Translations under genes and position numbers: made by a program
Shown: one piece after another, positions 1 through 64,000 of the stretch
Numbering within the stretch: the stretch's first letter is position 1
How the letters are laid out: every line of letters begins with the position of its first letter
The notes under the pieces: model-generated
Told to the model about the DNA's origin: nothing
The model's input: only the letters and a program-made list of their open reading frames with translations
Database searches by the model: none
NCBI RefSeq assembly: GCF_021155765.1
Contig: NC_060112.1
Span: 13,144,001 to 13,208,000 of the forward strand
Source: Diprion similis
Lineage: Eukaryota > Arthropoda > Insecta > Hymenoptera > Diprionidae
Direction: 5' to 3'
DNA: 64,000 nt

Positions 1-113
1 GTTAAATAATTTTGTTATTTGTTTATTTTTTTATTTTTTTAAAATTAATTTTTCATCAAAACTTCACTCTGATATCAATATTGGCGTTGCTTCAATGTGG
101 TCTGTCTCTACAG

Positions 114-199
114 CATCCATTGATCAACTAAGCTCCACAGATTCCTGGAGTTTGACTGACTCACCTTACATTTGTGTAAATGTGAATTCGACCAAATAA
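114..199 (+). CDS. Possible 3'-terminal coding exon of an unidentified gene entering from the left edge
   Basis: An open plus-strand frame runs from the left edge to a TAA at 197-199. A pyrimidine-rich tract ending in CTACAG at 108-113 would make a good splice acceptor. The downstream peptide is Ser/Thr-rich (it includes STDSWSLTDSPYI) and ends in VNSTK. It reads more like coding sequence than its AT-rich surroundings, but I recognise no family and only about 28 codons are visible. It could equally be chance open frame in the 3' flank of ZC4H2. Confidence 0.22.
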
Positions 200-559
200 T
201 GAAGTTCATAGTAAATTAAAATACTGTAGTTATATTCATAAGCTCGGTTATTTAAAACACAGGTTCGAAACTGGATCAGCGATTTAAAGAAAAATTTATT
301 TTTGAAATTTTATTCTGTGCTACCTCAGTCGACAATTCGACTACTTTGTAGTTTTTGACAAGGGTAGCACAGAAGGTAGAACCCGTTGCATGGGCGCATA
401 CAAGGATTTCTTGACTTGTGTGAGTTTAGAAATAAAAGAAGAAATACCTATTTTATGCGCACTTGCGACGAAAATAACTATTATGAAGTGATTATATTTC
501 CTCGAAATGATGCTTGCAGGCTGTAGGATCAAAAGCTAATGATGAACTCAACCTACACG
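200..559. other. Intergenic, 3' flank of ZC4H2
   Basis: AT-rich sequence downstream of the ZC4H2 stop codon, presumably including its 3' UTR. A 63-codon open frame on the minus strand at 341-532 resembles no family I know and has no supporting splice or domain evidence. I see no RNA gene or mobile element. Confidence 0.5.
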
Positions 560-2950
<2,391 letters not shown>

Positions 2951-5016
2951 TTTTCAGGATCCGTTGCTAAAATTTCACTACTTATATCACATAAATTCAT
3001 ACAAAATTTCAACGAGCATCCCCTGTTTATTGCCAATAAACTCGTCCCTTTCCTTTGCGCTTCTTTCAGAGCACAAGAAAGTTTGGAAAGTTATGGAAAT
3101 TTACAGAGAATTTTAGTGATGCCTCTGCTTAGCTTTGCGTTGTTAGTTCAGAAATTTTTCAAAGAGCGCGCTACTATATACTTACACTCTGTAGAACACC
3201 CTGAATCCTGACTTGGCGCCACCTAGGTATGATGTTGGCTCATTATTGCGCGGGACGCAGCCCCAGAGCAAAGCCATCAGAGGGAGTCTGAAAATGCCCT
3301 GGAGCTGCCTGAAGCACTAGAAACGACGTGTGCTGAACTTAGAGCATATACTGTATATGCTCTAAGGTGTTGAAGAGATAATCAGCCACACAGGCGCTTG
3401 ATTCATCGGGGCCTGGTGTGAATGAACGTGATGAACGTCAATACGGCCTGTGGGCAAAACTGTGAGCATTGACGGGGGAATTTAAAGATGGTTACCTCTG
3501 ACCGAATTTTTATGCAGGTAAGTGGGCCTTGGCCATGCGAGTGCCGCCCATACGATGAATTATGGAACAACGGAACGAAATAAACAAAAGTTACTAGATT
3601 CCGAATTTCGTTGATATAGCATTCTGCCGCATGTTCACGTAATGGTCTAATATTCAGTGCGGCGGCAGATGAACAGATTTGCGGCAAATGAAATGTATGT
3701 CTGGCGTAAAAAAATATGTGTAATTCTGATTAACCCGAGCCCATTAACACCATACACGTTCCGATTAGCGTGCAATAATGACTATTTCTCTGGTTATCGT
3801 AGGTATTCACCACGGCGGTATTTTAACATATCAACTAATGCATCAATCCAGGTTATATACGAATCACATTGTAGTTTACGCTGTACAGCATGCGACAATC
3901 AAGCCCAATTTTGCCGTGAATTCGGCCTACGCTGCAGCAGCATGCAACAATGCATGCAATGCATGCAAAGTACTATCGAACCATAGAGTATAAGAATGGA
4001 GTAGGGGAGCTTCTTCTTCTTCTTCTTCCTTCTGGCTATACCCCATATGAGGATGTGCCAAAGTAGGGGAGCTATAGGCCTTTCTGCAAGCGGAGTGTCT
4101 CCCTGCTAGAAAGCGAAGGAAGATGAAAGGTGGTTACCCTTCTCTCTCTAATGACGTTGCTAGAGCGAAAAAGGTAGCAGTCCTACATTCTCTCTGATTC
4201 TATAGGCCGGACACTTTCAATCGCCTTACCCGCCTTACCTGGCCTTACCTACTCAAAGCTGCAAGGCACAAACCATGTCAGTTTCATCCACAATATGAGG
4301 GGCTGTACTTAAATTACGTAACAGAATTAGGAGGACTTGTTTACCCCTATCACCCCTTATGTTACAGACATAAAATAATAAACTCCACCTCCGAAATTGA
4401 TCATTCCTCGAGACAACAGGCTAGGAGCAGCGTATAGAATTTTGATGTCACATCTATAATTTTGAGCATACGCAGTTCCTTAATTACTTATTCGTGTTGC
4501 AACCACCTGTAGCTGCAACATCGATTGTCAATGTTTGTGATTTGTTTTGTTTCGGCTACTCAATTGTACTCGAAGGCCGCTAGTATAATATACATATATA
4601 TACATATATCAGTGCAGTGACACTTCGCTATGTATTATCTACTGCTTGTGTGACAATAAGAACGACCGTATACGCGTCGGTAATCGATATGTGCTTACTA
4701 TTCAGTTACGTTGAAGATTAGCTTCGAAACCTACTTGCTTTTCTTTTTACGTAAAATTCTGGTGTTTCAATGAAATATGTTTGAAATATTTTCTCGGATG
4801 TCTTCATGGCGTTATGTTTGGTTATCCCCTCCCGTCTGGTTTGCGGAAGAGAATGTGCCTTGAATTATTCCGACGGAATCCGACGCGTGTGCTGCAAAAG
4901 TGTATACAGATGGTGGGGGATAACACGGAGCAGCATGTTTAGTCAACGACAGTTATGAATCGTTACGTATAGTTTAATTGCGAACGGAAGTATTAACAAG
5001 CGTTAGCTATAATAAA
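2951..5016. promoter_or_regulatory. Head-to-head intergenic region between ZC4H2 and NUDT18
   Basis: About 2.07 kb separates the divergent start codons of ZC4H2 (minus) and NUDT18 (plus), so promoters and 5' UTRs of both should lie here. I see no gene. Base 3170-4300 is less AT-rich than its flanks and includes a (TTC)n microsatellite near 4013-4027 and overlapping ATGCATGCA motifs near 3940-3965. No family-level match to a transposon could be made by eye. Confidence 0.45.
4013..4027. repeat. (TTC)n microsatellite
   Basis: Five consecutive TTC units, followed at once by an imperfect CTTC extension. It sits between two copies of a TAGGGGAGCT motif, which may be a small duplicated flank. Confidence 0.6.
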
Positions 5017-7408
5017 ATGCCTGATACGATAGAGGACAAGATTAGGCTAGTGCTAAATGGACAAAGTGTAAATGACAACGATGATCTGTGCGACTTTACT
5101 CTTGCTGAACAAAATGAGTCAATAGGTAAGGATGCGAAGAATTTATACAGAACATGTTTCAAGAATCTAACTAGCAATCGGAAAAGCGTGCCACTAGAGG
5201 TCATTCACCTGGTTTCGTTCGTTCAATTTATCCTATAAAAATGTTGAAGCCATGCAAACTCTATCTGTAATTAAAAATTTTATTTCGTGTAATAGCACTT
5301 CTGAAATCGTAGGTCCCTGAATGACCAGAATGACCAGAATTGCAGAAAAGCGAATTTTGCAAGTTTTAGGATTATCCTTTATTAATTGCACCACTAAGTA
5401 GTGCCTAGTTTTTAACATAATATTATTGGTGCAATTACAGATATCCGCAATGGACAAATACTTGTTTTGAGTGTATTTCAACAGAGGTGCTATTTACTCT
5501 TTAAATCAGCTTTACACCCTACATTGAAATTAGTTAGAAATAGCTCGAAATAAGAAATAAATCACAGTATGTTGCAAATGAAAGCACTTGAATTCAGCTG
5601 AAATCAGCTGCAATTCTGTAAGATCATCCGAAATCATCAAACATCTTGTCAAAATCATCTCGATATTACACTGAGATCGTTCGAATGCATCCAAAAAGAT
5701 TTCAAAATTGCTTTGAAATCATTAGATTCATACCGAGATCTTTGAAATCGTAAGACGCATGAGTCCTGCAGTTACAATAAACACCTACCCAAATGTATTG
5801 AATTTTCATTTTTTAGAGCGCTTCATACAGGGTGGTATGTATAGTCATCCCAGGCAAATATCTCAGAAATGCTAAGAGATGCAAGACAAAGTTTTATACA
5901 AAATCCGAAATCTTTAAAAAGGAAAAGTGATTTTTTTTCATCTTCACAATCAATGGTGTGAAATAGCATGAAATTTTATCAAATCCTATTAAATTACATT
6001 TGAGATATGTGAATTTGTGTGAAATTCATTGTGCACACACTGAGATTGCATGAAAATCACCATACTCATCACGAAATCGTTCCGAAATCAATATAAAATC
6101 ATGTCAAAATATATATGTATAATAAAATAAAATCAATTCGAAATCCTGCAAAGACATATGTAATTACATAAAATCATATGAAGTGCGAGAAATCACATGT
6201 AGTATTTTTTAATCAATTGAAATCGTTTGAAATCACTTGAAATCATCTGGAATCACACAAAATTACTTGTACACTCGAAGCCTTAGTGAAAAGCCTCTCG
6301 ACCTTGACTCATATAATACTTTCATTCACAGAAGCCAAAGGAATTCAACCCACTGCAAGCTCTGACTATGTTCCAATTTGTCAAAAAACTGTGACATATG
6401 TAGTCGCAGCAGTACTAATTAATGATAACGATGAGGTATTGATGATGCAGGAGGCAAAGGCCTCCTGCGCAGGCAAATGGTATCTACCAGCAGGAAGGGT
6501 TGAGCCTGGCGAGGAATTGACAGAGGCATTTAGAAGAGAGGTTCTAGAAGAGACGGGAATTATCGTTGAACCAAAATCATTGGTAATCGTCGAATGTGCG
6601 ACTGGCTCTTGGTTCAGATTTGTAATGACTGGAAATGTAATTGGTGGTGCCTTAAAGACTCCTGAACAAGCTGACGAAGAATCTCTACAGGCTTGTTGGA
6701 TTCAAAATGTCGAGGAGTTGTCGCTTAGAGCATATGATATCATACCATTGATACATAGAGTTAGAGAGTACAAACAAGGCCTCAATCCGCCATGGCATTC
6801 TCCAATGCTTCCTATAGCCAATCCTCACAGCAGACTTTATTTGAAGTTGATTGTTTGCATAAAAAAGAAAGCAACGTAAGATTTATTGTTATAAATTCTT
6901 ATGCATGTCAAGTGTGATTGAACTACACGAGTTGTTTACGCGCTAATTAACATCTTCTTATAACTCCATTTATAGTAACCGAATGCATGTACTACTGTCA
7001 GAACGCACTGAGTATCATTTACCGATTTGTGAAATAAACCCGAGAAGAAATCTTCATTCTACGCTGCACAAATTTATGGTGGTAAGATTCCAAACTTTGG
7101 TTATCAGTTGAAAGATTATGTGCAATGACTTGGTCTTGACATTAATTGCATGTATCTTTTCACACTAGGAAATTTTTGGAGCTGACGTGCCGCAACATAG
7201 ACCACATGGTTTACTATCTGTAGAATATGCTGGGGGTCACGGAGAGGATGGTCTGTCCCTGACCATGCTCGTAGCTTTTCGACCACCTTTAGAGGAGGTC
7301 CCAATTATTGGGAAGTTTGTTTGGCATGAACTTTCCCAGTCTCTCGGTGACACATTAGTAACAGTTATGCCACGTAATAAAACCATACCGCTCAGTGTGG
7401 TACGTTAA
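5017..7408 (+). CDS. NUDT18: NUDT18 homologue, Nudix hydrolase
   Basis: Exons 5017-5125, 6332-6875, 6976-7081, 7169-7408; phases agree and give 332 aa (human NUDT18 323). The start is the ATG at 5017 (MPDTIEDKIRLVLNG); the frame is open upstream but has no earlier ATG. The Nudix fold begins near residue 57 (TYVVAAVLIN). The Nudix box spans residues 91-113 (GRVEPGEELTEAFRREVLEE then TGI) with every metal-binding position of GX5EX7REUXEEXGU intact, so an active hydrolase is expected. The ATGSWFRFVMTG strand and the ADEESLQACW segment match NUDT18 specifically. Human NUDT18 (MTH3) hydrolyses oxidised guanine nucleoside diphosphates such as 8-oxo-dGDP, cleaning the nucleotide pool; activity here is inferred. 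Exon 4 covers the conserved C-terminal region found in NUDT18 but not MTH1. Confidence 0.94.
5570..6275. repeat. Degenerate GAAATC-rich repeat in NUDT18 intron 1
   Basis: The 1.2 kb first intron is studded with variants of TGAAATCA at roughly 10-base spacing, densest at 5590-5760 and 5940-6270 (for example the run near 6209-6255). The period is irregular, so it is an old or loosely constrained minisatellite rather than a fresh tandem array. Confidence 0.6.
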
Positions 7409-9066
7409 ATCTTTATGTTATAGACTGAAAGTTTGTTTTTTTTTTTCTTGAAAAAACTGAGTGACGAGCAATATGAGTGATTCAGGCAGCTTCAAGTAAC
7501 TAAGGTCACTGCTCTTGTTGTTACTAAATAGTTTGATTCAGTAGCTGTTTCTATCGAATAATTCAATTTAGTATGCGAGAGGAGAGATTCAATTGAGAAA
7601 AGAGTTTATTTTTGATATAAAGGAATAACGAATTTTCTAAGGCAGGGTGGGGACAAAAATCTGAGTATAAAATTCCCTGATATTTCCAAAGCCAATTTTC
7701 TTAAACTTTTGCATTAGTTTTTCACCGCTAATATGAACCATGCTTCCAAAATGGTTAAATAAATGCTGCTGAAGGTGACTTGTTGAGAGTGATGTAAATG
7801 AATGGAACAGATGTTACATCACATGCAAATTGAAAAATTAGTGGTTCGATTTTGAACAAAATAAACAATTTAAAAGTTATACCATTCTTCTGTAAATATT
7901 TTTAAATTATCCAATTTTTCTTTAGCCTATGTCTTTCTGCCTGTGATCACAGATATCAATTTTGCTCATTGTATGTATAATGTGGCTTTTACGTTAAAAA
8001 TCATTGACTTGCAATCCACCTTTTTTCACTATTCAGAGTAATTTATTATTAATATTTTCAATTCTAATCCAATTTTTATGAAGATGCAAATTCTAATACG
8101 AATATTTCGTAAAAATTATGCCAGTGACAAGTCATACCAGGTGTATTAATTAAATCTTATTTTAAAGTTATTATTTTGACTCTGAATATTTTTGTTATGT
8201 ATTGTTTTCAGTGCAATTTATTGCGCGTTTATTAATTTGGGAAACCCGAAATAATTATCTCTGAAACGTATTTAGTGATAAATAATTACTGTTACATTGT
8301 ATTGTTATTTGAATTTCCAAGAACTTATTAGAATATATGATTGTATTATAACATCATTCCATATTCAACATTTACTAAATATTCTAACAATCACTTATTA
8401 TTGATATCAATTTATTTTGTTGATACCAATTTACTTTATTGATTTTATTGTGAATTTAGTTATTAACGCTAATTTTATATTTACCATCTTTAAATAATTT
8501 AAATTTTTATTTTGTTACCGTTACTATTATTCTTGGATCAAATTTTAATAATAAATTTATTCCCAGTTGAATAAGATTACTCTTTTTCCCACATTTAAAA
8601 AGTTGTATGCATGTACATTGAGATAGGACGTGCAGGGTGTCTGCTACTTTTTGAATATCCTTCAATCCTGGAATTGTCCTGGAAAATCAAAATTGCTCCT
8701 GAAGTCTTGGAATATTATGATTTATTCTGGAAAAGTTGACATAATACATTTTTTATTTAAAACTGACATTTCATTAGTAATATGCAGCCTTGAATGCATT
8801 AGCAAGCGGACCATGCAGTCGTTAGCAACTCACTCTGTACGTAAACAGCTATATCAATTTTTTGATTTAACACCGAACCAATTTATCTCATTATCAAAAA
8901 TTCAATTATATTCAATAATTTTCAATAATTTTTACAGAAGCTTCTGGAATTGTCCTGGAATCTAAATTTTCGTTTTCAGTTGACGCCATGACATCGCTAC
9001 TCAATGTTATACGTTATATGGCTAGTGACTAAATTCGAATTAGATTTATATAGATAAACGCATAGT
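7409..9066. other. AT-rich intergenic region after NUDT18
   Basis: Very AT-rich with many short homopolymers; includes the NUDT18 3' UTR. A CTGGAATTGTCCTGGAA motif near 8663 recurs in part near 8944 (CTGGAATTGTCCTGGAA), bounding about 280 bases and hinting at an old repeated element. I see no coding potential. Confidence 0.45.
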
Positions 9067-9533
9067 GTTATGGAGTTTGTAAGGGTCAGCTGGTATGCCT
9101 ACTCGAAAGCCATCAGTGTTGGCTGAGCCGCTCATTCGGCAAAAGACAACGAGCCGACGGACACCGAGAACTGCCGAGGCTCGCCGAAAGACACCGAGAA
9201 CGGCCGAGGCTCGCCGACGTCACGAAACAAACTTACATTCCGGCGGTATAAATAGAGATGCCTCGAAGGGTCCGACTAGCAGTCCTATAAGTTGTCTGTG
9301 GGCGTGCGGAGGAGCGCTCATCTGACTCGCAACGTGTTATCACTATCATATTTAGTAAAGACGACATGGGACATGGCCTATAAGGCCTATACCCATTACC
9401 TAATAGTTTGAAATAAAAAAACTAAAGACGATGTACACCTAGAAATCGAGCTTGGAATGAGTAGAGTCAATTCTATGAATTTTCAAGCACAGCGCTTAAG
9501 TTGATCTTAGAGTCAAACGTATTGCATAGTCCA
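9067..9533 (+). mobile_element. Possible solo LTR or other GC-rich insertion
   Basis: A 467-base block markedly richer in G+C than its surroundings is flanked by the same 7-base sequence, GCATAGT, at 9060-9066 and 9534-9540, which could be a target-site duplication. Inside are two near-identical copies of a 30-base segment around AGACACCGAGAAC/CGAGGCTCGCCGA (9160-9220), a TATAAATAG box at 9247, and an AATAAA signal near 9412: the order expected in an LTR (promoter then polyadenylation signal). The block lacks clear TG...CA ends, and a 7-base repeat can occur by chance, so the assignment is tentative. Confidence 0.3.
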
Positions 9534-9540
9534 CAATAGC

Positions 9541-10328
9541 ACGGGACTTAGGTGATATAATAAGTCAGTAGATTAGAAATGTGCGAAATATATAGTTAGG
9601 GAAAATTTAAACATTTAGCTGAGTAAGGATCAGAACCGATAAATTTTGTATAATTTTATATTTTACTTTGAATCTTGTATTTTTCTTTTGTTGGATTTTT
9701 GTAAATTTTTTATAAGCTTTCGAGTTAATTAAATCGTTGTAGTTAAATTTCAACGTGTCTGTGTCTTTTAGTTGGACGTCATTTCTGGCAAATTGATATC
9801 GGATAGATTTCAACAAACTGCGTGCATTCATCTCGAATAGTTGTACTGCACTGCAACAGCAGCTTCCGGGAACTGTACCTGAGAAAACGCAGCCTGACAG
9901 ACAGCCACGGCTACAGCCTTAGTCTGCAGTTTAACTGTCAAATTAACTAATTTAGGAGCTTCCAGCTTTGGCTTCTGAGCCCAAGTCTAAAATAGGAACG
10001 TGGTTCTGGTTTGCCAAGTCCGTGCAGTAGAAGGAAGCACTAACCCATGTCTTTGACTAGCAATGGAGAAAGATCCTTGTCTGTGACAAAAGGCTTCTAT
10101 GGTGTATCCGGAGTCTGTGAAATGCTTCAAAGATGTTTGGTGTTTTCGGATCTGTGAGAGTAGACCTACTTTTACAAGTTGTGATAGGATAAAGGTAGTA
10201 AGGTATGAAAGGAGTTTTCTTTGAAAAAGCATTGTATTATTCATCGTCGAAACGTCTAATAAGTTAACTAAATATAATTCATGCACAGTATCAAAAGATC
10301 ACATAAACTTAAATTACGTAGTGACAGT
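9541..10328. other. Intergenic, 3' flank of TMEM39A
   Basis: Contains the presumed 3' UTR of the minus-strand TMEM39A gene. Two minus-strand open frames (9607-9831 and 9987-10286) have no recognisable domain and I do not regard them as genes. Confidence 0.4.
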
Positions 10329-12844
10329 CTATTGAGCAACGTTGCTTATGGCAGCTTGAGTTTTTTCTTGAACTAGCTGCTCAGCCCGGTAAACCTTCCA
10401 GCATACTAGATAGTCCCGTGCCAATTTAAACAACGTGTAATAATTCGTTACCAACAATAATGTCATTGAAAGAACTTGGTACCATTCAATAGTACGCAAA
10501 AGAACTAGTAATTGTACAACAACCAGTGACAATTGTAGGCCGAGTAATGAGCAAATCAGCATCGTTGGATTACTGAACAATGCCTGTGAACACAGTATAT
10601 TTGCTTTAGTTTGCGACTTATGCAAATGTTATGCTTCCTAAATGCTTGAAAATTACATTAAATTACAATTTAGATTTGAATACAACACAAAAAATGCCAT
10701 TTTTACACATGTACGATCAAGACAAGTAATTTTGAGTATCGGTGTAATTGATAAATATGAAAGTGACTATTTTTTGTACGTACATGAAACCTGTAGTGAC
10801 TAGAATTCCCTGGTTCTGCAGCAGTACAAAGACCATCTGACCGGTATAGCTCTTTATTATGCTTCACAAGAGAACCGTGTGGCCACAAGACTGCATCATT
10901 CCACAATTGTGTTGGTATATGGTTATTGCGACCCTCAACTTTAGTCCATCGTCCAAGATGCAGTGCAGCTCTATGTAGCACATCACAATACCTGCATGGA
11001 ATAAAATTCTCGTCACATTTATAAAGTACCATTTGAAATAGGAAGTGGTCTGAATCCGGAAGAAAATGTAATGAAACATCAGAAGATTCAGTATTGTGTC
11101 CGAGACTTTTGAAAATTGATGTTTGGGTATATAACAATGAGTTGAAGGATGAAAAATGATGTCAAATTGCAATGAAATTTTTACATATTCTTCAAATTGA
11201 ATTTCTAAAGCTTTAGTCTGTATTTCCGTTTCCAAAATATTTTCAATTTTAAGTCACACAATTCTACTGTATTCGCATTTTTTCTTTATAAAAATGTCCC
11301 TGAAAAAAATGATCTTTGTTTCTGAAACATTTAATCATTTCATATTAGCAACTTAGCTTTCATATTTAGCTGAAGAAACAGAGTATTATTATTACCGCGG
11401 GATAGATAAAGTCTAAAACAAGTTTAAGAGAGTTTACGATCATACCTTACAGGATATGCCTGAGCAAAGTGTGCACTGAGCCTTCCCAGCCAGAAGAGTA
11501 CAATATGTTGTACTACCCACGAAACATTGAAGTGTAGGTGCGGAGGAACAAATATGATGGGTGCGATCCCACACACATAGGCAGTGCCAGAAGATGCAAA
11601 TAATGCTCTTTTCAAGCGCCTATTGAAGTCTGACCTTAAGCTCAATACCTCAGCTCTGATGGCAGATGCACTCAGCGAACAATTATGCAAAGGCTTATCT
11701 GTGTAATCATCAAGACCTATGCTAGTGAGAAGTTTTTGTGGAACTAATATAACAGTAAAATAGTAATGAAATTCATAGCTGAACAACTCAGAATTGAATT
11801 CATTTCAATATTTAAATTTTGTTTGTGAGTGAGTATTACATTATTCATCATAATTAGATCATTACCAAGTACAAACTTTGTTTTACGATCCTCCTTGATG
11901 TACAAAGGGGCTGTAGAAATGTCAAAAAATGGCCCGATACTTACGCCAAACATCAGAAAGTATATGGATATGCTCCTAAAAAGTGAAATACAATAAATTT
12001 CAGTATTCAACTATTAACAGCAATCTAATCAAGTCTGCGTGTAAACAATTATACTGACGGATAACAGAGATAGAAGACTTTCATGGAATTGTGATTTTTG
12101 CTCATATAGTAGAGACACCAGCAAAGGACACTTATCACGACTAACAGGAGACATATCCTAAAAGTGAAATGAAATTATATTTCTGAAAAATCTTCATGAA
12201 GATAAAAATTCACGTTATGACAGTACCTCATTGCTCTTTGAGCTGTAGGTAACCAACGTGTTGGCGCTGTGGCATCAACCAACCTCCGCAGCAGTGCATA
12301 AACTAGTCGGCGTACTAACATCGTGCCAATGAAAACTAGTAAGTACGGATCTATCAAATAGAAGTTCTGAAATATATGTGATACGATTTTATCATTATCA
12401 GCATTGATTACAAATATTATTATCTAATATTTGATAAACAAATGGAATTGAGCTTTGCAGTTTCAAAAAATATGAAATAGCAGTTTGGAAAACCTGCAAA
12501 AAATGAATCAATTCAATTTTGCTTACCATGGTATATTCATTATAAGATTGTGGTAGCCACCATACAGTGCGATACAAATTAAGTAATTGAAGACCAACTG
12601 CTACAGTAGAAATACCCAATGATAAAGCTTCGAAGGACATTTGTCCATCGACAGGAACTACAGGGATAGGTACGTGTTTGGGTGCAAGAGGACGACTACT
12701 CCAATTTTCACTGATTTTTTTATCGTCTATTCCGCCAAAACTATTTGGACCCCCGTTTCCTCCGTGTGATCCACCACTCGAGTTGAGCTGAGATCGACTA
12801 CTATTGTTGGAACGACCTCCAGGGTTTCGCCTTCCCCCAGGCAT
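10329..12844 (-). CDS. TMEM39A: TMEM39A / suspended homologue, ER multi-pass membrane protein
   Basis: Coding exons in transcript order: 12844-12527, 12366-12227, 12157-12059, 11975-11866, 11743-11446, 10991-10784, 10583-10329; phases agree, 475 aa (human 488). The ATG at 12844 gives MPGGRRNPGG, matching the vertebrate start MPGGRRG; an in-frame ATG four codons upstream is less likely. After a Gly/Ser/Asn-rich N terminus come VPVDGQMSFEALSL and LYRTVWWLPQSYN, then NFYLIDPYLLVFIGTMLVRR, several hydrophobic segments, the AEVLSLRSDFNRRLKRALF block, YCDVLHRAALHLGRW, LWPHGSLVKH and a final membrane hairpin with TNYYTLFKLARD. TMEM39A is an ER protein affecting PI4P transport via SAC1, autophagy and, in worms, collagen secretion (family knowledge). 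The donor of exon 4 (at 11865) was chosen on phase and is the least certain boundary. Confidence 0.94.
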
Positions 12845-15346
12845 CCTAATTACCACGCTTGTATGTTTTCAGCCAATGGTCTGTAAAATGTGTAAATATA
12901 TATGCAGTACTGAAAGTGAATGAGGATTTTGGAAATCAATAGTATTGTTCATATTTATTATGTCTTAATATTCATATCAGTTTTTGTAAACTGGCTAATT
13001 GGTTGAAAAGTGATTCTGATTAGATGAAGGATGGTGAAAGTATGAAAGTTTTACATTAGCAACATCTGCTGAACTGGTAGACAATACCACATGACACAGC
13101 GAGATGCACACATTATGAATTTGATACAGTAAGTAAGAAGCAGCTCGTAAGATTTGATAAGTTCTTTTTCATCAATTCAATTCTTGTTTACTGACAAGTA
13201 CAAAATACAGACAAGAGAACATAGAAACAACATAGAAACTTGTTGGTCGCAAGTTACACATAAAGTCTTGACTATTATTGGTATAGGAATTATAACTTAT
13301 CTTTAGAATAATCAACTTCAGTTTCATTGTCATAATTCAGAAATTGAAATACTATTAAATCAAACGATAATTATCAAGGCTATAAAATGTAAGCACAAAA
13401 CATTACATAAAGTACTTTTGAGTGGACCATTTTTCGTCACAAGGTGACTTCAGTGATAGAATTATAATTGAATTTATTTAATATTATGAATCTGGAAATT
13501 GATATTCGTATGGGTTCTTGAATTTGGAAATTGCAACAAGGTTACAATACTGTGGAGGTTAGATTCGACAGCTATTTTATATACTTTAACATACTCAAAA
13601 TTTTGCTAACCTTTTCTTACATGAATTACAGTATTATAAACAGAATTGATCAACGCTGATCGCGTAGGGAGATACAATTAATATCCGTATTCCGAATCGT
13701 CATTTGTGATCGCGCAGTATGTAAATACTCAAACGAAAACGATCGCAGCACGACCCTAATAGTGTAGAAATGTAGTAACAAACTACATTACCGACGGTGT
13801 TGATGTTTTTGTTCGTACCGTTCGTACCAAAGATTCGTTCCACTGACCTTGATTTTAGGGTTACTGTGGGGTTGCCACAGTTACTGATCATCAACCATGT
13901 GGAGATCCTCACTGAAGTCATCAGTCAAATTTTGATAACTATGACGTTAATGATAAAGTGCTATGGATGCTTGAATCAACGACGTTTCTCAAAAAGTTAC
14001 AACACAATATGATCGAATGTTGATTTTTTCTGCTTGTGAAACGGAAATCGTATTACCCGCTTAAATAATTATTGGAAAGTGAAAATTTTCTGTGATTTTC
14101 CGAAGATAAAGCACATGGTGTAATAATAGTGTGAAAGTATAAACAAGTCTATTCGACGTTGACCATGATCTGAGTCGCGGAAAAACCTTGGCAATCTTGG
14201 AGGGTCTGTGATCTCGGCATACGTAGTTCCACAGAGCACACGCGCATGACTTCGGCGCCAAATTTCGCACGTTACATGCATATGTCACGGTAAGCTAGGA
14301 CTTTTGGCGCATAAGCTCAGTATAGAATTTTTTAACCTTTATTAATAGACGTAACGATTCACTCTACAATTAGTGCAGCACTTTATGATATTTACTGGGC
14401 GCCGTTGTATCGTTTTAAATTTTAAGTATCCATAACCTAGAAAACTGTAAGTCGAAACTCGAAAAGAAAACTTCTCTTTCTTTTACACATAATATACTGT
14501 GTGCCTGGATATGTCGAGATAATCATTTACCGTCTATCCATCAACGCCGAGGTTCTGAAAATATTCTCTCGTACAACGAAACACCAAATCTGAAACGGTA
14601 TTTGCCAACTCAAGTTAAGGTACAGACCATTTACTCTGAAACATTATTTTGCGGGTTAATTGAATGAAAAATTAGTTATGAATTCTAAAGCCACAAATCA
14701 TGAGTAGATAATAATTCTTAACATTTGAAGCTATTATTTAGTCCACCTCATCCAATATTACTTTCTGCACAACTCATGTTGTATATTCTATTCTCTGAAT
14801 CGTCAAATTTATCTTGTAGCCTTTTGAGTTTGTACTGTTTTGCCTTGTTCTACTTGGTTGTACTGCACCGGAACAGTAATTATGTTTATATGGCACATGT
14901 AAAATTATTGTTCCGTTGTAGCACAAAAGAGCAGAACACAGCGGAACAGTGCAAGTTGTAAATGCAATTAGACTTTGAATTGAGTAAATGTTAGTTAATC
15001 AATAACAATTTTTGGTTTGAATCTAATTCGTTTTATTCTGTTCATGGTACGTGGAAAGCCATTGACCGACTGCTTGATTGTGATGCATTTTACTTTTCAG
15101 GGAATTGCTAGGACATTCTATCACCGAGGATTTGGTTTAGTAGTCATGGCACATTTGAAAGATATACTGAGTATAGTGTTGTAATCCTGAAGGTATTAAA
15201 TAATTAATTTTATCCGAAAGTGAATTTCTGATATCTGAACCTTGGTGTTCTTGCTTATTGCTTTCAATAATCTCATCAGAAGAGATTTCAGTTGTTGGTA
15301 AAATTTCCAACATACCTTCACATCGTTATATGAATAACTAGAAAGT
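12845..15346. promoter_or_regulatory. Head-to-head intergenic region between TMEM39A and DNAJC21
   Basis: About 2.5 kb between divergent start codons. Potential acceptors lie just upstream of both: on the minus strand about 40 bases before the TMEM39A ATG, and TTACTTTTCAG ending at 15100 before DNAJC21, so both genes may have non-coding first exons here. No coding sequence, RNA gene or transposon was recognised; a few short open frames near 13700-14290 have no features. Confidence 0.45.
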
Positions 15347-17425
15347 ATGAAATGCCACTACGAAGTACTCGGCGTTTCGAGAGATGCGTCAGACGATGAT
15401 TTGAAAAAAGCGTACAGAAAATTAGCACTTAAATGGCACCCTGATAAGAATCTCGGCAATCCTGAAGATGCTAAAGAGCAATTTCAAATCGTTCAACAAG
15501 CGTGGGAGGTCTTGAGTGATCCACAAGAACGAGCTTGGTATGACAATCACCGAGAAGCCATTTTAAAAGGAGGGATAGGAGAGAATTACAAAGATGATTC
15601 AATTGATTTGTTCCAATACTTCACCACCAGCTGTTATAAGGGCTATGGCGATGACGAAAAAGGATTTTACACAGTTTATGAAAAAGTTTTCGAACAACTG
15701 ATTGCCGAAGATTCAGAGTTTTGTAAAGAAGAAGATTCAGACGATGAAGTACCTGGTTTTGGGAATTCCACCAGCTCATATGACGATGTTCACAAATTTT
15801 ATGCATACTGGCAAAGCTATTCGACTAAGAGGTCATTTGCTTGGCTAGATCCGTACGATATTCGTGATACTCCAAATAGACGAGTTTTACGATTGGTAGA
15901 AAAAGAAAACAAAAAAATTAGAGATAAAGCTAAAAAAGAGCGCAACGAACAAGTTAGGAACCTTGTCGCATTTGTTCGCAAGCGTGACAAACGAGTTCAA
16001 GCACATGCACAAATGTTGGCGGAAAGAGCTAAAGAAAATACCAAAAAAGCACAAGAACGGAAAAAGCAACAACTGATTCGAAGACAACAGGAGATGAAAA
16101 GTTATACTGAGTCAGAATGGTCGAAATTTTCTAATATCGAGAAAGATTTAAAGGTCATTGAAGCGAATCTTGCTGCAGAGTTTGGAGAGGAATTAACTTC
16201 AAATGCAGATTCTGACGAAGCTGACAATTTGGATAATAACACCCTGTATTGCGTTGCTTGCAACAAAATATTCAAGACCCAGAAGGCATTTACCAATCAT
16301 GAAAATTCTAAAAAGCATAAAGATAATGTTTCAACCATGAAAGCCTCCTTATTGGCTGATGAAAATGAAGACTCTGAAAGCAGTAGTGAAGAGTACGATT
16401 CAGACTCTGATTCGGATTCTAAATTAGGTAGAAACAGAAATATTTCTTCACTAAATCGAAATTTGAAAGGTGTTAAATTGGCAACAGGACCAGAAATGCC
16501 GGATTTCTTGATGAACCCTAGTGAGAATACTGATGTGAATGTGGAAAGCAACCAGCCAGATACATCGGATGAAGAAAGGGTTTCGGATAATGAATCGAGC
16601 TCTACAAGTAAAAAAAATACAAGTAAGATTTTGAAAAAACAAAGTGTTAAACTAGCCACAGGCCCAGAAATGGAAGATTTTCTTGATGCAGCAAGTGGAG
16701 TATCTAAAATACAAGATGACAGAGATATACTGACTCCTGAATCTGAATTGATATCAGACGAAGAGAGCGAACCTGATAACCCAATGTTACATATTATAGA
16801 AAAATCTCGCAAAAGTAAGAAGAAAAAAGGTAAAAATGTTCAAAAAGTTATTCTTGAAAAAACAACCGATGATGAGCAAGAACTAGATGCTCATTTTGGG
16901 TTGTCCAAGAAACAGCGAAAGAAACAGAATCTAAAAAAAGTAAATCTTGAAAAAGTCTCCAGTGATGTCAAAGTGAGTGCCCGCATCGCTGGCGATGAGA
17001 AATTAGATGAAGACAAAAATAAAACTGTCCAAGAAATGAGTAAGAATTTTACTAATGGAAACCAAGTAGATTCTGACAATTCTGACTTGAGCTCTGAAGG
17101 AGATTCCAAATTATTAACTCAAAAAATAAAAAAGTCTAGAGGTAAAAAAGCGAAAGAAGCAAAAAAAACTCAGAAGTCAGGCTTTGATGAGAGCAGATCC
17201 AAGGACAAAAAAGGAAAAAAGAGAGGAGGGTCTCGTAGAGAAGACGTTCAGGATTTAGATCACTGTTGTGCTGTATGCAAAACAGAATTTCCAACCAAGA
17301 ATAAATTATTTGATCATTTGAAGAAGACTGGTCATTCTGTGTATATCCGGAATCTAGCAAAGTCTAAAAAAGATGAAGACAAGCCTGTGAAGAGTGGAAA
17401 ACCGTTGAGTGAAGACAGCAATTGA
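15347..17425 (+). CDS. DNAJC21: DNAJC21 homologue, J-domain and C2H2 zinc-finger protein
   Basis: A single uninterrupted 692-codon frame; the start MKCHYEVLGV matches human MKCHYEALGV. The J domain covers about residues 1-70 with HPD at 31-33 (LALKWHPDKN), followed by SDPQERAWYDNHREAILKGG and the GYGDDEKGFYTVYEKVFEQL and FYAYWQSY segments typical of DNAJC21. A long charged helix (KENKKIRDKAKKER, AFVRKRDKRVQAH) precedes C2H2 finger 1 near residues 301-324 (YCVACNKIFKTQKAF); finger 2 lies near 640-663 (CAVCKTEFPTKNKLFDHL). Between them is a 300-residue acidic/Lys-rich region with a duplicated VKLATGPEM motif. DNAJC21/Jjj1 recruits Hsp70 to release factors from pre-60S ribosomal particles in the cytoplasm (family knowledge). 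It is longer than the human protein (531 aa), mostly through the low-complexity region. The coding region is intronless, unlike every neighbour. Confidence 0.96.
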   Translation: MKCHYEVLGVSRDASDDDLKKAYRKLALKWHPDKNLGNPEDAKEQFQIVQQAWEVLSDPQERAWYDNHREAILKGGIGENYKDDSIDLFQYFTTSCYKGYGDDEKGFYTVYEKVFEQLIAEDSEFCKEEDSDDEVPGFGNSTSSYDDVHKFYAYWQSYSTKRSFAWLDPYDIRDTPNRRVLRLVEKENKKIRDKAKKERNEQVRNLVAFVRKRDKRVQAHAQMLAERAKENTKKAQERKKQQLIRRQQEMKSYTESEWSKFSNIEKDLKVIEANLAAEFGEELTSNADSDEADNLDNNTLYCVACNKIFKTQKAFTNHENSKKHKDNVSTMKASLLADENEDSESSSEEYDSDSDSDSKLGRNRNISSLNRNLKGVKLATGPEMPDFLMNPSENTDVNVESNQPDTSDEERVSDNESSSTSKKNTSKILKKQSVKLATGPEMEDFLDAASGVSKIQDDRDILTPESELISDEESEPDNPMLHIIEKSRKSKKKKGKNVQKVILEKTTDDEQELDAHFGLSKKQRKKQNLKKVNLEKVSSDVKVSARIAGDEKLDEDKNKTVQEMSKNFTNGNQVDSDNSDLSSEGDSKLLTQKIKKSRGKKAKEAKKTQKSGFDESRSKDKKGKKRGGSRREDVQDLDHCCAVCKTEFPTKNKLFDHLKKTGHSVYIRNLAKSKKDEDKPVKSGKPLSEDSN

Positions 17426-18500
17426 AACTGAGGGGAAAATTAGTAATACAATTCGTTAATGGGATATTAATATCTTAGTCAATTAAATTTTCAAAAATTC
17501 TCAGTATAATATCAATAATGTACTATTTTAAGTAAACAGATAAAGTAAAGGAATTTAAGTTTCTCTTTCAGTATACAACAAGCATCGATAAATCGAAAAT
17601 CAAGACAGATAAAAATTGTAATATTTATTTCTTTATTATACGTGGTTATTTTGGATATTGATAAAATTATATTATTATTTATTCACTAATTCATGCCTAG
17701 TTGTCAATACTGTCATAGTTCAGTCGTGATATAGAGTAGACAATTATCACAGGGAGGTATTGACAAACCAGTCATTCACAGAATCGTAAGTTGAATCGCT
17801 TTTCAAATGTTTAATGTTCCACTATCAGAAATTTCTGCTAGTAAAAATAGAGATTATAGATATATAAATAGAGAATCTTTACAAGTTAACAAATCAAAAT
17901 GCTGATAGCTTTAAGTCTTATTGATGGATCCTCCCTCATGTGATGAGTGACGACCAACAAATCAGATTCATATGTGTATGTATCATGGTTTACAAAGAAT
18001 TACTTATTAATGTAAACTATGACTGACATATAAGTTCATTAGTTGAAGCTCAAAAAGTTTGTTTTTCTTGTATTGGTAGAGTGAGTTGAAAATTGACAGC
18101 ATAAGTCTATCAACAATAAAGACGATGTGAATTAAAATGGCGCATTATTGTATTTATGTAATTAATTACATAGATCTTAACATACCTATCGTAAGAATGA
18201 GACGAGATTTGATTGTCCTGCAATAAATCTCACGATATTTTCAATCACATGAAGTTTTCTTATTGTTAGATAGATTAATCAGAGAAACATTTGGATAAAC
18301 GATTCATTTCAGGTAATATTTCCTGCAGGATAGTGTAGAGTTGTGAATTGTGTTTTGTAATCTCTTAAAAGTCAATCAAATATTTCACTTATTTTTTAAC
18401 TTTAACAACTTCTTTAGCAATATTGACAAACGAAAATATGATATTTCAGATTCTTATATTAAAACACTGCTGAATGCAACTTATCAGGCAAATTCGAAAT
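17426..18500. other. Intergenic between DNAJC21 and METTL26
   Basis: AT-rich, containing the DNAJC21 3' UTR and METTL26 promoter. An AATAAA lies at 18115-18120, rather distant for DNAJC21. A plus-strand open frame at 18350-18532 overlaps METTL26 exon 1 in a different frame and is not a gene. Confidence 0.45.
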
Positions 18501-19290
18501 ATGAATATTATCCAATCTGCTGCTACGCATAGGTAAGGAAGAACCTCAATGATTGTTTCTAATAACTCGTAAAATGCTTATGTAATTCACATGATTAGTA
18601 ACACGAGCATGAAAATTATTGAAAATTATCTCATACATTGACATTTATTGGTACAGATCTAGCTCGGTAGCTGCTAGGAAACTGTTCTACCCATCAGCTG
18701 ATCGTAACAAGGAACCGATTCTCTCTGTCTTGCGAGAGTACATCCGCTCCGGCTCCAATCAAAATTTCCTGGAGATCAGTTCTGGTAGTGGGCAACACAT
18801 CGCTCACTTTGCTCCATACTTTCCTCAAGTCACATTTTACCCTTCTGAGGTTGACACTGACCTTTTGGGTAGCATAGCTGCCCATACTAAAGAGTTTTCT
18901 AATGTTCAGGTTCCAGTCCTAGTCGATGTAACTACAAATTGTGACTGCTGGGGGGATAAAACTTTTCTAGAAAACAGCTTGGATTACATTTATAATTGTA
19001 ACATGATTCACATTTCTCCACTCGCGTGTAGCATCGGTCTTTTCAAGAATGCTGGTAAACTTTTGAAGCAGAATGGAATTTTATTCACTTATGGACCATA
19101 TAAAATTGATGGGATTATATCACCAGAAAGTAATGTAAGATTCGATGAATCGTTGAAAGCACGAAATCCGGAGTGGGGCTTGAAGGATATTAGAGATTTG
19201 GAGAAGTTAGCGAATGAAAATGGGCTTCATTTGATTGAAATTTTCGACATGCCAGCCAACAATAAAACGATTATTTGGAAAAGGGAATGA
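18501..19290 (+). CDS. METTL26: METTL26 / UPF0585 family methyltransferase-like protein
   Basis: Exons 18501-18532 and 18657-19290, 221 aa. The large exon has no usable in-frame ATG. Its first bases follow an acceptor TTGGTACAG and need two bases from upstream; the 32-base exon reading MNIIQSAATH then AG|GTAAGG supplies exactly that phase, giving ...ATHRSSSVAARKLFYPSADRNK. Family hallmarks: AADRNK-like ADRNKEPILSVLREYI, the AdoMet-binding glycine loop LEISSGSGQHIAHFA, YPSEVD, the CNMIHISPL strand, FTYGPYKIDG and RNPEWGLKD, ending in DMPANNKTIIWKRE. The fold predicts an S-adenosylmethionine-dependent methyltransferase; the substrate is unknown even for the human protein. The length is close to the human protein (204 aa) with a short N-terminal extension. 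Confidence 0.92.
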
Positions 19291-20464
19291 TGTGATTTAT
19301 ATATAATGCAGCAATTACTATGCTCAATTAGCCAAAAGAGAGATGATTGAAAAGCTTTCGTAAGTGAGCGTTGACGTATCAGAATAACAGTGACTAGTCA
19401 TACAATCTTATCAATTTAATTTTGTGGACTACAGTGATAGCTTCCGTTTTTAATACTGACTTACAACTTTAATACAATTTTCTCTATTGAAATCATCCAA
19501 CTATTAGAAATTGTAATTAATGTGGATACCTCAATTTCATTCTATTTTATGAATTGCACAGTAGATTATATTATAATGTCAATGTTATTATGAATTATGG
19601 CTCGACTAGTTTTTATTGACAGATTATTAGTATCATTAATTTGCAAATTATAATAAAAATAGTTTATTTGTAATTCCCGGGAAGATGACTCTGATTGATT
19701 TACACAAGGTGGTGACTTACCGGGAAAACCTGTAATAGTCAGGAAATCAGGTTGTTCCACTGGGAAAAATGTATTTTTTCTTTTGGTATTTCTCTAAATG
19801 ATTTAAAAACTCGTCTTGCAGCTCGTAAATTCGGCATAACCCACTTTTGGAACTAATATTGTTGAATTTACATGCTCTCTTCCTATTCTCATGTACAGTT
19901 TAATATGCAATTGCTTGTCAAATATAATATTGAAATGTTTGACTGGCGAAGCCAGACAAGTCCACCACCTTGTTAAAGCTAACGTTAAATTGTCTGTTTG
20001 ATTTTATCAAAAACTTCATGCATAGGGATATATGCGATGGATAATTCGGATGAACCATTAAATTATTTTGTGTAGTTTTTTTAATGCATGTGAGAAAAGG
20101 CTTCATTATTTTTACACAAATATCCAAATTATGAGCTCTTGTAAATACTGTTTTCAATCTCCAATTTTTAATCACTAATATTCGCAACAATAAAAATGTA
20201 TTGATAAACTCTTTTACCTTTTTTAAACTGACAGTACACCCTACCATTAAATTGCCTCAACTAACTACTTAAGTCTTCATATGTCTATCGTTGCAGTCAT
20301 CACATATTCTACGTCATTATCAGCTGCACAGGTACGATTGTGGGAATTGGTATCAGTTATTGATCTTATCTCATTTTTTTTATCATATAAGTTTTTCGAT
20401 ACGCAATTATACACACAGACAATTCTGAAGCGGAGAAACGTATTTTGGCAGCAAGCTGGTAAGC
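19291..20464. other. Intergenic between METTL26 and the thyroglobulin-repeat gene
   Basis: AT-rich, no recognisable gene. Minus-strand open frames at 19566-19760 and 19918-20247 have no domain or splice support. The promoter of the downstream plus-strand gene should lie in the right half. Confidence 0.45.
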
Positions 20465-22881
20465 ATGAAGTATGGGGTTTTCTTTATTATTCTGGTGCTT
20501 GCATATGAAGCTTCGGCAGCTCTAGAAATTCGCTGCACGACAGCATACTGCACGGTAGGTGAATATGCAGCATTCCTTATAACAAATAATTTCACAGTTA
20601 CTTCATTCAAAATACTTATCTCCCCTGATTGAACTCTAAATTGTTTTTAATTCATTCTGGAAAGGAGTATATCACCGACACTGGATGTTCTGATTTAACT
20701 ACTGGCTGCCAGGTCCTAAATTCTACAAATTATGGGACCTTTATGCTATATCCTGATGTTTGCAACTGCTGTGATTATTGTCTCACAAATCTGTATGAAG
20801 GTGACGAATGCGTTTCAGGCGCACCGGGTCAACTGCCACCCAGTGAAATTTGTGGACCAGAATTGGCTTGCACTACAAATGACGATGATCAGGCGACATG
20901 CCAGACAAGTACTGTTGATTTATTCGTCTTACTCATTTCTCACACACTTTATGGGGTTGTGTATTGAAACATGAGTCATGGGGTTGACTTGAAAATTTTC
21001 GATTCAAATTCAGCTTGTGTAGAAATATATTTCAGATGTCATTAAATGCACTTGATGTTATAGTCTCTCGTGGTCACTAAGAATAAATTTCTCAGTGCAA
21101 TAAAATCAATCTGAAACTAGTGTACTACGGTGTGAGTAATGTTTAGAATTATCAATATGGCCTTCCTTCAATACTTCGAATTAATACAGTTTTGAATTTC
21201 TTCATTCAAATTTGGTTAATGTGTTAGTGGATCTTATTTCTAGTGACTACTGATTGTGCACTGGAGCGAGTAGCTTATGATGAAAAAAGGGACAATGGAA
21301 CATTGGGAAGTAGTGAAGTACGACCAGAATGTGATAATGATGGCCTTTATTCTGCAGCACATTGCATTCCAGGGTCAATGTAAGTATATTTATTACTAAA
21401 GTTAGATTTATAAAAGGACTGCTATAAAATAGACCTCCATTTCCCAGATGTTATTGCAAGGCTCCCACTGGTGAAAGGATATTTGGCGAAATACCTTATT
21501 TAAATCCATGGAACAAACGAGAAATGTCTTGTGGTAATTACAAATGATTTGTATGTTTCGTTTACATTTAACGTCTTTATATGCCAATCGAAATGTTCAT
21601 GAGATTGTTGAACTTCTGATTTTCAGGATGCTCTATAAATGCCTGGAGAGCACAAAATACTCTTGATCCTACATACCACATACCTGTTGCCCGTTGCCTA
21701 AGTAATGGTCGATTTGACCCAGTACAATGCATGAACGGTACCAATGCTACTTGTTTATGCGTTGACAGGGTTACTGGAGCACCAATAACGGATATTAGTA
21801 CGGTCAATGTTACCAATTTGGCAGAGGACACTCTTTCTTGCTGTTAGTATAATTGAGGGATCACATGTAACATGAATATTTCCTACAGCTTAGTACCTTC
21901 TACTTGATTATGGATAGACGAGAAAATTGTCAAACTTTTCAAGACAATTATTATCATCATGGTGAACATGTTACACTCAAACAATTCAAGAACAGATAAT
22001 TGAACATATCAAATTTTCAGTTGACTCGACAATACATACGAATGGAACATATAATACAACTTGCGAAGAGGCTTACGATACTTTAGTTGCTAGTGGAGTC
22101 ACTAACATTGAACTCTTGCCATCTTGTCAAATTGATGGAAAATATGCACGAATTCAATACTCTGGATCTAAGTAGGTGTAACTAATTTTTTTACTTGCTT
22201 GTTATAAAAAAATATCTATATTTAAGATTAAATATAAATGTCTTACATCAGAAGATGGGTGATCTGAGAATAGATTCGTAATATGACTTGATTGAAAGAA
22301 AAAACACTTTATATGGTTAGCCTCTTATCTAAAATCTCTATAGTTTCATTAGTATAGATAAACAGAGAGTAACATTTAATGTTGTTACAATTCACATTTT
22401 TTGTAGTAAAATTCAGGTGGACATAAAATCAATAATGAATATAAACCGGCACTGACAGCACTTGCAAATTTCAATTACAGAAAAATTTGTGCTGACCCCA
22501 ATGGTGTACAAATAGATAGTTTTGAAGCTCTAACTAATGCAACCGAAGCTACAATAATGGATTGTAGTAAGTTGTCTTTTCCTGTAATACCATATGGATA
22601 ATTGAATAGTTATATTAGATAGGATTGAAACAATTGGAGCAAAAAAATCTCTTCAATTTATAGATTGTGCCAGAACACGATGGATTTTAAGCGAAGCTTC
22701 AGTCACTGAGCTCCCTTCCTGTTGTGACTTTGGAAATTTCGAAGCATGGCAATGTCGTAGGAATGAGTGTTTCTGTGTTGATGAAAATGGGAATCAAGTC
22801 GGGCGCGAAGTTGTTATCGATGATTTGGAGGAACTCACTTGTTATATTACCAATGGCGGAGATGCGTGTCCTGTATCATGA
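20465..22881 (+). CDS. Secreted protein with IGFBP-like N terminus and four thyroglobulin type-1 repeats
   Basis: Eight exons: 20465-20554, 20665-20908, 21244-21379, 21448-21533, 21627-21842, 22021-22171, 22481-22566, 22664-22881; all phases agree, 408 aa. Residues 1-18 (MKYGVFFIILVLAYEASA) form a signal peptide. Residues 22-111 are Cys-rich with CNCCDYC and GDEC, recalling an IGFBP-type module. Four thyroglobulin type-1 units follow, at about 116-185, 187-257, 272-336 and 338-396. Unit 2 has the clearest core (RCLSNGRFDPVQC then CLCVDRVTG); unit 4 has CFCVDENG; unit 1 has CYCKAPTG; unit 3 has lost the C-x-C and is degenerate. Several N-glycosylation sequons are present. Thyroglobulin type-1 domains often inhibit cysteine or aspartic proteases (thyropins) or occur in matrix proteins; function here is not determined. 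The gene converges on the M2 peptidase gene 312 bases downstream. Confidence 0.87.
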
Positions 22882-23193
22882 ACAGGCTTGTAAATTTTCA
22901 GGTGTATATAGAATTATTTATGTTATATGATATGTTTTATTTGAATTTGTTAAATAACAATTGAGTTAGTATATATTGGCAACAATCACTGTGGTTTATT
23001 TATAAATATATTCTGTTGAGGATGCTTACGATATTATATACTAATGATAAACGAGATTTTCTATATCAAATTGAGATCTTAGTATGGTATTGGAATAATG
23101 AATTTGTAATTTTCGAAATTTTCCTCTTTTCGATTCACCATTCAATCTCTCAAGTACCAGTATATTAGTTTAGAGTTGAAAGCACTACTTTCA
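22882..23193. other. Tail-to-tail gap between two convergent genes
   Basis: The 312 bases between the stop codons must hold both 3' UTR ends, which may overlap. On the minus strand AATAAA lies at 23000-22995, about 194 bases past the M2 peptidase stop codon and a candidate polyadenylation signal. Confidence 0.5.
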
Positions 23194-26100
23194 TCATAAA
23201 ATAAATAATCCATGCCTCTGTATATACATTGGTGAAATAAGTCCTGCTTTTATGTTATCCAATATAAAGTGTTCAATATTAATAACAGAGCTATGAATGT
23301 TGGCTCTAAACAAATGGATTTGCTTTTGTACCAGTGTGCGAAAAGTGCTGAAACAGAAAGTAAGATTTCTACGATTACATGAATTTCGTGCCTTGTTAAA
23401 ATGTACAGTCGAGTTTCCTGTAATGTTATGTTGATTCTGCTGACCTGTGTCTTCCTGGCTAGTTATCCAACCTATTACTGGCTCCATTTGATTCTGTCGT
23501 CTTAGCCATTGAGCGAGTGGCTCAAAATATCTTAGCATTGCTCCTGCATCGAGCCGATCGGTTCGACCACGTGTCATCTCTCTGATTGTATCTTTCCAGT
23601 TTCGTGATGAGCCCACTGATAAGACGTCCCTAAAAAATTCAAAATAATTTTGTAATGAAATGAAAACCATGAAGTTTGAAATACTTGCAAGTATAAAAGA
23701 TTAATGTTGAGTTTACTAATAATTATAAATTTTAGACCAATCAGGAAAAAGAGATCATATATAAGAATGGCATGTAATTCTTGTCTCATCTATCTATATT
23801 CATGTGCAATCAATTGCTTTGCAAAGATGTAATACTTTAATCAGTATCTTATCACTTACGAAAGTAGGCGACCAGCTTCACGGGAACGATAGAAATCACA
23901 AGTATGTAGCGCTCCTACATGCCCAGCCACGTCGCAAAGTGATTCAAATAGTTGAAACTGCAACACTATACCTACAAAGTATCTGAAAAAAAGTGCGCGT
24001 AAAATTTATGATATAAAAAAGGTCACCTTCGATATCAATTACTAACTTTACATAAGGAATGTCAGCAGGAACATGGTACTTTGATGCTGGATCAAAATGA
24101 CTTTCTGATCTCGTTACCGGTGGTACTATGCCTTGATATTGTAATCTCAGCTCCCACCATCTTGTCGTCATATCAGCATCACCATCGCTGAATACTCTCC
24201 ACCTCCACTAAGATTGGGTAATTCATTTAGGAAAATTAATCTTTCAACTGGGTATATTGAGGGTATTGTTTCAGATAAAAATTTTAATTTACAATGAGAC
24301 TAATGTTGGGAGAAAACTTAGTAGTACTTGTGTAGACATTAGAATGCGGAAAAGAGTTTTGTAGCACATAAATTCATTTACCTGGTCAACGATGTATGCA
24401 AATGGCATGTAAGTTACTTTTTCCAAAGCGATCATTATTAGAAAATTAATATTGGATTCATAATCATCTGTAGAATTGTTATAGAGTCCAATTCGATGTA
24501 AGTGCTGTGGGGTCATTATGGAAAGGCCTATGGCATCGCTTACAGCCTCATGAAATCCTGGAGTAATATCATTTAATTGTGGCAGATATCACAGAGGATT
24601 CTTAAATTGCAAAACGCTCAATAGAGCAAAGCAAAGACGATAAAAAGATTTAACATGTCGTACCCCGACGACGAGGGTGACACAACTCAACTGATAATTT
24701 TGAGTTGGAACCATATTTGGATTTGCAAAGATCGAATCTTTAAGCTTGAAAAGTGACATTTCTGTAGTTGAAAAATTGGCCGTCACAGAGCAGAGAACAA
24801 CAGGTAACTTTCATAGCCATGCAAGGCTTTTACTCATAGTTATTTGCTTCTATTGAAAAATTACAATTTTTGAGTTGTGTCATGCTCATCGCCGGGGTGT
24901 AATGCGCAAACATGAGGTAAAGGGGCCAACCATATTATTATAATTATTAGTTTGTCAGTACATGTCTTGAGATCATCAATTTTCAGTGGTTATTTACCTG
25001 GTAGTGCCTCATTACGAAATAGTAGTGGTTGATCTCTGTATTGTAGGTAATACTGTAAATGTGCCATTTCATGGTGGGTCGAGAATAGATCTTCCATATT
25101 CACCCTAGTACACTGTTTTATTCTGTAATTCAGAAAAATGATTTTTTTGAAATTGGTAATTAAAACAACTGCCTTAATATTGAATACTCTGTGTAATAAT
25201 TTCATAAACTTCGATTTTACGGATTTTAACAAGAAATTAAATTTATTCTGAAAGTTCTGTTTACCTAAAATCAATTCGATTACAGAAGTCCCAAGCACTT
25301 GCTGTACATTTCACTTCTCTGTTAGTTGGTTTCTCAAACATTGACATACGCCAGAATTCAGGTGGCATTGGTATCATTCCCATAGATGTGAAAAATTCTT
25401 CGGCAATTTGAAACATTCTGAAAACCAAAATGTGCAAATCGAATGAAAAAGCTGTTATGCTGATACTTCCATGGGACATCTGGCATTACGAAGACTATAT
25501 AAAAACTATAATACAAACAAGTCTGAACCCCTAATGCAAGCTTCTATCATAATTATTTAATCTACGTATGTTCCAGTAATACAACTGGATACACATGGCT
25601 GATTTTACCTTAGCGGTGAAATACCTTGAAGCATCATATCCAAAGTGACGTCTAGTTTCTTAGCTGCCGGAAAAGGCTGAACTATATCATAAATTCCTTG
25701 CCAGTTTTGAGCCCACATGTTGCCTAAAATATGAGCAGGTAATGGACCATCTTTCCTTATCACATCACCGTATCTGTCAATTAATTTGTGCCTGGTGTAA
25801 GTGAACAAGTGCTTGTATAAAGGTGTAACAGCAGAAATGACTTCGGCAATATTTTGCTGAAAAGAATCGTCTTCATAGTCTTCTCGCATCTGATCTCCTG
25901 CGTCAGCAAAACCTGTGTACAAATGTATTGTACTAGATTTATTAATTCATATTTGTTATTCAGGTTTCAACTCAAATTAATCAGTAGTTCTAGACGTTTA
26001 CCATTCAGTCTTGCAGCTTGATTGGCGAGTCTTACGTATCTCATATACTTATTTTTTAAGGGCGGTCCAACAGCCTCATGCCAAGCTCTCCAGTAATATA

Positions 26101-27643
26101 ATAGTTCTTTGTAGTCTCTTGACTGAGCCATTATTTTGTTAATATCTAGATACAAAAATATTCATTGTAAAAGAGAACGATTGTTTTTTAAAGTAATCAA
26201 ATTATTACATTCAATTGTTCAGTGCAGTCATGTTGAGAATTGTTTCAGTGAACAAATTGACACTCTTTTCTAAATACTCATTAACATACCTGGATCCAAA
26301 ACTAGATTACACTGGTGCTCGTTTTCTTTGTATGAACAGAGTCTTGTTCTGGTGTAGAGTTCTTTCATCTCAGCTATCAGATGGTAAATCTGGAATATAT
26401 GAGTTTGAGGTTTTTTAATTTCTGTTGCGAGAAATATTTATATGCTCTAAATCATTCGAAAACTCGAATTTCATTTGTGTAGTAAATTCAAACGTGCTGC
26501 AACTTATGTTTTTTACATTTTATAATGATTTCCAGACTATATTTCTTATTTTTATATATGAAATATAGTAAATTAAAATACCTCGTTAAATTTGTCATCA
26601 GTTAAGGAATTACGTCCTCGAGTTGCAACCATTTTAAGTTGTCGTCTTGCTAAAGGATCTGGTATTCGACTCCAAGCAAAGCTAACAGCTTTTCTCCAAG
26701 ATGCTCTGTCGAATTTTGCCTTCAGCGTTTGTTCGTCCAGCTGATTAACAAGATGTAAGTGTCACACATGTTTATCAAATTCGTAAATTCAAACAGGGTA
26801 AAATTGAATTGTCATTATCTGGTTACCATTTTACGTCTATAATTGTCTGTTATGTTTGTAACAAATTGCCATTGTGCCGCAGTCACTCTGTTACACATTG
26901 CTGATGCTTCACGGTCATATTCTCTGAGAAACTGTAAAGCCTCACCCAAATTCACATTCAACCCCTATGAAAATGAAAAGTGTATTAGGTTCCAAAATGC
27001 ACAAACAGTAATATTAGTATTAGAGTTACTTTCTACGACTTAATCAAGAAATTTTACGAAGTAATTCATGTATATTACGTAAGAGATGCTATGTTGTCAG
27101 AAATTTTTTTAATAATTCCCATTAAGAAATGGATTTACAGTCACGGAAATAAGGATTGGTAGCACTTTATAAAAATTACATAGTAGCCTACATATTATAA
27201 ACAGTGGGATAGTAAATAAAAGAAATTAGAAATGTAAATTCAGCTGCACCCAACCCACCATAAAACGATGAACAGTTACTGTGACTATATACTGATCTAC
27301 GAAGCATGTCGAAGGATGCTACCTATCAAACTGTATCATCTCTACTGTTTAATATACTGTTATTCTCAGTATAGTTACACAAAATCCTGTGAAGCTAAAA
27401 TCGAAAGTAAATTATCTGTGGTAATAGATGAAAATGGTATCTTTTTAAATCCATATATTTGAAATGTATCTGTCGAACAAAGGATATGGAATTGGATACA
27501 GAGTTAATACTTCTGGTAAAAGCACATCAAAATTCACTTTGACTTACCTCTATATATCGTTCGTCAGTTTTCTCAACAGCAAATACGAAAATTAAGAAAG
27601 TTCCAAATATTTGCAAATTTTGAAACTTATTCAACAGTATCAT
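23194..27643 (-). CDS. Ance: Angiotensin-converting-enzyme-like peptidase, family M2 (Ance-like)
   Basis: Twelve coding exons: 27643-27548, 26964-26827, 26740-26582, 26389-26290, 26145-26002, 25912-25609, 25417-25265, 25122-24998, 24557-24382, 24207-24047, 23982-23860, 23629-23194; 704 aa, single M2 domain. A hydrophobic N terminus ([11 protein letters not shown]) predicts secretion. The zinc site is complete: HEMAH at 382-386, third ligand Glu410 in [11 protein letters not shown], exactly 24 residues on as in human ACE. Substrate-pocket residues equal to Lys511, His513, Tyr520 and Tyr523 of testis ACE are present (K508, H510, Y517, Y520). The position equal to His353 is Thr352 (KCTASAWDF), and Arg522, a chloride ligand, is Lys519. 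The domain is followed by about 80 poorly conserved residues without a membrane anchor. Expected role: a secreted dipeptidyl carboxypeptidase trimming peptides. The symbol denotes the family; the paralogue is uncertain. Confidence 0.93.
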
Positions 27644-29608
27644 TCTATTATATTCCCCTGCCTTTATCTAGTGTGTTGAATTTATCTACTTGTACAATAT
27701 GTTTGATAGAATATTTAAATGAATATGAAGCACTGAAACTGTACCAAATATCTATTACTTGAGAAAATGGAAATTTTATTAATGTACCATTAGAATTTCA
27801 TGTAATTAGTGTAAATTAACAAATCCCATCTCTGATACAGACAATTAAAGACAAATTAAGAGGAGAGAAAAAATAGAGAAAAGAATTTTTATGAGTAAGT
27901 TTTATTTAGTCGTAGAATGCAAGGAATAGTGTGATGCAAAAAAAATATTTTCTGTTACACAGTAACTGACGACTATTGTTTATCCTTTCATTCTTCTATT
28001 TAAACCTCATAAATGCAACTATAACACGTTTGAATACTGGGTATAGTATTCGAAGAACTTATTCGATTCTCTACCAAATCCTTGCAAAGACTGAGACCTT
28101 TTAGATGTAATTTGATGGGTCTGACACTGTGCCTGTGTATGTTGCAGTCAAAGGAGGAAGGGATAGGCATCGTCAGAGCGTAAAGCGTGACTGTCCAACA
28201 CGCTATGGCACACGCCAAAACCTTCCGTATTACATCTATTATATATATATACTGTTATGTATGACGATAATTTTTTGAACTTATTTTAACTACAAATCAC
28301 AATAACTAGTTGGTATGGCTTTGAATTAGTTTAAATAGATACCATAATGTCAACAAAGAAATTTGATCATCTCATAAGCTAACAGCATTGCGTGTGTTTG
28401 CATCTGTGATATAAATGAATAATCTCATCACTGAATGATGACATAGTTGATGATTTATACAACAATTAGAGGAACTGAGTGAAAATAGAAGGCAATTAAT
28501 GATTCTAAAGACAAATTATTTTCATAGAATGGACACACTGAGCTTCGTTTTTATCTATTTAGATCAAATAGAGATTAATGTTGTTTGTATAACATTAATC
28601 TCAAAGCACTGAATAACTATATTTGTAAATAATCGACTCAGTTTTTCAATTAGGATCTTATAATTAGTAAAATTTGGGAATATACCGAATTCGGTATGAG
28701 ACATGTCTGAGTACATTAATTTAATTGTCAGGACTTTCAGAATCTATGGTATGTACTCAGAAGATCAACACATATTTCGTCGATGTAAAACCTACATATA
28801 TTTGAGGTATACAGTAACATTTATTGTAACATTGGTTCGTCGTTAAAATCCTAGTGACGTATTAAAAATTAAGCAAAATATAATACTGAAATAAAGTATT
28901 GTTAAGGGGGTTCCCTGGTCGATTTTGACGTTGTCGTACATATCTCCAAGTATCGAAGTCTACGTATTTCAATCGCGAAAAAGGGCTTAACAGCCCTATT
29001 TTATATAAACAATTCTTGACAAAAACACTCATCACATTTTGTATTTGACGCAGAAATAAAAAAAATGGCACGAATTCTACGAATTTACTATTGTGATTCC
29101 ATGGAATCCATGCCATTTCTATATGTCTGCGTCAAATGAAAATGTATCCAAGTGTTTTTGTTCGGAATTGTGTACAGAATCTTTTTCACTTCGTGGATTT
29201 TAATAGTTTGCGATATCTACGACAACATTGAGATCTATCAGATTGGAGGACAGGATATTTGGCGCTCTTTCATTCCTTGATAACCAGTTTATTTCTCTTT
29301 ATAATTATAGTACAAATCATTATAATTTTAACAATTGAAACAGAATTATTTGTTATTGCCACTGTTATTGCCATACAATTTTTGACAAAGGTGAAAAACA
29401 CGTGTCCACCGAAGCATGCCATGCGCTGTAGATTCGGCGGTCTGCCAGATAGATTCGGATAGTTAACCTAAACAAGTGTCAAATTGTAGGTAGCTAGCTG
29501 GCGGCTTGATGTCGTGGGCGGCGAATATGCTAGAAGGAGAGAGCTGATAAGATCGTCACAAAAACTGGTGTGACTCCACGTAGTTGATGTTCAAAAATCA
29601 TAGTAAAT
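27644..29608. promoter_or_regulatory. Head-to-head region between the M2 peptidase and DNAJC10
   Basis: About 2 kb of AT-rich sequence between divergent genes, expected to hold both promoters. A short inverted motif near 29097-29115 (GGAATCCATG region) and several open frames (28000-28218, 28862-29116 minus; 29259-29462 plus) have no recognisable features. Nothing else was recognised. Confidence 0.4.
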
Positions 29609-32600
29609 ATGTAAGTACCTTTCTTAAATATACGTGTCTGAAAATTATGCACATTCTCATTTCTATAGGTTAGAATAACAGCATCTCTACCCTAAGATAA
29701 TAGACGTACTACTTTAGGTTGATTCTACACGTCATGTGTTTAGTCTCATTGTTTCATTCCTTCCTATTCGATTATTCTTGTGATAATTGTTCACTCAGGA
29801 ATCGTATTTAAATTCTTTAACAGTAAAATCTTCATATTATTCATTAATAAACTATGTACCACTTTGGAAAGATTTTAGTCTAATTACTCTCACCAAAATG
29901 ACTTACACTCTTACAACAGAGAACAGAGTAGTTGAATTCGGTTAGGTAGACCAAGACAAAACTTTCCTTGGAACCATTCTTTGTTCCGCTCTGACCGCAG
30001 CTGACTTCTGACAAATTAAAGTGCGAGACAAAGTCACATACAGACAGTCATGGTTCGCTGTATTTGACGCAAACAGAAATAAGGGTAATCTTCTTTACCA
30101 TTACCGAAAGTTGTTCATTATTCATAACCTTGGAGAAAATAGCCTGGTAAAATAATCCTTAAGCCTGGAAAATTGAGCATTGGCAGCAGTTACATTTAGC
30201 TGTTCAATAATTTCATTGATCTCTAATACTTTTCTTGTATATCCAATTTCAGGTATTGCAATATATTTGTATTGCTGATTGTAATCTCATTATCTTATGG
30301 AGAAGATTATTATGAGTTGCTTGGAATCAAAAGAGATGCCAATGACAAGGAAATTAGAAAAGCTTTCAAAAAGCTGGCTGTCACCTTGCATCCAGACAAG
30401 AATACAGTAAATTATTGAATCAATAATTAAAATCTGATTAATAAGCATATAAGCTGATTAATATAAAATTTGATACTATAGAACAAGTTAAAAAATTTGT
30501 GTTATATGTACGAAGATAATGAAAACTTAATGCTCAACTATCTTGATAAATCATAAGGAATTTCGTCGATTTACATTTTGCAGAATGATCCCGAGGCTCA
30601 TAACAGATTCGTAAAACTCACTACTGCTTATGAAACGCTGAAAGATTCTGAAACCCGAAAGAAATATGATATTTATGGTGAGGAAGGTCTCAACAATGGA
30701 TATAAAGCAAAGCAATATCAGTCTTGGAGTTATTATCAGCATCAGTTTGGGATATATGATGATGATCCTCAAGTAGAAACTCTCAATAGGCATGATTATA
30801 GTGAGTGTTAATGGTTGCAATATATCTAAATTTTAATGTGAAAACTTGTTACAATTCAGTTCAAGTTTTCACTTAGGAAGAGCTATAGATAAAATATATC
30901 TGGCTACTTGCCAGCTAGCAATAACAGTTCAATATCTTATGTTGAAATTTGAAATTGATTATAATATACTATTTTTTGACAGATGAGAAAGTTTTAGACT
31001 CTGACAGTATTTGGTTTATAAATTTTTATTCGCCGATGTGCAGTCATTGCCACCATTTAGCTCCTGCGTGGAGACAAGTGGCTAAGGAATTAGAAGGAGT
31101 TGTTCGTATCGGTGCTGTAAATTGTGAAGATGACTGGCATCTTTGTCGCCAAATAAATATCAGGTCATATCCAACGCTGCTTTATTATCCTAGAGTGAGT
31201 AAATATACTTATTAGTTCATTTGTATGCAACATAATCAATCTTGTGAAGGGAAACTGTTTCATGCATGCTTTAATTATACTGATGACTATGAGGAAAAAA
31301 TCTTTCAAAGGCTGAATTGCGCAAGTGTATGTTAAAACTTTGATAAAATTTTTCATATGTGACCTCTTTCATTTGAATATTTTAACAAGATTTAATCAAT
31401 AGCATTCAAATTGTATATCTCATTTTTTCTAGCATTCCACGCATGGTGCGTTGTATACAGGAGAAAATACTCGTGAAAACATAATCAGCTATGTTTTAAG
31501 TCGATTAGATGTTAAAGCTTTGCCAATTAGTACATCACTGGGTAAACGACTTATTCAAGGTCTCGAGCCGACCGAAGGTGCGAGTCTATTATTTATTTGT
31601 GGTAAAAACCGTGATTGTTTTACGGCTGAAGATCATCTCAAAATAGCTGCGATTTTGGTAAGTATTTTGCTTGTCATACCCATATATATCAAAATTACCG
31701 CACTATAGATGAATTCTCAATATTAGATTCTCATTATCAAATTACATATTATTATTCTACTTCACCTGAGTCATTTCACGTCGAACAAAACACTTTTGAA
31801 ATATCTCCATTGTTAATTTGGCTGACTTTTTTTCTGTGTTCCATGAATAAAAAAAAGAGATTTTGTTTAGTGAACGTAGTATCCATATTTTCGATTAAAG
31901 AATACAATTTCAAATTTGGAACACATACTCTCCTTCATTTTCAAACTTGATGGGTTAATGTACAATTAGTACATGAATACAACCATTTTTTTTCGGAATT
32001 TAATAATTGGTAGTCGACAACTTAAAATAAGATCAAAGAATTCAACTAATGAGATTCACGACCAAATAATTATATGAAAATAAATTATATTACATTAATT
32101 TGAAGAATATTTTATGTCCTTTCTGAAGTCTCGTGGTTTGTTCAATTATCTTCTTTACTTTTGAAGGTACAGCCACTACAACGAGAGCATGTGTACAAAA
32201 ACTTGAAATTTGAAATTATATTCCAAAATCGAAAACATAGAAATCAAATTTTGGTTGTGAAATGTGTATCTCTTCTTTTCCATTTGTACACCCTTCTGTA
32301 ATACCTATATCAGAAAAATTACAGATAAATTAAAATTGCAGATCGATATTTTACGTACAAAGTGTTTGGTTTGACATGGAAATATTCATGTATTTATAAC
32401 GGTTATTTTCCAGAACAACATGGTTACTGTACGAATTCTCAGATGTTCAGATGATGAATGTGATGATACGATTCCACACGACGTAGGTGTCGCGTTCCAG
32501 CATAACAATAAGAACATATCTTCTGACCCATTATTCTTTGAGGATATAGATGATGTACAGATTCTTGCCAGGAAGGTTTTAGAGCAATTACCGGAGCCGC

Positions 32601-34957
32601 AAGATCTGAACCAGGAAGATTTTTTGGTATATTTTTCTTACTCCAACTTTATATTTAGGGAAATGCACACGATTTATAATTAAAAATATTTCTGAAATAG
32701 TGCAAAGGCATTGGTCCTTGAAAAAACTCAATTGTAGGTTCTGTTTGAATAGTTCTGGTTACAACTATTATTGTCATTACTTTATTCAGGGTATAAGAAC
32801 ACGTCTTCGATCAGACTTGGATGCTGGTTGGTTGATATGTTTCTATATAGGGCATGCTACGCAGTTAGATGTACAGTTGAAGAAATTACCTGGTATTATA
32901 CAGAGTATAAACTTGGGTGGGTATCTATTTGGAAAAGGTGCATTTCATACCATTTTTATTACCAGTCATTGTTAATATGGAAAAATATTTCAGGAAAAGT
33001 AAACTGTGGAAAATATTCGGACCTATGCCAAAAGTTAAATGTAAACCATTACCCTGTGTGGGGAGTTCTCAAACCAGGTGGAGCATTTGAGTTGCACCAT
33101 GGAAAAGACTCCGTTCACGATATTGCCAGTTTTGCTACTGAAAGTATTAGGGCAACAAATGTACATATGCTATCAGTTGACGAAATATTGTCAATTATGA
33201 ACAACAAAAAAGGTAATAATACAATAAGATTCTGAATTTATGTTGGGCTGTGTTTTAACAACAGTGAAAACAATAATAATAATAACGAGAATACTAACAA
33301 TAGCAGTAATAATACTTTTTTTAGTTCCCTGTGATTATGTTCAGTGATTTCTGAAAGTTCACAATATTCCAAGTTTTATTCCCTAGCTCAGAGTATGATA
33401 TGGGGAAAAAAAGGTTGATACACTTGCTAATAAATTGCAATGTAGTAAATTTTGTTGACATATTTAATATATCCCACTTCGTTCTTTTATAGATAGTGAG
33501 GCATGGCTTGTTGACTGGTTTGCGCCATGGTGCCCCCCTTGCATAAGATTCCTGCCCGAACTCCGCAAAGCATCTTTACATTTTGAGCCGTCTGTTGTTC
33601 ACTTTGGGACAGTAGACTGTACTGTACACTCCACTGTCTGTAGACAATTTAACATACGCTCATATCCGACAGCAATGTTGGTAAATAATAGTAATACAAA
33701 TTTATTTTCGGGGGATAAAGTTGCTGCTAGTCTTGTCGAGTTTATTACTGAGATGAGAAATCCTACAGGTAATTAATGTAACAAATTATTGATCAAATCT
33801 TCGCAAGTCGTTCAAATAAGAAGTGCGACTAGCAATATAAAATGAAATTTCATTAATCGATGAAAGTTTTTGTATACACCAATTGTCAAAAATGGATTTA
33901 TGTGGCTATTTGATACTTTTATTGAAAACTTATTATTTTGATTGCATGAATTAATGTATTTACATATTTTTTTCTCTCACAGTCATAAAGTTGACAACAG
34001 ATGACTTTGATCTCAAACTTGGTAAGAAAACAGTTGATGAAATTTGGCTTGTTGATTATTTTGCACCTTGGTGTGGTCCATGTCAACAATTAGCTCCTCA
34101 ATGGACGCTAGTTGCCAAGACTTTGCAAGTCTTGCCATTTGTGCATGTTGCGTCGGTCAACTGTGAACTGGAACCGTCACTCTGTTCAAATCAAGGAGTA
34201 CGTAGTTACCCAACGATTAGATTGTATCCTACAGGCAGTAAGGGATTAAATCGTGTTGCGTAAGTAATCTAGACGGAAATTGCAAATTTGAAATTGAATA
34301 CACTGAAGTTGAAGAGTATTGAGTAAGAATATGATTATATGCAGATTATACAATGGGGCAAGAGATTCTCTGTCTATGTTGAGTTGGGTAACAGAATTTC
34401 TACCTGTAATAGTTGAAAACTTGAATTTTGATCGTTTCGATGACGTGATTTTACCACGCAAGGAACCTTGGCTGGTTGACTTTTATGCTCCTTGGTGTCA
34501 CCATTGCATCGAGCTACAACCTCATTACAACATTGCAGCGCAGGTAATTTGTACTATGATTTTAAATTAGCGGTATAGTCTGCAATGTAAAAATAAGATC
34601 TGTGCTTACATTAACGACAGTGTCACTGTTTCCAAAAATTTCTTGGTGATAACAAAGACCAACACACTTCATTTAATTTTTATGTTAGTTGTTCAAAGTA
34701 GTAAAAATTTCGTACACATGTTCCAGATACTGGAAGGCAAAGTTCGATTTGCAAAAGTTAACTGTGAGAAATACAGATCACTGTGTAGAAAAGCTTCAGT
34801 ACGAGCATATCCTACAGTCATGCTGTACTTTCCTGGTCAACAATACAGTAACGAATATGACGGCAGTCAAATAAATACTGCATCAGCCAGTAAAATCGTA
34901 AGGGATGTTGAAACATTACTTTCAACAGCTTCAAGATCGAAACGTGATGAGCTATGA
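29609..34957 (+). CDS. DNAJC10: DNAJC10 / ERdj5 homologue, ER co-chaperone and disulfide reductase
   Basis: Exons 29609-29610, 30253-30406, 30584-30800, 30983-31194, 31433-31657, 32414-32626, 32790-32916, 32994-33212, 33493-33768, 33983-34259, 34345-34543, 34727-34957; 783 aa (human 793). The start codon is split: AT at the end of exon 1 (before GTAAGT) and G at the start of exon 2, giving the signal peptide [17 protein letters not shown]. The J domain (residues 19-85) has HPD at 47-49. Active thioredoxin domains carry CSHC (144-147), CPPC (470-473), CGPC (579-582) and CHHC (692-695), with the redox-inactive thioredoxin-like pair in between; the protein ends KRDEL, an ER-retrieval signal. ERdj5 reduces disulfides of misfolded proteins and, with BiP and EDEM, promotes ER-associated degradation (family knowledge). 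The third and fourth motifs differ from human (CHPC, CGPC). Confidence 0.95.
29611..30252 (+). other. DNAJC10 intron 1, interrupting the start codon
   Basis: The intron opens with GTAAGT directly after ...AAATAT and ends TTTCAG before GTATTGC. No ATG in the exon 2 reading frame lies before the J domain other than the one created by joining AT and G. Confidence 0.7.
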
Positions 34958-37163
34958 TAGGAATCAATTTTCCCCTGTGTTAAAAGTCCCTAATTTACCT
35001 GAGAATCTCTACTTAAGAAAGCTACCTTTGAGGAGTTTTCGCAAAATTCGCATGCGCTAGCAAATTATAAAGACAATATCGTATTTATGTAGCTTGCTCA
35101 TAAAATTTTATATATTTTGTACTAAAAATTCGGAAAAATATAGACATAGAAAAATACTGCACCCGTTACTCTGAACTCTCATCGTTAGTTCACTACCATT
35201 TCTTTTCTAATGTGTTCATTTTTTTACTGTATATTTTGAAGAACCGCTTCATGTTACCCATGAACTTCGATATTAAACTTAAACATTGATTCGTCAATGT
35301 CATTGAATGGAAAATATTAAAAACTGTGCATTGAATAGAATTAGCGTTTTTTGTTCAAATACTGTGATGCTGCAGTTTCTAGGGTTGAACCCAAAATTTT
35401 TAATTTTTCGTTCAATAGACAGCATTTATTAATATCAGTGTATTGATATTATATATGGTATTGGCAGTGAAATATTTTTTTCTGCGATCCAAAAGTGTCC
35501 ACGTGTAAAGGTAGTTTTTTGAAAATGCCAAATATTGTCAGATCTATCACCACTTTATTGTGCGCTTTGAAAGATATTCAATCTAAAAATTATCAAATTG
35601 ACTTAGGCTGTCACGAAGGAATTATAAACATTTCAACACAACCATATATACAGAAATATATATTTATACAGAATTACTCATACGACGCAACTCTAAAGTT
35701 TATAATAAATATATTCACCCAAGGTACATACAGCTACTTATATATTTACGTGCCTGTGTGTATTTTACGTAAACAGTGTTCATTTAAATAAATGACAGCT
35801 TCCTATTATTGTATTTAGAGTGTGCTGGTAAAATTTTTATTCGAAATGAACAACTTCACTACATATTTTTCTTCAATAAAACGTAGTTAGACACTCACTC
35901 TTAAGAATTTTACCATTTTCTTCAAAATTCATTTCAGGTCGTGAGATGAAGTTGAGTAAAAAATGTTAATACTCATGTAACAGTAATTAAATCATATCAG
36001 GCTATTATATTGCATTATAAGTATTTAGAAAATTTAAAATGTTGGGTAAAAATTTAATTCTTCAGTTGACATCGTAATGTAAATAAAAATCGGAAATAAC
36101 ACTAAAAAAAAAAAAAAAAAATTAAAAAGGAAAAAACTTAAGTGTACCAATGATATGAGCAATATTATGAATGATGCATTAATTTACAAAGCGAGTAAAT
36201 AAGTATGTACTTTCTGATAGTTCGAACAATATTTTGCAAAGTGAAAAAATTTTCTTACCAAAGTAATGACTTGACTATAAAAATGTAGGTATATGTATTT
36301 GAACATAGTGCATATTTCTGATCTTTGTCGCCCTTATCTAATTTCAAATTAGAAGACAAAGTGACACACTCAATACAAAAGATAAATTGTCAACCAAACA
36401 TTCAATTAAGATCCCGCATTATATAAAGTGTCTATTATTATTCTCTGAAGTTACATGTCTCAATTTGTATCATCTCTGTTACCGTACATACACATGTGAT
36501 AACTTGTTATTGATGCAAGTGCTTGAGATTTAATGAGAGGTTTTCGTGATATTTTCGGTAAAGAAAGAAGCTTATCTTCCATTGTATCCTCAAAGAATAG
36601 ATATAGCTGCGGTTTGTAACAATACCTCTTCTATCAACTAGTAGATATATCAAATATATTGTCATTGCAATGATACACGATATATATTATGTAAGTCAAA
36701 TGAAATGCTAAAGAATTTTGATAATCGTTTCTACCACTTGAACGGTTCACTTGAAATACAGTCATATTTTTTAAGCCTAATTTACAATAAACATAGAGAG
36801 ATGATGATTAACATAAAATGGTTCATAACTGTCAAGTTGTTTCAACTGTTGAGATTATGAACCATTCAAAGTTGATGAGTAATGAAAATTCGATTATTCT
36901 AGCAATCGAAAGATGGTTAAATACTTGATAGAAAAAATGAAAAAAAATTATTAAGCCATCTATTCTGCCAACCAATTTGCTAAGAAAATATCGGATGTAT
37001 CTATTGACATATATCTTATAGGGAATGAAAAGAGCTTGTTGATTGTATGAAGGACTTTGATACAGGTAGATATATAGCCCAAGTATTTTCAGTCACAAGA
37101 GTAATTGGGGTAGCAGTAGTTGTGCAAATAAATAAATAATCCATCAAACATAGGTGTAATAAA
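34958..37163. other. Tail-to-tail intergenic region between DNAJC10 and masquerade
   Basis: AT-rich, holding the 3' UTRs of both convergent genes. It contains an A-rich tract at 36102-36132 (18 consecutive A, then ATTAAAAAGG). A plus-strand open frame at 35495-35791 has no recognisable domain. No RNA gene or identifiable transposon was seen. Confidence 0.45.
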
Positions 37164-40100
37164 CTATAGATTATTCACGGATATAATTTGGTTTATCCAT
37201 CCAATGAAAGCGGAAACTTTAACGTAAACTCCAGGTACGTCTACTCTGCCACAACCAAAACCCCATGAGACTAATCCTGCCAGTTCATAGAATCCATCAT
37301 CCTGGCAGACCAACGGTCCTCCACCATCACCCTGTGAATGTTGAAGAAATAACGATAATACCACGTGGATATATGATTACATCTTAATTAATACTGGATG
37401 CTATGTTACTCACTTGACAAGCATCATTGCCCTGTTCCCCTCCAGCACAGAAACTGCTTGCTGGTAATATAAATATTTTTTCTGTTACGGCATTTACCTT
37501 CCTAATGCATTCAGGATCGCTTACTATTGGTATTTCTGCTTCACGTACTCTTAACGGAATAGGCCCAGCTGCAATGCGGTATGTATCAGTTTTATGACAT
37601 ACATAGATGATTTTTTTTTAATAATCTAGTTCACACTATGTCTTTTTGCAGAATAGCATTAGTATGATACTTGACTGTGACTTTAAATTCAAGAACAACA
37701 ATTATTTGTAACATTGTTGACATGTAACATGAAACATTACATAAGCTTTTCTGCAACAACTTACCTTCTCCCATGTAACCATAGCCAGTAACTGTGCATC
37801 TTTTTCCAGCTGTGTGGCTGACACCTCTAGCTGGTAAACAAACTAAACATACACCTTCCCTTAATTCTGCCTGCCCATGTAACTTCAAGAGGGCTATATC
37901 ATTGTCGAGGGTCTGGCTATTATGATTGTGATGAATGTATGTTGTTGCAACACGCAAGGTTTGAGCGCCAGGACTACCATACTTGCGTGTAAGATCATGA
38001 TCACCAACTCTGACGTATATCGCATCACCGGAGCGGACAATGCTGAAATTTTTGGAGGCTTTAAAATATACTTCATCTATTCATATTATTAAAAAAAAAA
38101 AAAAACAGAAAAATGCCATGTGAAAAACTAAACAGCTCCCTCCTATGCAGGATATAATGGCATTGGTTTGTAGTGTGACACTAACTTGGTTACACAATGA
38201 GCTGCAGTCAGAACCCACTGCGTCCCGATCAGGGCGCCGCCACAAAGGTATTGGTTCAAAGAATTGATAAGTGCCACCTGCCAGCACCATTCATTAGCAT
38301 CTGCGTCTTCTCCACCTACTACTCGGGCTTCTCTAATATCGTTTCTTGCTTGTAGTGGACCTCGTGAAGTTCCTTTGACACCGCAGACATATTTGCTGTA
38401 AACTGGTGCACGCGTCGTGGTTGCTAGAGTTGTTGTCTCATCTATAATATGTATCATCAGGTTGTATGCATTTCAATTGATATTTATATTGGAGATATTA
38501 CCGATATTATAGGTTGTTTTTATTCCTCATATGCTGGTGAAATTTTGAAGTAACTATTCTAAATTTATTTACTTACAACTTGGAGTTGAAATCATTGTTG
38601 TATATGGTCTTGGAGTTGAGTTTGGCATAAAAACGGTGTCGTTTCTATTTGTGGCTGATTGTTGATTGGAACTGTCACCCTGAAGTTCTCTGATAATTGA
38701 TTTTGGGGCGCAGCATTGATGCCCCAATTTCTTGCACTTGAAGAGATCCGTCATTTCAGCATTCCCTATGCACAAACACTTCTTGACATATTTTTCTACT
38801 TATAAACGGTTTCATCTGAAAATTAATTGTTTCAATATGCAATACTTATACATTAAAACTGTGCTGCAAAAAGACGCATAGCAATGTATTTTAGCCACTT
38901 CATTTAGTTGTCGACATGAATTGGAAACTTTTTGATATTCAGAAATTTTTGGTTTTCATGAATTAAAATTTTAACAAGTGATAGGATATAATCAAAAGGC
39001 AAAGAAAAAACACAGAGTACACTTACTGAAGCACGTAAAAGACAGATAGGAAACTATACATGAACCAGGGCATTCTGGACGAGGATCGGGTGGTGCAGGA
39101 GCTACAGTTGTTGTTGGCCTTGGCGTTGTGGGTCTGGGTCTGGGACGCTGTAAAGACTAGACGGTTAGTTGCAACCAGTGATTAAAACTCACAATCATAG
39201 AATATCATTGTCGAACACAAAATTTTTCTCTATTCCATAACGTTAATGTTACAATTCACCCTATCACAGTTAACTATAAAGAAAGCAACTACATTACTCG
39301 TCGAACAAACACCATTCAAATAAGCAGTATGCTAACCGGAGATGGACTTCTCGTATCGTCACAACATATCGTGCTTGCTGAACAAGTTGACGTCTTAGGT
39401 ATAAGAACGTATGGCCGTTCGCAAAAGGCTGCCATGATGTTCAGTATACAAAAGCCTGGACAGCGAGGTAGTTTTGATGGTGGTGGTGGTGAAGGTCTGG
39501 TCGATGGACGTAAAGTTGTTGTGGTACTCGGTTCCTAAAAATTGAGAGAAAAACGCAATAGCATTTAGTTATTTGAGTCTCTCTATATGGTAGATATTTT
39601 ACTGGAAATTGTTAGCAATTTATAATGATTTTCAAAAATATTATCACTGAAGTTTATGTTGGGAATTCTGTTCGGAAAATTTTTCTTTTAATACATTCTG
39701 TTATTGAAATATCATTCAAAAGTTCATGTGAATAAATTTAATAGGTATTGAGAGTTCTCGTGGAAATTGTAATACGTAAATAGAGAAAACTGTTCACGTA
39801 GAACTACCGTCTTTTGTGGGGTGTCAGTTATACAGCAACTGCCATCATTCGGACACTCTGCTTCGCTGTCAATATTGTCACAGAAGAGAGCAAATAGGCC
39901 ACTGACACATTCACCTGTGCATTGAATTGCAGGTTTTGATTTGGGAGTCGTAATGCTCGTAGTTGGAGCAGGAGTTGAACTGGACATAGTTGAGGAAACA
40001 GTTGTAAGTTGAGTATTCTTTGCTGGTGTAGCCATAGTTTTGCGTGTTGTATTTCGATTAATGACAGTCAATTCTGGTGGTGGAGAATCACCATATATAT

Positions 40101-43100
40101 CACGAGAAACACAACATCGTAATCCTTCCTCGCACAGGTCATCGACAGCTAATACTGCTTCACAATAATCAGCCATTCGATCCGGCACACATACTCCGGC
40201 ACATTTTTTACCTGAAAGAAGATCATATTTTAAAGAACACTGGTTCACATAATTCTATCAGTTTATATTTCAGACATTTTATTTATGCAACAAACAATCC
40301 CTTGGCTTACCGTCTGACAACTTATCCTGTGCTTCTTTTTGCTTGGCCTAAAAAAATTCATTTAAAATATCATTCAATTGAAGGAAGTCTGTATAGTTAT
40401 CTATGTCAACTGCATTGTCCGTAAGATCGAAAGTATTAAGTCTTTACATCACATTTACCGTAGTTGTTTTTAGTGTGGTAGTATACAACGGTGTCGTTGA
40501 CGTAGTAGTCGTTGATAGGGTTGTCGGTGGAATTATAGTTGTAATAGGCTTAGCTTCCGTATTTTTCGTTGTGTTTTCACTACCCTTAACATTTGGTGAA
40601 TCGGCAGAAATGGTATTGTTAGCTGCTTCCACGCAGCATCGCATACTCGCAGATGGACACTGAATATCTTCCAGTACCTCGTAGCATATCAAAGTTGCAA
40701 ACGCGTGAACACATACTCCAGGACAGTCTGCGCTGTTTGCAGTACTCGTTATCGAATCCAATAGTCCTATAATTAAGCATTAGGATTAAGTAGAATCCTA
40801 TGACTTGCAACAGCTTTGCAAAATTTGTATATTTATCATTTTTCAACTACCGTAAATTCTTACTGTCGAAATTTCCATGAACAATTCAACTTTTTTAGTT
40901 TATATGAACATTAATAATACACTGGAAAACACAAAAATATCTCCGAGTAAAAAATGAATCACATATATTTATTCGAGAACCGGAAATGAATATCTCGGTT
41001 AGCATTTGAGACCGCAGACCACTTAACGAAAATTCATGGTATGTGGACCTTTACTTAACTCAACTTTGTTTTAAATTGTGGTTCCGAGCCATTTTATTCA
41101 TAGTGAAGTCAAGTCTTATTATGGACCTCCCTAATGAAAATGATCATGTGTTAAATCATAAAAGGTTTCGAAAGAATTCAGTCTGTCATGGATCACATGA
41201 CTTATCTTGTAAATTCGATAAGATATATAAGAAATCACATAATAAATTACAAAAGCACGTACGAATCATCAGATATACTAGATCAAAAATCATATAGTTA
41301 TTTATATAGTGACTTATTTCGATAAAATATATTCGCCATCACGTGATTATAGTTATATGATTTTTAATTTAGTATATTAAATAGATTTGATGATTCGTAC
41401 ATGCTTTTGTAATTTATTATGCGATTTCTGATACAGTTTATATTAAAATTTTACAGTCAACTTTATAGTGACTGAATTCGATAAAATATTTAAGAAATAA
41501 TATAATTATGGTTATATAGACACTCCTGTAATTATGGTGTTCGGTGAAACAGGGGAAACGATTTCTAATTATTTTCCGTTCAATTTTCTACTACTTTAGA
41601 TTTCTCAAAACTAAAATTGTCCATGTTGCAGAATCAACAGGATTAGAGATAAAATTAGTTATTTGAGTTCCATTCATCTTCATACTGCTACTAATAATTA
41701 AAGTATTCGATTGGATAAGACGCTTTCATATATCTGGGTTATTCGCAAAAATACATTCGTATTCCAAATCTTGTGCATCTTTATTGTAACGAGGATGTGC
41801 TACACATTTAGAATAAGTAATAGAGTCTATTTGCTCGCAGCGTTCCACACTGCACTGTAAGAATTTCTCGCAAGATTCACACTTCGTAGAAAGTTATTTG
41901 GACATGTTCAACTTAGTTTCAATTTAAAAGTAGGTGATCTGACGTCCCATCGCTAATAAGACGATGAATCACTTTTCACACACCGTGAATTCATCCTGAA
42001 ACGACATTGCATGTAATAAATATTCATCCGTAGAAAATGAAACATTGTCAGTATTTCCTTTTTCGTCTTTTTTAAAGAGGAAATACTGTCTTTCAAAACA
42101 ATTTGATCTATTATACACATTAGGGCATTAATTCTGATGCGTTGTATGGTAGAAGAATCTGATGTAAGGTCGCAAGTGATAGATAAATGTTTTATTGTAG
42201 TGATAGGAAAATTTGGCATTTCAAAATGTAAATTAATATATGTTATTTTTATTACACCACCGGTTGAATATCAGTGATAATATTAATGCATCTCACAACG
42301 AATCGAGTATGCTATAGCAGCCGTTTAGTACCGGCGGCTGGTAATTAGCTGGAAGAATGAATGTGCACTTGAGGATCCGTGCGTGAAAGGCTGAAAAAAA
42401 ACATCGCAAAAACTCACAACTAGGTACACAAAGTTGCAAGCCCAGACAGGAACTCGTGTTCCCGTTAAAAAGAATACCAAATCAGTGAGTGCCTCCCCCC
42501 TTCCCTGATCCCACCTCCCACAGCAGGCTCGCGTCCTAGATGGCGTGGCCCTCCCCCCCGGTCTTCCCGGAGGTGCGGAACGGAACGCCGCCACCGACTC
42601 GGATGACCCATCGAAATCCGAAGTCTTTGAGGCTTACAATCAGATAAGAAGAACCAACGCCTGGAGAAGAGGCGGCAGGTCATTGTCACGTATATATTCT
42701 AGTGAAGTATATTTTATTATTATACACAGGATGTACACCGTATAAGACATGTTTAAAAGTTTACAACCAAGCGTTAAATACGTAGGTATAAGAACAAAAG
42801 AAGAAGTTTGAATGACTGTTTTCAATCGAATATCGTAACGGTAATGACTTCCAACGATCAAACGGATTCATCCGACGGTTTATACTCTTTCGACATCCCG
42901 TCTGTGAAAATATTCGCATAGAATTATGCGTTGTCCCGTACGTATGCCCATACTCAACGCTGTAATCCCGACGTCGGCACATCGGCAGGCATAACGGCCC
43001 AAACAAATATAACGGGAGTTAATAAGCAGCGCACGAAGCAGAATCGCGTCTCCCCCTCTTTCTTTCGCCTCATCTTTTCTTTTTTTTCTTTCTTTCTTGC

Positions 43101-45730
43101 TGTATGTATTCATTCTTTGTATTATTTTCTCCGCAACTTCTCCGTACCCCCGACTTGCGTGCACGTGCATACGTATTCCTAATAAGTCAATAGCCAGTTG
43201 ATGAATCTAATTTATCGACAATTATCCTCCCACGAGAGCACACGTGAATGCCCATTCAAACATCCTGCGTACCATTTAATTTCTTTCAGATCCTTAAAAT
43301 TCACCTTATTTACTGACTAATATTTGCTAGTAAATCATTCTCACTAAATGTGCAAAAAGACTATCACTAGCTACCAGCATTTGATATTTACGCACGATGT
43401 ACGGCCTACTATATGATCATCGCGAGACCCGGTAGATCGTATATTAATTAAAGCTCCACGTCGAGAAGTATGCATGTGAGTACATGCTAAGTAATTTTGC
43501 TTAACGGCACAACATCCTTCACCAATTGGAGCATCAATGACGAGTTTAATTTACCGCCATCATATGTGTCCGACTGACGGTAAATGGTCCTCACAAATTC
43601 TTTAACCTCTCATTAATATTGCGATACGTAATGCTATACGTGTTAAGGTAGTCCTATACTTAAGACATTTATAGAGCTGGCAATAATTCTAATGCAATAA
43701 TAAAACTCATTGAGCTATCGAACCATGTAATACATTGGTATCTAGGACGAACCAAAAAATGCCAGACGACGAATTGTGCTGGATTATAGTATCACAATAT
43801 CAATTGCTCTGTGTATAACTTTTTGGCACACAATAACGGACTTTGAATTTACTTGCGTTTGTTAGGCCCAAGACATGCCTCGCATATTCACGTGAAAATT
43901 TTTTATATAAGGTACAACGACTAGTTCACGCTCACTTTGAAAATTAACAGTTTTCATTGCGAATACTAAAATTACGATTTTCTACGTTACTAATTCACTG
44001 TTCGCCTACCAATGGTACATCATGATGGCAATGATTTAAGTACAATGAACTCAAACTAATATTTTTCTACTGAATATGTAAGTATTTTGCAGCAAGCTTG
44101 ATAAAATGTACATCGGTACTTAAACCATTCGTTCATGCCAATTTCAATATTGTCAAAATTTTTTGGTGATTCATTTGGTAAGGAACGATCAGTATATCAT
44201 TAACCCCGGCCCACACTTTATCCGTTTCAGAAGATCCTCGAATGATTAAAAAAAAAAAATTTATCCGACTAACGACGTATGATTTACACGTGATGTAATA
44301 CTTGCCTACAAATATACCGTAATTCTAAATTAGCATTAAATTGATTTCTTTTCAAATGGAATCATAAAATGAACGGTGCTGTCTGTCAATTGTAGGCCAC
44401 GCTGTTTAGTGTGCTTAGATTAACCGAAGAAGTGCATTTCATGCATCATGGTATTAAGAGAACGAGGGCAAACTGTTACCGTAAATTATTCAAGAAATAG
44501 ACTTCCGCGAATTACTTTAATAGAATTAAACGAAGGTTTGAAAAATGCTGGTATAAAATAATGATAAAATTGAATTGGATTCGATTTATAGTTAGAGAAT
44601 ATACGCAAAAAGTAGTAGTAAATTCTTAGTACAGAGAAATAATGTAACATTCTAAGCCTTTATCTTAGTATTGATTATTTACACCAAGTACATTTTATTG
44701 ACTTATTAATAAATATTTTCTTTGAGTCCAAGGGACCGATTGAAGTAACTCGAAGACACAATTTACTTGAAAGACGGAACTAAGTAATGCTCACGGAGTA
44801 CAATTGAACATTGCATGTGCATGTTCAATGTGTACATTTCTGGACTGAGTAAGTTTCATTTACGCTATCATTTTATTAGGTTACTGTTACAACATTGCGC
44901 GCGCCGAGGTCGAGGAAGCGAAACAACTAGCAGTGACTTCCTTTGCTTTTTGTAGACGCTTGTCTGTCCTGGTTGCGGAAAGTAGTAAAAAGAAAACGTG
45001 CTTCAATTGCCGACACAGTGGTCATATCCAGATCAGACTGCAGGAATGAATTAAAATTTGCCCCTGGTGCGGAACAGATTAGTCCCACTTATAAGCTGAT
45101 TTTGCTTCGCTGTTACGGTTAACACTAAGGAATACATACAAGTTCATTAATTTGCTATTCACTGGGTATGCCAGATAAAGCAGCGCCTTGAATTTGTTCG
45201 CATAATGAGATGCTAAGCACGATTAGACCGTTTTTAAGCTTCCTGGCAAGACGCTATGATGAAATTGTACAGTTATAGCAACTGAACTTTGTAGATTTCC
45301 GATCCTTCAACCAGATTTATTCACCGGTAACGATAAGAAACAGTGATGCGAATGCCAATGCTCGAATTATTATAATAGGAATCACACCTTCATACCTGTT
45401 AATAATAAAGGTTGAAGAAATATCAAAAAAAAAGTGATTATTTTTGGCACAGAGGTGATACGAGACTATAAAACGTTAGTGTATAAATATACTGTATGCA
45501 GCAGAAACTAAAGAAGACATAAAGAAGTTTGCTAGTCGTAACTAAACAGGAAAAGTTGAAGAAATAATTCCATGAATCCAGGAATGGTAAGACGGACAAA
45601 TGTCTTTTTTTTTACCAGAAAAGAAACTCCCAGCGAGGGAATCGTCGTCCTGGGCATTAGTTGACGCAAGGGCGAATAAGAAGTAAACGACGACGAGAAG
45701 GCCCCCGCCAAATGTACCGCGTAGGTGCAT
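37164..45730 (-). CDS. mas: Masquerade homologue, five-clip serine protease homologue lacking the catalytic serine
   Basis: Coding exons: 45730-45616, 40766-40459, 40347-40311, 40211-39808, 39534-39337, 39147-39027, 38765-38577, 38441-38186, 38042-37765, 37568-37414, 37331-37164; phases agree, 742 aa. Exon 1 encodes the signal peptide ([19 protein letters not shown]). Five disulfide-knotted clip modules lie at residues 53-83, 157-187, 251-280, 313-346 and 380-413, each C-x3-C...C...C...CC, joined by Thr/Pro-rich linkers. The protease-like domain starts at R497|VVGGED; His539 (TAAHC), Asp591 (NDIALL) and Asp684 (S1 pocket) are kept, but the nucleophile is Gly690 (GDGGGP). Drosophila masquerade has the same Ser-to-Gly change and five clips, and acts in cell adhesion, muscle attachment and axon guidance (family knowledge). 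It is shorter than the fly protein. Whether another exon lies in the 4.85 kb first intron is unknown; phase permits direct joining. Confidence 0.93.
41230..41431. repeat. Inverted repeat with ~75-80 base arms (foldback or MITE-like)
   Basis: Arm 1 (about 41230-41303) and the reverse complement of arm 2 (about 41348-41431) begin with the same AGAAATC(A/G)CATAATAAATT and stay nearly identical for 40 bases (38 of 40), then diverge with a small indel before matching again at AAAAATCATATA. The spacer is about 44 bases. A TATAGTGACT...TTCGATAAAATAT motif is also repeated directly at about 41304 and 41466, suggesting a composite element. It is non-coding. Confidence 0.8.
42524..42678 (+). CDS. Candidate unassigned plus-strand exon inside masquerade intron 1
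   Basis: A sharply GC-rich stretch in an AT-rich intron. A pyrimidine-rich tract followed by CCCACAGCAG at 42517-42526 makes a tandem (NAGNAG) acceptor, and CGGCAG|GTCATT at 42678/42679 a possible though weak donor. The frame between is open (51 codons plus 2 bases), with C or G favoured at third positions, and reads [11 protein letters not shown] then [19 protein letters not shown] recognise no family. It could belong to a nested gene or an alternative exon, or be a non-coding GC-rich element; the opposite strand is also partly open. Confidence 0.28.
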
Positions 45731-47339
45731 CTCGCCTTGCGTTCACCAAGACAAGATTGACAGTCACTTGACACTGGGTATTCACTTGTTGCACGTGGTT
45801 ATATCCCTGCGCTTGGTTGTACTCGGTTTACTCGGTCAACCGGTGCTTACTGATAGATTCTCTAACCGAACGGTACGGGGCCTCATCGCCTAACTGACCG
45901 CGTCGAAACACTATACTACCGAGTGCTGGGGCCAGGTTGAGGGGACCCGTGTTTCTTGACATACACCGACGACTTGGAGAAGCGCTTCCTCGTACGTACG
46001 TACGTACCTGTACTACGGCTGCATTCTGTGGTTCCCGCCCAACCCAACCCCACCCTTTCCCATCCTACATAGGATACGGCACAAGTACACCTCTATGGCA
46101 CACGTACGTACAGCATGTGTGTACCTGCATCCTTCGCCATCCTTGACCACGTCTTTTTCCGTCCTACCGCATTCCTATTCAACCATCGTGCCGCGGAGGA
46201 AGAAGAAGTCGAAGAAGGTGAAGGAGAAGAAAAAGAAGAAGAAGAGAAGTCGTAAAGGTGGCGGTGGTGGATCAGCGACCACTAGACACACAACATATAT
46301 ACATGTATATATGTATAAGCATTATATATATACCATTGCATTTGTTTACCTGTATATATACTGTACGAGTAACGGTACTTTGCCATACACGCGTGCTCGT
46401 CGGGCTATCTGTCAATAGGCGTTGATGACCTGCCTCTGCCTCGGGTATCTTGGGCATGATTCTCTACGACGGTCTATATTATGCGCTATGTAACGGAAGC
46501 AATAAGAGAAACCAATGAATCAGTAATCGCGAGTGTTTCGTGCGCAATTTTTCTACCCCATTGCTGTGTATGCTTCAGACTTCTTTCTGTATAGGTCGTA
46601 AACAAAGTTGGCAATAAAACGCCATACAGAAATATCAATCGTCACGTGTTATGAGGGATATTTCGTTAATTGAAATTTTTTTGGCGCAGAGTTAGTTATT
46701 ACATGAGTAACGGACGTAAAGCAATAATATAAATTATAGCTCCAAGAAAAGATTTGCGTGCACCATGTGTACACCAATAAGCTTCGTGTTTCTGCTTCGA
46801 CCTGAGTGCACATGCCGATCCGATGCATCATTATGCGACACAGTATTGTCCTACGCAGAACATCATCCTCGAAGCAAATTTGTCAAGAGAATATGATCGA
46901 AGATTAAGTTTCTAATGTATGGGCTATTTTTGAAAATAAAAATTATGTTATAAATACAACTTCTGAGATATCTTCAGCCTTATTTCGGATTCATTGGAAT
47001 CTTTTCTACTTAGTGCCACTTTATACTTATTTTTCATATGCTTACATAAAGGCTGGAGCGACGTGAAACAATGCGGATCTAAAGGTTGGTAATCGTTGAA
47101 CACTGCTACAAGTACTCTGGTAACTAGTCAGATGACCGATCAACGGACCTGTGGGGTAGATAAATATAACATTATAATAGTTCTCCTAGTAGCATAAGAA
47201 AATCGAAAACTGATGTAACAGCAGCACTAAAATAGCTACAACTCCAGTCTTTTATATATTGAAAGTTCTTGGGCATAAGGACTTTGTACATACGTGCACG
47301 ATGCACATGTTTAAAATTCATGCACTGTTCCGAAGGAAT
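45731..47339. promoter_or_regulatory. Upstream region of masquerade, up to the satellite edge
   Basis: Bases 45731-46300 are less AT-rich and should contain the masquerade 5' UTR and promoter. Simple sequence is prominent: a (GTAC)n run at about 45992-46006, a purine-rich tract at 46195-46268 made of AAG/GAA units, and TATA/TACA-rich sequence at 46295-46375. The plus-strand Lys-rich open frame over the purine tract is low complexity. No gene recognised from 46400 to 47339. Confidence 0.45.
46195..46268 (+). repeat. Purine-rich (GAA/AAG) tract
   Basis: An almost uninterrupted run of purines on the plus strand dominated by GAAGAA and AAGAAG, ending in a GGTGGCGG segment. It lies about 465 bases upstream of the masquerade ATG and may form non-B DNA; function is unknown. 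Confidence 0.6.
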
Positions 47340-48000
47340 TTTGCGAATCGATTTCGAGACCAAAAATGTATCGCCCATAATAAAGTGAGGCTAACCCGGG
47401 TGGTTTTTGGGCGAAATTTCCACGAATTTGAAAATAATGCAGCCGATTCTTTCGTGCACTATTGCATCGTAATTCTGCAAGATAAGTCCGTTGGACGCAT
47501 GGTTCAAATACGCTGCGAGCGACACATAGAAGGTTACAGGGAAAAAAAAAAGACTTCCTACCGTCATTTCTCTGCTGCTGGTCCTACGCTGTTTTCGACG
47601 TGTTTTCTGAGTTCCTTGGGGTCGAATTACTCTAGAGTGGCCATACAATTCGATTCGGAGACAAAAAATTGTCGGCTCTGAAAATGACCAAAAAGGTAAG
47701 ACTAACCCCTTTGAATTTTTGGCGAAAACTTTGACGATTCTGAAAAAAGCTGCAATCAATTCGATGGGGCACTATTCCGACGTAATTTTGCGAGAGAAAT
47801 CGATTAAGCGCAGTCCCAATACGCTGCGAGCGATAGCTGAAAAGTTACGGCCGAAAAACTCATGATTTTCATCGTCATTTCTCCAATGCTGGTCCTACGC
47901 TGTTTTTGACGTAATTTTTGAGTTCCTTGGGGTCGAATTACTCTAGCGATGGCTATACAAATCGATTCAGAGACAAAAAATTTTCGGCTCCGAAAATGAC
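47340..48000. repeat. Degenerate edge copies of the satellite
   Basis: The first copy (about 47340-47690) is clearly related but heavily substituted: its CTACGCTGTTTTCGACGT and CCTTGGGGTCGAATTACTCT blocks are intact while the CGATAGCTGAAAAGTTACGG and ATTCGATGGGGCACTATTCC blocks are scrambled. The second copy is already near consensus. The junction with unique DNA is near 47340. Confidence 0.85.
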
Positions 48001-48699
48001 CATAAAAGTAAGGCTAACCCCTTTGAATTTTTGGCGAAAATTTTGACGATTCTGAAAAAAGCTGCAATCAATTCAATGGGGCACTATTCCGACGTAATTT
48101 TGCGAGAGAAATCGATTAAGCGCAGTCCCAATACGCTGCGAGCGATAGCTGAAAAGTTACGGCCGAAAAACTCATGAATTTCATCGTCATTTATCTGCTG
48201 CTGGTCCTACGCTGTTTTCGACGTAATTTCTGAGTTCCTTGGGGTCGAATTACTCTAGAAATGGCGATACAAATCGATTCGGAGACAAAAAATTTTCGGC
48301 TCCGAAAATGACCAAAAAAGTAAGGCTAACCCCTTTGAATTTTTGGCGAAAATGTTGACGATTCGAAAAAAAGCTGCAATCAATTCGACGGGGCACTATT
48401 CCGACGTAATTTTGCGAGAGGAATCGATTAGGCGCAGTCCCAATACGCTGCGAGCGATAGCTGAAAAGTTACGGCCGAAAAACTCACGATTTTCATCGTC
48501 ATTTCTCTGCTGCTGGTCCTACGCTGTTTTTGACGTAATTTTTGAGTTCCTTGGGGTCGAATTACTCTGGAGATGGCCATACAAATCGATTCGTAGACAA
48601 AAAATTTTCGACTCCGAAAATGACCAAAAAAGTAAGGCTAACCCCTTTGAATTTTTGGTGAAAATTTTGACGTATCTGAAAAAAGCTGCAATCAATTCG

Positions 48700-50883
48700 A
48701 TGGGGCACTATTCCAACGTAATTTTGCGAGAGGAATCGATTGAGCGCAGTCCCAATACGCTGCGAGCGATAGCTGAAAAGTGACGGCCGAAAAACTCATG
48801 ATTTTCATCGTCATTTCTCTGCTGCTGGTCCTACGCTGTTTTCGACGTGATTTCCGAGTTCCTTGGGGTCGAATTACTCTAGAGATGGCCATACAAATCG
48901 ATTCGGAGACAAAAAATTTTCGACTCCGAAAATGACCAAAAAAGTAGGGCTAACCCCTTTGAATTTTTGGCGAAAAGTTTGACGATTCTGAAAAAAGCTG
49001 CAATCAATTCGATGGGGCACTATTCCGACGTAATTTTGCGAGAGAAATCGATTGAGCGCAGTCCCAATACGCTGCGAGCGATAGCTGAAAAGTTACGGCC
49101 GAAAAACTCATGATTTTTATCGTCATTTCTCCAATGCTGGTCCTACGCTGTTTTTGACGTAATTTTTGAGTTCCTTGGGGTCGAATTACTCTAGAGATGG
49201 CCATACAAATCGATTCGGAGACACAAAATTTTCGACTCCGAAAATGACCAAAAAAGTAAGGCTAACCCCTTTGAATTTTTGGCGAAAATTTTGACGATTC
49301 TGAAAAAACCTGCAATCAATTCGATGGGGCACTATTCCGACGTAATTTTGCGAGAGGAATCGATTAAGCGCAGTCCCAATACGCTGCGAGCGATAGCTGA
49401 AAAGTTACGACCGAAAAACTCATGAATTTCATCATCATTTCTCTGCTGCTGGTCCTACGCTGTTTTCGACGTAATTTCCGAGTTCCTTGGGGTCGGATTA
49501 CTCTAGAGATGGCCATACAAATCGATTCGGAGACAAAAAATTTTCGACTCCGAAAATGACCAAAAAAGTAAGGCTAACCCCTTTGAATTTTTGGCGAAAA
49601 GTTTGACGATTCTGAAAAAAGCTGCAATCAATTCGATGGGGCACTATTCCGACGTAATTTTGCGAGAGAAATCGATTGAGCGCAGTCCCAATACGCTGCG
49701 AGCGATAGCTGAAAAGTTACGGCCGAAAAACTCATGATTTTTATCGTCATTTCTCCAATGCTGGTCCTACGCTGTTTTTGACGTAATTTTTGAGTTCCTT
49801 GGGGTCGAATTACTCTAGAGATGGCCATACAAATCGATTCGGAGACAAAAAATTTTCGACTCCGAAAATGACCAAAAAAGTAAGGCTAACCCCTTTGAAT
49901 TTTTGGCGAAAATTTTGACGATTCTGAAAAAACCTGCAATCAATTCGATTGGGCACTATTCCGACGTAATTTTGCGAAAGGAATCGATTAAGCGCAGTCC
50001 CAATACGCTGCGAGCGATAGCTGAAAAGTTACGGCCGAAAAACTCATGAATTTCATCGTCATTTCTCTGCTGCTGGTCCTACGCTGTTTTTGACGTAATT
50101 TCCGAGTTCCTTGGGGTCAAATTACTCTAGAGATGGCCATACAAATCGATTCGGAGACAAAAAATTTTCGACTCCGAAAATGACCAAAAAAGTAAGGCTA
50201 ACCCCTTTGAATTTTTGGCGAAAATTTTGACGATTCTGAAAAAAGCTGCAATCAATTCGATGGGGCACTATTCCGACGTAATTTTGCGAGAGAAATCGAT
50301 TGAGCGCAGTCCCAATACGCTGCGAGCGATCGCTGAAAAGTTACGGCCGAAAAACTCATGATTTTTATCGTCATTTCTCCAATGCTGGTCCTACGCTGTT
50401 TTTGACGTAATTTTTGAGTTCCTTGGGGTCGAATTACTCTAGAGATGGCCATACAAATCGATTCGGAGACAAAAAATTTTCGACTCCGAAAATGACCAAA
50501 AAAGTAAGGCTAACCCCTTTGAATTTTTGGCGAAAATTTTGACGATTCTGAAAAAACCTGCAATCAATTCGATGGGGCACTATTCCGACGTAATTTTGCG
50601 AAAGGAATCGATTAAGCGCAGTCCCTATACGCTGCGAGCGATAGCTGAAAAGTTACGGCCGAAAAACTCATGATTTTCATCGTCATTTCTCTGCTGCTGG
50701 TCCTACGCTGTTTTTGACGTAATTTTTGAGTTCCTTGGGGTCGAATTACTCTAGAGATGGCCATACAAATCGATTCGGAGACACAAAATTTTCGACTCCG
50801 AAAATGACCAAAAAAGTAAGGCTAACCCCTTTGAATTTTTGGCGAAAATTTTGACGATTCTGAAAAAACCTGCAATCAATTCG
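48700..50883. repeat. Higher-order repeat unit 1, seven monomers (2184 bases)
   Basis: Monomer families run in the order A B A B A B B from 49004. Rare private variants mark the unit: TTCCAACGTA near 48712, AAAGTGACGG near 48777, GTAGGGC at 48953 and GTCCCTATACG near 50622. Each has its exact partner 2184 bases downstream. Confidence 0.88.
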
Positions 50884-53067
50884 ATGGGGCACTATTCCAA
50901 CGTAATTTTGCGAGAGGAATCGATTAAGCGCAGTCCCAATACGCTGCGAGCGATAGCTGAAAAGTGACGGCCGAAAAACTCATGATTTTCATCGTCATTT
51001 CTCTGCTGCTGGTCCTACGCTGTTTTCGACGTGATTTCCGAGTTCCTTGGGGTCGAATTACTCTAGAGATGGCCATACAAATCGATTCGGAGACAAAAAA
51101 TTTTCGACTCCGAAAATGACCAAAAAAGTAGGGCTAACCCCTTTGAATTTTTGGCGAAAAGTTTGACGATTCTGAAAAAAGCTGCAATCAATTCGATGGG
51201 GCACTATTCCGACGTAATTTTGCGAGAGAAATCGATTGAGCGCAGTCCCAATACGCTGCGAGCGATAGCTGAAAAGTTACGGCCGAAAAACTCATGATTT
51301 TTATCGTCATTTCTCCAATGCTGGTCCTACGCTGTTTTTGACGTAATTTTTGAGTTCCTTGGGGTCGAATTACTCTAGAGATGGCCATACAAATCGATTC
51401 GGAGACACAAAATTTTCGACTCCGAAAATGACCAAAAAAGTAAGGCTAACCCCTTTGAATTTTTGGCGAAAATTTTGACGATTCTGAAAAAACCTGCAAT
51501 CAATTCGATGGGGCACTATTCCGACGTAATTTTGCTAGAGGAATCGATTAAGCGCAGTCCCAATACGCTGCGAGCGATAGCTGAAAAGTTACGACCGAAA
51601 AACTCATGAATTTCATCATCATTTCTCTGCTGCTGGTCCTACGCTGTTTTCGACGTAATTTCCGAGTTCCTTGGGGTCGGATTACTCTAGAGATGGCCAT
51701 ACAAATCGATTCGGAGACAAAAAATTTTCGACTCCGAAAATGACCAAAAAAGTAAGGCTAACCCCTTTGAATTTTTGGCGAAAAGTTTGACGATTCTGAA
51801 AAAAGCTGCAATCAATTCGATGGGGCACTATTCCGACGTAATTTTGCGAGAGAAATCGATTGAGCGCAGTCCCAATACGCTGCGAGCGATAGCTGAAAAG
51901 TTACGGCCGAAAAACTCATGATTTTTATCGTCATTTCTCCAATGCTGGTCCTACGCTGTTTTTGACGTAATTTTTGAGTTCCTTGGGGTCGAATTACTCT
52001 AGAGATGGCCATACAAATCGATTCGGAGACAAAAAATTTTCGACTCCGAAAATGACCAAAAAAGTAAGGCTAACCCCTTTGAATTTTTGGCGAAAATTTT
52101 GACGATTCTGAAAAAACCTGCAATCAATTCGATTGGGCACTATTCCGACGTAATTTTGCGAAAGGAATCGATTAAGCGCAGTCCCAATACGCTGCGAGCG
52201 ATAGCTGAAAAGTTACGGCCGAAAAACTCATGAATTTCATCGTCATTTCTCTGCTGCTGGTCCTACGCTGTTTTTGACGTAATTTCCGAGTTCCTTGGGG
52301 TCAAATTACTCTAGAGATGGCCATACAAATCGATTCGGAGACAAAAAATTTTCGACTCCGAAAATGACCAAAAAAGTAAGGCTAACCCCTTTGAATTTTT
52401 GGCGAAAATTTTGACGATTCTGAAAAAAGCTGCAATCAATTCGATGGGGCACTATTCCGACGTAATTTTGCGAGAGAAATCGATTGAGCGCAGTCCCAAT
52501 ACGCTGCGAGCGATCGCTGAAAAGTTACGGCCGAAAAACTCATGATTTTTATCGTCATTTCTCCAATGCTGGTCCTACGCTGTTTTTGACGTAATTTTTG
52601 AGTTCCTTGGGGTCGAATTACTCTAGAGATGGCCATACAAATCGATTCGGAGACAAAAAATTTTCGACTCCGAAAATGACCAAAAAAGTAAGGCTAACCC
52701 CTTTGAATTTTTGGCGAAAATTTTGACGATTCTGAAAAAACCTGCAATCAATTCGATGGGGCACTATTCCGACGTAATTTTGCGAAAGGAATCGATTAAG
52801 CGCAGTCCCTATACGCTGCGAGCGATAGCTGAAAAGTTACGGCCGAAAAACTCATGATTTTCATCGTCATTTCTCTGCTGCTGGTCCTACGCTGTTTTTG
52901 ACGTAATTTTTGAGTTCCTTGGGGTCGAATTACTCTAGAGATGGCCATACAAATCGATTCGGAGACACAAAATTTTCGACTCCGAAAATGACCAAAAAAG
53001 TAAGGCTAACCCCTTTGAATTTTTGGCGAAAATTTTGACGATTCTGAAAAAACCTGCAATCAATTCG
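50884..53067. repeat. Higher-order repeat unit 2, tandem duplicate of unit 1
   Basis: Repeats unit 1 base for base apart from scattered differences, carrying the same rare variants at +2184 (50896, 50961, 51137, 52806). The 2184 register is lost at about 53060, where the sequence resembles the monomers 1560 bases earlier instead. Confidence 0.88.
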
Positions 53068-55669
53068 ATGGGGCACTATTCCGACGTAATTTTGGGAGAG
53101 GAATCGATTAAGCGCAGTCCCAATACGCTGCGAGCGATAGCTGAAAAGTTACGACCGAAAAACTCATGAATTTCATCGTCATTTCTCTGCTGCTGGTCCT
53201 ACGCTGTTTTCGACGTAATTTCCGAGTTCCTTGGGGTCGGATTACTCTAGAGATGGCCATACAAATCGATTCGGAGACAAAAAATTTTCGACTCCGAAAA
53301 TGACCAAAAAAGTAAGGCTAACCCCTTTGAATTTTTGGCGAAAAGTTTGACGATTCTGAAAAAAGCTGCAATCAATTCGATGGGGCACTATTCCGACGTA
53401 ATTTTGCGAGAGAAATCGATTGAGCGCAGTCCCAATACGCTGCGAGCGATAGCTGAAAAGTTACGGCCGAAAAACTCATGATTTTTATCGTCATTTCTCT
53501 GTTGCTGGTCCTACGCTGTTTTCGACGTAATTTCCGAGTTCCTTGGGGTCGAAATACTCTAGAGATGGCCATACAAATCGATTCGGAGACAAAAAATTTT
53601 CGACTCCGAAAATGACCAAAAAAGTAAGGCTAACCCCTTTGAATTTTAGGCGAAAAGTTTGACGATTCTGAAAAAAGCTGCAATCAATTCGATGGGGCAC
53701 TATTCCGACGTAATTTTGCGAGAGAAATCGATTGAGCGCAGTCCCAATACGCTGCGAGCGATAGCTGAAAAGTTACGGCCGAAAAACTCATGATTTTTAT
53801 CGTCATTTCTCCAATGCTGGTCCTACGCTGTTTTTGACGTAATTTTTGAGTTCCTTGCGGTCGAATTACTCTAGAGATGGCCATACAAATCGATTCGGAG
53901 ACAAAAAATTTTCGACTCCGAAAATGACCAAAAAAGTAAGGCTAACCCCTTTGAATTTTTGGCGAAAATTTTGACGATTCTGAAAAAACCTGCAATCAAT
54001 TCGATGGGGCACTATTCCGACGTAATTTTGCGAGAGGAATCGATTAAGCGCAGTCCCAATACGCTGCGAGCCATAGCTGAAAAGTTACGGCCGAAAAACT
54101 CATGATTTTCATCGTCATTTCTCTGCTGCTGGTCCTACGCTGTTTTTGACGTAATTTTTGAGTTCCTTGGGGTTGAATTACTCTAGAGATGGCCATACAA
54201 ATCGATTTGGAGAGAAAAAATTTTCGGCTCCGAAAATCACTAAAAAAGTAAGGCTAACCCCTTTGAATTTTTGGCAAAAATTTTGACGAATCTGAAAAAA
54301 GCTGCAATCAATTCGATGGGGCACTATTCCGACGTAATTTTGCGAGAGGAATCGATTAAGCGCAGTCCCAATACGCTGCGAGCGATAGCCGAAAAGTTAC
54401 GGCCGAAAAACTCGTGATTTTCATCGTCATTTCTCTGCTGCTGGTCCTACGCTGTTTTCGACGTAATTTCCGAGTTCCTTGGGGTCGAATTACTCTGGAG
54501 ATGGCCATACAAATCGATTCGGAGACAAAAAATTTTCGACTCCGAAAATGACCAAAAAAGTAAGGCTAACCCCTTTGAATTTTTGGCGAAAAGTTTGACG
54601 ATTCTGAAAAAAGCTGCAATCAATTCGATGGGGCACTATTCCGACGTAATTTTGCGAGAGAAATCGATTGAGCGCAGTCCCAATACGCTGCGAGCGATAG
54701 CTGAAAAGTTACGGCCGAAAAACTCATGATTTTTATCGTCATTTCTCCAATGCTGGTCCTACGCTGTTTTTAATGTAATTTTTGAGTTCCTTGGGGTCGA
54801 ATTACTCTAGAGATGGCCATACAAATCGATTCGGAGACACAAAATTTTCGACTCCGAAAATGACCAAAAAAGTAAGGCTAACCCCTTTGAATTTTTGGCG
54901 AAAATTTTGACGATTCCGAAAAAACCTGCAATTAATTCGATGGGGCACTATTCCGACGTAATTTTGCGAGAGGAATCGATTAAGCGCAGTCCCAATACGC
55001 TGCGAGCGATAGCTGAAAAGTTACGGCCGAAAAACTCATGATTTTCATCGTCATTTCTCTGCTGCTGGTCCTACGCTGTTTTTGACGTAATTTTTGAGTT
55101 CCTTGGGGTCGAATTACTCTAGAGATGGCCATACAAATCGATTCGGAGACAAAAAATTTTCGACTCCGAAAATGACCAAAAAAGTAAGGCTAACCCCTTT
55201 GAATTTTTGGCGAAAATTTTGTCGATTCTGAAAAAACCTGCAATCAATTCGATGGGGCACTATTCCGACGTAATTTTGCGAGAGGAATCGATTAAGCGCA
55301 GTCTTAATACGATGCGAGCGATAGCTGAAAAGTTACGACCGAAAAACTCATGAATTTCATCGTCATTTCTCTGCTGCTGGTCCTACGCTGTTTTCGACGT
55401 AATTTCCGAGTTCCTTGGGGTCGAATTACTCTAGAGATGGCCATACAAATCGATTCGGAGACAAAAAATTTTCGACTTCGAAAATGACCAAAAAAGTAAG
55501 GCTAACCCCTTTGAATTTTTGGCGAAAAGTTTGACGATTCTGAAAAAAGCTGCAATCAATTCGATGGGGCACTATTCCGACGTAATTTTGCGAGAGAAAT
55601 CGATTGAGCGCAGTCCCAATACGCTGCGAGCGATAGCTGAAAAGTTACGGCCGAAAAACTCATGAATTT

Positions 55670-57540
55670 CATCGTCATTTCTCTGCTGCTGGTCCTACGC
55701 TGTTTTCGACGTAATTTTTGAGTTCCTTGGGGTTGAATTACTCTAGAGATGGCCATACAAATCGATTTGGAGAGAAAAAATTTTCGGCTCCGAAAATGAC
55801 TAAAAAAGTAAGGCTAACCCCTTTGAATTTTTGGCGAAAATTTCGACGAATCTGAAAAAAGCTGCAATCAATCCGATGGGGCACTATTCCGACGTAATTT
55901 TGCGAGAGGAATCGATTACGCGCAGTCCCAATACGCTGCGAGCGATAGCTGAAAAGTTACGGCCGAAAAACTCATGATTTTCATCGTCATTTCTCTGTTG
56001 CTGGTCCTACGCTGTTTTCGACGTAATTTCCGAGTTCCTTGGGGTCGAAATACTCTAGAGATGGCCATACAAATCGATTCGGAGACAAAAAATTTTCGAC
56101 TCCGAAAATGACCAAAAAAGTAAGGCTAACCCCTTTGAATTTTAGGCGAAAAGTTTGACGATTCTGAAAAAAGCTGCAATCAATTCGATGGGGCACTATT
56201 CCGACGTAATTTTGCGAGAGAAATCGATTGAGCGCAGTCCCAATACGCTGCGAGCGATAGCTGAAAAGTTACGGCCGAAAAACTCATGATTTTTATCGTC
56301 ATTTCTCCAATGCTGGTCCTACGCTGTTTTTAATGTAATTTTTGAGTTCCTTGGGGTCGAATTACTCTAGAGAGGGCCATACAAATCGATTCGGAGACAC
56401 AAAATTTTCGACTCCGAAAATGACCAAAAAAGTAAGGCTAACCCCTTTGAATTTTTGGCGAAAATTTTGACGATTCCGAAAAAACCTGCAATTGATTCGA
56501 TGGGGCACTATTCCGACGTAATTTTGCGAGAGGAATCGATTAAGCGCAGTCCCAATACGCTGCGAGCGATAGCTGAAAAGTTACGGCCGAAAAACTCACG
56601 ATTTTCATCGTCATTTCTCTGCTGCTGGTCCTACGCTGTTTTCGACGTAATTTTTGAGTTCCTTGGGGTTGAATTACTCTAGAGATGGCCATACAAATCG
56701 ATTTGGAGAGAAAAAATTTTCGGCTCCGAAAATGACTAAAAAAGTAAGGCTAACCCCTTTGAATTTTTGGCGAAAATTTCGACGAATCTGAAAAAAGCTG
56801 CAATCAATCCGATGGGGCACTATTCCGACGTAATTTTGCGAGAGGAATCGATTACGCGCAGTCCCAATACGCTGCGAGCGATAGCTGAAAAGTTACGGCC
56901 GAAAAACTCATGATTTTCATCGTCATTTCTCTGTTGCTGGTCCTACGCTGTTTTCGACGTAATATCCGAGTTCCTTGGGGTCGAAATACTCTAGAGATGG
57001 CCAAACAAATCGATTCGGAGACAAAAAATTTTCGACTTCGAAAATGACCAAAAAAGTAAGGCTAACCCCTTTGAATTTTAGGCGAAAAGTTTGACGATTC
57101 TGAAAAAAGCTGCAATCAATTCGATGGGGCACTATTCCGACGTAATTTTGCGAGAGAAATCGATTGAGCGCAGTCCCAATACGCTGCGAGCGATAGCTGA
57201 AAAGTTACGGCCGAAAAACTCATGATTTTTATCGTCATTTCTCCAATGCTGGTCCTACGCTGTTTTTAATGTAATTTTTGAGTTCCTTGGGGTCGAATTA
57301 CTCTAGAGAGGGCCATACAAATCGATTCGGAGACACAAAATTTTCGACTCCGAAAATGACCAAAAAAGTAAGGCTAACCCCTTTGAATTTTTGGCGAAAA
57401 TTTTGACGATTCCGAAAAAACCTGCAATTGATTCGATGGGGCACTATTCCGACGTAATTTTGCGAGAGGAATCGATTAAGCGCAGTCCCAATACGCTGCG
57501 AGCGATAGCTGAAAAGTTACGGCCGAAAAACTCATGATTT
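55670..57540. repeat. Three-monomer (936-base) tandem duplication within the array
   Basis: The variants CTCTGTTGCTGG, GAATTTTAGGCG, GTTTTTAATGTAA, AGAGAGGGCCAT and ATTGATTCGATGG occur in the same order in 55670-56605 and 56606-57540, offset by exactly 936. The boundaries are approximate. Confidence 0.8.
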
Positions 57541-57914
57541 TCATCGTCATTTCTCTGCTGCTGGTCCTACGCTGTTTTTGACGTAATTTTTGAGTTCCTT
57601 GGGGTCGAATTACTCTAGAGATGGCCATACAAATCGATTCGGAGACAAAAAATTTTCGACTCCGAAAATGACCAAAAAAGTAAGGCTAACCCCTTTGAAT
57701 TTTTGGCGAAAATTTTGACGATTCCGAAAAAACCTGCAATTATTTCGATGGGGCACTATTCCGACGTAATTTTGCGAGAGGAATCGATTAAGCGCAGTCC
57801 CAATACGCTGCGAGCGATAGCTGAAAAGTTACGGCCGAAAAACTCATGATTTTCATCGTCATTTCTCTGCTGCTGGTCCTACGCTGTTTTTGACGTAATT
57901 TTTGAGTTCCTTGG

Positions 57915-60540
57915 GGTCGAATTACTCTAGAGATGGCCATACAAATCGATTCGGAGACAAAAAATTTTCGACTCCGAAAATGACCAAAAAAGTAAGGCTA
58001 ACCCCTTTGAATTTTTGGCGAAAAGTTTGACGATTCTGAAAAAAGCTGCAATCAATTCGATGGGGCACTATTCCGACGTAATTTTGCGAGAGAAATCGAT
58101 TGAGCGCAGTCCCAATACGCTGCGAGCGATAGCTGAAAAGTTACGGCCGAAAAACTCATGATTTTTATCGTCATTTCTCCAATGCTGGTCCTACGCTGTT
58201 TTTAATGTAATTTTTGAGTTCCTTGGGGTCGAATTACTCTAGAGATGGCCATACAAATCGATTCGGAGACACAAAATTTTCGACTCCGAAAATGACCAAA
58301 AAAGTAAGGCTAACCCCTTTGAATTTTTGGCGAAAATTTTGACGATTCCGAAAAAACCTGCAATTAATTCGATGGGGCACTATTCCGACGTAATTTTGCG
58401 AGAGGAATCGATTAAGCGCAGTCCCAATACGCTGCGAGCGATAGCTGAAAAGTTACGGCCGAAAAACTCATGATTTTCATCGTCATTTCTCTGCCGCTGG
58501 TCCTACGCTGTTTTTGACGTAATTTTTGAGTTCCTTGGGGTCGAATTACTCTAGAGATGGCCATACAAATCGATTCGGAGACAAAAAATTTTCGACTCCG
58601 AAAATGACCAAAAAAGTAAGGCTAACCCCTTTGAATTTTTGGCGAAAATTTTGTCGATTCTGAAAAAACCTGCAATCAATTCGATGGGGCACTATTCCGA
58701 CGTAATTTTGCGAGAGGAATCGATTAAGCGCAGTCTTAATACGATGCGAGCGATAGCTGAAAAGTTACGACCGAAAAACTTATGAATTTCATCGTCATTT
58801 CTCTGCTGCTGGTCCTACGCTGTTTTCGACGTAATTTCCGAGTTCCTTGGGGTCGAATTACTCTAGAGATGGCCATACAAATCGATTCGGAGACAAAAAA
58901 TTTTCGACTTCGAAAATGACCAAAAAAGTAAGGCTAACCCCTTTGAATTTTTGGCGAAAAGTTTGACGATTCTGAAAAAAGCTGCAATCAATTCGATGGG
59001 GCACTATTCCGACGTAATTTTGCGAGAGAAATCGATTGAGCGCAGTCCCAATACGCTGCGAGCGATAGCTGAGAAGTTACGGCCGAAAAACTCATGATTT
59101 TTATCGTCATTTCTCCAATGCTGGTCCTACGCTGTTTTTGACGTAATTTTTGAGTTCCTTGGGGTCGAATTACTCTAGAGATGGCCATACAAATCGATTC
59201 GGAGACAAAAAATTTTCGACTCCGAAAATGACCAAAAAAGTAAGGCTAACCCCTTTGAATTTTTGGCGAAAATTTTGACGATTCTGAAAAAAGCTGCAAT
59301 CAATTCGATAGGGCACTATTCCGACGTAATTTTGCGAGAGGAATCGATTAAGCGCAGTCCCAATACGCTGCGAGCGATAGCTGAAAAGTTACGGCCGAAA
59401 AACTCATGAATTTCATCGTCATTTCTCTGCTGCTGGTCCTACGCTGTTTTCGACGTAATTTTTGAGTTCCTTGGGGTTGAATTACTCTAGAGATGGCCAT
59501 ACAAATCGATTTGGAGAGAAAAAATTTTCGGCTCCGAAAATGACTAAAAAAGTAAGGCTAACCCCTTTGAATTTTTGGCGAAAATTTCGACGAATCTGAA
59601 AAAAGCTGCAATCAATCCGATGGGGCACTATTCCGACGTAATTTTGCGAGAGGAATCGATTACGCGCAGTCCCAATACGCTGCGAGCGATAGCTGAAAAG
59701 TTACGGCCGAAAAACTCATGATTTTCATCGTCATTTCTCTGTTGCTGGTCCTACGCTGTTTTCGACGTAATTTCCGAGTTCCTTGGGGTCGAAATACTCT
59801 AGAGATGGCCATACAAATCGATTCGGAGACAAAAAATTTTCGACTCCGAAAATGACCAAAAAAGTAAGGCTAACCCCTTTGAATTTTAGGCGAAAAGTTT
59901 GACGATTCTGAAAAAAGCTGCAATCAATTCGATGGGGCACTATTCCGACGTAATTTTGCGAGAGAAATCGATTGAGCGCAGTCCCAATACGCTGCGAGCG
60001 ATAGCTGAAAAGTTACGGCCGAAAAACTCATGATTTTTATCGTCATTTCTCCAATGCTGGTCCTACGCTGTTTTTGACGTAATTTTTGAGTTCCTTGGGG
60101 TCGAATTACTTTAGAGATGGCCATACAAATCGATTCGGAGACAAAAAATTTTCGACTCCGAAAATGACCAAAAAAGTAAGGCTAACCCCTTTGAATTTTT
60201 GGCGAAAATTTTGACGATTCTGAAAAAACCTGCAATCAATTCGATGGGGCACTATTCCGACGTAATTTTGCGAGAGGAATCGATTAAGCGCAGTCCCAAT
60301 ACGCTGCGAGCCATAGCTGAAAAGTTACGGCCGAAAAACTCATGATTTTCATCGTCATTTCTCTGCTGCTGGTCCTACGCTGTTTTTGACGTAATTTTTG
60401 AGTTCCTTGGGGTTGAATTACTCTAGAGATGGCCATACAAATCGATTTGGAGAGAAAAAATTTTCGGCTCCGAAAATGACTAAAAAAGTAAGGCTAACCC
60501 CTTTGAATTTTTGGCGAAAATTTTGAGGAATCTGAAAAAA
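57915..60540. repeat. Block copies of earlier parts of the array
   Basis: Bases 57.9-59.1 kb repeat 54.5-55.6 kb at an offset of 3432 (11 monomers), shown by the private variants TTTTGTCGATTCTG (55218 and 58650) and GTCTTAATACGATGCG (55302 and 58734). Bases about 59.4-59.9 kb then follow 55.67 kb at 3744 (12 monomers), and 59.73-60.5 kb follow 53.49-54.3 kb at 6240 (20 monomers), shown by GAGCCATAGCTG at 54068 and 60308. Confidence 0.75.
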
Positions 60541-63500
60541 GCTGCAATCAATTCGATGGGGCACTATTCCGACGTAATTTTGCGAGAGGAATCGATTAAG
60601 CGCAGTCCCAATACGCTGCGAGCGATAGCTGAAAAGTTACGGCCGAAAAACTCATGATTTTCATCGTCATTTCTCTGCTGCTGGTCCTACGCTGTTTTCG
60701 ACGTAATTTCCGAGTTCCTTGGGGTCGAATTACTCTAGAGATGGCCATACAAATCGATTCGGAGACAAAAAATTTTCGACTCCGAAAATGACCAAAAAAG
60801 TAAGGCTAACCCCTTTGAATTTTTGGCGAAAAGTTTGACGATTCTGAAAAAAGCTGCAATCAATTCGATGGGGCACTATTCCGACGTAATTTTGCGAGAG
60901 AAATCGATTGAGCGCAGTCCCAATACGCTGCGAGCGATAGCTGAAAAGTTACGGCCGAAAAACTCATGATTTTTATCGTCATTTCTCCAATGCTGGTCCT
61001 ACGCTGTTTTTGACGTAATTTTTGAGTTCCTTGGGGTCGAATTACTCTAGAGATGGCCATACAAATCGATTCGAAGACAAAAAATTTTCGACTCCGAAAA
61101 TGACCAAAAAAGTAAGGCTAACCCCTTTGAATTTTTGGCGAAAATTTTGACGATTCTGAAAAAACCTGCAATCAATTCGATGGGGCACTATTCCGACGTA
61201 ATTTTGCGAGAGGAATCGATTAAGCGCAGTCCCAATACGCTGCGAGCGATAGCTGAAAAGTTACGGCCGAAAAACTCATGATTTTCATCGTCATTTCTCT
61301 GCTGCTGGTCCTACGCTGTTTTTGACGTGATTTTTGAGTTCCTTGGGGTTGAATTACTCTAGAGATGGCCATACAAATCGATTTGGAGAGAAAAAATTTT
61401 CGGCTCCGAAAATGACTAAAAAAGTAAGGCTAACCCCTTTGAATTTTTGGCGAAAATTTTGACGAATCTGAAAAAAGCTGCAATCAATTCGATGGGGCAC
61501 TATTCCGACGTAATTTTGCGAGAGGAATCGATTAAGCGCAGTCCCAATACGCTGCGAGCGATAGCTGAAAAGTTACGGCCGAAAAACTCATGATTTTCAT
61601 CGTCATTTCTCTGCTGCTGGTCCTACGCTGTTTTTGACGTGATTTTTGAGTTCCTTGGGGTTGAATTACTCTAGAGGTGGCCATACAAATCGATTTGGAG
61701 AGAAAAAATTTTCGGCTCCGAAAATGACTAAAAAAGTAAGGCTAACCCCTTTGAATTTTTGGCGAAAATTTTGACGAATCTGAAAAAAGCTGCAATCAAT
61801 TCGATGGGGCACTATTCCGACGTAATTTTGCGAGAGGAATCGATTAAGCGCAGTCCCAATACGCTGCGAGCGATAGCTGAAAAGTTACGGCCGAAAAACT
61901 CATGATTTTCATCGTTATTTCTCTGCTGCTGGTCCTACGCTGTTTTCGACGTAATTTCCGAGTTCCTTGGGGTCGAATTACTCTAGAGATGGCCATACAA
62001 ATCGATTCGGAGACAAAAACTTTTCGACTCCGAAAATGACCAAAAAAGTAAGGCTAACCCCTTTGAATTTTTGGCGAAAATTTTGACGATTCTGAAAAAA
62101 CCTGCAATCAATTCGATGGGGCACTATTCCGACGTAATTTTGCGAGAGGAATCGATTAAGCGCAGTCCCAATACGCTGCGAGCGATAGCTGAAAAGTTAC
62201 GGCCGAAAAACTCACGATTTTCATCGTCATTTCTCTGCTGCTGGTCCTACGCTGTTTTTGACGTAATTTTTGAGTTCCTTGGGGTTGAATTACTCTAGAG
62301 GTGGCCATACAAATCGATTAGGAGAGAAAAAATTTTCGGCTCCGAAAATGACTAAAAAAGTAAGGCTAACCCCTTTGAATTTTTGGCGAAAATTTTGACG
62401 AATCTGAAAAAAGCTGCAATCAATTCGATGGGGCACTATTCCGACGTAATTTTGCGAGAGGAATCGATTAGGCGCAGTCCCAATACGCTGCGAGCGATAG
62501 CTGAAAAGTTACGGCCGAAAAACTCATGATTTTCATCGTCATTTCTCTGCTGCTGGTCCTACGCTGTTTTCGACGTAATTTCTGAGTTCCTTGGGGTCGT
62601 ATTACTCTAGAGATGGCGATACAAATCGATTCAGAGACAAAAAATTTTCGGCTTCGAAAATGACCAAAAAGTAAGGCTAACCCCTTTGAATATTCGGCGA
62701 AAATTTTGACGATTCTGAAAAAAGCTGCAATCAATTCGATGGGGCACTATTCCGACGTAATTTTGCGAGAGGAATCGATTAAGCGCAGTCCCAATACGCT
62801 GCGAGCGATAGCTGAAAAGTTACGGCCGAAAAACTCATGAATTTCATCGCCATTTCTCTGCTGCTGGTCCTACGCTGTTTTCGACGTAATTTCGGAGTTC
62901 CTTGGGGTCGAATTACTCTAGAGATGGCTATACAAATCGATTCGGAGACAAAAAATTTTCGGCTTCGAAAATGACCAAAAAAGTAAGGCTAACCCCTTTG
63001 AATTTTTGGCGAAAATTTTGACGATTCTGAAAAAACCTGCAATCAATTCGATGGGTCACTATTCCGACGTAATTTTGCGAGAGGAATCGATTAAGCGCAG
63101 TCCCAATACGCTGCGAGCGATAGCTGAAAAGTTACGGCCGAAAAACTCATGATTTTCATCGTCGTTTCTCTGCTGCTGGTCCTACGCTGTTTTCGACGTA
63201 ATTTCTGAGTTCCTTGGGGTCGAATTACTCTAGAGATGGCCATACAAATTGATTCGGAGACAAAAAATTTTCGACTCCGAAAATGACCAAAAAAGTAAGG
63301 CTAACCCCTTTGAATTTTTGGCGAAAATTCTGACGATTCTGAAAAAAGCTGCAATCAATTCGATGGGTCACTATTCCGACGTAATTTTGCGAGAGAAATC
63401 GATTAAGCGCAGTCTCATTACGCTGCGAGCGATAGCTGAAAAGTTACGGCCAAAAAACTCATGATTTTCATCGTCATTTCTCTGCTGCTGGTCCTACGCT

Positions 63501-64000
63501 GTTTTCGACGTAATTTCTGAGTTCCTTGGGGTCGTATTACTCTAGAGATGGCGATACAAATCGATTCAGAGACAAAAAATTTTCCGCTTCGAAAATGACC
63601 AAAAAGTAAGGCTAACCCCTTTGAATATTCGGCGAAAATTTTGACGATTCCGAAAAAACCTGCAATTAATTCGATGGGGCACTATTCCGACGTAATTTTG
63701 CGAGAGGAATCGATTAAGCGCAGTCCCAATACGCTGCGAGCGATAGCTGAAAAGTTACGGCCGAAAAACTCATGATTTTCATCGTCATTTCTCTGCTGCT
63801 GGTCCTACGCTGTTTTTGACGTAATTTTTGAGTTCCTTGTGGTCGAATTACTCTAGAGATGGCCATACAAATCGATTCGGAGACAAAAAATTTTCGACTC
63901 CGAAAATGACCAAAAAAGTAAGGCTAACCCCTTTGAATTTTTGGCGAAAATTTTGACGATTCTGAAAAAAGCTGCAATCAATTCGATAGGGCACTATTCC

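What the first reader, a model, noticed from the sequence alone, without database searches (positions are those of the whole stretch)
47340..64000. A 312-base satellite with multi-layer higher-order structure at a gene boundary
The array is not a uniform tandem repeat. At least three monomer families are arranged in a seven-monomer unit, a three-monomer unit and longer 11-, 12- and 20-monomer block copies, all directly readable from rare shared variants. Higher-order satellites are well known in primate centromeres but have been described in fewer insects. The family is not one I recognise. Recent amplification at several scales implies repeated unequal exchange or replication-based copying.
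Basis: partly seen in the sequence, partly recalled or inferred. Interest (0 to 1): 0.8.

Follow-up and report, generated by a model that had tools for sequence, protein, structure and literature searches.

The report
Scattered satellite arrays in sawfly genome
A 312-base tandem repeat beside genes in a pine sawfly is one of many scattered arrays of the same repeat, each of which seems to have reshuffled itself privately by uneven exchange; it is an ordinary kind of repeat, but unusually well suited to testing how such repeats evolve.

Summary
Window 47346-64000 is most of a 19.85-kb array of a 312-bp satellite that ends 3.2 kb past the window. Block copies are real: a seven-monomer unit twice, a C-B-A trimer five times, and matches at spacings 9, 11, 12, 15 and 20, where the copied stretches are only 2-5 monomers. 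The genome is very probably Diprion similis, a pine sawfly. The family has at least 49 sites on 10 contigs, about 18,000 copies, roughly 2% of the genome. In eight arrays examined, each shows block duplication beyond shuffles, mostly at its own spacing, and 442 of 442 monomers are closest to their own array. Simulated unequal crossing-over with little or no gene conversion reproduces the window array. So this is a dispersed satellite, probably euchromatic, with array-private concerted evolution and incipient higher-order units, not a primate-type centromeric array. Less expected: length is held near 312 (about 43 substitutions per indel, against 8-14 in most decayed copies), and six of eight arrays keep, at an edge, pieces of a non-monomer spacer of roughly 490 bp between decayed monomers, in constant order and orientation. 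The arrays probably regrew from an older composite repeat.

The parts
47346..47546 (+). Decayed ('fossil') monomer at the left edge of the array, about 70-77% identical to array consensuses
47562..47873 (+). First full monomer (monomer 0), divergent edge copy
47562..64000 (+). 312-bp satellite array inside the window: 52 monomers plus a 217-bp tail. The array continues to G000:C8:13211198 (equivalent to window position 67198); beyond it lies the decayed spacer-monomer-spacer stretch L009:3246-4210 (equivalent to 67246-68210)
48810..50993 (+). Seven-monomer unit, first copy (monomers 4-10)
   Evidence: monomers 4-9 differ from 11-16 by 1 base in 1,872
50994..53177 (+). Seven-monomer unit, second copy (monomers 11-17), directly adjacent to the first. 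The seventh pair (10 vs 17) falls outside the cut-off
54114..55049 (+). Trimer C-B-A, copy 1 (monomers 21-23)
   Evidence: read from the variant table
55674..56609 (+). Trimer C-B-A, copy 2 (monomers 26-28); 4 differences in 936 bp from copy 3
56610..57545 (+). Trimer C-B-A, copy 3 (monomers 29-31)
59418..60353 (+). Trimer C-B-A, copy 4 (monomers 38-40). Monomers 38-39 are identical to 26-27 at spacing 12
60354..61289 (+). Trimer C-B-A, copy 5 (monomers 41-43)
61914..63472 (+). Five-monomer stretch (46-50) copied at spacing 9 to monomers 55-59, beyond the window end
   Evidence: 5 differences in 1,560 bp
37631..40779 (-). Nearest recognisable coding exons to the left among the ORFs scanned: trypsin-like and CLIP (masquerade-type) domains
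15347..17422 (+). DNAJC21 gene, used to identify the species: best match Diprion similis on a 28,020,057-bp contig

Best explanation
This is one array of a dispersed, probably euchromatic satellite DNA family (312-bp monomer) of the pine sawfly Diprion similis. Many short arrays sit along the chromosome arms. Each evolves alone by unequal crossing-over (between sister chromatids or homologues) of blocks of a few monomers, with about one new mutation per exchange across the array. Block duplications then look like higher-order units at spacings of 2 to 30 monomers, mostly different from array to array, and edge monomers that drop out of exchange decay. The decayed edges often keep a spacer of about 490 bp between monomers, so the arrays probably grew in place from monomers of an older composite repeat. 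Shown: structure, dispersal, private homogenisation, decayed edges, shared spacer. Inferred: unequal crossing-over as the process, growth in place, and that no function is needed for the layered pattern.
For: Dispersal: 15,948 exact copies of a 17-mer found in 406 of 457 decomposed monomers, and 49 distinct places on 10 contigs (my tally from the capped lists). Privacy: in 8 arrays, 442 of 442 monomers (15 edge monomers over 10% off consensus dropped) have their nearest relative in their own array. Over 36 arrays, mean divergence is 4.4% within and 14.4% between. Block copying: the longest diagonal run exceeds the maximum of 500 shuffles in 8 of 8 arrays, at spacings 7, 12, 8, 13, 10, 2, 10 and 30. 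The two copies of the 7-mer unit are directly adjacent. Model: 6 of 48 parameter sets contain all seven observed statistics within the range of 16 runs each; 4 of these have no gene conversion. Linkage inside monomers decays with distance, r2 0.18 to 0.06. Edges: decayed monomers on both sides of the window array; spacer pieces at 6 of 14 array edges (6 of 8 arrays) and beside decayed monomers at 3 of 3 other sites fetched, all in the monomer's orientation, with no hit in a shuffled control. Genic setting: Pfam domains on both sides. Species: with the contig length.
Against: An earlier, coarser simulation (whole-monomer blocks, at least 2 mutations per event) over-predicted mean divergence in all 15 parameter sets, 38-772 against 13.8, so the fit depends on about one mutation per exchange. 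The four-gamete fraction (0.28) lies at the low end of the fitting runs. Two fitting sets include some gene conversion, so it is not excluded. Uniform monomer length and non-uniform conservation are not in the model. Eight of 14 edges show no spacer, so growth in place is not shown for every array. Chromatin state is inferred from neighbouring genes only.
Confidence: 0.82

Rival explanations
1. Constrained satellite: selection, not only exchange, keeps the 312-bp length and a few sequence boxes, for example because a protein or phased nucleosomes read each monomer and silence or insulate the surroundings.
For: Array consensuses show about 43 substitutions per indel (54 in the more divergent pairs) against means of 8-14 in 7 of 8 decayed edge copies; a substitution-only control gives few spurious indels. 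Variability is clustered along the monomer more than in shuffles, 10 of 5,000, and 44 of 5,000 with a wider mask round the search motif. CGCTGCGAGC is intact in both decayed copies beside the window array. Precedent by passage: satellite siRNAs modify chromatin near euchromatic copies in Tribolium (PMC5844308).
Against: Exchange itself may purge length variants. Length variants do spread inside single arrays: 504 motif pairs at spacing 313, 38 at 314, 29 at 310, many of them clustered. The arrays were found through a 17-mer, so conservation at and near it is biased. Variable positions are partly CpG (0.132 vs 0.079). Decayed copies differ mostly at positions that are variable between arrays, which also fits subfamily history or mutational bias. 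One decayed copy (R_10.86) has a mean ratio of 47.8, though 14 in its best alignment.
Confidence: 0.2
2. Gene conversion or replication-based copying (break-induced replication, rolling-circle reinsertion) rather than crossing-over makes the block copies.
For: Two of the 6 fitting parameter sets include 0.5 conversion events per exchange. Four-gamete site pairs exist: 205 of 741.
Against: Among the parameter sets printed (part of 60), those with 3 or more conversion events per exchange gave four-gamete fractions of about 0.59-0.78 against 0.28 observed. The 7-mer copies are directly adjacent, as crossing-over predicts.
Confidence: 0.2
3. The arrays were seeded by recent insertion of circles or of monomers carried by an active mobile element, rather than by growth in place from an old composite repeat.
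For: Dozens of sites on 10 contigs, some close across contigs, such as C7 2.69 and C1 4.98 Mb at 1.6%. Circle-mediated spread is proposed for Tribolium satellites (PMC5844308 passage). The spacer itself could be part of a mobile element; its ends and coding content were not determined.
Against: Decayed monomers lie at the edges, and old spacer pieces (64-84% identity in the comparisons) at 6 of 14 edges, which points to old residents. Spacer queries find only 22 and 13 places in the genome, so the spacer is not an active family. Nearest arrays lie on the same contig in 20 of 36 cases (shuffle mean 4.8), and divergence rises with distance, which suggests local spread.
Confidence: 0.15
4. A centromeric or pericentromeric higher-order satellite, as in primates.
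For: Layered units; a family making up about 2% of the genome.
Against: The array is only 19.85 kb and has genes on both sides. Six arrays lie on one 28-Mb contig between 2.7 and 25.6 Mb. Units differ between most arrays.
Confidence: 0.04
5. Assembly artefact in the block copies.
For: Reads could not be examined.
Against: The longest exact repeat is 1,546 bp and most of the block copies listed carry private differences. Block copying recurs in 8 of 8 arrays.
Confidence: 0.03

Closest known systems
Euchromatic tandem arrays of Tribolium castaneum (Pavlek et al. 2015; higher-order repeats, Vlahovic et al. 2017; both seen only as cited in passages of PMC5844308)
   Same: Numerous tandem arrays in euchromatin; higher-order repeats reported in families of heterochromatin or euchromatin
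Diprion pini satellite DNA, four transcribed subfamilies (Rouleux-Bonnin et al. 1996; only the citation and a one-line passage in PMC2220036 seen)
   Same: Same genus; several subfamilies of satellite DNA
   Different: It may be the same family in a sister species
Drosophila 1.688 and Responder satellites (named in a passage of PMC5844308)
   Same: Satellite copies dispersed in euchromatin as well as heterochromatin
   Different: No sequence comparison made; a large heterochromatic block of the 312-bp family has been neither found nor excluded
Primate alpha satellite higher-order repeats (recalled)
   Same: Multi-monomer units attributed to unequal exchange
   Different: Here the units are few, short, private to each array, made of monomers about 4% apart, and not centromeric as far as tested

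Membership tests
Satellite DNA | Head-to-tail tandem copies of a non-coding monomer in large number | tested here: met
   Period 312, 95% matches; 15,948 17-mer hits; no Pfam match for a 174-aa array ORF, no protein homologue of a 103-aa array ORF, no Rfam match in the window
Satellite DNA | Concerted evolution (copies more alike within than between arrays) | tested here: met
   4.4% within vs 14.4% between over 36 arrays; 442 of 442 monomers nearest to their own array in 8 arrays
Dispersed euchromatic satellite (Tribolium type) | Short arrays scattered along arms, close to genes | tested here: met
   49 places on 10 contigs; genes on both sides at the one site examined for genes
Dispersed euchromatic satellite (Tribolium type) | Euchromatic chromatin state, transcription or small-RNA effects | not testable with these tools
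   No chromatin or RNA data
Higher-order repeat array (alpha-satellite type, definition recalled) | One multi-monomer unit reiterated many times with near identity | tested here: not met
   The 7-mer unit occurs twice, the trimer five times and not all contiguous
Higher-order repeat array (alpha-satellite type, definition recalled) | Monomers inside a unit strongly diverged from one another | tested here: not met
   Mean 13.8 differences per 312 bp, about 4%
Centromeric satellite | CENP-A association, megabase arrays | tested here: inconclusive
   This array is 19.85 kb with genes on both sides; CENP-A not testable; large arrays elsewhere in the genome not excluded
Transposon-derived tandem repeat | Carrier sequence joined to the monomer | tested here: inconclusive
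   A shared non-monomer spacer lies between decayed monomers at 6 of 14 array edges and 3 of 3 other sites fetched; no profile match to the monomer in the spacer
Transposon-derived tandem repeat | Element ends, target-site duplications or transposase remnants | not tested
   Spacer ends and coding content were not examined; only an array ORF was scanned
Diprion pini satellite subfamilies (1996) | Sequence relationship to the published monomers | not testable with these tools
   Paper not found in the library; searches show citations and one passage only

The most novel reading that the evidence does not exclude
The 312-bp family is a constrained, genome-wide set of perhaps hundreds of small regulatory or heterochromatin-seeding islands that re-grew from the monomer part of an older composite repeat. 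Each monomer carries a conserved box (around AGCGCAGTCCCAATACGCTGCGAG) at a tightly held 312-bp spacing, read by a sequence-specific protein or small RNA, while the array interior turns over freely by unequal exchange and the spacer is left to decay.
Probability: 0.17. Interest if true: 0.65.

Novelty: new member of a known kind. Interest (0 to 1): 0.38.

Why it matters
At least 49 arrays of one monomer family, with no exchange between arrays seen in the eight compared, are natural replicates of the same experiment. They would allow the old unequal-exchange theory of tandem repeats (block size, exchange rate, edge decay) to be fitted and tested in one genome. They also pose two open questions: why monomer length is held so tightly while sequence diverges by 14%, and why the monomer, but not its old spacer, grew into arrays again and again. 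For sawflies it suggests a major, gene-adjacent repeat that annotation and mapping should mask.

Tried and rejected
Internal dimer of 2 x 156: best half-to-half score 13; 5 of 200 shuffles reach it, so not a clear dimer. A 29-bp near-palindrome (positions 93-121) scores 19 against a shuffle mean of 12.9 and maximum of 24 and is not conserved above average (0.113 vs 0.092); rejected as a dyad signal. Protein coding: a 103-aa array ORF had 4 candidates and no match, and a 174-aa array ORF had no Pfam family. RNA gene: no Rfam match in the window. Beetle origin was my first guess; it was dropped for a sawfly, and a genome-size search of papers did not help. Searches of papers bearing on the satellite. 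No title or abstract start listed describes a 312-bp Diprion satellite; open-licence papers only, and supplements were not searched.

A reading that I had to give up: after I noted that the flanks share no carrier and took the shared pieces for decayed satellite. One search showed that most of these pieces do not match the monomer above shuffles, and searches showed that they belong to a common spacer. The odds for recent seeding by circles or an active element were lowered for this reason.

Simulations: the version failed on mean divergence; allow breakpoints inside monomers and lower mutation input. Searches stopped with script errors and were rerun. In one search the last line (monomer type letters) used a wrong column for type C and is not used.

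Relatives: the genome tool holds no relatives of this genome, so Neodiprion or D. pini could not be searched.
Full report
WHAT IS THERE. The window is G000:C8:13144001-13208000. A 312-bp tandem repeat starts with a decayed copy at 47346-47546 and full monomers at 47562, and runs off the window end. The complete array is C8:13191346-13211198, 19.85 kb, one orientation. Inside the window there are 52 monomers and a 217-bp tail; the joined sequence gives 63 monomers, spacings 312 (57) and 311 (5). The array end is also followed by a decayed copy, at the position equivalent to window 67697-67924 (65-67% identity).

LAYERS. Monomer types share rare variants. Monomers 4-9 and 11-16 differ by one base in 1,872; monomers 46-50 and 55-59 by 5 in 1,560; 22-25 and 33-36 by 9 in 1,248; 37-39 and 52-54 by 8 in 936; 26-28 and 29-31 by 4 in 936; 26-27 and 38-39 by none in 624; 19-20 and 39-40 by 2 in 624. 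A C-B-A trimer is read five times. The matches at spacings 11 and 12 look like one duplication shifted by one monomer (inference). The longest exact repeat is 1,546 bp.

MORE THAN CHANCE. With monomer order shuffled 500 times, the longest diagonal run of near-identical monomers never reached the observed value in any of 8 arrays (6 vs maximum 4 here; 12/6, 8/4, 7/6, 10/4, 6/3, 5/3 and 12/5 in the others). Best-run spacings are 7, 12, 8, 13, 10, 2, 10 and 30. Six of the 8 arrays were held whole; C4 is cut on the left and C2 on the right.

WHOSE GENOME. The DNAJC21 reading frame at 15347-17422 matches a Diprion similis protein at 98% identity; that protein's contig is 28,020,057 bp long, exactly the length of C8. 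Telomeric TTAGG repeats begin contig C1. D. similis is a diprionid sawfly.

SETTING. To the left lie NUDIX, TMEM39-type, DNAJC21, DUF938, angiotensin-converting-enzyme, thioredoxin, trypsin and CLIP domains; the nearest among the ORFs scanned is the CLIP domain at 40444-40779. To the right, annexin, kinesin, nucleotidyl-transferase and SUMO-like domains, and weak RING matches below the curated cut-offs, lie within about 36 kb. The array is therefore an intergenic island in a gene-bearing arm. Neighbouring genes are the only evidence for a euchromatic state.

DISPERSAL. The 17-mer GCGCAGTCCCAATACGC occurs 8,221 times forward and 7,727 times reverse in 269.0 Mb, and its reversed control 0 times. 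It is present in 406 of 457 decomposed monomers, so there are about 18,000 monomers, 5.6 Mb, about 2.1% of the genome (extrapolation; more divergent subfamilies may be missed). Listings are capped; I count 49 places on 10 contigs (C1 10, C2 5, C3 13, C4 4, C6 4, C7 1, C8 6, C10 2, C11 2, C12 2). The total number of arrays is unknown; a few hundred is a guess from about 60 monomers per array.

PRIVATE EVOLUTION. Over 36 arrays and 110 monomers, divergence is 4.4% within and 14.4% between arrays (between-array range 1.6-23.4%). In the 8 large arrays all 442 monomers kept (15 edge monomers over 10% off consensus dropped) have their nearest relative in their own array. Nearest arrays are on the same contig in 20 of 36 cases (label-shuffle mean 4.8, maximum 15 in 5,000 shuffles), and divergence rises with distance along a contig (Spearman 0.45; pairs are not independent). 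The sample of 36 is not random: it came from 17-mer, spacing-variant and similarity hits.

MECHANISM. Simulated unequal crossing-over with breakpoints anywhere in the monomer was compared with seven statistics of the window array (48 parameter sets, 16 runs each). Six sets contain all seven values: mean block 2, 4 or 5 monomers with 1 mutation per exchange, or 4 with 1.5, without gene conversion; and two sets (mean block 1 or 2) with 0.5 mutations and 0.5 conversion events per exchange. Frequent gene conversion breaks up linkage more than is seen, in the sets printed. A coarser earlier version failed on mean divergence. With a mutation rate of about 3.5e-9 per base per generation (recalled for bees), one exchange per array per roughly 10,000-20,000 generations follows; this is an order of magnitude only. 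Nothing functional is needed for the layered pattern. Crossing-over as the physical process is inferred, not shown.

AN OLDER COMPOSITE UNIT. Array flanks share sequence that is not the monomer. To the right of the window array, in L009, the order is array, spacer (3246-3695), decayed monomer (3695-3924), spacer again (3934-4210); the two spacer copies match at 72% with a period of about 734 bp. Pieces of the spacer occur at 6 of 14 array edges, belonging to 6 of the 8 arrays (13.19, 11.28, 25.57 and 10.86 Mb on C8, C10 13.05, C2 9.60); arrays 11.58 and C4 show none in the flank held, and the C4 left and C2 right edges were not held. In every case the pieces lie in the monomer's orientation, and a block-shuffled control gives no hit at all. 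At three further sites fetched because of the spacer (C1 6.085, C11 6.345, C10 9.717 Mb) decayed monomers lie beside it, again in the same orientation. The stretch between flanking monomer matches is 497, 488 and 496 bp at three sites, 583 and 682 at two others. A profile of the 36 array consensuses finds no monomer in the spacer stretches; its one good hit (2e-6) in the 10.86 stretch lies largely ahead of the spacer piece, where one search also shows weak monomer matches. In the whole genome a P+Q query has 22 matches and an S+P query 13, two of each within the window array's own flank; others lie next to known arrays (C8 11.30, 2.73 and 10.88, C2 20.65, C12 15.66 Mb). So the monomer once formed part of a longer unit of roughly 740-800 bp, at places in tandem, and the 312-bp arrays probably grew from its monomer part in place. 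Whether that unit was a satellite or a mobile element is open.

WHAT THE SIMPLE MODEL LEAVES OPEN. Length: array consensuses are 310-314 bp (27 of 36 exactly 312). Pairs of them show 43 substitutions per indel, 54 in the more divergent pairs. The two decayed copies beside the window array give means of 7.9 and 10.5; six decayed stretches at the edges of other arrays give means of 13.8, 12.5, 47.8, 11.2, 13.5 and 7.8, so one behaves like the arrays on average (14 in its best alignment). A substitution-only control gives 0.4-0.9 spurious indels at similar divergence. Against a strict constraint, 504 motif pairs are spaced 313 bp, 38 are 314 and 29 are 310, many clustered in single arrays. Sequence: conservation is clustered along the monomer (10 of 5,000 shuffles; 44 of 5,000 with positions 236-274 masked), with nearly invariant runs such as ACCCCTTTG and TTCCGACGT. 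The best box contains the search 17-mer and is therefore biased; its extension TGCGAG is not part of the search word. CGCTGCGAGC is intact in both decayed copies beside the window array. CpG observed/expected is 1.48 in the monomer and 0.87 in the first 47 kb of the window, and CpG positions are more variable. Purging of length variants by exchange itself may explain the length as well as selection does.

KNOWN OR NEW. Passages of PMC5844308 describe numerous euchromatic tandem arrays in Tribolium castaneum, higher-order repeats in heterochromatic and euchromatic families, proposed spread through circles, and small-RNA effects on nearby genes. PMC2220036 (passages) says satellite transcripts occur on both strands in Diprion pini, citing Rouleux-Bonnin et al. 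1996, which I could not read; the 312-bp family may be related to those satellites. PMC13192020 and PMC11354594 were seen as passages, other papers as search listings only. No title or abstract start listed describes this satellite in D. similis. I file it as a new member of a known kind: dispersed satellite DNA with incipient, array-private higher-order structure.

Noticed in passing
G000:C8:11280141-11299692 and 11578310-11591809 (L016-L020): Two arrays 280 kb apart, both on the minus strand, have consensuses 99.4% identical, yet no monomer is nearer to the other array: a recent common origin, or exchange followed by private turnover.
   Followed up: partly
window 47562-64000, monomer consensus: The monomer is CpG-rich (observed/expected 1.48 against 0.87 in the first 47 kb), which suggests little germline methylation of this satellite.
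   Followed up: no
window 42000-47300: GC rises to 0.38-0.41 left of the array, with a GAA tract at 46199-46249; the relaxed satellite search found no decayed copies there apart from 47346-47546.
   Followed up: partly
L062 (C1:6085000-6086150): The most complete decayed monomer-spacer-monomer unit seen, at a place where no array is known to me; a good starting point for defining the ends of the composite repeat.
   Followed up: partly
L031 1-529: An inverted self-match of 529 bp (71.6%) lies left of the C10 array, perhaps a decayed hairpin element.
   Followed up: no
C2 array, L033 and L025-L028: One gap of 2,201 bp between successive monomers in the decomposition, near the decayed, spacer-bearing left edge.
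   Followed up: partly
G000 C6:2.95-3.00 Mb, C8:2.69-2.73 Mb, C1:3.55-3.58 Mb: Some arrays hold 313- or 314-bp spacings in many copies, so length variants do spread inside single arrays.
   Followed up: no
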